DNA of 40,337 nt from Rhodothermales bacterium (GTDB taxonomy: Bacteria > Bacteroidota > Rhodothermia > Rhodothermales > JAHQVL01): NCBI GenBank assembly GCA_034439735.1, contig JAWXAX010000302.1, positions 1 through 40,337 of the forward strand, in the 5' to 3' direction. The notes below the pieces were generated by a model that saw only the letters and a list, made by a program, of their open reading frames with translations, was not told where the DNA came from and ran no database searches. Each line of letters opens with the position of its first letter. Positions within the stretch are counted from its first letter, which is position 1. This document shows positions 1-40,337 of the stretch, piece after piece. Both the position numbers and the translations under genes were made by a program.

Positions 1-1259
1 GCCCACAGCAGGCCCGCCCCCCCGGCGTTTGAGCGCCGGCGTTCGTAAGGTCGACGGTCGGGGCGTGCCGCCGCGGCGTGCATGCCGCCGGCCAGCGCAG
101 CGGCGGGCGCGGCGTCCACAGCCTTTCGATCCAGGGATCGCGGCGTGCGCTCCATCGACTGCTTCTCCCGTTCGTCGGGGGGTAGGAAGATCGTTTCGTC
201 GGCGTCCGAGACGGTCGCATTACTGAACAACTCATCCTCCGAGAACAGGCCTTCGTTTTTCCCGCGGCTTCCGGGGCCTGATGTGGTCGAGAACAACTCG
301 TCGTCGTCGCCAAACTCGTCCAGCGGGCTGGGGCGTGCCCCCCGTTTGCCGGGTTTGTCTTCAAAAAACGGGGCGTCTTCCATCGGCGAACTGGCCCAGG
401 TGGCATCCTCCGGCATTTCGTCGTCGAACGAGGCGCCGAACAGTTCGTTGTCGCGGTCGGACTCAAAGAAAAACTCGTCGTCGTCCGTGCGGTCGCCGGC
501 AAACGGCGAAGCGGGCGGCTTGGGCGGTTTCGCCTCATCCCAGACGGTGTCGTCGAGGTCAAGCGGCGAGTCGACCTCGAATTCCACGCCTTCAAGTTCC
601 TCGAAAAACGGGCTCCATTCGTCTTCGGATTGTGGGCCGTCATCATCCGTGAAAAGCGGCTTTTTGGGATCGTCTTCTTTCATGGAAATAGCCCCTTTCT
701 CGCTCGGAATGGCGGATTCTGGGGAATTGGTGATGTCGTTGGAGGTGTTGGCGGCAGGAAACAGGACCGAGAAGTCGGCCTCTTCGAATGGGGGCTCGGA
801 CGCTTTACCCAGCGGATGCTCGCCGGCATCGTCCGGCAGGCCCTTCCAGAAGGCGGAGTCCAGCGAGTCTCCCATCAGCGTGTCGTCGACGTCATACCCG
901 TCGAGGTCGGGAAGTGCATCCTCGAAGTCCGGCAAGGTGTCGCCGGAAACCGGGTGAAACCCGTTGTCGGCCGGCCCTTCGTTTGTACGATCGGCGGCCG
1001 GGCGAGGGGGGGCCACCTGCACGGTTTCGGTTTCAAGCGCTGCAAATCGGTTGTTGACGAGCATCGACAGGCCGGCGTCCGGACGAAACAGGATCGCTTC
1101 GTCCGTCGCGTGCAGGGAACCGACGCCGCGTATCTCGGCGCGCTTCTGGGAGTAAATGTCTGCCTTCAGCTGTTCGATGAAGGTAAACAGGGCCTCGCTC
1201 GCCTGTTGCCGGTTGACATTCAGGTGGCGGGCAAGGTGCTCGATGAGGGGAAGAGCCAT
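1..1259 (-). CDS. HU-like domain protein with long acidic linker (3' end outside window)
   Basis: The frame is open from ATG at 1259 to the left edge (about 419 codons), so the C-terminus is missing. Residues 1-80 resemble the HU-like domain seen in Bacteroidota SPOR proteins: two helices (MALPLIEHLARHLNVNRQQA), then a strand segment with RGVGSLH in place of the HU GLGTF turn, then FRPDAGLSMLVN. Residues ~90-375 are very rich in Asp, Glu, Phe, Pro and Ser, with repeated DDDELF/FFE-type blocks and no obvious fold. The last visible residues are Arg-rich (ARPDRRPYERRRSN) followed by GGAGLLW, which looks like the cytoplasmic side of a membrane helix. From family knowledge, a membrane span and a C-terminal SPOR domain would follow beyond the edge; that part is inference. 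It lies 49 bases downstream of the small HU gene, probably in one operon. Strong reading frames on the plus strand here are the mirror of its acidic codons. Confidence 0.85.
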   Translation of the reverse strand, partial: MALPLIEHLARHLNVNRQQASEALFTFIEQLKADIYSQKRAEIRGVGSLHATDEAILFRPDAGLSMLVNNRFAALETETVQVAPPRPAADRTNEGPADNGFHPVSGDTLPDFEDALPDLDGYDVDDTLMGDSLDSAFWKGLPDDAGEHPLGKASEPPFEEADFSVLFPAANTSNDITNSPESAIPSEKGAISMKEDDPKKPLFTDDDGPQSEDEWSPFFEELEGVEFEVDSPLDLDDTVWDEAKPPKPPASPFAGDRTDDDEFFFESDRDNELFGASFDDEMPEDATWASSPMEDAPFFEDKPGKRGARPSPLDEFGDDDELFSTTSGPGSRGKNEGLFSEDELFSNATVSDADETIFLPPDEREKQSMERTPRSLDRKAVDAAPAAALAGGMHAAAARPDRRPYERRRSNAGGAGLLW

Positions 1260-1308
1260 GAGTGTCGAGGCTTAACGCACCGAAAGGCGTGGGTGCAGGT
1301 GCGATCGG

Positions 1309-1572
1309 TTACTGAAAATCGGGAATGAAGACGACTTCATCGCGCGGGGGCTTCATGACCAACGCCCCGTCGGCGTCTTCGGTCATTTCGCTGGAGCGCC
1401 GCTCGACCCGAAACGTGCCCAGACCGGGGATATCGACCTGTTCGCGCCGGATCAGCGCTTCGCGGATCACATTGCCGAGGGCTTCACTGATCTGAAGGGA
1501 CGGTGCGTCGGGCATATGCCGTATCGAGTTGGTTGAGAGCGGCAGCAAATTGAGTAAGCGAACGGGAGACAC
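1309..1572 (-). CDS. Small HU/IHF-family DNA-binding protein
   Basis: The 87-residue product carries the HU/IHF signature around the beta-arm start: a helix (LGNVIREALIRREQ), then VDIPGLGTFRVERR, and a short C-terminal part ending DEVVFIPDFQ. Canonical HU is about 90 residues, but here the segment after GLGTF is short, so the DNA-embracing arm seems reduced. The start is uncertain. GTG at 1572 is the upstream limit, because an in-frame stop lies two codons before it; it keeps a possible first helix. ATG at 1515 would give 68 residues and lose that helix. Neither has a clear Shine-Dalgarno sequence. It probably co-transcribes with the HU-like acidic protein that follows. Confidence 0.75.
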   Translation of the reverse strand: MSPVRLLNLLPLSTNSIRHMPDAPSLQISEALGNVIREALIRREQVDIPGLGTFRVERRSSEMTEDADGALVMKPPRDEVVFIPDFQ

Positions 1573-1628
1573 GGGTCAAGGTTCAGCCAAGACTCAGCGT
1601 CTCATGTCGTGCAACGTGTTCTAATGCA

Positions 1629-1654
1629 CAAGATATACACTACTTAGGACAAAA
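1629..1654 (-). promoter_or_regulatory. Possible Bacteroidota-type promoter for the HU genes
   Basis: Reading the minus strand, TTTTG (1654-1650) is followed about 20 bases later by TATATCTTG (1637-1629). This resembles the Bacteroidota -33 TTTG and -7 TAnnTTTG elements, and it lies in the only AT-rich stretch upstream of the HU gene. Sequence resemblance only. Confidence 0.35.
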
Positions 1655-1700
1655 TAAACGCGGTTATAATGGCGAAAAACCAAAATAGGTTCCTGACAGC

Positions 1701-3464
1701 TTACCACAGCACACGCAAACCGGCCGAAAGAGTGAACGGAGTCTCGGGGTAATGCTCCCAGTACTCCAGGTCGCTGCCGAGCAGATTGTTCAACCTGATG
1801 ATCATCGCCAGGCCCGGATTGAACTTGTGCGAAAGGGACAGATCGAGTTCCAGGTAGTCATCCAATGTGATGCTCTCGAGCCGGCTCCGATGGCGAGGGC
1901 TGTGGTAGGTGCCAATCCACTGGATGAGCGTCTGTCGTTTGTTGAACAGGTACGAGATCATCCCGCGGCCCTCGACGGGCGAGAAGTACGGGATCGAGGC
2001 GTCGTCGTCCTTGAAGCGGCCGTCCCGGTATGTGGCGCCAACTTCGGCCTGCAATCCGAACGGGAATACCAGCGAGACATTCCCGCCACCGTGGTAGATC
2101 TCCACTTCCTCATAAAAAATCGGGAAGATGCCGCGCCGATAGCTGTATCCGGTTGCGACACCGTCGCTCTCGGTCTCGAAGAACTGAAAATTCGGGATAT
2201 ACTCGTAGCCGCCACGAACACCCAACTTGAAGATGCCGGCGAACCAGTTGAATCCGCCCACGGCGTTGACTGGCCGCAGCGTGGCCTGAAGTTCGGGCCG
2301 ATCCACCAGAAAGGGATTGACCTGATACAGATCCCAGAGGCGGTTACGGATGACATCCGGGCGGTTGTGGGCAAAGATGTGCAGGCCGCGTCCGGGATAG
2401 AAATCCAGCAACACGTCCCCGGTGGGATACGTCGACAGTTCGCCCTCCACATCCGAGAACCCGAGGAAACGGCCGACCAGCGTGACGCGGAAGCTCCGGG
2501 CGAGGTCCAGCCGCAGGCCGGTGCCAAGGTTGAAATCGTACAATACGTCCTTGTCGAACTTGCCGTCGATGCCGGCGGCGCTGGCGTCGGTGTGCAGCAG
2601 GACGGATCCCAGGCTGAACGGGATGTCGAGCTTGCCGGCCCATTCCGCGCGGTTCTCCGTGCGTTCCAACTGGCTCAGCGGTTCGAGGTTGTTGTCGAAT
2701 ATCTCGGTGCTGAACCGGGTGCCGCGCATCGAAAGCTTGAGATCCAGCCCGAGCCTGGCTTCAGACTGAGACTTGAGCCACAGGAAGGTGGAGCCCATAC
2801 GGCCGTTACGGTTCGGCAATACGATCGGCGTCGCGATGGCGCCGGACTGAAGCAGATTGGTGCCGGAGAGGGTGTAGGCGGCTACGGCGCCGTCCACCCC
2901 GAGGCCATACGCAAACCGGGGCCCCATCCGCCGCACGCCGATCTCGCCGCTGCTGACGTCGTACGGGTTCTTGAGCTCGTTGAACTCGTCGGCTTTTTGT
3001 AGGGCGTGGCCTTCGGTGCCTTCGTAGTCCACCCGCGCATGAACTGAGGCCCGCTGGCGGATGGGTATATGCAAACGCGCCGCGATGTGCCGGCTCAGGT
3101 AGCGCCCTGCGCTGGCCTCGAGTTCTCCACTCAGCGGCTGCACGCCGCCGAGGAAGGATACGCGGGGCGGTTCCGGCCGGCTCACGGCGGCGCCGGGAAG
3201 ATCGGCCTTGGCTTGCTTATAATTTTCGGACAGTGGCTGACGGCCGGCCGGAATATCAGGTACGCGTGGCGGCGGGTTAAACCCGATCATCGGCTGGCGC
3301 TGGAGCGACGGGAAGCTGATTTCGAGCTGGCCGAGGATCTCCACCTCACGTGGGGAGATGTCCGGCAGGATCGTACGCGTGGTGTCGACCGTCTGGGCCA
3401 GGGCGCTTATGCCCGGCGTTAGAAAGGCCATCAGCAATAGGATGCGAATCATCGATCGGGCCAT
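1701..3464 (-). CDS. Outer-membrane beta-barrel protein (TonB-receptor-like barrel, no plug)
   Basis: The 587-residue protein begins with a Sec signal peptide (MARSMIRILLLMAFLTPGIS, cut after ALA-Q). A Pro-rich linker of ~75 residues follows, then a long region of alternating hydrophobic and polar residues rich in Gly, Tyr and Arg. It ends in Trp (SAGLRVLW), like an outer-membrane barrel end. The last ~100 residues resemble the barrel end of TonB-dependent receptors (YLELDLSLSHKF, RLNNLLG). No N-terminal carboxypeptidase-like domain or receptor plug is visible, so it is unlikely to be a normal TonB-dependent transporter. Its ATG overlaps the stop of the upstream TPR gene by one base (TGATG), so the two are probably translationally coupled and work together in the envelope. 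Substrate unknown. Confidence 0.8.
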   Translation of the reverse strand: MARSMIRILLLMAFLTPGISALAQTVDTTRTILPDISPREVEILGQLEISFPSLQRQPMIGFNPPPRVPDIPAGRQPLSENYKQAKADLPGAAVSRPEPPRVSFLGGVQPLSGELEASAGRYLSRHIAARLHIPIRQRASVHARVDYEGTEGHALQKADEFNELKNPYDVSSGEIGVRRMGPRFAYGLGVDGAVAAYTLSGTNLLQSGAIATPIVLPNRNGRMGSTFLWLKSQSEARLGLDLKLSMRGTRFSTEIFDNNLEPLSQLERTENRAEWAGKLDIPFSLGSVLLHTDASAAGIDGKFDKDVLYDFNLGTGLRLDLARSFRVTLVGRFLGFSDVEGELSTYPTGDVLLDFYPGRGLHIFAHNRPDVIRNRLWDLYQVNPFLVDRPELQATLRPVNAVGGFNWFAGIFKLGVRGGYEYIPNFQFFETESDGVATGYSYRRGIFPIFYEEVEIYHGGGNVSLVFPFGLQAEVGATYRDGRFKDDDASIPYFSPVEGRGMISYLFNKRQTLIQWIGTYHSPRHRSRLESITLDDYLELDLSLSHKFNPGLAMIIRLNNLLGSDLEYWEHYPETPFTLSAGLRVLW

Positions 3465-6400
3465 CAGATAGCGGCTTTTTCTTTAGCGGCACGATCAGCA
3501 TAAATCGTGCCTCGGAATTCTTCAAGGACGCGGTCGTACATCTGGCTGGCGTCGCCGCGTTGGCCCATGGCCATAAACGCACGTCCCTGGGCGAGATAAC
3601 TCTCGGCCAGCCAGTTGGAGTAGCCGTTGAACAACACGGACATCCGGCCAAGTTCATCGACGGCCGCCCGCGCCTGGCCCTGGCGGATGAGCAGGTCGCC
3701 CAGGCGGAAGAGGGCCTCGGCGCCGGTTTCATCCGCGCTGTCGTTGGAAATCTGGCGGTAAAGCTGGATCGCTTCCTGTCCCCGGCCAGAGGTCTCGTAT
3801 ACGCGCGCAAGACCCAACAACGCCGGCCCCATCTGGGTTCGGTTGGTGTTGGCGCTCGTCAGTTCCGTCAGCTGCCGCTCGGCCTCGCCGTGCCGGCCGA
3901 GGTTCATCAGGGCCTTGGCTTGTCCGTAACGGGCCTGAGCCATCACCTGCGGATCCGCACCGCGCATGGTCTCCAGGTTTTTGAACAACTCCAGAGCATC
4001 TTGATTGCGGCCCTGTTCGAGATAGATCTGGCCGAGCGTGAGCGTCGCCTGCGGCCGGCGCTGGCTGTCCGGATACCGCGTCACGAGCTGCTGCAGATAC
4101 GTCTCGGCCTCGGCAGGTTTGTTGTCCTCCGTAAGGATCGTCCCGATATAGTAATAGGCGTCGGGTAGCAGTTGGATGTTGTCGGACTCGCGCACAAACC
4201 GCTGGAAATCGACCAGCGCCTCGCTCGTACGGCCCGTCTGATACTTCACCTCCGCCTGCCGGAAGCGCAGCTGGTCGGCCACCGGAGACTCGGGGTTCGC
4301 CGCCGTGAACTCCTCGATGATCCTGGAGGCGCCGGCCGTATCGTCCAGGGCGTCGAGGGCAAGCTGGATGCCGGCGGCGGCGTCAGACGCGAACGGGCTG
4401 GTCGGGTAGTTCTTGAGCACGGTTTCGTACGCCGCGACGGCCTCTTGAAGCCGATCGGCATTAAACAGCGCATCCCCGATCCCGTACTGGCTCTTCGCCG
4501 CCAGGATGTCGCGTGGGTAGTTCCGGATCAGGGTCTGGTAGGCCGTGATGGCCTGCGGGTAGTCCTGGTTCAGGAAGTACAGGTAGCCGAGGTTGTACTG
4601 GGCTTCTTCCTTCCAGTCGCTTTCGGGAAAATCGCTGAGCAACCTGCGGAACGTCGCGATGGCGTCGAGCTGCTCGCCGGCGTTATTATAGGCCTGGCCG
4701 ATCTGATAGAGCGAATAGTCGTCGCTATCCTGTCCGCCCACCTGCTGGTAGGCCTGGATGGCTTCGGGGTAACGCTTGAGGGCGTAGTAGCTGTCCGCCA
4801 AGCGCAATTGAGAGTCGGTGCGGTAGGGGACGAAGCCATCCGACTCGCGGTATTCCCGCAGGAACGTCCGGAATTCGGTGATGGCGTCCTGGTAGTTGCC
4901 CTGTTTGAAGTAGGTCCACCCCAGGGCGTAATGCGCGGCGTCCACGTGTTTGCCGCTACGGCCGCCGCGCAGGTACTGCCGGAACAGGCTGGCCGCGCGG
5001 TTGAAGTCGCCGGCCTGATGGTAACTCTCCGCCGCCCAGAACAGGGCGTCGTTGCCCCAGGTGGAGGTTGGCGCGCTGTCGTGCAGGCTCATGAAGGCCG
5101 GCGCGGCGTTCGCGTAATCCTCGTACCGGTACTGGAGCCACGCTTTCTGGAAGATGACCTCGTTCTTCAGATCCGCCGGCGCCGCGTTGAGCGCGATGGC
5201 GCGGTCGAAGTTGCTGAGCGCCGCATCGAAATCGCCCAGCGCGATGAGCGCGCTGCCGCGCCGGTAAAACGCCTCGCCTAAAAGCGCCGAGTTCGGGTGG
5301 TCGTTCAACAGCCGGGTGAGGGCGTCGCGGGTCACTTCCCAATTACCCAGTTCGTAGGCTGTCATCCCGTATTCGTACAACACGGTGTCCGCCATCGAAA
5401 TCCGAGGAAACTGGTCTACGGCTTCCCGAAAGAGGTTGAGCGATTCGGGCAGATTCCGGGCGAGTTTGGTGTTGACGGCCTGGTAATAGGCCGACTTGCC
5501 GGCGAGCGCGTCGCGGTTGTCCTGCTTGGCCAGGCCGAAGTTGTCAGCCGCCCACTGGTAGGCGCCCTGGAAATGGTAATTCCACGCCAGGCCGTACAGC
5601 GCGTTTCGGTAGTAGGGGCTGTCCGGACTGTTTTCGGTGAAGCGCCGGTAGTGCACAATAGCGAGGTCGCTGTTGCGCAGCTGGTTGTACGACTCCGCCA
5701 GTAAGAAATGACCTCGGTCCTGCGAGTAACTGTCGAGGTTCGGCATCCGCCGGTTCACTTCGTCGATCGCGCGCTGGTATTCGCCCTGCTCGTAATAGAC
5801 CTCGGCGAGGGCCAGCCCGAGACCCTGGGTGTACGTCGAGTTCGGGTACCGCGCCGTCAGTAACTCGAAGAACCGCGCGGCGGCCTCCGGGTCGCCCTGT
5901 TCGATTTGCAGCGTCGCGATGGCGTAGAGGGCGATGGGCGCCGTCGTCGTCTCCGGATATTCGAGCGCCGCACGCTCATAATACCGGATCGCCTCGGGCA
6001 TGTTGTTCAGATGCGTGGCCGATTCGCCCATCCAGTAAAGCGCCTTGGCGGCAACTTCATCCGGCGGGGACTGTTGAATAACCCGTGCCAGCGTCGTGAT
6101 CGCCCGGTCGTAGTTGCCTTCCGCGTAATAATACGTCCCCAGCGCCAATCGCGCGTCATACGAAAGGGGATGGGAGGGATATTGATCCTCAAAAAGGGTG
6201 AACAGGGCGATGGCCTGCTCCTCGCGGCCCACGATCAGCGCGGACTCGGCCTGGTAATACAACGCTTCCGGCGTGCTGATGTGGTGCGGGTACCGGGTGC
6301 GAAAGTCCTCAAACGCATCGATCGCCTGCACATACAACTGATCCGCATACAGCTTGAAGGCTTCGGAGTAGACCCGCTCGGGTGTCGCGGGCGCAAACTG

Positions 6401-6496
6401 AGCCGAAGCCGGCAAACAGAAGGTCAGCGTCAGGATAAGGAGGCCGGGGAGCCATCGAGCCGGGACAGTCGTCGAAGGGCGATTGGCAGTTAGCAT
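3464..6496 (-). CDS. Large periplasmic tetratricopeptide-repeat protein
   Basis: About 1010 residues. I chose ATG at 6496 because it begins a clean signal peptide (MLTANRPSTTVPARW, a hydrophobic LPGLLILTLTFCL core, then ASAQ). Upstream in-frame codons translate to low-complexity sequence overlapping the divergent gene. From residue ~35 to the end it is a nearly continuous run of TPR/YbgF-like units of 34-40 residues, with recurring signatures such as ALYWMGESA, AIRYYERAA.EYP and A...LGQIYLEQG. Such solenoids are protein-binding scaffolds. The one-base overlap with the barrel gene downstream implies an outer-membrane complex in which this solenoid contacts the barrel or its cargo. Similar TPR-plus-barrel pairs occur in Bacteroidota; the exact process is not known to me. 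Confidence 0.88.
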   Translation of the reverse strand: MLTANRPSTTVPARWLPGLLILTLTFCLPASAQFAPATPERVYSEAFKLYADQLYVQAIDAFEDFRTRYPHHISTPEALYYQAESALIVGREEQAIALFTLFEDQYPSHPLSYDARLALGTYYYAEGNYDRAITTLARVIQQSPPDEVAAKALYWMGESATHLNNMPEAIRYYERAALEYPETTTAPIALYAIATLQIEQGDPEAAARFFELLTARYPNSTYTQGLGLALAEVYYEQGEYQRAIDEVNRRMPNLDSYSQDRGHFLLAESYNQLRNSDLAIVHYRRFTENSPDSPYYRNALYGLAWNYHFQGAYQWAADNFGLAKQDNRDALAGKSAYYQAVNTKLARNLPESLNLFREAVDQFPRISMADTVLYEYGMTAYELGNWEVTRDALTRLLNDHPNSALLGEAFYRRGSALIALGDFDAALSNFDRAIALNAAPADLKNEVIFQKAWLQYRYEDYANAAPAFMSLHDSAPTSTWGNDALFWAAESYHQAGDFNRAASLFRQYLRGGRSGKHVDAAHYALGWTYFKQGNYQDAITEFRTFLREYRESDGFVPYRTDSQLRLADSYYALKRYPEAIQAYQQVGGQDSDDYSLYQIGQAYNNAGEQLDAIATFRRLLSDFPESDWKEEAQYNLGYLYFLNQDYPQAITAYQTLIRNYPRDILAAKSQYGIGDALFNADRLQEAVAAYETVLKNYPTSPFASDAAAGIQLALDALDDTAGASRIIEEFTAANPESPVADQLRFRQAEVKYQTGRTSEALVDFQRFVRESDNIQLLPDAYYYIGTILTEDNKPAEAETYLQQLVTRYPDSQRRPQATLTLGQIYLEQGRNQDALELFKNLETMRGADPQVMAQARYGQAKALMNLGRHGEAERQLTELTSANTNRTQMGPALLGLARVYETSGRGQEAIQLYRQISNDSADETGAEALFRLGDLLIRQGQARAAVDELGRMSVLFNGYSNWLAESYLAQGRAFMAMGQRGDASQMYDRVLEEFRGTIYADRAAKEKAAI

Positions 6497-6581
6497 GTAG
6501 ACGAGCAGGATATAGCGGGGATTCCGGTATCTTCTATGGATAGCGTTCGGAATATACATCCGAGCCAAACTAGAGACGACC

Positions 6582-6815
6582 ATGAAAAAAACAAAGCAAG
6601 CATACGAGCCGCAGACGACGCGGCCGGCCCCCGGTGAGAAGCCCGGCATCGTGCCAGAGGCTTCCGTACGAAGCGACGAAAAACAACCGGAGGATGAGGC
6701 CGTCCTCGAGGCGATCCTCGACGACGCCACCCGCTGGGTGCGGGCGAATCAGACCGTCGCGCTGCTTGGCGCGTTTGGTATAGGCGTGTTTCTTGGCGTG
6801 TTGCTCCGCAAATAG
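6582..6815 (+). CDS. Small DUF883-like membrane-anchored protein
   Basis: The 77-residue protein has a charged, Pro/Glu-rich N-terminal half and one C-terminal hydrophobic helix with glycine spacing (VALLGAFGIGVFLGVLLRK) ending in a basic tail. This is the layout of the ElaB/YqjD/DUF883 C-terminus, where the anchor carries the GxxxGxxxG-like face and the soluble part faces the cytoplasm. YqjD and ElaB of E. coli bind ribosomes in stationary phase; nothing here proves that role. The next gene has the same anchor motif, so the two probably form a functional pair. It is divergent from the TPR gene, sharing an 85-base intergenic region. Confidence 0.65.
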   Translation: MKKTKQAYEPQTTRPAPGEKPGIVPEASVRSDEKQPEDEAVLEAILDDATRWVRANQTVALLGAFGIGVFLGVLLRK

Positions 6816-6895
6816 CGTAGTTGCGGTATGGCACATGATAAGAATCTCCGGTAAAGCAGTTCCCTTTCCCCCCAATCGAACTTAAACTCACGATC

Positions 6896-7633
6896 ATGAA
6901 CGACCTCCATAGCAATACATCGCCTTCCGAAGAACCACAAGAAACCATCACCCAGGAAGCGACGGCGCGCGCCAGGGCGCTGCTCGATGAAGCCCGCTCA
7001 GCTTACGCCCGCGCCCGCCAGGACTTGAGCGAGGCCACGGAGCGGTTGCGCGGCGAAATTCGGGACTTTGACGCACGTGAAGCCGGCGAATCGGCTCGTC
7101 AGTGGGTCCGCGAAAATCCGGGGTTTTCCCTGCTCCTCGCGGCCGGCGCCGGCGTCCTTCTCGGCAAAGTCCTGACGGACGCCCTCCACAAAGACCCGCC
7201 CACGTTCACGGAACGTCTCCAGCGCCGTGCCGGCCGGTTTACGTCGGAAGCCCGTCGCATGGCCGATCATGCGGCCGACCGCGCTGCCCGCCAGTTGGCG
7301 GAATCGAGCGACTATGCCGTCTCCCGCGCCCGCACGCTCGGTGGCCGGGTCCACGAGCAGGCCGGCGACCTCTCGTCCGAACTGGCCCGTCAGGCTTCCG
7401 AACGAGGCGCCGATAGCCTGCGCCGCGCCAGCGATTGGATCGCCTCCCTCTCGGAGTCCGCCCAGAATGCCACCCACTCGCTCCAACATGCGGCACGCGA
7501 AGCGTCGGCGGCCGTCGCCCAACGCGTACCCGCTCATAGCTCGCTCCGCGATGGACTTCAGAAAGCCGTGCAGACCATCATGGGCGTCATCGCATTCAAG
7601 AAGGTGTCGGATTGGATCAAGGAACGCTATTGA
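6896..7633 (+). CDS. DUF883-like protein with central anchor and long amphipathic helices
   Basis: The product has 245 residues. Residues 1-65 form an Ala/Arg/Glu-rich helix (ARARALLDEARSAYARARQD). Residues ~70-95 carry a DUF883-like anchor (WVRENPGFSLLLAAGAGVLL then GKVL). The remaining 150 residues are Ala/Ser/Arg-rich helix, suggestive of coiled coil or membrane-surface binding. In DUF883 proteins the anchor is C-terminal; here a long helical tail follows it. It starts 80 bases after the smaller DUF883-like gene and shares its WVR.N motif before the anchor. A role in envelope stress or ribosome tethering is inference from family only. Confidence 0.65.
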   Translation: MNDLHSNTSPSEEPQETITQEATARARALLDEARSAYARARQDLSEATERLRGEIRDFDAREAGESARQWVRENPGFSLLLAAGAGVLLGKVLTDALHKDPPTFTERLQRRAGRFTSEARRMADHAADRAARQLAESSDYAVSRARTLGGRVHEQAGDLSSELARQASERGADSLRRASDWIASLSESAQNATHSLQHAAREASAAVAQRVPAHSSLRDGLQKAVQTIMGVIAFKKVSDWIKERY

Positions 7634-7651
7634 TGGGTTTGCTGGCCGGTT

Positions 7652-7668
7652 GCGGGGATCGTCCCCGC
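7652..7668 (+). terminator. GC-rich hairpin after the DUF883-like pair
   Basis: A perfect 7-bp stem (GCGGGGA / TCCCCGC) with a 3-base loop lies 18 bases after the stop codon. The following tract (CTTGTT) is only weakly T-rich, so termination efficiency is doubtful. Confidence 0.4.
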
Positions 7669-7741
7669 CTTGTTACACATGGACCGCCGGCTAACGGGCC
7701 TCGCCAACGCGTCGTCACGGGCTGGAGAGCAGGGCTGACCC

Positions 7742-8692
7742 TTGAGTATCCTGGCTATCGGAACCGTCGCGTTCGACTCCATCGAAACCCCCACCGGGTC
7801 GGCTGACCGCGTCCTGGGGGGAAGCGCTACCTACATCACCCTGGCAGCGCGCTTTTTCTGCGAGCCGGTCCGCCTCGTCGGTGTCGTCGGGGCGGACTTT
7901 CCCGCACCCTATATTGAGTCCTTGCGGAGATGCGGGATCGATCTGGACGGCCTGGAGGTCGACCCAGACGGGGCGACCTTTGCCTGGGCCGGCCGGTACC
8001 ATGCGGACATGAACGGCCGCGATACCCTCGCCACCCACCTCAACGTCCTCCAGACGTTTTCTCCGATATTGCCGGCGCGCTTCCGCGATAGCCGCATCGT
8101 CTGCCTGGGCAACCTCGACCCCTCCATCCAGATGCAGGTGCTCGACCAGATGGATGCGCCGGAACTGGTCATCTGCGACACGATGAACTTCTGGATCGAT
8201 CACACGCCGGAAGCCCTCGAGGCGCTCCTCGGCCGGATCGACTGCCTGATGATCAACGACGAGGAAGCCCGTCAGCTGGCCGGCGAATCCAACCTGATGC
8301 TCGCCGCTCGCGCCATCATGGCGAAAGGTCCCCGGATCCTGGTGATCAAGAAAGGCGAACACGGCGCCATCGTGCTGGACGAAACATCGGTCTTTGCTTT
8401 CCCGGCCTTCCCCCTCGAACACATCCAGGATCCCACCGGCGCCGGCGATACCTTTATGGGGGGCTTTGCCGGCTATCTCACACGCCATACCACCTTCACG
8501 AGCGACAGCATCCGTCGCGCTATCATGTACGGCAGTGCGCTAGCCTCCTTCACGGTCGAGCGCTTCGGGCCCGAACGCCTCCTCCACCTCCGCCCGGAGG
8601 AAATCAACGAGCGCATGGCCGCCTACCGACGAATCACCCATCTGCCGGATGTCCAACCCCTTACCTGGACCAACGGATCATACCACGGATAG
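7742..8692 (+). CDS. PfkB/ribokinase-family sugar or nucleoside kinase
   Basis: The 316-residue protein has the PfkB fold markers: an N-terminal GTVAFDSIETP strand, GGSATYI near residue 25 (substrate/lid glycines), a small-domain VGVVGADFP, and the C-terminal signature DPTGAGDTFMGGF near residue 235 with the catalytic Asp (GAGD). It would phosphorylate a sugar or nucleoside with ATP in the cytoplasm; the substrate cannot be read from sequence. The start is TTG at 7742. An in-frame TGA lies two codons upstream and AGGG is about 7 bases before it, so no earlier start is possible. Its 3' end overlaps the convergent downstream gene by 15 bases. Confidence 0.9.
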   Translation: MSILAIGTVAFDSIETPTGSADRVLGGSATYITLAARFFCEPVRLVGVVGADFPAPYIESLRRCGIDLDGLEVDPDGATFAWAGRYHADMNGRDTLATHLNVLQTFSPILPARFRDSRIVCLGNLDPSIQMQVLDQMDAPELVICDTMNFWIDHTPEALEALLGRIDCLMINDEEARQLAGESNLMLAARAIMAKGPRILVIKKGEHGAIVLDETSVFAFPAFPLEHIQDPTGAGDTFMGGFAGYLTRHTTFTSDSIRRAIMYGSALASFTVERFGPERLLHLRPEEINERMAAYRRITHLPDVQPLTWTNGSYHG

Positions 8693-9160
8693 GAGCGTGC
8701 GCGCGTGTACGATCCACGTCCCTTCGATCACCCCCTGTTCCACGCCCAGGATCGCCGATACGGTGCGAACATCCGCTCGTCCCCACCGCGCCACCTGCTC
8801 GACCGATGTGTAGCCAAGGTCGTTCAGCGCGTGCTGCAACCGGGCGTCCAGGCCCGGAATCTCGGCTAGCGTATGGCCCGCCGACGCCTGCGATGATTCC
8901 ATCATATAAAAGGATAATGGCCGAAATTCCGGCATCGAATCCCCCGAAATCGTGACCGGCCGGCTGAACGATGTGGTCGCGTTCACCGTGTACGCCGGAC
9001 GCACGGCCTCACGGACCGCTTGCCGCTCCTGCCGGCGTTGCTCCAATGCCGCTTTTTTACGCTCCACAGAGCGGGCTCTCAAATAGAAAAAGACGATCAC
9101 TACGCTGGCGATTCCCAGCGGTATCGCTACAGCTGTAGAAAGGAGGGCAAATAAAGACAT
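8678..9160 (-). CDS. Membrane-anchored protein with helix-hairpin-helix (H3TH-like) C-terminus
   Basis: The 160-residue protein starts at ATG 9160, giving one N-terminal membrane helix (LFALLSTAVAIPLGIASVVI). A basic, Arg/Glu-rich helix and a ~40-residue linker follow. The last ~55 residues form a helix-hairpin-helix-like unit (LAEIPGLDARLQHALNDLGY, then VEQVARWGRADVRTVSAILG). This unit resembles small Bacteroidota proteins described as predicted flap-endonuclease-type H3TH domains. DNA binding near the membrane is possible but unproven, and no catalytic residues are apparent. It converges on the PfkB gene with a 15-base overlap. A longer start at 9256 would place 32 low-complexity residues before the membrane helix and is less likely. 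Confidence 0.7.
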   Translation of the reverse strand: MSLFALLSTAVAIPLGIASVVIVFFYLRARSVERKKAALEQRRQERQAVREAVRPAYTVNATTSFSRPVTISGDSMPEFRPLSFYMMESSQASAGHTLAEIPGLDARLQHALNDLGYTSVEQVARWGRADVRTVSAILGVEQGVIEGTWIVHARTLLSVV

Positions 9161-9664
9161 GCTCACTGGAATGCTGTGTTTTGGATTCCAAGCGGGATCA
9201 AGATCGGGGAATGCGTTCCGCTCAACGGGCAAACCCTGCCGCTTCGCGCGCGCCATGGCGGCGCGAGAACGGACTCCGTACTGGATTCAAGGACCGATGT
9301 ATGCCGGCCTATTCGGCCGATGAACAGGGCGCGCGGCCCGGTTTCTGAACCCGGGAAGAAATACCGCTTCCGGTCATGCGACACACTTCGTGCCGTGACA
9401 ACTCGGGGGCACTCCATACGATGACCGCTCGCGGACATTCGTATCCGTACGTCACGGCCGACCCGTTCATGCCACGTAACGTACGGTGCGCCGATGGAAT
9501 CTTCGGTAAGTTCAAGCTTAAATCAGATGCGCCAATTGCGCAAGTGTGCACGCGTGAATTAGCCACAGCTCCATACCGTTTCTGCCGATCGCTATCCGCC
9601 AATCGCTATCTTTCGCCGGCACGCGCAACGCACTCGCTATCACATACACTCTGGGGATTGGATC
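9161..9664. other. 504-base intergenic region between divergent genes
   Basis: No convincing gene is seen. Short frames here have no recognisable domains or start signals. The region must hold promoters for the minus-strand helix-hairpin-helix gene and the plus-strand folB. A 6-bp inverted repeat (CGCGCC / GGCGCG) around 9250 and a GC hairpin near 9337-9355 are visible, but neither is followed by a T-tract. Confidence 0.6.
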
Positions 9665-10036
9665 ATGGCCACTGGCACCGTTCGGCTCATCAACGCCGTA
9701 TTTTACGCCCATCACGGGGTAATGCAGGAAGAACACCGCATCGGAGGTCGGTATGAAGTCGATGTCTCGATGGAACTGGATATCGAAGCCGCCGCCCGCG
9801 AAGACAATCTGGCGAAGACGGTGGATTACGAAGCCGTCTACCGACTCGTTCAGCGGATCGTTACCGAAAACCGGTTTTACCTCATCGAAAAACTGGCGTT
9901 TTTGATCGGAGAAGAGGTGCTGACATCCTACGGATTTATCGACGCCGTCGAAGTCGTCGTCCGCAAGCCGAACCCGCCCGTGGGAGGCACCTGCGACCGC
10001 GCCGAGGCCTGTTACCGACGCCAGCGAGCTGCGTGA
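9665..10036 (+). CDS. folB: Dihydroneopterin aldolase
   Basis: This 123-residue protein is of standard FolB length. FolB cleaves 7,8-dihydroneopterin to 6-hydroxymethyl-7,8-dihydropterin and glycolaldehyde in folate synthesis. Visible signatures are the FYAHHGVMQEEHRIGG segment, whose glutamates include the pterin-contacting Glu, the Tyr in VDYEAVYRLV, and the catalytic Lys in VVVRKPNPPVGG. The enzyme forms a homo-octamer with active sites between subunits. The ppk1 start follows only 4 bases after the stop, so the two are almost certainly one transcript. No other folate genes are in the window. Confidence 0.95.
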   Translation: MATGTVRLINAVFYAHHGVMQEEHRIGGRYEVDVSMELDIEAAAREDNLAKTVDYEAVYRLVQRIVTENRFYLIEKLAFLIGEEVLTSYGFIDAVEVVVRKPNPPVGGTCDRAEACYRRQRAA

Positions 10037-10040
10037 GCCG

Positions 10041-12101
10041 ATGACGAAGCCGACAAAAGACCTCCTCGTGGATCGCGACCTGAGCTGGCTTGCGTTTAAC
10101 GAGCGGGTGCTGCAGGAAGCCGCCGACGTACGGGTGCCGCTCGTGCAACGCCTCCATTTTCTCGCGATCTACTCCTCGAACCTCGATGAGTTTTTTCGCG
10201 TGCGTGTAGCCTCGCTACGGAGTCTTGTGCGTCTCAAGCCGAAGCGGGCGGTGGCGCTGGGCATCGCGCCGGCGCGGCGGCTGCGCGACATCAATCAGAT
10301 CGTTCTCCGCCAGCAGGAGACCTTTGGCCGGATCCTCCGCGATACCCTGCTGCCGGCGCTGGCCGAACAGGGCCTCGTCCTCCTGCAGCCTTCAGAGGGT
10401 TCGGCCGAGACGCTCGCCGCGTTGCAGACCTACTTCTCGGAAGTCGTCCGCCCCCATCTGCAGCCGACACTCCTCGGCGAAGAGACCGGCGACTTGACGC
10501 TTAAGAACCGGACCTCCTACCTCGTCACGGAACTCTGGGGCGACGGCGACGAGCCGCTTCACGGCGTGCTCGAAGTGCCGGCGCCGCCGCTCGATCGCTT
10601 TATCCTCCTCCCCGAAAGCGGGGGGTCACAGGGCGTCGTGTTCCTGGACGACCTGCTCCGTCGCCACGTCCCCGCCCTCTACCCGGGCTACTCCGTCGGG
10701 CAGACGTTTGCCGTCAAGCTCTCGCGCGACGCCGAGTTGTATCTGGACGACGAGTACGCCGGCGACCTCGTCGAGGCCATCCGCAAAAGCCTCGGCCGCC
10801 GTGAATCCGGCGCCCCTTGCCGGTTCCTTTACGACCCGGCCATGCCGTTCGCGCTCGCGAACCGACTCAAGGAACGCCTGGCGCTCGACGACGAGGACAT
10901 GGTGCCGGGCGGGCGTTACCACAATCTGCACGACCTCTTCGCCTTTCCGACCGCCGGCCGGGCCGGCCTCCTCTACGAGCCGCAACCTCCTCATCCCGTG
11001 CCCGCGCTGGACGCCGCGCCCAGTCTTATGGCCGCGATCGAAGCAGGGGATCGGATGCTGCATATGCCGTATCAGTCCTACACGTATGTCGTCCGTTTTT
11101 TCCAGGAAGCGGCCACCGATCCGACCGTCGACGCCATCTGGGTGTCGCTGTATCGCCTCGCCTCGGATTCGGCCATTGCGCGGGCGCTCATCGACGCGCG
11201 ACACCGGGGCAAGGAAGTGACGGCGTTTGTGGAGATCAAGGCTCGGTTCGACGAAGCCGCGAACCTGCACTGGGCCGATCGGATGGAGGCGGCCGGCGTA
11301 CGCGTGCTCTACAGCCTGCCTGGACTAAAAGTCCACGCCAAAATCGCCCTGATCCGCCGCCGCATCGACGGTGAAACACACCTTCAGGCCTACCTCGGCA
11401 CGGGCAACTTCAACGAAAAGACGGCGCGCCTTTATGTGGATGAAGGACTGTTTACCGCGGACCCGCGCCTCACCCGCGACGTACGCCTCGTGTTCAGCTA
11501 CCTGGAGGGGAAGAAAAAACGGCCCAAACTCGATCATCTGCTCGTAGCCCCGTTTGCGCTTCGCAACGGACTCTACCGGTTGATCGATCGGGAAATCGAA
11601 CATGCCGGCGCCGGACTTCCCTCGGGCATCATCCTCAAGCTGAATAGCCTGGAAGACGCAGACATCATCGCTCGGCTCTACGCCGCGAGCCGAGCCGGCG
11701 TCCCGATTCGCATCGTCGTCCGAGGGATCTGCCGGCTCGTGCCGGGTGTGCCCGGGCAGAGTGAGACGATTGTCGTCACGAGCATCGTCGACCGCTACCT
11801 GGAACACGCCCGCCTATTCGTGTTCCACAACGCCGGCGACGAGGCGTATTACCTCGCCTCGGCGGACTGGATGGAGCGCAACCTGAGCCGGCGCGTGGAA
11901 GTCGCCTTCCCGGTCTACGACCCCGCGCTCCGTCGCGAACTGCGCACGGTACTCGACTTCCAGCTGGCCGACTCGGTCAAGGCGCGAATCGTCGACGCCG
12001 GCCAGACGAACGCCTACGTCGCCAACGCCAATCCCCCCGTCCGCGCCCAGTATGCGTGCTACGCCTGGCTTACACCGCCAGCGTCGCCCACGGCCCCGTG
12101 A
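10041..12101 (+). CDS. ppk1: Polyphosphate kinase 1
   Basis: The protein has 686 residues, matching the usual ~690 of PPK1. It transfers the gamma phosphate of ATP to polyphosphate, reversibly. The N-terminal domain has the signatures DRDLSWLAFNERVLQEA and HFLAIYSSNLDEFFRVRVA. The first phospholipase D-like catalytic domain carries KARFDEAANLHWADRMEAAG and LPGLKVHAKIALI, where His ~432 matches the autophosphorylated His435 of the E. coli enzyme. The second domain has YLEHARLFVF and SADWMERNLSRRVEV. It is the first gene of a block rich in phosphate-handling enzymes. Its last 32 bases overlap the convergent PhoX-like gene. Confidence 0.97.
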   Translation: MTKPTKDLLVDRDLSWLAFNERVLQEAADVRVPLVQRLHFLAIYSSNLDEFFRVRVASLRSLVRLKPKRAVALGIAPARRLRDINQIVLRQQETFGRILRDTLLPALAEQGLVLLQPSEGSAETLAALQTYFSEVVRPHLQPTLLGEETGDLTLKNRTSYLVTELWGDGDEPLHGVLEVPAPPLDRFILLPESGGSQGVVFLDDLLRRHVPALYPGYSVGQTFAVKLSRDAELYLDDEYAGDLVEAIRKSLGRRESGAPCRFLYDPAMPFALANRLKERLALDDEDMVPGGRYHNLHDLFAFPTAGRAGLLYEPQPPHPVPALDAAPSLMAAIEAGDRMLHMPYQSYTYVVRFFQEAATDPTVDAIWVSLYRLASDSAIARALIDARHRGKEVTAFVEIKARFDEAANLHWADRMEAAGVRVLYSLPGLKVHAKIALIRRRIDGETHLQAYLGTGNFNEKTARLYVDEGLFTADPRLTRDVRLVFSYLEGKKKRPKLDHLLVAPFALRNGLYRLIDREIEHAGAGLPSGIILKLNSLEDADIIARLYAASRAGVPIRIVVRGICRLVPGVPGQSETIVVTSIVDRYLEHARLFVFHNAGDEAYYLASADWMERNLSRRVEVAFPVYDPALRRELRTVLDFQLADSVKARIVDAGQTNAYVANANPPVRAQYACYAWLTPPASPTAP

Positions 12102-13446
12102 TCGCGAGCGTGAGGCCGTCGGTCTGGACGTTCACGAACAGCGTCGATCCATCCGGTGAAAACACCGAGCCGGCCAGTTCGGACTCACTCGCCACGTTGG
12201 TCGCGAACCGAATGACGTCGCCGGCCGGGGTGATGCGCAGCAGGTGCTGGCTGCCCGGCCCGTCTTCGCACACCACGAGGTCGCCCCAGGGCGCAACGGT
12301 CAGGTTGTCGGCGTTTTCGATGATCGAGCCGTCATTGGGCTCGACAAAGAGGGCGAGCGTCGCCGGCTGTTCGGGCTCTCGGTGCGTCCCTTCAAAGGGG
12401 CTCGGGACGTATTTCCAGATCTGCCCTTTTTTCTCCCGCCCGCCGTTGGTGCACGCGAAATAGACCGTTCCGCTGGCGTACCACATGCCCTCGCCGCGCG
12501 CGAACCGCGCCGCGCCGGCGGCGGAGCCGCGCGTCCGCAGGTCGTCTTCCGGCGCCTCGACATTGTCCAGATCAATCCAGCGGACGGCCATGGGCGCGTT
12601 GCGCTGCACCGGCGCCCCGCCCTCCTCCCAATTTCGAGTGTCCAGCGAAGGTTGGTCGACAACCACCAGCGCCTGAAGCCGGCCGCCGCGGTCGAGGCGG
12701 CCAGGCTCGGTCGGGATAAACCGGTAGATGAGCCCGTCATGACGGTCCTCCGTCTGGTAGACGACGCCGCTGGCGGGGTCGACGGCGATCGCCTCGTGGT
12801 TGAAGCGGCCCATGGCCTTGAGCGGCACGGGAGGCGTGAGGCGCGGCGTGGCCGAGGCCGGCACCTCGAAGTTGTAGCCGTGGTCTTTTTCGTTGACATC
12901 GCCGGCGCGTTCGACGGTCTCTTCGCACGTGATCCAGCTGTTCCAGGGCGTCGGGCCGCCGGCGCAGTTGCGCTGGGTGCCGGCCAGGGAGAGGTACTCG
13001 CGCACGACGGTCTGCGTCCGCGTGTCGAAGACGAGCGTCGACGTTCCGCCCAGCGAGGGCTTCGCGCCGAAGCCAGCGTCGTACACCAGGGCCGGGTCGA
13101 TCTGAGAGAACCGGGCGTTGCCGGCCCCATAGGCGCCTTCGCCTGGCGTGAGGGCCGTTTCGTGGTTGCGTAATAGAATCGTCAGGCCGCCTGGCCCCGG
13201 GAACGCCGCCATGCCATCGGGCCGTGCCGGGACGACGAATCCGTCCGCCATGGGGTCCCCGGCGCGGGAAATCACCTGGTAGGAAAAGCCGGGGGGAAGA
13301 TCGAGGATCTGCCGCGGATCGGGCGTCAGCGAGGGGTTGTAGCGGCGGGACTCGGCGGCCAGAAGGGGATCGAACAACCGATGTAGGCCGGCGAAACCCA
13401 GCGAAACGGCGCCGGCCTGACGCAGAAAATATCGGCGAGAGCTCAT
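12070..13446 (-). CDS. PhoX-like (DUF839) phosphatase with Tat signal
   Basis: I start the gene at ATG 13446 because it begins with a twin-arginine signal (SSRRYFLRQAGAVSLGFAGL); 43 upstream in-frame codons look non-coding. The 458-residue product has the DUF839/PhoX beta-propeller markers: LLRNHET near residue 110, GGTSTLVFD, the NCAGGPTPWNSWITCEET block that supplies metal/cofactor ligands in PhoX, and GRFNHEAIAVDP followed by YQTEDRHDGLIYRF. PhoX enzymes are folded in the cytoplasm with Ca/Fe and exported by Tat to release phosphate from phosphoesters. It is shorter than classical PhoX (~600), as in many compact family members. It is convergent with ppk1 and divergent from the phosphodiesterase gene at 13587. 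Confidence 0.9.
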   Translation of the reverse strand: MSSRRYFLRQAGAVSLGFAGLHRLFDPLLAAESRRYNPSLTPDPRQILDLPPGFSYQVISRAGDPMADGFVVPARPDGMAAFPGPGGLTILLRNHETALTPGEGAYGAGNARFSQIDPALVYDAGFGAKPSLGGTSTLVFDTRTQTVVREYLSLAGTQRNCAGGPTPWNSWITCEETVERAGDVNEKDHGYNFEVPASATPRLTPPVPLKAMGRFNHEAIAVDPASGVVYQTEDRHDGLIYRFIPTEPGRLDRGGRLQALVVVDQPSLDTRNWEEGGAPVQRNAPMAVRWIDLDNVEAPEDDLRTRGSAAGAARFARGEGMWYASGTVYFACTNGGREKKGQIWKYVPSPFEGTHREPEQPATLALFVEPNDGSIIENADNLTVAPWGDLVVCEDGPGSQHLLRITPAGDVIRFATNVASESELAGSVFSPDGSTLFVNVQTDGLTLAITGPWATLAV

Positions 13447-13586
13447 GAAAGCAGAAGAAGGGGTGGATGAAGTTCCGTGCGAATGGTATCCTGAAGCAGG
13501 GCGGTGTCGCGCAATATACGATGACTCGCGCCCCACTCGCATGAGGAGTGCATGAGCGTTTTCATCTATAATCAAAGCTTAATCCT

Positions 13587-14441
13587 ATGCCCCGGCTACG
13601 ACCCACGGCCAGCGGCGTGTACGGACTGGATTTCCTACGCCATCGCCTACCCATCGTCCTCGCCAGTGTGGTGCTGGCGGCTCCTTACGCCGGCGTGAGC
13701 CAGGCCCAGCCGGCGCCGCTGCACCGGGCCCACGCGCACAACGACTACGAGCATCCACGCCCACTCCTCGATGCGCTGGACCTCGGTTTTACGAGTATCG
13801 AGGTGGATGTCCACGAACGGGACGGTGCCCTGCTTGTCGGCCACGATGCCGAGGACGTGCGCGCGGACCGCAGCCTCGGCTCCCTCTACCTGGATCCAAT
13901 CGCCGCCCGCGCCGCCACCCACGGGGGCCGGCTGTTCACCGACACGACCTCCCTGCAGTTGCTGGTGGACTTCAAAACCGATGCGGAATCGACGTATCGC
14001 GTGCTCGAGCAGGTTCTGGCCGGATATCGCCACCTCCTCACGCGCTACGAAGACGGCGTGGTGTACGCCGGCCTCGTCACCGTCGTCGTTTCGGGCAACC
14101 GCCCCCGGGAGACGATGCGGCGGCAGGCGGTCCGCTATGCGTTTTACGACGGTCGGATCGACGATCTGGGGACCACGCCGCCGGAGTCGGCGACGTTTAT
14201 GCCGCTCGTGAGCGCCAGCTGGCAAAGTGTGGCGCCGTTTTCAGGCGCATCCGTACCGCCGCCCAGCGTCCGCCGGCGCATCCGAGGCCTCGTTGAACAG
14301 GCGCACAGCCAGGGCAAAAAAGTACGCTTCTGGGCCACGCCGGAATCCGAAGCGTTGTGGGTGTTTCTGTACCGCGCCGGCGTGGACTATATCAACACGG
14401 ATCGTCTGGCCGACCTCGAAGCGTTCCTTCGGTCGCGGTGA
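13587..14441 (+). CDS. Secreted glycerophosphodiesterase/PI-PLC-fold phosphodiesterase (AIM6-like)
   Basis: The 284-residue protein has an N-terminal hydrophobic segment (residues ~20-40, ending VSQA-Q) consistent with export. HAHNDYEHPRPLLDAL (from residue 49) and SIEVDVHERDGALLVGHDAED form the TIM-barrel catalytic end with the paired histidines and acidic metal ligands of GDPD/PI-PLC enzymes. LVDFKT and the C-terminal VDYINTDRLADLEAFL complete the pattern. It would cleave glycerophosphodiester or related head groups outside the cytoplasm and supply phosphate esters. It sits between the PhoX-like gene (divergent) and the phosphoesterase-barrel gene (convergent, 21 bases away). Confidence 0.88.
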   Translation: MPRLRPTASGVYGLDFLRHRLPIVLASVVLAAPYAGVSQAQPAPLHRAHAHNDYEHPRPLLDALDLGFTSIEVDVHERDGALLVGHDAEDVRADRSLGSLYLDPIAARAATHGGRLFTDTTSLQLLVDFKTDAESTYRVLEQVLAGYRHLLTRYEDGVVYAGLVTVVVSGNRPRETMRRQAVRYAFYDGRIDDLGTTPPESATFMPLVSASWQSVAPFSGASVPPPSVRRRIRGLVEQAHSQGKKVRFWATPESEALWVFLYRAGVDYINTDRLADLEAFLRSR

Positions 14442-14462
14442 TGGGGCTGTAGTGACAGGCGA

Positions 14463-17400
14463 TCAATACAAAAAGCCGAACGAAAGGGTGAATACGCCCT
14501 GTTCCGGGGACACGCCGTACGTACTCGAAAGCACGACCGCATCGAACATATCCACCCAGAGCCCGCCGCCGTATCCGGGATGCCAAAGCCTGCCCACGTG
14601 CGCATCCACCTCGGTCCACACCCGCCCCACGTCGAAGAAGCCGAGCGCCCCGAGGCTACCCATCGCAACGTAGGTGGAGAAATCCAGCAGCTTGACGCGG
14701 AGTTCGGTATTGGCGTAGGCGCTGGTGCGGCCGGCAAACCGATGGCTCCGCCAGCCGCGCACGGTGCCGCTTCCGCCGATCGTATTCGCCTCGTAAAACG
14801 GGAAGTCGCCGATGGTGTGTGCGGCTCCGACTCGAGTAGCCAGGGTGACCTGGGGGGATAGGGAGGGGGAGTAATAGATCGTAAGAGCGGTTGAGAGCCG
14901 GGTAAAGGGCTTTTCGTCGCGCAGGACGCCGGCGCTCACCCGGGCGTCTGTCACCCAGCGTAGGCCCTGCCGGGGGTTGATGGCGCGATCCGTTTGTTCG
15001 ATATCCAGCACGGCATCAACGCCGACATGTACCTGATCCTGGTTTTCATCGCTATCCAGCCCGAATTGCGTGAAGAAATCGCCGGAGGAGTCCTCGATTT
15101 CTGTGTAACGCAGGTGACCACCCACCGACACCCGGGCGCCGGGATTGCCAAAAACGAATGCCGGCGCGAGCGTGGCCTGCTCGAAGCGGGCCTGATAAAA
15201 CCGGTCATCCGGCTGGATCCTCGGTGTGGCGTTCCCGAGGCCGAAGAAGTTGCGGATGTTGCGCGGCGAGCGGACGGTGGCCTCGAGCGCGATGTCGACG
15301 CTGTTGATGATGTCGACGAAGTGACCCTCATACACCACGTTGTAGGCGCCTGTGCGTGCGGCGGCGTTCGCCACGAACCGATGGTTGGCGGCGTACGGCG
15401 TTTTCCGGAAGCCATGGAGCTGAAGCATCATCCCGCCGCCGACATAGAGCCCGTCATCGTCGTTGTAGCCGAAATACACTTGCGGCAGTTTCGCGTTGTA
15501 TTGAAAGCCCAGCGGGTTATAGGCGTTTACGGCGGGGTCGTCCGAGCGGACGATGCGTGAGCTCGGGCCGGCCGTGGCGACGGGCGCATTGGTCCGCGTG
15601 TCGTAGAAGATGGCCTTGTCGCCACCCATATGCACGAGCGAGCGGTCCACAAACGTATCGTCCCCTTCACCGCCCACCACCCGTATGGCGATGCTCGTCC
15701 CCACCTCGCCGGCGAACATGAACCGGTCGTCGCCGTCGAGTCCGTACAGCACCACCTCGCTGGTCTCGCTCCGGTGGAACGTCCGGCGGTACATCTCCGA
15801 GCGTTGCTCGCCCTCCTGAGTGATTTTGTAGACGACGATCTCGGTGGTCTCGTTGTCGATTCGGTTGACCTCGAATTGCTCGTGTTTGAGCGAACCGAAG
15901 AGATCGACCCGGCGGGAAGCGATCCGGTAGAACGCCTCGGCGGCGGCCGGCAGACGGTCTCGCCGTTTTTTGAGGGTCTCGACAAGCGCTGGGCCGTGGA
16001 AGTCGATCACGGCCTGCGGAAGAGCGGCGATACCGGCCTCGATGACCGCGTCGGTGAGGGCGGTCTGGATGACCGCCGCCTGTTCGATCCATACGGACCG
16101 ATCGGCCGGGCCGGCGAGCCGGCGATCCTGCGGCAGACCATTCAGCGTTAGCCCCTTCAGGTTGCCAAAGTCGTCCTCGAACGGCTGGAATTTGGGGTCG
16201 AAACCGATCCGAACGAGAGTCGGGAGCACGCCATCGAACCGGTTGAATGCCCAGTCGCGGTCTTTGGGGACGGGCCGGTAGAGCTTGCCCTGGCCGTCCG
16301 AATCGTCGAACTCGGCCCAGAGCCACTGGTTTTTGTGCCGGTCCCAGTCGCTGAGCAACATATCGAACAGCCGGGCGCGGACGAACGCCTCGACATCGAT
16401 CCGGTTGTCGTTGTCTTCTTCGATCTCCTCATACATCTTCTCGACGCTCACGACGTCTTCGGAGGAGCCGACATTCGGGTAGTCGGACATGTCTTCGTCC
16501 GGTCGCAGCTCGAACATCATGAGCTGGTTGCCAAAGGTCTCCCGGAAGACGCCCAGGCGCGGGTCGTCCGGGACGAAGACGAGGCGGGGTTCGGAGTGGT
16601 AGACGCCGGCGGCCCGGGCGAGTGGGGGGATGGCGAAGGCGCCGTAGGGATGGATCGAGGCGATCTGGTCCTGTACGATGTCTCGGGCCACGGTCTCTCG
16701 AAGCGCCGGCGGGAGCGATACGGACGGATCTTTGTCGATCGACCGCAGGCTGTATTCCCGTCCGTCGGCGCCCAGGAGGCGCAGGGAAAACGTCTGCATC
16801 CCACCGCCGCGCTTCATGGGAGTGAGGCCGCCGGCTTCTCGGCCGAGGTCCAGGTAGGGCACGGTGACGGGCAGCGCCCAGACATCCCGGTTGTGACGGC
16901 CGAGGAGGAGTTCGTGCAGAGGGCCCTTTTTGTAGTTAGGGTTGGCGGCGAGGGTTTGCGTGCTGTCCGTGTAGTCGGGATAGGATGTGGCTTCAGCCGA
17001 CGGCACGCCGGGGTCCACCGCTTCGCGCGTCGGTCCCTGAATCTCGGTTCGAAACACGACGCTGTCGTCGGGTGCATCCGGTTCGAGGAATTCCATCCAG
17101 ACCGAGCCGTCGGAGTAGTAGTGCAGGGTGACGAACCCGGTGTTCGAGTGTGCAAAGCCGGCCTGGCCACCGCGAGCCACGAATTCAGGCCTCGCCCCGC
17201 CGCCGCTCACGATGAAGTCATGCAACATCCCCTTGAAGTACTGGAGGCTGTGTTCATGTCCGGAGGCATAAATGACCGATTCATGTTCGCCGAACGACCG
17301 TTCAAGCCCCGTGCGGAGCGCCCGGTAGGCGGGATGCGCAAGGTCCTGCCGGCTGCCGAAAACGCGGATGAAGAGCGGGTAGAGCGAGCCGACGAGCGGG

Positions 17401-18191
17401 AGGGGGAGATAGGCATTTTTCCAGAGGGCGGTGAGCGGAAAAAGGTGGGTTTTGAGCGGAAACCGGCCGGCGTGGGAGCCATTCGAATACAGCGGATGAT
17501 GGCCGACGACCAGTACGTGCCGGTCGTTATGCTCGGCCACCGTCTCGCTGAGCTGGAGGAGCACGTCGCCCTCCTCCTCGACATCATAGTCGCCGGCGTC
17601 ACCGGTCGGCCGTCCCTCTTCCGTCAGCCACCACTCGGTATCGAGGGCGACGAGGGTGATCTCCGGCGTGAGTTCGACCACCGCCGGCCCCGGGAAGCCG
17701 TCGTCTGGCAGAAAGACATTGCCGCGGTCCAGGTAGGCCTCGACATAGGCTTCCTGGCGCCGCAGGGTGGCGAGGCCCCCGGGGGCGGAGTTGTTCCAGT
17801 CGTGATTGCCCGGGATAAAGACCACACGACCTGGGTGGGCGCGGACGGCATCGAGCTGCCGGCGAAGCCGCGCCTCGGCCGTCGCACGGCCGGGGTCGGA
17901 GGAATCGGGCAGGCCACAGCAATAAATAGTATCTCCTAAAAAAACGACGGCGCTGTGTTCGCCGGCGGCTTCCATCCGGGAAAGCAGGAGTGGCAGAGGG
18001 TCCTTGTACCCTTCCCGCGCCGGGCTGCCGGCATCGCCGATGAGAAACACGCGATAGGCGAGCTGCGTGTCGGGGGGAGGCAAGAGGGTCTCCCACCCTT
18101 CGTACGTCGAAGCGACGAAGGGACGGGAGGCCGAGCAGCTGGAAACCAGCAGCAGTAGCAGTCCGATGCCGGCGTGGATGACGGTAGACAT
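14463..18191 (-). CDS. Metallophosphoesterase / kinase-like / Omp85-barrel fusion
   Basis: 1242 residues. The N-terminus is a lipoprotein-like signal (LLLLLVSSC, Cys19). Residues ~45-370 are a calcineurin-type metallophosphoesterase with every metal motif: LIGDAG, FLGDTIYC, FIPGNHDWN, VVGHHPLYSNG and YASGHEHSLQYF. Residues ~450-700 hold LRSIDKDPS, then DWDRHKNQWLWAEF near 613 and PVPKDRDWAF near 645. This layout recalls the catalytic loop and metal-binding Asp of CotH/HipA/FAM20-type kinases, but that reading is inference. Residues ~880-1242 are a surface-antigen/BamA (Omp85) barrel with the loop-6 motif GTVRGWR and the C-terminal strand LSFGFLY. The protein probably sits in the outer membrane and holds or exports its own N-terminal enzyme. 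Related MPE-barrel proteins exist in Bacteroidota. It shares the minus strand with the SdiA-regulated-type gene 34 bases upstream. Confidence 0.88.
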   Translation of the reverse strand: MSTVIHAGIGLLLLLVSSCSASRPFVASTYEGWETLLPPPDTQLAYRVFLIGDAGSPAREGYKDPLPLLLSRMEAAGEHSAVVFLGDTIYCCGLPDSSDPGRATAEARLRRQLDAVRAHPGRVVFIPGNHDWNNSAPGGLATLRRQEAYVEAYLDRGNVFLPDDGFPGPAVVELTPEITLVALDTEWWLTEEGRPTGDAGDYDVEEEGDVLLQLSETVAEHNDRHVLVVGHHPLYSNGSHAGRFPLKTHLFPLTALWKNAYLPLPLVGSLYPLFIRVFGSRQDLAHPAYRALRTGLERSFGEHESVIYASGHEHSLQYFKGMLHDFIVSGGGARPEFVARGGQAGFAHSNTGFVTLHYYSDGSVWMEFLEPDAPDDSVVFRTEIQGPTREAVDPGVPSAEATSYPDYTDSTQTLAANPNYKKGPLHELLLGRHNRDVWALPVTVPYLDLGREAGGLTPMKRGGGMQTFSLRLLGADGREYSLRSIDKDPSVSLPPALRETVARDIVQDQIASIHPYGAFAIPPLARAAGVYHSEPRLVFVPDDPRLGVFRETFGNQLMMFELRPDEDMSDYPNVGSSEDVVSVEKMYEEIEEDNDNRIDVEAFVRARLFDMLLSDWDRHKNQWLWAEFDDSDGQGKLYRPVPKDRDWAFNRFDGVLPTLVRIGFDPKFQPFEDDFGNLKGLTLNGLPQDRRLAGPADRSVWIEQAAVIQTALTDAVIEAGIAALPQAVIDFHGPALVETLKKRRDRLPAAAEAFYRIASRRVDLFGSLKHEQFEVNRIDNETTEIVVYKITQEGEQRSEMYRRTFHRSETSEVVLYGLDGDDRFMFAGEVGTSIAIRVVGGEGDDTFVDRSLVHMGGDKAIFYDTRTNAPVATAGPSSRIVRSDDPAVNAYNPLGFQYNAKLPQVYFGYNDDDGLYVGGGMMLQLHGFRKTPYAANHRFVANAAARTGAYNVVYEGHFVDIINSVDIALEATVRSPRNIRNFFGLGNATPRIQPDDRFYQARFEQATLAPAFVFGNPGARVSVGGHLRYTEIEDSSGDFFTQFGLDSDENQDQVHVGVDAVLDIEQTDRAINPRQGLRWVTDARVSAGVLRDEKPFTRLSTALTIYYSPSLSPQVTLATRVGAAHTIGDFPFYEANTIGGSGTVRGWRSHRFAGRTSAYANTELRVKLLDFSTYVAMGSLGALGFFDVGRVWTEVDAHVGRLWHPGYGGGLWVDMFDAVVLSSTYGVSPEQGVFTLSFGFLY

Positions 18192-18225
18192 AACGGGAGC
18201 AACGGGTGTGTGGGTACGGAGCCGC

Positions 18226-19131
18226 CTAGCGCGACATGAAGCGAAGCAACGTAGCGCGTCCTTCGCCCCCTTCGTTGGCGATATACAGATCGCCGTTGCC
18301 GGTGAACGCCATGCCTTCCGGTTGTCGGAACAGGTTATCGGGGATAGGCACCGCGGCCATGAGGTCGCCCTGTGGGTTCAGGACAACCACGCTTTTTAAC
18401 ACGGATGAGATGAGATACATCTGTCGGTTGGCGGGGTGAATAGCGAGAGCGGCCGGCTTGAAGGCGCTCGCGTCGAGCAATGGGCCTAGCGCGAGACGGA
18501 TCACCCGGTTGAGCGGATGGCTGTCGAGGTGAGCGATGGCCTCGAGATCGACCAGATAGACAGGTTTTGGAGATAGAGCGCCCGTCGCCAGGTCGTAAGC
18601 GTAGATCGCCCGTTTGTTCTTCAGCCCTTGGCCGGCGAACTCCTTGCAGGCGATGAGCAGACGGTTATGCGCGGCGTCGTAGGCGAGTCCTTCGGTGTCA
18701 TGTCGGGCGGAGAGGCCGGTTTTGATGGGCGTGGCGTCGAGCGTCTCACTGCGCCAGTCGGCGATGTGATGGAGCGTGCCATTACTCTCCAGGATAAACA
18801 GCCCTTCGGGCGTCAGCTCGAGATCTTCGTAATCGCCGTCTTTTCCAAAGCGCGTTTCGCGAACAATCCCCCCTGTTTCGACATCGAGGATATACAGGTG
18901 CCCCTTTTCGTCCTGGATGGCGCCGAGACGTCCTTCTTCCAGGACGGTCAGGCCTGAGATTTCGGTGAGCGACCGGGGAAGTTCGAACACGGCGTCGGGG
19001 CGCTCCAGGTCGTACGCGGCTGCCGGCGGCGCCTCGGGTTCGGCTGCCGGCTGCGCCCGGGGATGTTCGCAGCCGGACGCCATCGCCAGCGCGATGACAG
19101 CGATGGCGGGGGCCATAAAAGCGTTACACAT
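18226..19131 (-). CDS. SdiA-regulated-type beta-propeller lipoprotein
   Basis: From ATG 19131 the product has 301 residues and begins with a short lipoprotein signal (AFMAPAIAVIALAMASGC). After an Ala/Pro-rich linker the rest is a propeller of the SdiA-regulated family (PF06977), related to phytase-like/esterase-like propellers. Repeated blades include ISGLTVLEEGRLGAIQDEKG, YEDLELTPEGLFILESNG, DTEGLAYDAAHNRLLIACKE and QPEGMAFTGNGDLYIANEGG. Acidic residues at blade tops could bind Ca. The upstream in-frame extension to 19239 is Pro/Arg-rich and places the signal internally, so it was rejected. It precedes the phosphoesterase-barrel gene by 34 bases on the same strand, suggesting a joint role in the envelope. 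Confidence 0.82.
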   Translation of the reverse strand: MCNAFMAPAIAVIALAMASGCEHPRAQPAAEPEAPPAAAYDLERPDAVFELPRSLTEISGLTVLEEGRLGAIQDEKGHLYILDVETGGIVRETRFGKDGDYEDLELTPEGLFILESNGTLHHIADWRSETLDATPIKTGLSARHDTEGLAYDAAHNRLLIACKEFAGQGLKNKRAIYAYDLATGALSPKPVYLVDLEAIAHLDSHPLNRVIRLALGPLLDASAFKPAALAIHPANRQMYLISSVLKSVVVLNPQGDLMAAVPIPDNLFRQPEGMAFTGNGDLYIANEGGEGRATLLRFMSR

Positions 19132-19271
19132 GGGAGTACGGGTCGGATTGGGTGGAGATCCGGGGCATGTTTTTCCGCAGCCTGGAGCCCGAGAACGACG
19201 CACCGCGCCGGTTGGACGCACGAGAGGAAGGTAGTACATTACACAACGTACATCATAGAGGACCCTTCGCG

Positions 19272-20159
19272 ATGTCCGGAGCGATGACCGCCGGATCGCG
19301 CTGGGCGCGCACCAACCGGGGACGACCCGACGACGGTCGCGACGTCGGGGCCGGCCAACGACCTATGCACGAGAAAAAACGCAAGACAGCCGCTTTGGAT
19401 TCACCCGACGAGCGAGGCGCCTTTCTGGCGCCGGCCGGCCACGACGAAAACGACGTGCTGGAAATGTCCGGGGTAGTGGACGACGACGGCGACGCCTGGA
19501 GGGACGAGGCGGGAGCCGGCGATCTCAAACGGGCCAAAAAGAAGAAAAAAAAGAAGGGCAAGAAGCCGGAACAGGTGAAGGAGGTGCCGGCGTCCGGTTC
19601 CGCTCGGGGCATCGAGACGCTGTTCCGCACGTCCTATCGGACAAATATGGATCTGAGTTCGCTGGCCGACACGAAGGCGAACATCATGATCAGCATCAAC
19701 GGCATCATCATCTCTATCATCCTGGCGTCGATCTCCCCTAAAATCGACGCCAACCCATGGCTGATTCTGCCGACGACCGTGCTGCTGCTGAGCTGCCTCG
19801 TGTCGATCGTGTACGCCGTGCTGTCGGCCCGGCCCCGCGTGCATAAAAACGTAATCACGCTGGAGGAAGTGCGAAATAATACCGCGAATATCCTCTTTTT
19901 TGGCAATTTTGTCAGCCTGAGGGAGCGAGAATACATCGTGGGTATGAAAGAACTGCTGCAGAATTCCGATACCTTGCGCGAGCAGATGATCAAGGATATT
20001 TATGGCCTGGGTCTTGTACTGATCAAGAAGTACGAACTCTTGCGCGTTTCGTACACCGTTTTCATGTTCGGGCTCATTTCGGGTGTGCTCCTGTTTAACC
20101 TGGTCTACCTATGGGTTGTCTTGTTTCCGCCCGCACGGGGTGGATCGTTGGTGCCGTAA
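19272..20159 (+). CDS. Pycsar-type effector membrane protein (PycTM / DUF5706)
   Basis: The product has 295 residues from ATG 19272, which has AGAGG about 10 bases upstream; ATG 19365 is an alternative. The first ~110 residues are charged and include a Lys-rich block (RAKKKKKKKGKK). After FRTSYRTNMDLSSLADTKA comes the PycTM core: TM1 (ANIMISINGIIISIILASIS), TM2 (WLILPTTVLLLSCLVSIVYA, then SARP), the ILFFGNFVSLREREYIVGM segment, MIKDIYGLGLVLIKKYELLR, and TM3 (VFMFGLISGVLLFNLVYLW). PycTM proteins are known as effectors of the Pycsar anti-phage system, where cCMP or cUMP triggers membrane damage. Many Bacteroidota copies have an HD domain in front; here the N-terminus is only a basic tail. No uridylate or cytidylate cyclase is in the window, so its trigger is unknown. 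Confidence 0.85.
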   Translation: MSGAMTAGSRWARTNRGRPDDGRDVGAGQRPMHEKKRKTAALDSPDERGAFLAPAGHDENDVLEMSGVVDDDGDAWRDEAGAGDLKRAKKKKKKKGKKPEQVKEVPASGSARGIETLFRTSYRTNMDLSSLADTKANIMISINGIIISIILASISPKIDANPWLILPTTVLLLSCLVSIVYAVLSARPRVHKNVITLEEVRNNTANILFFGNFVSLREREYIVGMKELLQNSDTLREQMIKDIYGLGLVLIKKYELLRVSYTVFMFGLISGVLLFNLVYLWVVLFPPARGGSLVP

Positions 20160-20179
20160 GGAGGGAACGGGGGCGTAGC

Positions 20180-20221
20180 ATGATGACGTTGTACGAAAGG
20201 ACAAACCCGATGACGGTATGA
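20180..20221 (+). other. Possible 13-codon leader frame overlapping the MBL start
   Basis: ATG at 20180 begins a 13-codon frame whose TGA (20219-20221) overlaps the MBL start codon (ATGA). TAAGGAGGG lies at 20157-20165, right at the PycTM stop, about 15 bases ahead. It could allow coupled re-initiation, or simply be what an 8-base duplication left behind. Confidence 0.3.
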
Positions 20222-21051
20222 CGGTCAAATTCTGGGGGGTCCGAGGTTCATTCCCCACGCCGCATCCCCACATGCTCCGGTACGGCGGCAATACGTCGTG
20301 CGTGAGCGTTTCTGTCGACACGGGCATCGTAGTGATCGATGCCGGCACGGGTGCCCGTCAGCTGGGCAAGGCGTTGCTCGGCGCCACGCAGCCTATTTAC
20401 CTGCTGCTGACCCACCTGCACAACGATCACATCGAAGGATTCCCGTTTTTTACGCCCCTTTACCACCCCGGCCACCGCGTCCATCTCATCGACTACCGGC
20501 AAGACCGGCAAGCGTGGTCCCCACTGGCCATGCTGGATGGCGTCCACTACCCCATGCGGCCTTCGTCGATCGTGGCGGATTATGTGGCGGTTTCGGAATT
20601 CGGCCCCGATTATCTCTGCGCGCGCGGGCTCGACGTCTCGGCGGTGCCGGCCAATCACCCCGGTGGCGCGTACGGGTACCGAGTGGCGCACCGGGGGCGA
20701 GTGTTTGTCCATATACCGGACAACGAACTGAACCCGCCGGACTCCGAGCATACGGTCCCGTACGCCGAATTTGTCCGTTTCTGCCGCGGCGCGGATGTCC
20801 TTTCACACGACGCCATGTACACGAGCGATGACCTGCCGGCGAAGTGGGGGTGGGGCCACAGCCAGCTCGACCAGACCTGCCAGCTTGCGATCGACGCCGG
20901 CGTCCGCCACCTCGTCCTCTTTCACCACGACCCCGAGCGCACCGACGACGCGATCGACACGCTCCAAGACCGCGCCCGCGCCCGCCTGCAACCCCACGGC
21001 ATCGAGTGTACGGCCGCGTACGAGGGGCTCACGTTTAATCTGGGGGGGTAG
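20218..21051 (+). CDS. Metallo-beta-lactamase-fold hydrolase, phosphodiesterase-like
   Basis: The 277-residue protein begins MTVKFWGVRGSFPTP, typical of the RNase Z/cyclic-nucleotide phosphodiesterase branch of the MBL fold. Metal ligands are visible: THLHNDHIEG (His66, His68, Asp70, His71), His in PANHPGG (~147), Asp in LSHDAMYTSDD, and His in VLFHHDPERTDD. The substrate cannot be read from sequence; family members hydrolyse cyclic nucleotides, RNA or other phosphodiesters. It follows the PycTM gene by 58 bases on the same strand. AAAGGA at 20195-20201 is 8 bases before an ATG at 20210 that reads only three codons. The true frame starts at 20218, after an 8-base tandem duplication of the start region. 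It ends 7 bases from a convergent TPR gene. Confidence 0.88.
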   Translation: MTVKFWGVRGSFPTPHPHMLRYGGNTSCVSVSVDTGIVVIDAGTGARQLGKALLGATQPIYLLLTHLHNDHIEGFPFFTPLYHPGHRVHLIDYRQDRQAWSPLAMLDGVHYPMRPSSIVADYVAVSEFGPDYLCARGLDVSAVPANHPGGAYGYRVAHRGRVFVHIPDNELNPPDSEHTVPYAEFVRFCRGADVLSHDAMYTSDDLPAKWGWGHSQLDQTCQLAIDAGVRHLVLFHHDPERTDDAIDTLQDRARARLQPHGIECTAAYEGLTFNLGG

Positions 21052-21058
21052 CGAGGTT

Positions 21059-21922
21059 CTATCGGTCCCGCAGCCACAGCCTCGCGTTCGTTTGATTGCG
21101 GATGTCCTGCGTGGTTTGTGGCCGTAAGACCAGCAGCTGGCGGAGGTGGGCCGTGCCGGATTCGGTGTCGCCGGCATCGAGATAGGTCTGCGCCAGCTCG
21201 TGATGCACGAAGGGATTCAGGGGGTCCAGTGCGGCGGCCCGACGGAGCAGTTCGATCGCCTCATCGCGTGAAGCCGGGGGTACTTCGCCGTAAAATAGCC
21301 GCGCCCAGGTTTGCTCGACCCACGTCAGTCCGGCCAGCTCACGGTACAGGATCCCAAGTGATATGTAGGGATAGGCCAGCAGCGAGTCGATGGCGATGGC
21401 GGCGCGACTGTGGTGCTCGACCTTCCGCGCCAGCATGATCCGTTCCTTGCCACCCCTGAACTGGGCCAGGTTGCCCAGTGTGGCGGCCATCATAAAATGG
21501 GCCACCGCGCTTTCAGGATAGGCGGCCAGCAATCGTTCGGCGCTGGCCACGGCGAGGCGGAAATGGGTTTCGGAGGATTCGGTCCCGGATCTGGGCCCGG
21601 GCTCCGCGAGCAGGTCGAGCCCGATGTCGTAGTGCGTCCGCGCCATGCCCAGATCGATGGCGAATACCGCAGCGCCGGCGAGCCGGCTGGCCTCTTCGTA
21701 AGAACTCAGCGCGGCTCGAGGCTCATACCGGGCGTAAGCGGCTTCGGCGGCGGCAAGGGGTCGGGCATAGGGCGGCGTCTGGGCCTCGGCCTGGCCGGAT
21801 AACCAGACCGCCAGGAGCGTGATGCCGACAAACGTGTTATTCCAGCCGAAGCTCCTGCACCCGCAGTTCGGCCTTTTCGAGCCGTTCCTGGCAGTGGCGG
21901 ACCAGTGCAATACCCTCTTCAT
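21059..21922 (-). CDS. Exported TPR protein
   Basis: About 287 residues from ATG 21922. A signal peptide core (FVGITLLAVWLSGQAEA-Q) lies at residues ~31-47. TPR-like helices follow: AAEAAYARYEPRAALSSYEE, FRLAVASAERLLAAYPESAV, EAIELLRRAAALDPLNPFVH and ELAQTYLDAGDTESGTAHLR. The start is uncertain. ATG 21922 overlaps xseB by 86 bases and gives a long basic n-region; a TTG 12 bases downstream is possible, but no Shine-Dalgarno sequence supports either. It is co-directional with and overlaps xseB, so it is probably translated by coupling. Function unknown beyond a protein-interaction scaffold in the periplasm. Confidence 0.75.
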   Translation of the reverse strand: MKRVLHWSATARNGSKRPNCGCRSFGWNNTFVGITLLAVWLSGQAEAQTPPYARPLAAAEAAYARYEPRAALSSYEEASRLAGAAVFAIDLGMARTHYDIGLDLLAEPGPRSGTESSETHFRLAVASAERLLAAYPESAVAHFMMAATLGNLAQFRGGKERIMLARKVEHHSRAAIAIDSLLAYPYISLGILYRELAGLTWVEQTWARLFYGEVPPASRDEAIELLRRAAALDPLNPFVHHELAQTYLDAGDTESGTAHLRQLLVLRPQTTQDIRNQTNARLWLRDR

Positions 21923-22046
21923 AGGTTCGGACGGCCTCCTCGATCCCTGGAGGGTCGTTTTCGAGTGTTTCAATGATCTGTTCGAGCCGCTGCAACGCTT
22001 CTTCGAAGCTGAGCGAATCATGGGCCTGAGCTTCGTCGCTGGACAT
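21837..22046 (-). CDS. xseB: Exodeoxyribonuclease VII small subunit
   Basis: ATG 22046 gives 69 residues, the usual XseB length, with the family pattern LSFEEALQRLEQIIETLEN, IEEAVRTYEEGIALVRHCQE and RLEKAELRVQEL. XseB forms helical bundles that bind the C-terminal part of XseA; the complex degrades single-stranded DNA into oligonucleotides. A longer in-frame extension upstream to 22622 has no similarity to anything and runs against the SDR gene, so it was rejected. xseA lies separately at 34277-35518. The gene overlaps the following TPR gene. Confidence 0.95.
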   Translation of the reverse strand: MSSDEAQAHDSLSFEEALQRLEQIIETLENDPPGIEEAVRTYEEGIALVRHCQERLEKAELRVQELRLE

Positions 22047-22227
22047 CGGGTCGGATCGGGTTAATGGCGAGGGCAGGGCTACATACCCCGCCGGCCGCGA
22101 TGGGTTCTTGCTCACCCTACTCGCGAGTCGCACAGAACGTGTGCCGCTTCGATGCGTACGAGTACCCCTCCACCGAATACAAATAGGAGCTCCTCCGAAC
22201 CAGCGATCTATCGGGCAACCAATCTGG

Positions 22228-22262
22228 TTTTCCCTTTTTCCTTTTTCCTTTTTCCTTTTGCC
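22228..22262 (+). repeat. Pyrimidine tract directly before the SDR start
   Basis: A run built of repeated CCTTTTT units ends in TTTTGCC immediately before the ATG at 22263. It occupies the place of the ribosome-binding site, so the SDR mRNA leader is U/C-rich and has no Shine-Dalgarno sequence. A similar tract with the same TTTTGCC unit lies at 39520-39560. Confidence 0.75.
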
Positions 22263-23042
22263 ATGAACCTTCGTCTTACCGGAAAAACAGCGATCGTCAC
22301 AGGCGCCAGCCGTGGGATCGGAAAAGCCATCGCGTTGGAGCTGGCGCGTGAGGGATGCCGGATCGTGCTTTGCGCCCGCGAGCCCGGCCGACTTACGGAA
22401 GCCGCCGAAGACATCACTCGCCAGACGGGTACGGCCGTAGAGCCGGTCGCAGCCGATATCACCTCGCCCGACGCGGCCGCCCGACTCGTTGAGGCGGCGA
22501 AGCGCCGGTTCGGGGGGATAGATATCCTGGTCGGCAACGCTGGCGGCAACCGCCGCAAACCCCTGGTGGATACGACGGACGAGGACTGGTCGCAGCTCAT
22601 CGATCTCAACCTGATGGGCCATATCCGGTGCGCGCGGGCCGTATTGCCGGCGATGAAACAGGCCGGCGGCGGGTCCATGGTGTTTGTCTCCAGCATCTTC
22701 GGCCGCGAAGCCGGCGGGCCGGGACTATCGATCTACAACACCACCAAGTCCGCCCTGATCAGCATGGCCAAGATTCTGGCTATCGAGGTGGCCGGCGATG
22801 GGATCCGCGTAAATACCGTCGCCCCCGGCTCGATCCGCTTCCCGGGCAGCAGCTGGGACAAACGCTGCATCGACGACCCTGAGGGCATGGCGAAATTCGT
22901 CGAACAAAACCTCCCCATCGGCCGCTTCGGAACGGCGGAGGAGGTGGCGGATGTGGTGACGTTCCTCGTCAGCGATCGCGCCAGCCTGGTAACCGGCGCA
23001 TGTATTACGGTGGATGGATCCCAGTCGCGCTCGTTGATTTGA
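22263..23042 (+). CDS. Short-chain dehydrogenase/reductase
   Basis: This 259-residue classical SDR has the NAD(P)-binding TGASRGIG at residues 12-19, the NAGG segment near 90, catalytic SS...YNTTK (Ser ~143, Tyr ~158, Lys ~162), and a C-terminal LVSDRASLVTGACITVDGSQ. ARE in the second strand hints at NADP preference. It resembles 3-oxoacyl-ACP-reductase-like SDRs, but the substrate is undetermined. ATG 22263 is chosen because MNLRLTGKTAIVTG is the standard N-terminus; upstream codons translate the pyrimidine tract. It is divergent from xseB. Confidence 0.93.
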   Translation: MNLRLTGKTAIVTGASRGIGKAIALELAREGCRIVLCAREPGRLTEAAEDITRQTGTAVEPVAADITSPDAAARLVEAAKRRFGGIDILVGNAGGNRRKPLVDTTDEDWSQLIDLNLMGHIRCARAVLPAMKQAGGGSMVFVSSIFGREAGGPGLSIYNTTKSALISMAKILAIEVAGDGIRVNTVAPGSIRFPGSSWDKRCIDDPEGMAKFVEQNLPIGRFGTAEEVADVVTFLVSDRASLVTGACITVDGSQSRSLI

Positions 23043-23342
23043 GAAGAGGCTTAGCTCGACTTTGTCCATGCGAAATAGAGATATTGCGCTCTAGAATTGG
23101 CCTTTCGAAATAAATCTGATATTTTTCAATGTCCTTTGTTGGGTGCGACATTTAAAAAATACATCCTCCGCATCGGGGAAAACTCCGGGCCGGCTATGAG
23201 AGGGCGTCGCTACGCGACGCGCGCCCGCGCCAGTATCTGTAAACTGTTTCGAGGGCAACTCCTCAACGTGCTTCTCGGAATTGGGCAAAGTCGAGCTTAG
23301 AAACTGTAGAGATTGCCACAACCCATTGCATTTACTGATGGC
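23043..23342. repeat. 300-base intergenic region bounded by a long-range inverted repeat
   Basis: No credible gene is seen. A 15-base sequence at 23050-23064 (CTTAGCTCGACTTTG) recurs inverted at 23286-23300 with one mismatch, framing ~220 bases that are AT-richer than their flanks. A 7-bp hairpin (GCGTCGC / GCGACGC) lies near 23207-23223. This could be a small non-autonomous element or a footprint of one. Confidence 0.6.
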
Positions 23343-24890
23343 TTAATTCATCGTTTCTTTCAGATGATCCGATAATCGGAGCGACAATGCGACGAGCGTC
23401 AGGGTGGGGTTAGCTGCTCCCGCAGTCGTGAATGCGGCGGCGCCGGCCACGTAGAGATTCGACAGACCATGCACCTTACAGTTGACGTCAACAACGCCCT
23501 GTTTGGAATCCTCATGCATACGCGTGGTGCCCATGTGATGCCATCCGGTCCCCAGGAAAGGAGGCCACACGTCGTCCGGTTCTTCCACCCAATCCATGAT
23601 CATAATGCGGCCGAATCCATGCCGGCCAACTTCCTCGCCGAGGGTATGATAGAAGTCGCGGATGGTGCGTTTGTCCAGATTGGTTAATTGCCAGTTCAGT
23701 TGCACACGCGGAACTCCCAGCTCGTCCCGCTCAGGGCCTAATGTGATTCTGGAAGCAGGATTTGGCGCCTGTTCAATACGGGTGAACAGGCGAAAAATCG
23801 TGCTTTCCGTTGAAATGGTCGGGGTTTTTTCCCCGGCTTTTATCCGTTCCAGATTGTCGTCGAACTGATCCTTAAACACTTTTGCATTCGGATACTGGCG
23901 CTGAATGTTACTACGAATATCCGCCGTCTCCGTACTGGTTGCGGGATAAAGTCCGGCCGTGATATTTAGAATACGCAGTTCCTCCTGAGTGGCCCGGTTC
24001 AGCGTGAGTTCGCCTCTGTAGTTTCTCGATGCGAATCCCAAATTCTGCATATACAGATCCAGGTTTCGCGTCTCGGGAATCGCCAGAAAGGCAGAACTCA
24101 CCTCCGGGTGGTCCATAAAGAATCTCCCTACAAGATCCAGGTCGTTTCCCAGTCCGTTGCGAGCCTGTCTGTTCGACGCCAGCAAGAGGCGAGCATTCTG
24201 AATCGTTCCCGTTGCCAGCGCATACACACGGGCCTTCACGCGGTGTTGTTTACCGTTGAGGCATTTAATCTCCAGTTCATCCACCGAAGAGACAGATTCA
24301 TTGGCGGCGATGTTTGTGACGGCCGCATACGTGTACAGATGAATGTTTTTTGCCGAGACGATGTCTTCTCGATACCGGGTTCCGAACCGCGTCGGGGGGC
24401 TCAGTTGCCACATCTTCGTGTAGACTTTCGCCTTGTCGAACGGAAGCTGTGGCCTGATCGGCTCCTTCTTTTCCCAGTATTCAGTGCTATATTCATACGG
24501 CCCGAGTTCGAGCCATTTATGCGCCCGAGCGTAGAAAACATCCAGGTCCTTTCGCTGGATCGGCCAACCGCTATGCGGCACCCAGTCTCGCTTGATAAAG
24601 TCGACTTCATCATACGGCGAACACATTCCCGCCCAGTGGCCTGTAGTCCCCCCAAACATGTGCATGCGCGTCGATTGGAGTAGATGATAGTCGCGGCCTG
24701 TAGTTTCGCCGGCATATCGATCCTGCATCTCCGTGTCGTAATCAAATCCACCTCCTTCCAGGAGAATGACGTTGTAAGGGGTGCCCACGCATTCGAGCGC
24801 CATACTTATGCCGGCGGCGCCGGCTCCAACAATACAGATATCGCCTTCGATGAGCGATCCATCCTCGAGTGTTCGGGCATCAATGTGCAT
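23343..24890 (-). CDS. GMC-family FAD oxidoreductase
   Basis: 515 residues with no obvious signal peptide. The FAD-binding motif is near the N-terminus (GDICIVGAGAAGISMALE, then VILLEGGG with the ribose-binding Glu). FGGTTGHWAGMCSPYDEVDF is the GMC flavin-contact block, and GTGWHHMGTTRM near residue 450 supplies the active-site His pair region. The C-terminus (NLYVAGAAAFTTAGAANPTL) closes the FAD site. The subfamily resembles glucoside 3-dehydrogenase/gluconate-type GMC enzymes that oxidise sugar hydroxyls and normally pass electrons to a cytochrome through a small subunit. No small subunit is visible next to it. It is the last gene of the minus-strand sugar locus. Confidence 0.92.
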   Translation of the reverse strand: MHIDARTLEDGSLIEGDICIVGAGAAGISMALECVGTPYNVILLEGGGFDYDTEMQDRYAGETTGRDYHLLQSTRMHMFGGTTGHWAGMCSPYDEVDFIKRDWVPHSGWPIQRKDLDVFYARAHKWLELGPYEYSTEYWEKKEPIRPQLPFDKAKVYTKMWQLSPPTRFGTRYREDIVSAKNIHLYTYAAVTNIAANESVSSVDELEIKCLNGKQHRVKARVYALATGTIQNARLLLASNRQARNGLGNDLDLVGRFFMDHPEVSSAFLAIPETRNLDLYMQNLGFASRNYRGELTLNRATQEELRILNITAGLYPATSTETADIRSNIQRQYPNAKVFKDQFDDNLERIKAGEKTPTISTESTIFRLFTRIEQAPNPASRITLGPERDELGVPRVQLNWQLTNLDKRTIRDFYHTLGEEVGRHGFGRIMIMDWVEEPDDVWPPFLGTGWHHMGTTRMHEDSKQGVVDVNCKVHGLSNLYVAGAAAFTTAGAANPTLTLVALSLRLSDHLKETMN

Positions 24891-24905
24891 CGCCGTTTAG
24901 TCTGG

Positions 24906-25445
24906 CTATAGTTCGTGTGAAAGCGTGTAGCTCACAAAAGTCACTTCCCGACTATCGGGCGACCAGGAAGGGACGTTGATCGTTCCCTGTCCACCAAAAA
25001 ACTGGGCGAGTGCGCGGATCTCACCACCACCCACGGGCATCAGCAGCAACATTACACCTTGATTTGCCGGAAGCCCTTCGACGTGTGGATCGTAGGAGAG
25101 GAACACGATCCACTTCCCGTCCGGTGATGGATGGGGAAACCAGTCATTGAGGCGTCATGAGTCATTTGTTCTTCTTCGCTTCCATCGGCTTTCATTCGGT
25201 AGATATGAATGGTGTCCGTGCGGACGGAGTTGAAGTAAATGTACGCGCCATCGGGGGAGTAGTCCGGCTCATCATCCAGCCCGGGTGCTTCTGTTCGTGT
25301 AGTCCGGTTCGCTGTAGGAAATGGTGCCGGGGATGGCAATATCTCCGATGTCTGTGTGGCCCTCGAATTGACCGAGTTCTGACGTACACGATGCCAATAA
25401 CGTGACAGCAATTAACACTAAACCAGTTCTTAAATGGGGTTTCAT
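24906..25445 (-). pseudogene. Decayed TolB/PD40-type lipoprotein
   Basis: ATG 25445 begins a good lipoprotein signal ([20 protein letters not shown]) and then reads [20 protein letters not shown]. Next comes an abrupt jump in a different frame to [20 protein letters not shown] and [21 protein letters not shown] second frame change leads to [16 protein letters not shown] and [20 protein letters not shown], and a stop at 24906. Intact relatives known to me carry a long concanavalin-like and WD40-like middle part of several hundred residues between these two ends. Here only the ends remain and at least two frames are broken. It lies 15 bases upstream of the GMC gene, so decay may affect that gene's expression. 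Confidence 0.85.
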
Positions 25446-25718
25446 GGTGATGGATGTTGGGGTGTGAGCATTCGATTGGACCGTAAGCCGTCCGTGTAAC
25501 ACGTGAATCACTACTCTATTTTTCTTTTTGTAGGGTTATCAGGTAACCGCATCCGTAGCGCTTAGGGTAAGAAGCACGAGCTGTCCGATGCCTGCAAAGA
25601 CCCCTTCCAGGAGCCAGTCCGTGATCTCAATTTCACCATCATCTTGCAGCCAATGCGTTCGGCAAACTAAGCACCTTTGTCAACGGGTCCGCCGCATAGC
25701 AGGCCCACTGATGTAGGT
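25446..25718. other. Intergenic stretch holding the TetR remnant
   Basis: This 273-base stretch separates the VCBS gene from the TolB pseudogene. Apart from the TetR C-terminal remnant described separately, nothing recognisable was found, and no clear promoter or terminator. Confidence 0.5.
25539..25649 (-). pseudogene. C-terminal remnant of a second TetR-type regulator
   Basis: The minus strand reads LQDDGEIEITDWLLEGVFAG, then IGQLVLL and a nine-residue tail before TGA at 25541-25539. This matches the C-terminus of the intact TetR at 31788-32390 (EDKGEIEITEELLEEVFERV, then EKVVLL) at about 15 of 27 aligned positions. In-frame codons further upstream lose the similarity and soon meet a stop. 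The DNA-binding part is gone. It sits just upstream of the decayed lipoprotein, the place where a dedicated regulator would be expected. Confidence 0.7.
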
Positions 25719-27047
25719 TCAGGGGCGTCTAGCCGGCAGCGAAGCCCGATAACGCGTTATGTCGGTCAATAGCAGTCTGGCCTGCGTTCCCCAGCCGCCA
25801 ATGAGAACATCCGTCTTGCCGTCTCCGTCCAGGTCGCCCGATCCCATGCTCCAGCTGCGCCCGACCGTGATGCCGGGGACGACATCGAGCGTGACGTCCG
25901 TGAAGGTCCCTTTGCCATCGTTCTGCCAGGCTCGAAGTTGGAGAGGGACGAAGCCGGGGACCTGGATGGCCCCCACGAGGAGATCTGGCGCACCGTCGTT
26001 GTTAAAATCGACAACGCTCGCGGCCCAACTCGAGAAGGTGTGAGCCGGCAGGCGCTGCTCCGTTTCATCGCGGAAATTTCCCTCGCCATCATTTACCAAA
26101 AGGCGCGTCTGGGGGTCCTTGTCCCACGCCTGATTGTTGCTGGTGATGTTGAGGAATACGATGTCGTTGTTCCCATCCCCGTTGACGTCTAACACATGTA
26201 CCTCGCGGGTCTCCATGGGCACGCGCAGATCTAAACGGTCGGACGCATCGGTGAAGTGACCGTCCCCGCTATTGATCAGCAAACGATTGGGATAGGAAGG
26301 ACTGGCGATGACGAGGTCGAGATGGCCGTCCCGGTCCATGTCTGCCAGGGCCAATCCCTCGGTCTGGTCGTCGGATTGCGGCAGGTGCGTTCCGGAGGCG
26401 TCGATGAAGTGACCCGGACGATCCGGATTGTTGAGAAATAGCAGATTGTGGGCAGGGTAGAGCTTCATGCCGGGTCCGAAGCCCTTCTCGCCGGTGCTGC
26501 CAACCACAATGTCCGGCCGGCCGTCCCCGTTGACGTCGCCGACCGCAAGCGCATTGCCCTGGCTCGTGGCGGGCAATCGATCGCTGGCATCTTCGAAGCC
26601 GCCCTTACCATCACCCAGAAACAATTGATGGGTCTCGTCCGACTCCGCGACAAAGACAACGTCCATGTTTCCATCCCCATCGAAGTCTGCCGCCCCCACA
26701 TGTTCGTTGTCGTGACTGACGATCCCAAACGCGTCAGGCTGGTAGCTCAGCTTTCCCGTGCCGTCGTTCATATACAGCCGGTTCACCCCGTGCTCGACGG
26801 ACACCGCTACATCGAGATGCCCGTCGTTGTTGACGTCGACGAAGACAGAGTGAGAAGAATGCAGGCTCGGCGCAAGGGGCACGTGCGTCGAAGTGGCATC
26901 CACGAATAACGACGAGGGTCGTTCGGGAATCGGGGTAAACGCATCCGTGGCGGGGTCGCGCACCGTCAGCTGCTGAGCTTCCGCAAATGGTGTAATCAAA
27001 AGGGCAGACAGAGCAAATAAGAGGCTGGTCCAGAGGTGGTGTCTCAT
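25719..27047 (-). CDS. Secreted VCBS/FG-GAP repeat protein
   Basis: 442 residues with a Sec signal (LLFALSALLITPFAEA-Q). The mature part is a beta-propeller of about seven FG-GAP/VCBS blades. Each carries a calcium-type loop: VDVNNDGHLDVAV, ADFDGDGNMDVVF, GDVNGDGRPDIVV, ADMDRDGHLDLVI, LDVNGDGNNDIVF, VDFNNDGAPDLLV and GDLDGDGKTDVLI. No ASPIC/UnbV domain or sorting signal is visible at the C-terminus. Such propellers bind ligands or partner proteins at the cell surface. It follows the PQQ dehydrogenase by 70 bases on the same strand and probably belongs to the same transcript. Confidence 0.9.
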   Translation of the reverse strand: MRHHLWTSLLFALSALLITPFAEAQQLTVRDPATDAFTPIPERPSSLFVDATSTHVPLAPSLHSSHSVFVDVNNDGHLDVAVSVEHGVNRLYMNDGTGKLSYQPDAFGIVSHDNEHVGAADFDGDGNMDVVFVAESDETHQLFLGDGKGGFEDASDRLPATSQGNALAVGDVNGDGRPDIVVGSTGEKGFGPGMKLYPAHNLLFLNNPDRPGHFIDASGTHLPQSDDQTEGLALADMDRDGHLDLVIASPSYPNRLLINSGDGHFTDASDRLDLRVPMETREVHVLDVNGDGNNDIVFLNITSNNQAWDKDPQTRLLVNDGEGNFRDETEQRLPAHTFSSWAASVVDFNNDGAPDLLVGAIQVPGFVPLQLRAWQNDGKGTFTDVTLDVVPGITVGRSWSMGSGDLDGDGKTDVLIGGWGTQARLLLTDITRYRASLPARRP

Positions 27048-27117
27048 CGTGAGCTTTACCCGTTTAGGTAGAATGGTGAATGAGCGGCATCTTTCACGTA
27101 TCGGGTTCCGACCCCGC

Positions 27118-29379
27118 TTACCTGATCGACCGCGCGGCCTCGGGCAGCGCGAACGCTATGATCGAGTCGCCGTGCTTTGTACCCAGTTTCCCTCCGCCGC
27201 CGGCCGCGATCACGACGAACTGTTTGCCGTCGATCATGTACACACTCGGCGTCGCGTAGCCGCCGGCCGGCAACTGGTACTCCCAAACGACCCTGCCGGT
27301 ATGCTTATCGAAGGCGCGGATTTTCTCGTCGGCGGTGGCCGCTATAAAGATCACATCGCCGGCCGTCACGACCGGGCCGCCGAAGTTCTTGGACCCCGTG
27401 TTGCGGATCCCTTTCGCGACCAGTTCGGGGTATTCACCGAGAGGGACTTTCCAGAGAATCTCGCCTTTCGCCAGGTCCACGGCGCTGAGCGTCCCCCACG
27501 GGGGCGCGATCGCCGGATACCCGTTCTGATCTACGAAGAAGGGAGCGATGTTGGCGTAACGCGGGCTCTTGCCTGTGCCTCCATCGCTGGTTGTGACCGC
27601 TGCCGTTTGTTCGGACGCCTTTACCCCTCCGGCCGGCTCCGATTCCTGAACCGCGCTCTTCAGGAAAGCCGTGAGGTCGCTTACCTGCCCATCCGCGAGC
27701 TGGGGGAAGGGCGGCATCATGTTGCGGCCGTGACGGATAACGGTCACCATCGAGTCGTTGCTTATGGCGAGGTTCGTAAGCGGAGGGTGGGCCGGCGGAT
27801 TGCCCTCTCGGTTGAGCCCATGGCATGCCGTGCAGTTCTGGTCGTACAACGCCCTACCACGATCGACGGGCGAACTACTTGCGACGTCCACGTCCGTTAA
27901 GGGCTTCAGCGTATGGATGGTGGGCGCTTCGTTGGCATTGACAAACATCACGTTGGTCCGAGGGTCGAAGGCAGCGCCTCCCCACTCCACACCTCCCTGG
28001 TGGCCGGGCAGCGTGATGACGCCTTTCAGTGACGCGGGTGTGTACAACCCCCCGGTCTCGTATTTCCTGAACTCGTTCAGGACGTACGCATGGGTCTCCG
28101 GGTCAATATTGCTCAGCTCTGATTCCGTCAGGTGCGTCCGAACCAGAGGCGGCGGCCTGAGAGGAAACGGCTGGGTCGGCCATGCTTCCTCACCCGGCAC
28201 CGTCGAGGCCGGCACGGGGAGTTCGACAACCGGGAAAACAGGCTCCCCCGTGTCCCGGTCCAGGACGAACGTCAAGCCCTGCTTCGTCAGCTGTACGACG
28301 ATATCTCTGGGCGTGTCGCCGGAGTTCACCGTCGCAAGGATGGGCGCGGGAGGACTGTCGTAGTCAAAGATGTCGTGGTGGATGGTCTGGTAGTGCCACT
28401 TCCGCTCTCCGGTGGTGGCGTCCAGGGCCACCACGCTGTTGGCAAAGAGGTTAGCCCCTTTCCGCGTGCCGCCGTAGATAAAATCGCCCGCCGCCGACCC
28501 GGTAGCGAAGAACACCCAGCCCCTCTTGTCATCAACGGTCAGGCCGCCCCACGGGTTGGCGCCGCCGTACATCTCCCCTTCCTCCCATTCCCACGTATCG
28601 TACCCGAACTCGCCCTTTACGGGTACCGTGTGGAAGATCCACTTGAACTCACCGGTTTCCATGTCGTAGGCACGCACATCGCCTGGTGTTGAATCGTGCT
28701 CCTCCGGTACGCGGGAGCCGACGATGAGGAAGTTTTTGTACGCGATGCCGGGGGTCGTCACCTCGATGGATGCCAACTCAGGTGCAATGGGAAGATTCTT
28801 GCGCAGATCAATAAACCCCCCTTCCCCGAACGACTCTATGAGTGCACCCGTCCTGGCGTCCAGCGCATAAACCCTGTCCTTCACGAAGTTCAAGATCCTT
28901 TTCTTCCCCCCACTGGCGCCTTCCCAGTAGACCAGGCCACGGTTGCGGCCGTGAAATACTCGCTCCGAGTTGATGTACTTCGAAGGCACAAATTTCCAGA
29001 CCTCCTCTCCCGTCGCCGCATTCAATGCAATGGCGTTGATTTCGGGCGTGGTAAAATACAGTAACCCGTCCACTATGATAGGGTTGCTGTACATCCCAGG
29101 GCCCACCGGATTGCCGTGTTTGTATTCCCAGGCCTTCTCCAGTTTATTGACATTGCCGAGGTTGATTTGCGAGAGCTCGGAGTACTGTATGGCCGTCTTG
29201 TCCCCCCGGTAAATTGCCCAATCGCGGAAGTTATTGAGCCGGTCCTCCCACTCCGGCTCGGGTGGCGCCGTACGATTATCCGAGGGTATCAGGTCGTTGG
29301 CGTCAATCCCGTACACAAACAGCGACAGAGCCAACGTGCCTCCGAGGAGCGCGACAGCGGGAATGCGGCGATGTCTCAT
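27118..29379 (-). CDS. PQQ-dependent dehydrogenase with internal cytochrome c domain
   Basis: 753 residues with an N-terminal signal/anchor (IPAVALLGGTLALSLFVYG). PQQ propeller repeats run through the protein (INAIALNAATGEEVWKF, VYALDARTGALI, VVALDATTGERKWHYQTIHH, IRAFDKHTGRVVWEYQLPAG). The HHDIFDYDSPPAP block is typical of quinoprotein glucose/alcohol dehydrogenases. A cytochrome c domain is inserted before the last blades, with heme-binding CTACH near residue 514 and likely axial Met in GRNMMPPFP near 552. It would oxidise a sugar or alcohol in the periplasm and pass electrons to its own heme and the respiratory chain. Genes for PQQ synthesis are not in the window, so the cofactor may be imported. 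It is preceded by DUF6807 (51 bases) and followed by VCBS. Confidence 0.92.
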   Translation of the reverse strand: MRHRRIPAVALLGGTLALSLFVYGIDANDLIPSDNRTAPPEPEWEDRLNNFRDWAIYRGDKTAIQYSELSQINLGNVNKLEKAWEYKHGNPVGPGMYSNPIIVDGLLYFTTPEINAIALNAATGEEVWKFVPSKYINSERVFHGRNRGLVYWEGASGGKKRILNFVKDRVYALDARTGALIESFGEGGFIDLRKNLPIAPELASIEVTTPGIAYKNFLIVGSRVPEEHDSTPGDVRAYDMETGEFKWIFHTVPVKGEFGYDTWEWEEGEMYGGANPWGGLTVDDKRGWVFFATGSAAGDFIYGGTRKGANLFANSVVALDATTGERKWHYQTIHHDIFDYDSPPAPILATVNSGDTPRDIVVQLTKQGLTFVLDRDTGEPVFPVVELPVPASTVPGEEAWPTQPFPLRPPPLVRTHLTESELSNIDPETHAYVLNEFRKYETGGLYTPASLKGVITLPGHQGGVEWGGAAFDPRTNVMFVNANEAPTIHTLKPLTDVDVASSSPVDRGRALYDQNCTACHGLNREGNPPAHPPLTNLAISNDSMVTVIRHGRNMMPPFPQLADGQVSDLTAFLKSAVQESEPAGGVKASEQTAAVTTSDGGTGKSPRYANIAPFFVDQNGYPAIAPPWGTLSAVDLAKGEILWKVPLGEYPELVAKGIRNTGSKNFGGPVVTAGDVIFIAATADEKIRAFDKHTGRVVWEYQLPAGGYATPSVYMIDGKQFVVIAAGGGGKLGTKHGDSIIAFALPEAARSIR

Positions 29380-29430
29380 GGTAGTACGAAGCCCGTGTAG
29401 GTTAAACGCGTAGAAAATCGGCTGCTTTGG

Positions 29431-30375
29431 TCAATTCGACGTGGCATACTCCGTCCATGCGCGCGATAGCTCGATGTGGTCCAGGTTGCCGGTGTAAGCC
29501 AACAGACGGTACCGGAAGGTTTTCGCCTCACCCCTGGCGAGCTTCCAATCCCCCATGATCTGCAGCGACGGCCCCACTCCCAACTCGCCGTCGACACGCC
29601 AGGAAATGGGGAAGCCGGCATTCTTGGGGTGATCGAAGAAGGCTATGTGCGCCGGGTCGTTGCGCCCCTCCACCCGTATGCCCACATCGGTCCAGATCGC
29701 ACGCTGAGCCTCGGCCTCGTTATTTCGCTGACCCGCCGCGTTAACCACCTCGCCTACAGACTGCTCGTGCCAGGGCATGCGGAGGAACAGCCCTCCGACG
29801 AAGAACTTGCCAAATGTGATGTCGGTCTTGGCCTCGCCTACCCATGCGAGATCGAGAACGTACCTGCCGTGCACTTCCCGCATGGCCCATGTCTGTGTTT
29901 CGGTAAGCGTGGTGTTTCCGTTCTCGTCCAGAAGATCGTATACCGTCTGCCACTTAACCTGCTCACCCGTGCCCACGAGCACGCCGGCCGAAACGCGGCG
30001 GTAGTAGTCACTCTGAGACCGGCCCTCGATGCAGCAGGCCATGAAGTAGTCTCGGCCATTCACCAACTTCAGGCCCCAGTACAGGCCCGTTTGGTGCCTG
30101 TGATGTGCCGGCCTGTACTCCGTGAGTACGCCTCGCCCATCCGGAGCCACTATCGGGTGAATGTAGGGACGTGCATCCTCCTGAGCGACCTGGGTAAGGA
30201 TAGCCTGCGCCTCTCCATAACGAAAGATAGAAATGGTGCCGGCCTCCTGATCATGCTGGATGCACAGTGATCCAGGAACACCCGCTCCCGGTGGTGTGCA
30301 ATCCGCAGAGCCCGGGTCGCCTAGCCCGGCGCTGGCAAGGCCTGCAAGAAGTAGAGCGACGCTCGCTAGCCGCAT
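29431..30375 (-). CDS. Secreted DUF6807 (PmoA-type) protein
   Basis: 314 residues from ATG 30375, which gives a signal peptide (MRLASVALLLAGLASAGLG) and lies one base after the upstream stop codon. The mature part fits the DUF6807 family, often annotated as methane oxygenase PmoA. That name is misleading, since there are no membrane helices or copper site. Signatures are RPYIHPIVAPDGRGVLTEYR, HHRHQTGLYWG, and DPAHIAFFDHPKNAGFPISW with ISWRVDGELGVGPS. These genes cluster with sugar-oxidation and DUF1080 genes in Bacteroidota and Planctomycetota; the activity is not known to me. Tightly linked to the DUF1080 gene. Confidence 0.88.
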   Translation of the reverse strand: MRLASVALLLAGLASAGLGDPGSADCTPPGAGVPGSLCIQHDQEAGTISIFRYGEAQAILTQVAQEDARPYIHPIVAPDGRGVLTEYRPAHHRHQTGLYWGLKLVNGRDYFMACCIEGRSQSDYYRRVSAGVLVGTGEQVKWQTVYDLLDENGNTTLTETQTWAMREVHGRYVLDLAWVGEAKTDITFGKFFVGGLFLRMPWHEQSVGEVVNAAGQRNNEAEAQRAIWTDVGIRVEGRNDPAHIAFFDHPKNAGFPISWRVDGELGVGPSLQIMGDWKLARGEAKTFRYRLLAYTGNLDHIELSRAWTEYATSN

Positions 30376-30376
30376 C

Positions 30377-31627
30377 TTAGTCGACCTCCTTGATCTTGAT
30401 GCTTCGATAGGACATGTCATCCGCCACGGGACGGATCAGGATATTCCACCTGACGCCCTCATCCGAATTTCGCTGGTACTCCAGGATGTGAGCCCCGTTG
30501 AGCCAGTACTCCGTTCGACCATTGGACATCATCCGTATGACCGCGCGATTCCAACGATCCGGTATCGCCTTCTTGGATGCCAGGTGACAGAAGGTAAGCG
30601 CATCGCCACCCTCGCCTGACCCAGGCACATTTGACCCAGCCTCTGCATAACCGAGGCCGCAGACGGCGTCATCCGTTGCGGACATGAACTCAAATTTCAG
30701 CTCAAACGGCACGGACGGGGCGTTGGTGACGAGCTGCTGGTCACTGGGAGCATCCGGGGTGCCTGAAGCGCCGACGGAGATGGCGCCGTCAACGATCTCG
30801 AAGCCGGCGTTTGTGTCCCCCGTCCATCCATCCAGGCTCTTACCATCCCATAGCAGCCGGTAGCCGTTCTCCTTCTCCTGCGGAGAGAGGTTGTTGGGGA
30901 TCAGGTTCGTCACGAACAGGTCGTCAAACGGCGAAGGCTGCAGGTCCGTTGTTTTGATCCGGAAGTTTCGCCACCTGATCTGCCTGGCTCCTTCCGGGTC
31001 GATGTTGGGCTGGTTGGCGTGTAATTGCAGGCCGATGAAGCCCCTCGTGGTCAGATTGTCTTCCAGGTTGGCCGTGGGAATACCGTTCACCCAGACCCGG
31101 TTGGTGGTGCCGATGGCCTCGATTCGGTAGCTATTCCATTGATTGTTGACGAACGCCCTCTTGGATTCAGGATGTATGTCCGTCGTGACAAGCCATCCCC
31201 TCCGCGCTTCGTCATAGATACTGCCGCTCCACTTTTGCGGCTTGGTATCTATTTCCGCCTGGTAACCGTGAACCCTTCCTTCCTGGTATCCATCGTGGCT
31301 GAGGCTCCGAAATTGGACACCAGAGTTATTCATCAGCAGGTCCGACCTGACTTCGAATTCCAGGATAAAGTCGCCGAACTCTTCCTCGGTGACCAGGAAT
31401 CCGTTCGGCTCACCCGGAACGGTCGTCCCGACGATTGCTCCGTCCTTGGCCTCGAAGATGTGTGCGCCGTTCAGCTGCTTCCATCCCGTCAGATCCTCTC
31501 CGTTAAAAAGGCTTCTCCATCCGCTACTCGCCCCGTTAGTCATGTCCTGCGCCCTGGTAGTGGATGCAGAGATGAGCAGGCTCATGGCAAGTGCAATGGA
31601 GGCGTAGGATTGTCGCGCTGGTCTCAT
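30377..31627 (-). CDS. Tandem DUF1080 protein (3-keto-glycoside hydrolase-type)
   Basis: 416 residues with a Sec signal (ASIALAMSLLISASTTRA-Q). There are two DUF1080 concanavalin-like domains. The first (~38-230) starts WRSLFNGEDLTGWKQ and holds FEVRSDLLMNNSGVQFRS and GYQAEID. The second (~255-416) starts YRLLWDGKSLDGWTG, is shorter, and ends in IRPVADDMSYRSIKIKEV. The first domain has the full family pattern. The second has AVCGLGYAEAG in place of the NSGVQFRS-type segment, so it may only bind. DUF1080 proteins are known to hydrolyse 3-keto-disaccharides. This one would act in the periplasm on the product of a sugar 3-dehydrogenase, which the GMC gene of the same locus could provide. First structural gene after TetR. 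Confidence 0.9.
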   Translation of the reverse strand: MRPARQSYASIALAMSLLISASTTRAQDMTNGASSGWRSLFNGEDLTGWKQLNGAHIFEAKDGAIVGTTVPGEPNGFLVTEEEFGDFILEFEVRSDLLMNNSGVQFRSLSHDGYQEGRVHGYQAEIDTKPQKWSGSIYDEARRGWLVTTDIHPESKRAFVNNQWNSYRIEAIGTTNRVWVNGIPTANLEDNLTTRGFIGLQLHANQPNIDPEGARQIRWRNFRIKTTDLQPSPFDDLFVTNLIPNNLSPQEKENGYRLLWDGKSLDGWTGDTNAGFEIVDGAISVGASGTPDAPSDQQLVTNAPSVPFELKFEFMSATDDAVCGLGYAEAGSNVPGSGEGGDALTFCHLASKKAIPDRWNRAVIRMMSNGRTEYWLNGAHILEYQRNSDEGVRWNILIRPVADDMSYRSIKIKEVD

Positions 31628-31787
31628 GTCGAATCTCTACTCGTTTTCACACATTGTTGTGAAGCGGTGCCGCTCCGAACGCGAGCGGAGTGTCGATCTG
31701 GGTAAGGGTGTTCGGAAGTGTGGCCATGACCATGGTTTCGCACTGCTGGCTTCGCCTGTCACTCATCGCTGAGCTACACCATCTACA

Positions 31788-32390
31788 TTATAGTAACACG
31801 ACCTTCTCGACACGCTCAAAAACCTCCTCCAGAAGTTCTTCCGTTATCTCGATCTCGCCCTTATCCTCCATCTGGGCGAGGACCTGAACCGGACCCGCGA
31901 TAAATGCATAGTTCACATATCGCATTAAAGTCCCTTCAAATCGTTCCAATAAGCCCGGAAAGCAAGCCCTGATCATTTCGGCTTCCATGGCATCCTTCCG
32001 AGCTTCCATCTCTGGTCTAAGAACAGACGATATTTCACACTGTATCTTGACGGTAGCAGCATCACGATGATTGAAATACCATCTCGCAAAGCCAAACCAG
32101 TACGCTCGCAGACGCTCTTTCGGCGAATCCGCCAGACCCATATTGGCCTTACAAGATCCAACAAACTCGGCTACAATCTCCACGTAGAGCTCGTTGAGGA
32201 GCTGCTCTTTGGTCTCGAAATAAACGAAGAGCGTCCCATTCGCGACCCCAGCCTTCCGCGCGATGGCTGCAGTCGACACACTTTGTAGACCATTACGGGC
32301 AAACAATTCGGTCGCAGCTATGAGGAGTGCGGCTCGTTTATCTGTAACACCGTTCCGTGAGCGAGTAAGGGCTGTGGAGAGGTCTTCCAT
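31788..32390 (-). CDS. TetR/AcrR-family repressor
   Basis: 200 residues from ATG 32390 (the preceding TTG is a possible but less likely start). The N-terminal helix-turn-helix is complete: LLIAATELFARNGLQSVSTA, then AIARKAGVANGTLFVYFETK. The C-terminal ligand and dimer domain ends KGEIEITEELLEEVFERVEK. The effector is unknown. It heads the minus-strand sugar locus, 160 bases before the DUF1080 gene. A perfect 28-bp palindrome lies 44 bases upstream of its start codon, overlapping the likely promoter, so autoregulation and control of the locus are likely. Confidence 0.93.
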   Translation of the reverse strand: MEDLSTALTRSRNGVTDKRAALLIAATELFARNGLQSVSTAAIARKAGVANGTLFVYFETKEQLLNELYVEIVAEFVGSCKANMGLADSPKERLRAYWFGFARWYFNHRDAATVKIQCEISSVLRPEMEARKDAMEAEMIRACFPGLLERFEGTLMRYVNYAFIAGPVQVLAQMEDKGEIEITEELLEEVFERVEKVVLL

Positions 32391-32433
32391 CAAGATGAAG
32401 CTCGATACTTGGGAAGGAATATATTCTGTATAT

Positions 32434-32461
32434 ACGATTGACTGATCGATCAGTCAATCGT
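32434..32461. promoter_or_regulatory. TetR operator: perfect 28-bp palindrome
   Basis: Both halves read ACGATTGACTGATC from their outer ends, with the axis between 32447 and 32448. The core TGACTGATC/GATCAGTCA resembles known operators of TetR-family regulators. On the minus strand an AT-rich TATATACAGAATATATT follows just downstream and could hold the -10 region. The repressor would thus occlude its own promoter. Confidence 0.85.
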
Positions 32462-32462
32462 T

Positions 32463-32882
32463 GCCTTAATTTATTACAAGATCCGCAGTAGCTTACTGCG
32501 CGGAATCTAAATTGAAAATGCTGTTTTCTTGAAGCTTTCTTTTGAGAATCAACGACCACTGTCTCGGGTGGTGGTTCTTTTGCGTGGAATGCCCTCGTTC
32601 TTTGATCCAGTCTTTATGTTAGCGCCGCACAGGGTAATGGGTTGGTTTGACACCGCTGCCCCTACGCATACGTGGTTGAGTGGAGACGCCTATTGAAAGA
32701 TACCCCCTATGCTGATTGACCGTCTTCCCCAAGATTATGGATGACGGACGAGTCGGTGAAAAGAGCCGACCAGGATATTTGAAGCATTGATCTTCAGCGA
32801 CGTGCTGCTTGTCGAGGGAATCAAAACGCCTTGCCAGTTCCTGATGCTGTGTTGTGACAGGCAGGAGGACGTGCTTGCAAAT
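32463..32882. other. 420-base intergenic region without a recognisable gene
   Basis: This lies between the TetR promoter and the end of the YjbQ-like gene. A weak ACCAC/GTGGT hairpin followed by GGTTCTTTT lies near 32551-32580. No conserved coding frame was found on either strand. It is AT-richer than the surrounding genes. Confidence 0.5.
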
Positions 32883-33941
32883 CTACTCAAACGCCATGAC
32901 CGTCGCCACGAGCCGGCGCTGGCGGTCTTGCTTCCGGTTCCACTGGATGAGGATGGGGCTCTGGTAGGTGCCGTGGAGTATAGCCGGCTGGTCGGTCTGT
33001 TGCGGATCGGCGACGAGGAAGCGGACGGAGCGCTTCATTTGGAGGGCGCGCGCGGCCTGGGCGGCGAGCACTTTCTGGATGCCGCGCCCAAACAGGGAGG
33101 TGCTGAGGCCGAGGCGGTCGAGCGTGCGGTTGACGACGTGCACCAGATCGTACTTGGCGTAATTGAGCATCTTGTTCGGCACGGCGCGCGGGTCCTTGAG
33201 CATGTGCCAGCCCTTTTGGGCCATGAACCGCATGGGATTGTGGAGCACCTCGGCGAGGTCGTACTGCATGAGCAGCGTCTCGTATTCGTTCACCGTCAGC
33301 GCGGCGCCCTGTTCGTCGGGCGCGAGGCTGATTTCGATCCGCCCCTGCTGGATCCCGAGCCGGCGCACCTCGTGGTCGAGCTGGTCCATCAACCCCAACC
33401 GCGGGTCCTTCAGGTTGACGGAATCCACCCGATGGCCCGACACGGGCACAATAAGGGGGATGGTGTGGACGGGCACCTCGCGGTTGTAGCCGATGACGGT
33501 GGTCTTGCGCCGGCGCTTCGTCCCGTCACACTCGCCATCGAGGTCGACAAAGTACACCGGCATCTCCCCCCGGTGCTTGTAGGTGACACAGTTCTCGAGC
33601 CCGGATCCGATGTAGGTCAGATGGGAATCCCCGTTCAGGGGTTCGGAACGCTTCTGCTCCTCGGTGAGCTCGGTACGAAGGTGCAGCTTGTCGTGGCAGT
33701 AGTTCGCGAGGGGCGGGAAGAGCTCGTGGAAACCATCCACGTAGGCCCGGAGGGAGTCCGGACTGTGATTCAGCCGGTCGCACACGCTTTGTTCGAAATA
33801 TCCGGCCGTGGTATGGAAGGAACAGTAGAGCGCTTTTTCGTAGGTGCGGAAAAAGGCCTCGTCGTGTTCTTTCAGCCGGGAAGAGATGTCGATGACGTCG
33901 AAACGCGACGACGGCGTAAGCTCTAAGCTGATTGCAGCCAT
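32883..33941 (-). CDS. Divergent YjbQ-like domain protein with unknown C-terminal domain
   Basis: 352 residues with no signal or membrane segment. Residues ~13-150 follow the plan of YjbQ/UPF0047: FDVIDISSRL, then CSFHTTAGYFEQ (in place of the family's HTSASLTINE), PLNGDSHLTYIGSGLENCVT (like the family's aHl.a.l.G.s.t.pv), and YFVDLDGECDGTKRRRKTTV (like the GTWQ...E.DGPR.R strand). YjbQ proteins have thiamin-phosphate-synthase-like activity or unclear roles; the usual conserved residues are only partly kept here. Residues ~150-352 are unfamiliar, mostly helical and basic, with HEVRRLGIQQGRIEISLAPD and MRFMAQKGWHMLKDPRAVPN. Neighbours give no clue. The YjbQ assignment is inference by eye. Confidence 0.65.
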   Translation of the reverse strand: MAAISLELTPSSRFDVIDISSRLKEHDEAFFRTYEKALYCSFHTTAGYFEQSVCDRLNHSPDSLRAYVDGFHELFPPLANYCHDKLHLRTELTEEQKRSEPLNGDSHLTYIGSGLENCVTYKHRGEMPVYFVDLDGECDGTKRRRKTTVIGYNREVPVHTIPLIVPVSGHRVDSVNLKDPRLGLMDQLDHEVRRLGIQQGRIEISLAPDEQGAALTVNEYETLLMQYDLAEVLHNPMRFMAQKGWHMLKDPRAVPNKMLNYAKYDLVHVVNRTLDRLGLSTSLFGRGIQKVLAAQAARALQMKRSVRFLVADPQQTDQPAILHGTYQSPILIQWNRKQDRQRRLVATVMAFE

Positions 33942-34276
33942 GTGGACTCGGTATCAAGGACGAAAATTCGGTGAAGGCTACAGCGAATCCGTCGAAATGT
34001 CAATCGTCGTGGAGCGATAGGGTGGATCGCGTGGCGGGTGGATACGCGAACGACTCGTTTTACGTTACACCGCGCGTCCGGTTCGATGACTAACCAGCGT
34101 TGAACGTTAAACCGTTGAACCTTAAGAGACTGTTGAGATTTGTGTATTTCATAAGGAGCAAGTCATCCCCGCGCAGGCGGGGACCCAGAAAAATGCCAGT
34201 TTGATGGCTGGATCCCCGCCTTCGCGGGGATGACGATGCCTTTGATTGTGGAAATCTCAACAGTTTCTAAACCATT
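33942..34276. other. Intergenic region containing 144-bp repeat copy 1
   Basis: No gene. The right half holds the 144-bp terminal-inverted-repeat element. Before it runs an AACGTTAAACCGTTGAACC-like low-complexity stretch (34101-34120) similar to those near 36205 and 36580. Confidence 0.6.
34125..34268. repeat. 144-bp palindromic element, copy 1
   Basis: Ends are 17-bp inverted repeats (AGAGACTGTTGAGATTT against the complement of the right end, one mismatch). Inside, two GC-rich palindromes (GTCATCCCCGCGCAGGCGGG and its mirror with CCCCGCC.TCGCGGGGATGAC) flank a short centre. A near-identical copy of exactly the same length lies at 36592-36735. The size, terminal repeats and lack of coding capacity fit a MITE- or REP-like element. 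Confidence 0.85.
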
Positions 34277-35518
34277 TCACGTCTCATCATCAAGATCGAC
34301 CACCCGGGCGGCTTTTTTACCGTCCCAGAAGCGCAGCGTGAGGTCGCCTTCTGGCGCAACCTCGCCTGCGGAGAACAACCGCCGGCCCTCCTGTTCGACG
34401 ACCACATAGCCCTGGCGGAGCGGCCGCGAGGGGTCCAGCAGGGTCAGGCGATGGTGGATCGAGGCGAGGCGGGTTTGTTGGAGGGCGATGGCGCGAGGGG
34501 CGGTGCGCTGGAGCCGGCGGGCGAGTTCGTCGATTCGCTGGCGGTGCTGGTCGAGCAGGTACACGGGTTGGCGGAAGCCATAGGCGTTGACGAGAGTCCG
34601 AAGGCGTTGCCGGCCCTCGTCGATCCGTTGCCGGAGCAGATCCGCCAGCCGGCCCTCGACACCGCGCAGGAAGGCCTGGAGCTCGCGCTGGTCGGGCGCG
34701 ACGATCTCGGCGGCCATCGACGGCGTGGCGGCGCGGACGTCGGCCACGTAGTCGGCGATCGTGAAATCGGTCTCGTGCCCCACGGCGCTCACGATCGGGA
34801 TGTCGGAGGAAAAGATGGCGCGCGCGAGGATCTCCTCGTTAAACGCCCACAGGTCCTCCGCCGAGCCACCCCCGCGGCCGACAATCAGGACGTCCGGCCG
34901 GAGGGGGTCGTCTGGCGGGATGCTGTTAAAGGCGGCGATGGCCTCGACGATGGTCTCGGCGGCTCCGATGCCCTGTACCTGCACCGGGCAAACGAGTACT
35001 TCGAGCAGGGGATACCGGCGTTCGAGGATGGAGAGGAGATCCTGCAGGGCCGCCCCGGAGCCGGAGGTGACGATCCCCACCCGCCGCGGGAACGCCGGCA
35101 GCGGCCGTTTCCGGCCGGCGTCGAACAACCCTTCGGCGGCGAGTTTCTCCTTGAGCGCGTTAAACGCCTGCTGCAACGCCCCCTCGCCCCCCAGCCGCAG
35201 CGCCCGGGCGACGACCTGCAGGTCTCCGCGTGGTTCGTACACCGACGCGCGACCGTACAGCTGGACGAACATCCCATCCTGTGGCTGGAAATAGACGGCC
35301 CGCGCCTGCTGCTGCCACATCACGCACCGCACCTGGGCGTCGGCGTCCTTGAGGGTGAAGTAACAGTGCCCGGAGGTGTGCCGCTTGAAGTTCGACAACT
35401 CCCCTACGATACACAGGTCGCCAAACGCTGTCTCGATATGCCGACGCGCCTGGCCGATGAAGTCGGATACCGACCACACGGGCGTCCGGCCGGCTGTCGC
35501 TCTGGGTGGTTCTGCCAT
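34277..35518 (-). CDS. xseA: Exodeoxyribonuclease VII large subunit
   Basis: 413 residues, typical of XseA. The N-terminal OB fold has FGDLCIVGELSNFKRHTSGH and CYFTLKDADAQVRCVMW. The catalytic domain has RVGIVTSGSGAALQDLLSIL, VLIVGRGGGSAEDLWAFNEE, VSAVGHETDFTIADYVADVR and AATPSMAAEI. A coiled-coil region for XseB binding follows. The C-terminus has LLDPSRPLRQGYVVVE. With XseB (21837-22046) it digests single-stranded DNA from both ends in repair. Both subunits are in this window but about 12 kb apart and not co-transcribed. The start ATG 35518 is divergent from the tyrosine phosphatase gene. Confidence 0.97.
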   Translation of the reverse strand: MAEPPRATAGRTPVWSVSDFIGQARRHIETAFGDLCIVGELSNFKRHTSGHCYFTLKDADAQVRCVMWQQQARAVYFQPQDGMFVQLYGRASVYEPRGDLQVVARALRLGGEGALQQAFNALKEKLAAEGLFDAGRKRPLPAFPRRVGIVTSGSGAALQDLLSILERRYPLLEVLVCPVQVQGIGAAETIVEAIAAFNSIPPDDPLRPDVLIVGRGGGSAEDLWAFNEEILARAIFSSDIPIVSAVGHETDFTIADYVADVRAATPSMAAEIVAPDQRELQAFLRGVEGRLADLLRQRIDEGRQRLRTLVNAYGFRQPVYLLDQHRQRIDELARRLQRTAPRAIALQQTRLASIHHRLTLLDPSRPLRQGYVVVEQEGRRLFSAGEVAPEGDLTLRFWDGKKAARVVDLDDET

Positions 35519-35600
35519 GGGTTACCTGCTCGTGATGAAGATGGAAACAAAACGCCCGCCGCGGGTTCTGGCTCCCGGGAAGGAGTTACGGGTTGGCATG

Positions 35601-35648
35601 TTACAAGTTGGCAGGTTTCGTAACATCAACCAACTTGCCAACCTGTAA
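35601..35648. repeat. Imperfect hairpin upstream of the tyrosine phosphatase
   Basis: TTACAAGTTGGCAGGTT (35601-35617) is matched by the inverted AACTTGCCAACCTGTAA (35632-35648), 15 of 17 positions, with a 14-base loop. It sits between the divergent xseA and phosphatase genes and could be a small repeat or leader structure. Confidence 0.6.
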
Positions 35649-35667
35649 CCAACACACCTGCAAACCT

Positions 35668-36138
35668 ATGCCCCGCATCCTCTTCGTCTGCATGGGCAAC
35701 ATCTGCCGCAGCCCCCTCGCCGAGGGCGTTTTTCGCCACCTCGCGCGCGAAGCCGGCCTGGAAGATCACTTCGAGATCGCCTCGGCCGGCACGGGCGACT
35801 GGCACGTGGGCCATCCGCCCGACCGCCGGATGCGGCAGACGGCCACCCGACACGGGGTGTCGCTCGAGGACCAGCGGGCGCAGGTGGTGACGCCGGCCCA
35901 TCTGGATACGTACGACCTCATCCTGGCCATGGACGCCCAGAACCTGCGCTACCTCCAGGCCATGGCCCGCCGGCCCGAGCATCACCAGAAACTCGCGCTC
36001 TTCCGCACCCACGACCCCATCCCCGGCGACGGCGCCGTCCCGGATCCGTATTATGGCGACGCCGATGGGTTCGAGGAGGTGTATGGGATAGTGCACCGCA
36101 CGGCCAGGGCGCTTCTTCAATCGCTGCGCGATGAATGA
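35668..36138 (+). CDS. Low-molecular-weight protein tyrosine phosphatase
   Basis: 156 residues from ATG 35668. Upstream codons translate the hairpin and are not coding. The P-loop CMGNICRS (Cys8, Arg14; CX5R) is directly after the first strand, ASAGTGDWHVGHPPDRR follows, and the catalytic Asp is in VPDPYYGDADGFEEVY near residue 128. This is a complete LMW-PTP. In bacteria such enzymes dephosphorylate tyrosine kinases of polysaccharide export or act on arginine phosphate; no partner kinase is nearby. Divergent from xseA. Confidence 0.95.
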   Translation: MPRILFVCMGNICRSPLAEGVFRHLAREAGLEDHFEIASAGTGDWHVGHPPDRRMRQTATRHGVSLEDQRAQVVTPAHLDTYDLILAMDAQNLRYLQAMARRPEHHQKLALFRTHDPIPGDGAVPDPYYGDADGFEEVYGIVHRTARALLQSLRDE

Positions 36139-36210
36139 GCGCCGTTATAAGATGTAAACTGCAAGGTTTAATGACGTCTGATGCCTTTCGCCTGCCCTGC
36201 CTTTAAACCT

Positions 36211-36255
36211 TAAACCCCGAACCTTAAACCTTCAGCCATCCCCATGCTCCACCCC
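36211..36255. repeat. 45-bp direct repeat, copy A
   Basis: Matches 36735-36779 with one mismatch and includes the SET start ATGCTCCACCCC. It creates a decoy start at 36244, 524 bases upstream of the real gene. Confidence 0.85.
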
Positions 36256-36256
36256 T

Positions 36257-36493
36257 GGGAGGTCCCTCCACTCCCGCATCGGCTAACGCCGCTGCGTTTG
36301 GTTGGGATGACAGGCCTGGTATTTAGAACACCACTCGGCGCCAGGGTGGATACCTCGTATCGCATGGGTTACAATTCGATGTGGAGTTTGACGGTGTGGG
36401 TGTCGGGGAAGCGCCGAGTGGTGTTTTCAGCATACGGCCTGTCATCCCGACCGCACGCGTGGGCGCCAGCCGATGCGGGAGCGGAGGGACCTC
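36257..36493. repeat. Long inverted-repeat element (~85-bp arms)
   Basis: The left arm (36257-36342) and right arm (36411-36493) are imperfect inverted copies. Shared blocks are GAGGTCCCTCC, CTCCCGCATCGGCT, GGGATGACAGGCC and ACACCACTCGGCGC. The ~70-base centre is unique. No open frame makes sense. A half-like copy of the arm pattern (GAGGTCTCTCCGCT ... GGTCGAGATGACA) lies at 40077-40128. Confidence 0.8.
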
Positions 36494-36591
36494 ATTGGAA
36501 TGGGCAGTGTTCTGGCCGAGATTACAGTGCATTCTTTCAGAATTGAGCGACCTGCGTAAACGAATGCAGGCCGCCCTGCCCTTAAACCTTA

Positions 36592-36735
36592 AGAAACTGT
36601 TGAGATTTGCGTATTGCACAAGGAGCAAGTCATCCCCGCGCAGGCGGGGACCCAGAAAAATGCCAATCTGATGGCTGGATCCCCGCCTGCGCGGGGATGA
36701 CTATGCCTTGGATTGTGGAAATCCCAACAGTTTCT
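36592..36735. repeat. 144-bp palindromic element, copy 2
   Basis: Same length and layout as 34125-34268. Terminal inverted repeats run 36592-36608 and 36719-36735 (one mismatch), with the internal GTCATCCCCGCGCAGGCGGG / CCCCGCCTGCGCGGGGATGA palindromes. Small base differences from copy 1 are scattered, as expected of two independent insertions. Confidence 0.85.
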
Positions 36736-36779
36736 AAACCCCGAATCTTAAACCTTCAGCCATCCCCATGCTCCACCCC
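36735..36779. repeat. 45-bp direct repeat, copy B (spans the SET start codon)
   Basis: This is the functional copy, containing ATG 36768 of the SET gene. The 524 bases from copy A to copy B could be an insertion or tandem duplication product. Confidence 0.85.
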
Positions 36780-37298
36780 CACATCATCGTCCGCGAAGGA
36801 CCCCACGGCCTGGGCCTTTTCGCCTCGGCGCCCATTCGGAAGGGCGAAATCACCTGGGGGGCGGATGCAGGGTGGGACAGTCCGGATCGGTTATTCACCG
36901 AGGCGGAGATCGCGATGTGGCCCGAGGAGCGCCAGCGGGCGTTTTTCTTCCACTCTTACAAAGTGGACGACACCCACTGGGTCGGTGGCGACCAGGAGGA
37001 GGATCCGTCGCTCTACATGAACCACGCGTGTGACCCGAACACCTGGTTCGTGTCCGACACCCGGATGGTGGCGATGCGGGACATCGCCGCCGGCGAGGAG
37101 ATTACCTACGACTACGCGACCAGCCAGGACGAAGACACCCTGTTCGACTGTGCCTGCGGCTCGCCGGCCTGCCGCAAACGCGTCACCGGACGCGAGCACC
37201 TGGAGCCCTGGTTCGCCGAGCGATACGCCGGCCACACGCTGCGGCACATCGCGGAGAAAATGCCGGACGTTAGCTCGCCAGCACCACCTGTTCGATAA
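36768..37298 (+). CDS. SET-domain protein lysine methyltransferase-like protein
   Basis: 176 residues. The SET core begins with VREGPHGLGLFASAPIRKGE and continues to YMNHACDPNTWF (the NHxC pseudoknot motif near residue 85) and AGEEITYDYATS (catalytic Tyr). A post-SET motif with zinc-type cysteines follows (FDCACGSPACRKRVTG). It would transfer methyl groups from S-adenosylmethionine to a lysine; bacterial substrates are mostly unknown. The gene is preceded by dense repeats, and its start region is duplicated 524 bases upstream. Its end overlaps the convergent HAD gene by 29 bases. Confidence 0.92.
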   Translation: MLHPHIIVREGPHGLGLFASAPIRKGEITWGADAGWDSPDRLFTEAEIAMWPEERQRAFFFHSYKVDDTHWVGGDQEEDPSLYMNHACDPNTWFVSDTRMVAMRDIAAGEEITYDYATSQDEDTLFDCACGSPACRKRVTGREHLEPWFAERYAGHTLRHIAEKMPDVSSPAPPVR

Positions 37299-37959
37299 AC
37301 GCGTCCGCGTCGCTGAGGTCCTCCAGCATCAGATCCGGGCCGTGCGAAACGAGGAAATCCCGCGTGTGGTGCCCGGTGCAGACCGCCACCGAGAACACAT
37401 TCAGTGACCGGCCGCAGAGGATGTCGTGTTTGGTGTCGCCGATGATGACGACGTCCTTGCCCTCGAAGCGGCGCGACGTGTGTGCCTCGGCGCGGTCGAG
37501 CGCGAAGGGGGTGAGCTGGTAGCGGTCGGCATGGTCGCTGCCGAAGGCGCCGAAGGGGAAGTACTCGGCCAGTCCGATGGCGCCGACCTTTAGGTAGGCG
37601 GTCGGCTGGAGGTTGCCGGTGAGGAGGGCGAGCTGCACGTCATCGCGCTCCGCCAGGCGTTTCACCAGCGTGTCCACGCCCGGGAGCATGGTGGTATCGC
37701 CGGGTGTGATGAGATCGGAGAAGTGTTCGACGAACAGCGTCAGCGTTTCAGTGAGCAGCCCCTCGACTTCCGCATCCGGGACGCCGTTGAGGAGCAGGAT
37801 ATCCCGCATGATCTGGGGATCGGTGCGGCCGGAGAAGTCGACGCCCTGCGTCGTGACCGGCCGGCCGATGAGGTGCTGGATGCTCCGTTCCATCGCCCGC
37901 CGGCCGACGCCGCGGGTGAAGAGCATGGTGCCGTCGATGTCGAACAGAAGGAGTTTCAT
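37270..37959 (-). CDS. HAD-superfamily phosphatase
   Basis: 229 residues from ATG 37959, where the protein begins MKLLLFDIDGTML; upstream codons are non-coding. Motif I is FDIDGT (Asp7, Asp9), motif II is LLTGN near 115, and motif IV is VIIGDTKHDILCGR near 175-188, with a helical cap between. It resembles phosphoglycolate phosphatase-type HADs and would hydrolyse a small phosphorylated metabolite. The exact substrate cannot be read. Its end overlaps the SET gene. Confidence 0.92.
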   Translation of the reverse strand: MKLLLFDIDGTMLFTRGVGRRAMERSIQHLIGRPVTTQGVDFSGRTDPQIMRDILLLNGVPDAEVEGLLTETLTLFVEHFSDLITPGDTTMLPGVDTLVKRLAERDDVQLALLTGNLQPTAYLKVGAIGLAEYFPFGAFGSDHADRYQLTPFALDRAEAHTSRRFEGKDVVIIGDTKHDILCGRSLNVFSVAVCTGHHTRDFLVSHGPDLMLEDLSDADAFIEQVVLAS

Positions 37960-38023
37960 GCCGTTGCGGGTGGGTGTTGAGATCCGCCCCCAACGACGCG
38001 CGGGGGGAAAGGTTGCCCGCGCC

Positions 38024-38056
38024 AGACCTTTCGGGTCTTGGAGACCCGAAAGGTCT
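38024..38056. repeat. Perfect 15-bp inverted repeat
   Basis: AGACCTTTCGGGTCT (38024-38038), a 3-base loop TGG, then the exact complement (38042-38056). It lies upstream of the HAD gene and upstream of the type IX-secreted gene. No T-run follows, so it is more likely a REP-like repeat than a strong terminator. Confidence 0.85.
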
Positions 38057-38243
38057 CCTCGACGTAAAACCGAGCGGCTGTAAAAACTTAATAGGCCGGC
38101 GTCTTGCTTTCTGCTGGGAGGGGGGAGTATTATGTTAGGTAATGCAACATACTGTGCCTTATCTGTACTCATGTCGTTTCGGGACAAAGGAGTAGATAAC
38201 TTCTCATCTCTCATTGTATTCTGTGACCCATGCATCCCTGCGA

Positions 38244-39185
38244 ATGAGAACAATTATACGATATGCCCGATCACGGCCCATCATAGCAATTATGGTATGC
38301 TTCGCTGGTTGTTTAATATCACAAAGCGCCATATCACAATCAGGCCAGGTTCCTCAATTCAATCCACAACGATGGTTTCCGCTTGAGCTAGGGAATTATT
38401 GGCACTACCTTAGTGAAGATGGGTTTGGCAATACAACAGACGTTATACTTGCAACAACGCGCGATACTGTAGTCGGAATGGCAAGATGGACTGAAATTGA
38501 TACAGCATACTGCGGTGTAGGCCCATTCTGCCCGAAGCCTCCACTCTGGTATCACTTCACCACAGACCACTATCTCTTGCTCAATACGAAGCCTGACCTC
38601 GTTTCGGCGGACACGGTGCTCATCACGACGCCACATTCCGTATTCCTTGTCACGGCGTGGACGGATACGCTAAAGACTCGGCGAGCCTTCGATCCCGTGG
38701 TTGTAGAGCTTTTGGATAATCCGGATGGTCAGCCAGAAGATTCAACAAATTTTTTACTGTCCATTTATGCGGATGTCTTATTCGAAGGCCAGTACATTTA
38801 CCAGATTGGAAAGGGGGAAGGGCTCGTCGGTGCCCTGGTGAACGGACGGGAGTATGCGGACACCGGACTTATTCGAAATGTCGTGTTAACCCAGTCCGCT
38901 CCACGGCCAAGTTTCGATGAGGCCTCCGTAGATGTGTACCCTAATCCATCGCACGGAAATAGAACATCTATCGTTGTGCAGTCCGGAGAAACAGGTTTGT
39001 ACCAGATTGATGTTTATGACACCCTCGGGCGGTACCTGTTTAGATCGATGCAGCTCATGCCTACCGACCAGCGCTGGAATGTAGAAATTGAGGAACGGAG
39101 TAGTATGACTTCCGGTGTTTATTTCATTCGACTGAGCCGTGATGGAGTGCCGCTCAGAACTCAAAATTGGGTTGTAGCTCCGTAG
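38244..39185 (+). CDS. Type IX-secreted protein with C-terminal sorting domain
   Basis: 313 residues from ATG 38244, giving a signal peptide (RPIIAIMVCFAGCLISQSAI, S-Q). The middle (residues ~35-215) has WFPLELGNYWHYLSEDGFGN and repeated short strands but no known fold. The last ~75 residues are a type A sorting domain: VDVYPNPSHGNRTSIVV, GLYQIDVYDTLGRYLF, SGVYFIRLSRDG and the final VVAP. Such domains direct export across the outer membrane by the type IX system and are removed or attached at the surface. Base composition is clearly more AT-rich than the neighbours, pointing to transfer or a fast-evolving surface protein. An upstream TTG start at 38214 is less likely. Confidence 0.88.
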   Translation: MRTIIRYARSRPIIAIMVCFAGCLISQSAISQSGQVPQFNPQRWFPLELGNYWHYLSEDGFGNTTDVILATTRDTVVGMARWTEIDTAYCGVGPFCPKPPLWYHFTTDHYLLLNTKPDLVSADTVLITTPHSVFLVTAWTDTLKTRRAFDPVVVELLDNPDGQPEDSTNFLLSIYADVLFEGQYIYQIGKGEGLVGALVNGREYADTGLIRNVVLTQSAPRPSFDEASVDVYPNPSHGNRTSIVVQSGETGLYQIDVYDTLGRYLFRSMQLMPTDQRWNVEIEERSSMTSGVYFIRLSRDGVPLRTQNWVVAP

Positions 39186-39275
39186 CAAGATTGGTTAAAC
39201 GGTATGTTGAATAAGCAGCTTTGTAGACCTCAGAATATTGGTAGTACCGCCAAGGGTTTTAGCCGGAGAATACTA

Positions 39276-39486
39276 ATGAAACATGTAATTGTTACTGTAG
39301 GGATGATCATGATCATTGCCACACCTTCTAGCGTAAGTGCGCAATCAGCTGGGGCATTACAGCGCCTATTCGGTGACGTTTGATGCCGGCCGGCTCTCCA
39401 GCGGCATCTACCTCGTCCGCGCCCGATTCGTGGCGGGTGACGGCCGGATGGAGACGCAGAGCCGGACGCTGACGCTGTTGAAATAA
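39276..39486 (+). pseudogene. Broken type IX-secreted protein: signal peptide joined out of frame to a sorting tail
   Basis: ATG 39276, with GGAGA before it, begins a signal peptide (MKHVIVTVGMIMIIATPSSV, SAQS) and then stops at 39381-39383. In another frame from 39337 the DNA encodes YSVTFDAGRLSSGIYLVRAR, ending LTLLK and TAA at 39484. This is the end of a type IX sorting domain (SSGIYLVR is the diagnostic block). The middle of the protein is missing. The first part is AT-rich like the gene before it, while the tail is GC-rich, so the join near 39340-39360 looks like a deletion or recombination between two different genes. Confidence 0.75.
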
Positions 39487-39560
39487 GGCAAAGGGTAAAA
39501 GGTAAAAGGCAAAACAGTGTTTCTTTTTCCTTTTCCCTTTTGCCTTTTCCCTTTTGCCTT
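39485..39560. repeat. Purine tract followed by mirror pyrimidine tract
   Basis: An A/G-rich run (AAGGCAAAGGGTAAAAGG and onward, to about 39515) is followed by a C/T-rich run (39520-39560, repeated CCTTTT and TTTTGCC). They are roughly complementary and can form a hairpin. It lies between the convergent broken type IX gene and the cupin gene, so it might end transcription from both sides. The same TTTTGCC unit precedes the SDR gene at 22256. Confidence 0.7.
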
Positions 39561-39566
39561 GCCCCC

Positions 39567-40043
39567 TCACTCCATCACAAACCCCGACCCCTCCCGCTCC
39601 TCGTGGCGGATTTCATCCACCGGACCGCGTTTGCCCTCGCCGGCGTACAGCCGGTTCGGGCAGTTCACCACCAGCGCGTCGACTTCCCCGATGTTGCGGT
39701 AGGCATGCACCACGCCGGGCGGGACGATGGCGATGATTGGATGGGCCTCGCCGACATCGATAACGGTGCGGACGCCGTAGGTGGGCGACGCCTCGCGGGC
39801 ATCCCACAGGTAGAGGCGGAATGTGCCGCTGTAAAAGAGGAAAAGGTCCGTCTGATCCACATGTTCGTGCGGCCCCCGCGCCACGCCGGGGCGGGTGAGG
39901 GAGAGGTACCCCATCGCCGGGTGGAGGCCCGCCGGCAGCTCGTCATGCCGAAAAAACTCCCCCAGCCAGCCCCGGGAATCGGTGAACTTCCGGAGGGGAG
40001 TTAGGGTGATGCCGGCGATGGCGCCGTCGGTCCAGGAGGTCAT
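39567..40043 (-). CDS. RmlC-like cupin (dTDP-4-dehydrorhamnose 3,5-epimerase-related)
   Basis: 158 residues, somewhat shorter than classical RmlC (~180). It begins IAGITLTPLRKFTDSRGWLG, like the RmlC start, followed by GEFFRHDEL. GVARGPHEHVDQTDLFLFYS carries the cupin His pair corresponding to the RmlC substrate-site His. YLWDAREASPTYG and IIAIVPPGVVHAYRNIGEVD complete the barrel. The C-terminal part after NCPNRLYAGEG is short. It could be a sugar-nucleotide epimerase or a paralogue of changed specificity. No rfb operon is visible. Divergent promoter region to its right is repeat-rich. Confidence 0.85.
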   Translation of the reverse strand: MTSWTDGAIAGITLTPLRKFTDSRGWLGEFFRHDELPAGLHPAMGYLSLTRPGVARGPHEHVDQTDLFLFYSGTFRLYLWDAREASPTYGVRTVIDVGEAHPIIAIVPPGVVHAYRNIGEVDALVVNCPNRLYAGEGKRGPVDEIRHEEREGSGFVME

Positions 40044-40076
40044 GGGAGGTGAGATCGGATATTGCTCGGCTTAAGG

Positions 40077-40249
40077 AGGTCTCTCCGCTTCGTCGCCGGC
40101 AAGCCGTCGACTCCGGTCGAGATGACATTTTTTTGGGGGGCTTGAGTACTGCTTTCGCATAAATCGCTACTCATGCGAATCAGGAGTTGAAAAGGTTGAA
40201 CCAATGGTTCCTACTACTCGGTTCGTCATCCCCGACCCCGATCGGGGAT
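40077..40249. repeat. Repeat fragments at the right edge
   Basis: Positions 40077-40128 share the arm pattern of the long inverted repeat at 36257-36493 (GAGGTCTCTCCGCT ... GGTCGAGATGACA) and are followed by a T-run. Positions 40228-40249 are an 8-bp hairpin (ATCCCCGA / TCGGGGAT, 6-base loop) preceded by GTC, like the inner palindromes of the 144-bp elements. No gene is seen from 40044 to the edge. Confidence 0.55.
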
Positions 40250-40337
40250 CCATAAAACAGTTGAGAATAGCTCACTTGCTGTTCCTTGCTCGCAACTTCG
40301 CCATCAGTGAAGCTCGCATGGTTCCCCGCTTTCGCGG

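Follow-up and report, generated by a model that had tools for sequence, protein, structure and literature searches.

A predicted three-part protein of Bacteroidota joining a purple acid phosphatase domain, a kinase-like domain and an Omp85 barrel

Results

Gene organization and architecture

We define "the window" as the whole 40,337-nucleotide stretch of Rhodothermales DNA that was analysed. On its reverse strand it carries a single gene (Table 1) that encodes 1242 amino acids and has no internal stops. As the original prediction held, the five calcineurin-type motifs are all intact at the N-terminus (GDAG at residue 52, GDTIYC at 86, GNHDWN at 128, GHHPLYSNG at 230 and GHEHS at 311), three further motifs occupy the middle region (LRSIDKDPS at 482, DWDRHKNQ at 615 and PVPKDRDWAF at 640-649), and a BamA-type barrel with VRGWR (at 1144) closes the protein. 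The Pfam models proposed for the two ends both matched, PF00149 at residues 47-244 (E 6e-9) and PF01103 at 1016-1194 (E 7e-15), and CotH (PF08757) appeared below threshold at 583-654 (E 8e-4). The co-occurrence of three sets of motifs in one reading frame is not due to chance, because full-length relatives are found throughout the order and class and the residues are invariant. The domain limits, folds, residue conservation and association of phosphatase, kinase-like domain and barrel described here were computed.

Table 1. Features of the fusion gene and its neighbours; coordinates are positions in the window, residues those of the 1242-residue protein.
Feature	Position	Strand	Evidence
Phosphatase/kinase-like/Omp85 gene	14463..18191	-	Single open ORF, 1242 aa; full-length homologues in order and class
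Signal peptide with lipobox VSSC (16-19), residues 1-19	18135..18191	-	Lipobox-like Cys pattern
Predicted TRAP/purple-acid-phosphatase domain, residues 45-385	17037..18059	-	PF00149 E 6e-9; TRAP5 profile; VIA Z
Kinase-like (PKL) domain, residues about 404-760	15912..16982	-	AF2 model; VIA Z; stand-alone ~430-aa proteins
Candidate nucleotide loop GGGMQT (Gly-rich, residues 462-467), lying between strand 1 and strand 2	16791..16808	-	Conservation and place in model
LRSIDKD, residues 482-488; candidate phosphate-contacting bases	16728..16748	-	Conservation
E561, candidate ion-pair Glu	16509..16511	-	Conserved 85/86
Putative catalytic loop DWDRHKNQW, residues 615-623	16323..16349	-	43/43; hhalign onto CotH GNWD loop
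DRD, residues 644-646	16254..16262	-	43/43; hhalign with CotH
All-beta connector, residues 761-849, joining kinase-like domain to barrel	15645..15911	-	Strands in models
16-strand Omp85/TamA barrel, residues 900-1242	14466..15494	-	PF01103; VIA Z 27 to TamA; model
VRGWR, loop-6 motif of Omp85 barrel	14748..14762	-	Sequence; R-G conserved
SdiA-regulated (YjiK-like, phytase-like propeller) gene	18226..19239	-	PF06977; directly upstream, same strand
PycTM protein, divergent; relative of recurrent HD-PycTM neighbour	19152..20159	+	PF18967 E 8e-28
Polyphosphate kinase PPK1	10041..12101	+	PF13090/PF17941; recurrent neighbour

About 30 nt separate the stop of the SdiA-regulated gene from the ATG of the fusion gene, and 20 other scanned loci likewise have such a gene upstream in the same orientation. 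PPK1, SixA, SdiA-regulated and cyclase genes recur as neighbours across loci, and an HD-PycTM gene, mostly single-copy, is found within about 6 kb in 54 of 80. Literature searches for the three-part architecture, or for HD-PycTM in Bacteroidetes, returned no direct report.

Phosphatase domain

From profile and model, the N-terminal domain is predicted to be a TRAP-type purple acid phosphatase. It resembles TRAP/ACP5 in fold (Z 28.6 to pig PAP over 267 residues, rmsd 3.1, by VIA), in profile (E 1.4e-14 against TRAP5) and in all seven predicted metal ligands, D53, D87, Y90, N129, H231, H312 and H314, but here the phosphatase belongs to a predicted outer-membrane protein with two further domains. 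The ligand set DDYNHHH, which includes the Tyr of GDxxY, is intact in the window protein and in 44 of the 45 relatives in the phylum survey. About 8 of 51 full-length loci have a degraded phosphatase site yet keep the kinase residues, suggesting that the two activities would not be strictly coupled.

Barrel, connector and signal peptide

The barrel model has 16 long strands, is TamA/BamA-like (VIA Z 27 to TamA) and combines this strand number with the loop-6 RGx motif, the two features by which the Omp85 superfamily is recognized. A search of the model ahead of the barrel for POTRA domains found none, only the all-beta connector. POTRA domains are present in most but not all Omp85 subfamilies, and PMC4104836 describes a class without an N-terminal part. 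The lipobox Cys expected from the original prediction does follow the signal peptide, making the window protein a predicted lipoprotein; to call this unusual on a barrel protein was an overstatement, since lipidated Omp85 proteins from Bacteroidetes/Chlorobi are already described in that paper. Nor is the lipobox universal: its occurrence depends on lineage, pattern matching finds a lipobox-like Cys in roughly half of the 94 homologues aligned, and most of the others end in an SPase-I-like AQ.

Fold and family of the middle domain

The AlphaFold2 model of residues 395-870 (pLDDT 93.2, pTM 0.92) and its structural matches reveal a bilobal kinase-like fold. Almost all of the matches listed by VIA-align are kinases, including Type II PI4-kinase (the best, Z 14.9 over about 260 residues), CotH (14.7; 5jd9), CtkA (13.9) and HipA (about 11), and the best Foldseek match is the CtkA kinase (E 6e-6). 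The relationship to kinases first suggested by motif spacing is borne out by the predicted fold, and we regard a kinase-like fold as very likely.

Searches of the protein and of its middle domain against PDB sequences, by phmmer and by profile, found no kinase, and neither Pfam nor NCBIfam holds a model for the domain. There is no significant sequence match to a characterized kinase family (6% probability for hhalign with the CotH set) and no significant family-level match to CotH, HipA or FAM20. The CotH profile scored E 0.0024 in hhalign, versus 0.15-0.8 for eight other profiles, and the alignment sets the WD catalytic loop of this spore-coat kinase on DWDRH and its DxD metal motif on DRD. 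Filing the domain as CotH was rejected, with scores of 19.5 and 21.4 bits against a Pfam cut-off of 23.8; PF08757 is below cut-off in the window protein and unrecognized in 71 of 72 relatives, and unlike CotH the middle domain is fused to a phosphatase and a barrel. Type II PI4-kinase, CtkA and HipA are alike in fold and in a DR..N-type catalytic loop that we take to be shared with the middle domain, but they have no sequence-level match to it, and Gln replaces their metal Asn. Specific kinship with HipA was also rejected: hhalign scores were like those of unrelated controls, and PF07804 gave no match at E<=1. For FAM20 there was no Pfam match, and a single Golgi casein kinase chain (4kqa) was found by Foldseek (E 0.019). 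Because the domain has no Pfam or NCBIfam model and scores below the CotH cut-off, we place it in the protein-kinase-like superfamily as a new family.

Candidate active-site residues

In the AlphaFold2 model strand 3 contains R483 and is closely followed by K487; both residues are conserved in 86 of 86 aligned relatives and in 43 of 43 in the phylum survey. G463, G464, Q466 and T467 are near-invariant in aligned relatives. E561 is possibly structural, since most decayed relatives keep it too. D617 is likely the catalytic Asp and D644 likely the DFG-type Asp; by profile alignment they fall on two invariant Asp of the CotH set, and D646 pairs with the second Asp in the DxD of CotH. Those two CotH residues are presumably Asp228 and Asp251, mutation of which inactivates CotH (PMC7821199).

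The original prediction had staked its kinase reading on conservation of the DWDRH and DRD residues. D617 and D644 are intact, together with K487, in all 43 phosphatase-bearing relatives of the phylum survey, which was not motif-chosen, and in 30 sequences collected without a motif filter R483, K487, E561, D615-H619, Q622 and D644-D646 are invariant. The domain therefore has the conserved N-lobe base (candidates R483/K487), catalytic Asp and metal Asp typical of the superfamily. The metal-site Asn, five residues after the catalytic Asp, is replaced by Gln622 in 43 of 43; one stand-alone relative has Asn. Kinase-like families vary at this position in other cases too, and Gln alone does not exclude membership.

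Distribution, fusion and decay

The architecture is common across Bacteroidota, and the family was found in 114 of the 296 genomes sampled in the phylum survey. A motif-based genome scan counted at least 586 loci; it used the patterns DWDRH and DQ..PY, which bias the conservation of those residues, and the phylum survey was used for conservation instead. The 80 surveyed loci were retrieved by querying with the kinase-like domain; the three parts are fused in 43 of them. In two genomes they are three adjacent genes on the same strand, indicating that phosphatase, kinase-like domain and barrel belong together, and in two further loci a phosphatase gene adjoins a kinase-barrel gene. The kinase-like domain also occurs alone, as ~430-aa proteins with intact catalytic residues.

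Decayed kinase-like domains occur in phosphatase-free relatives, where by our reading of the tree catalytic residues were lost about five times. The restriction of decay to proteins without the phosphatase gives a Fisher p of 8e-5, which is overstated because the decays represent only about five events. That phosphatase-free lineages lost K487, D617 and D644 and phosphatase-bearing lineages kept them argues that these residues are maintained by function and not by fold only.

Discussion

We favour, with moderate confidence from sequence and models, a three-part outer-membrane enzyme in which the barrel would hold a putative transferase and a phosphatase. The 16-strand Omp85/TamA-type barrel, with a predicted N-terminal lipid in this lineage, would anchor both enzyme domains to the outer membrane; by analogy with the Omp85 fusion PlpD, they most likely face the periplasm. 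The most likely role of the middle domain is to bind a phosphate donor, a nucleotide or otherwise, from which phosphate (or a nucleotidyl group) would pass to a substrate in the envelope. D617 would serve as the catalytic Asp, D644 would be the metal Asp and R483/K487 would contact phosphate, and the TRAP-type phosphatase would take phosphate off. Catalysis, donor, substrate and sidedness, and whether both domains act on the same molecule, we infer. Catalytic activity of the middle domain is somewhat probable; opposing activities on one substrate seem rather doubtful. The architecture suggests that the bacterial envelope may host phosphate addition and removal side by side.

Little if any ATP is expected in the periplasm, which places the phosphate donor in doubt. 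For the same reason there is, to our knowledge, little description of kinase chemistry at the outer membrane or in the periplasm of Gram-negative bacteria. The recurrent linkage to PPK1 makes polyphosphate a candidate donor. A fuller scenario, in which a periplasmic kinase and its partner phosphatase, both tethered to the outer membrane, would reversibly phosphorylate molecules of the envelope from a non-ATP donor and be functionally linked to the near-universal Bacteroidota HD-PycTM, is unlikely.

The donor problem, the Gln at the metal-Asn position and the decay seen in phosphatase-free relatives could also be explained if the middle domain were a pseudokinase, with the shape of a kinase but serving as a scaffold or to bind a ligand, and placing or regulating the phosphatase without any transfer of its own. 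We consider this somewhat unlikely: the catalytic residues are intact in every phosphatase-bearing relative, in the loci where the phosphatase site itself is degraded, and in the stand-alone proteins. Less likely again is phosphate scavenging, in which the protein would be mainly a periplasmic or surface phosphatase, for which the kinase-like domain would capture nucleotides or phosphate esters or convert them. While the purple acid phosphatase fold and the PhoX, GDPD and PPK1 genes that Pfam identifies nearby in the window are consistent with scavenging, PhoX and GDPD do not recur next to the fusion gene in other scanned loci, and it is the phosphatase that goes missing, is split off or decays, with the kinase-like domain constant in loci that were found by using it as query. 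That the barrel, canonical down to its loop-6 RGW motif, is a translocase or assembly factor that exports the N-terminal domains as cargo to the surface or folds other proteins is very unlikely given a model without any POTRA-like element, three-gene versions with barrel and enzymes on separate chains, and PlpD, once believed to be an exporter, which keeps its enzyme domain periplasmic (PMC11116518).

The favoured transferase-phosphatase reading concerns a family that is widespread yet has no kinase annotation in Pfam or NCBIfam, and for which no biochemistry was found in the searchable literature; with the residues and domain boundaries listed above, its activity, donor and substrate can be tested directly. 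PlpD similarly joins an enzyme domain to an Omp85 barrel, but with a patatin lipase and POTRA in place of the phosphatase and kinase-like domains. The Omp85 "Metallo" subfamily (Heinz & Lithgow 2014, PMC4104836) combines a PF00149 domain with an Omp85 barrel and plausibly comprises the same proteins; the text of that paper labels PF00149 a metalloprotease and mentions neither CotH nor any kinase domain. One review cites, as a T9SS effector, a metallophosphoesterase from Riemerella for which phosphatase activity has been reported.

Fold and candidate active site of the middle domain

The middle domain of the 1242-residue product very probably adopts a kinase-like fold. The original prediction had proposed a CotH/HipA/FAM20-like kinase here, and all of the motifs it cited are present in the translated ORF. 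An AlphaFold2 model of residues 395-870, computed from 72 aligned relatives, has a pLDDT of 93.2 and a pTM of 0.92. Its best Foldseek match is the kinase CtkA (E = 5.8e-6), and nearly all of the matches listed are protein, lipid or small-molecule kinases. VIA-align alignments to kinases, spanning roughly 210-265 residues, gave Z scores of 14.9 for PI4KII-beta, 14.7 for CotH, 13.9 for CtkA and about 11 for HipA; rows no more than one Z unit apart are ties, and the nearest kinase family therefore cannot be named. A fragment of Legionella LepB, which groups with FAM20/CotH kinases (PMC9758233), also appears (Z = 10.7).

The proposed likeness of the motifs to CotH stood, weakly, but that to HipA did not. 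Pfam places a sub-threshold CotH match at residues 583-654 (E = 8e-4; 19.5 bits, with the cut-off at 23.8), and a profile of 28 CotH domains from related genomes aligns with E = 0.0024-0.0059 and a probability of 6-12%, with DWDRH opposite the GNWD loop of CotH and KDRDWAF opposite its DxD motif. Eight other profiles, including HipA, gave E values of 0.15-0.8. Substitutions at Asp228 and Asp251 inactivate CotH (PMC7821199); from the alignment, these residues would correspond to D617 and D644. R483 and K487 are both candidates for the ATP-lysine slot.

Conservation and activity

When 148 related genomes were searched at the protein level, many full-length homologues with 38-58% identity came up. 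In 30 sequences collected without a motif filter, R483, K487, E561, D615-W-D-R-H619, Q622 and D644-R-D646 are invariant, as expected if DWDRH and DRD are kinase motifs. Nearly all are also kept in a wider set (n = 86), which was drawn by patterns containing DWDRH and DQ..PY and is biased for those residues; R483, K487, E561, D644 and D646 are free of this bias. Among surveyed proteins, 43 of 43 with a phosphatase retain the whole set of K487, D617 and D644, vs 26 of 37 without (Fisher p = 8e-5, which overstates independence because the decayed kinases sit at about five places on the tree). The phosphatase site is degraded while the kinase residues are intact in about 8 of 51 full-length loci, as scored from one alignment in which D615-Q622 are biased by the motif scan, so the kinase-like domain is the more constant partner. 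The catalytic residues seem to be maintained for function, beyond fold alone, and we consider it somewhat probable that the domain is catalytically active.

The periplasm is generally held to be without ATP, which makes the donor the chief problem.

In one kinase-barrel lineage (L237, L239, L240, L244), R483 is V or L, H619 is lost, and D644R and D646Y occur, with K487, D617 and Q622 retained; this is possibly altered chemistry rather than simple decay.

Phosphatase, barrel and architecture

Pfam matched both ends of the protein as anticipated: Metallophos at residues 47-244 (E = 6e-9) and Omp85 at 1016-1194 (E = 7e-15). NCBIfam matches are Omp85-type only. The "calcineurin-type" phosphoesterase can be narrowed to a purple acid phosphatase: the N-terminal profile matches TRAP type 5 enzymes (E = 1.4e-14), pig purple acid phosphatase superimposes on the full-length model (Z = 28.6 over 267 residues), and 44 of the 45 phosphatase domains surveyed have all seven ligands as DDYNHHH, the Y being Y90 here.

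Modelled at full length (residues 43-1242; pLDDT 85.9, pTM 0.74), the protein has 16 long strands at residues 900-1238, and its barrel matches TamA (Z = 27). Segment 761-849 is all-beta and unlike POTRA. In PlpD, likewise an enzyme domain fused to an Omp85 barrel, the enzyme stays periplasmic (PMC11116518), and by analogy the enzyme domains here would be periplasmic. By simple pattern match, about half of the homologues in an alignment of 94 have a lipobox-like Cys.

The kinase-like domain occurs in 114 of 296 Bacteroidota genomes. We surveyed 80 loci from these, one per genome, with 82 kinase-like proteins: 43 with phosphatase and barrel, 37 with barrel only, and two fused to neither (L172 and L173), where the parts are separate neighbouring genes. 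The domain limits follow from kinase-like proteins that stand alone, at about 430 aa. In L080 and L100 a phosphatase gene adjoins a kinase-barrel gene. Such alternation between fused and split genes speaks for a joint function of the three parts; that kinase and phosphatase oppose each other on a shared substrate is a tentative and rather unlikely reading.

An Omp85 "Metallo" subfamily that likewise joins PF00149 to the barrel was reported by Heinz and Lithgow, who called it a metalloprotease and weighed roles in periplasmic quality control or export (PMC4104836); a text search of that paper found neither "CotH" nor "phosphatase". A search of freely accessible journal papers found no report of the kinase-like domain; on this basis we take it to be a new family within a known superfamily, set in an architecture that is also new.

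Gene neighbourhood

Features of the window and of related loci (L-numbers; coordinates within each locus)
Feature	Location	Strand	Remarks
TPR protein	window 3464-6730	-	1088 aa; TPR repeats nearly throughout; YfiO/BamD-like matches
PPK1, PhoX, GDPD-type phosphodiesterase	window 10041-14441		consecutive, beside gene studied; Pfam
Gene studied	window 14463-18191	-	1242 residues, no stop
PycTM protein	window 19152-20159	+	2TM domain of Pycsar/CBASS effectors; linked to gene studied
MBL-fold protein	window 20218-21051	+	adjoins PycTM gene
Kinase-like, phosphatase, barrel	L172:3541-7529		three neighbouring genes, one strand
Kinase-like, phosphatase, barrel	L173:5749-9894		three neighbouring genes, one strand
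PycC-like class III cyclase	L069:2302-3591		adjoins HD-PycTM and PAP/kinase-like gene
~790-aa protein	L217:1187-3571		beside HD-PycTM; no Pfam or NCBIfam match

Of the 80 loci, 54 have HD-PycTM within about 6 kb of the gene, 41 an SdiA-regulated propeller (matched weakly in flavobacteria), 13 PPK1 and 12 SixA. All 40 Bacteroidota genomes searched for PycTM contain it, in most cases as a single copy and generally with an HD domain, so that chance linkage would be about 0.4% per locus; the binomial p-value built on this does not allow for common descent. Neighbour order and orientation vary among lineages, which speaks against plain inheritance of a single arrangement. The HD-PycTM protein looks like a housekeeping relative of defence effectors; the copy in the window has no recognisable HD domain.

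PycC-like class III cyclases turn up repeatedly in part of the loci (also L049, L065, L072, L090, L108 and others, in the same setting as L069), which makes a cyclic-nucleotide connection possible.

The PPK1 linkage makes polyphosphate a testable idea for the donor, and no more. PPK1, PhoX and GDPD form a phosphate-related stretch of this genome; PhoX and GDPD do not recur beside the gene in the other scanned loci.

The ~790-aa neighbour of HD-PycTM is also present in L200, L203-L209 and other flavobacterial loci; its family, found in 33 of the 80 loci, has relatives with weak GAF matches. The MBL-fold protein has matches, each under its cut-off, to models for ribonuclease Z and for cyclic-nucleotide phosphodiesterases.
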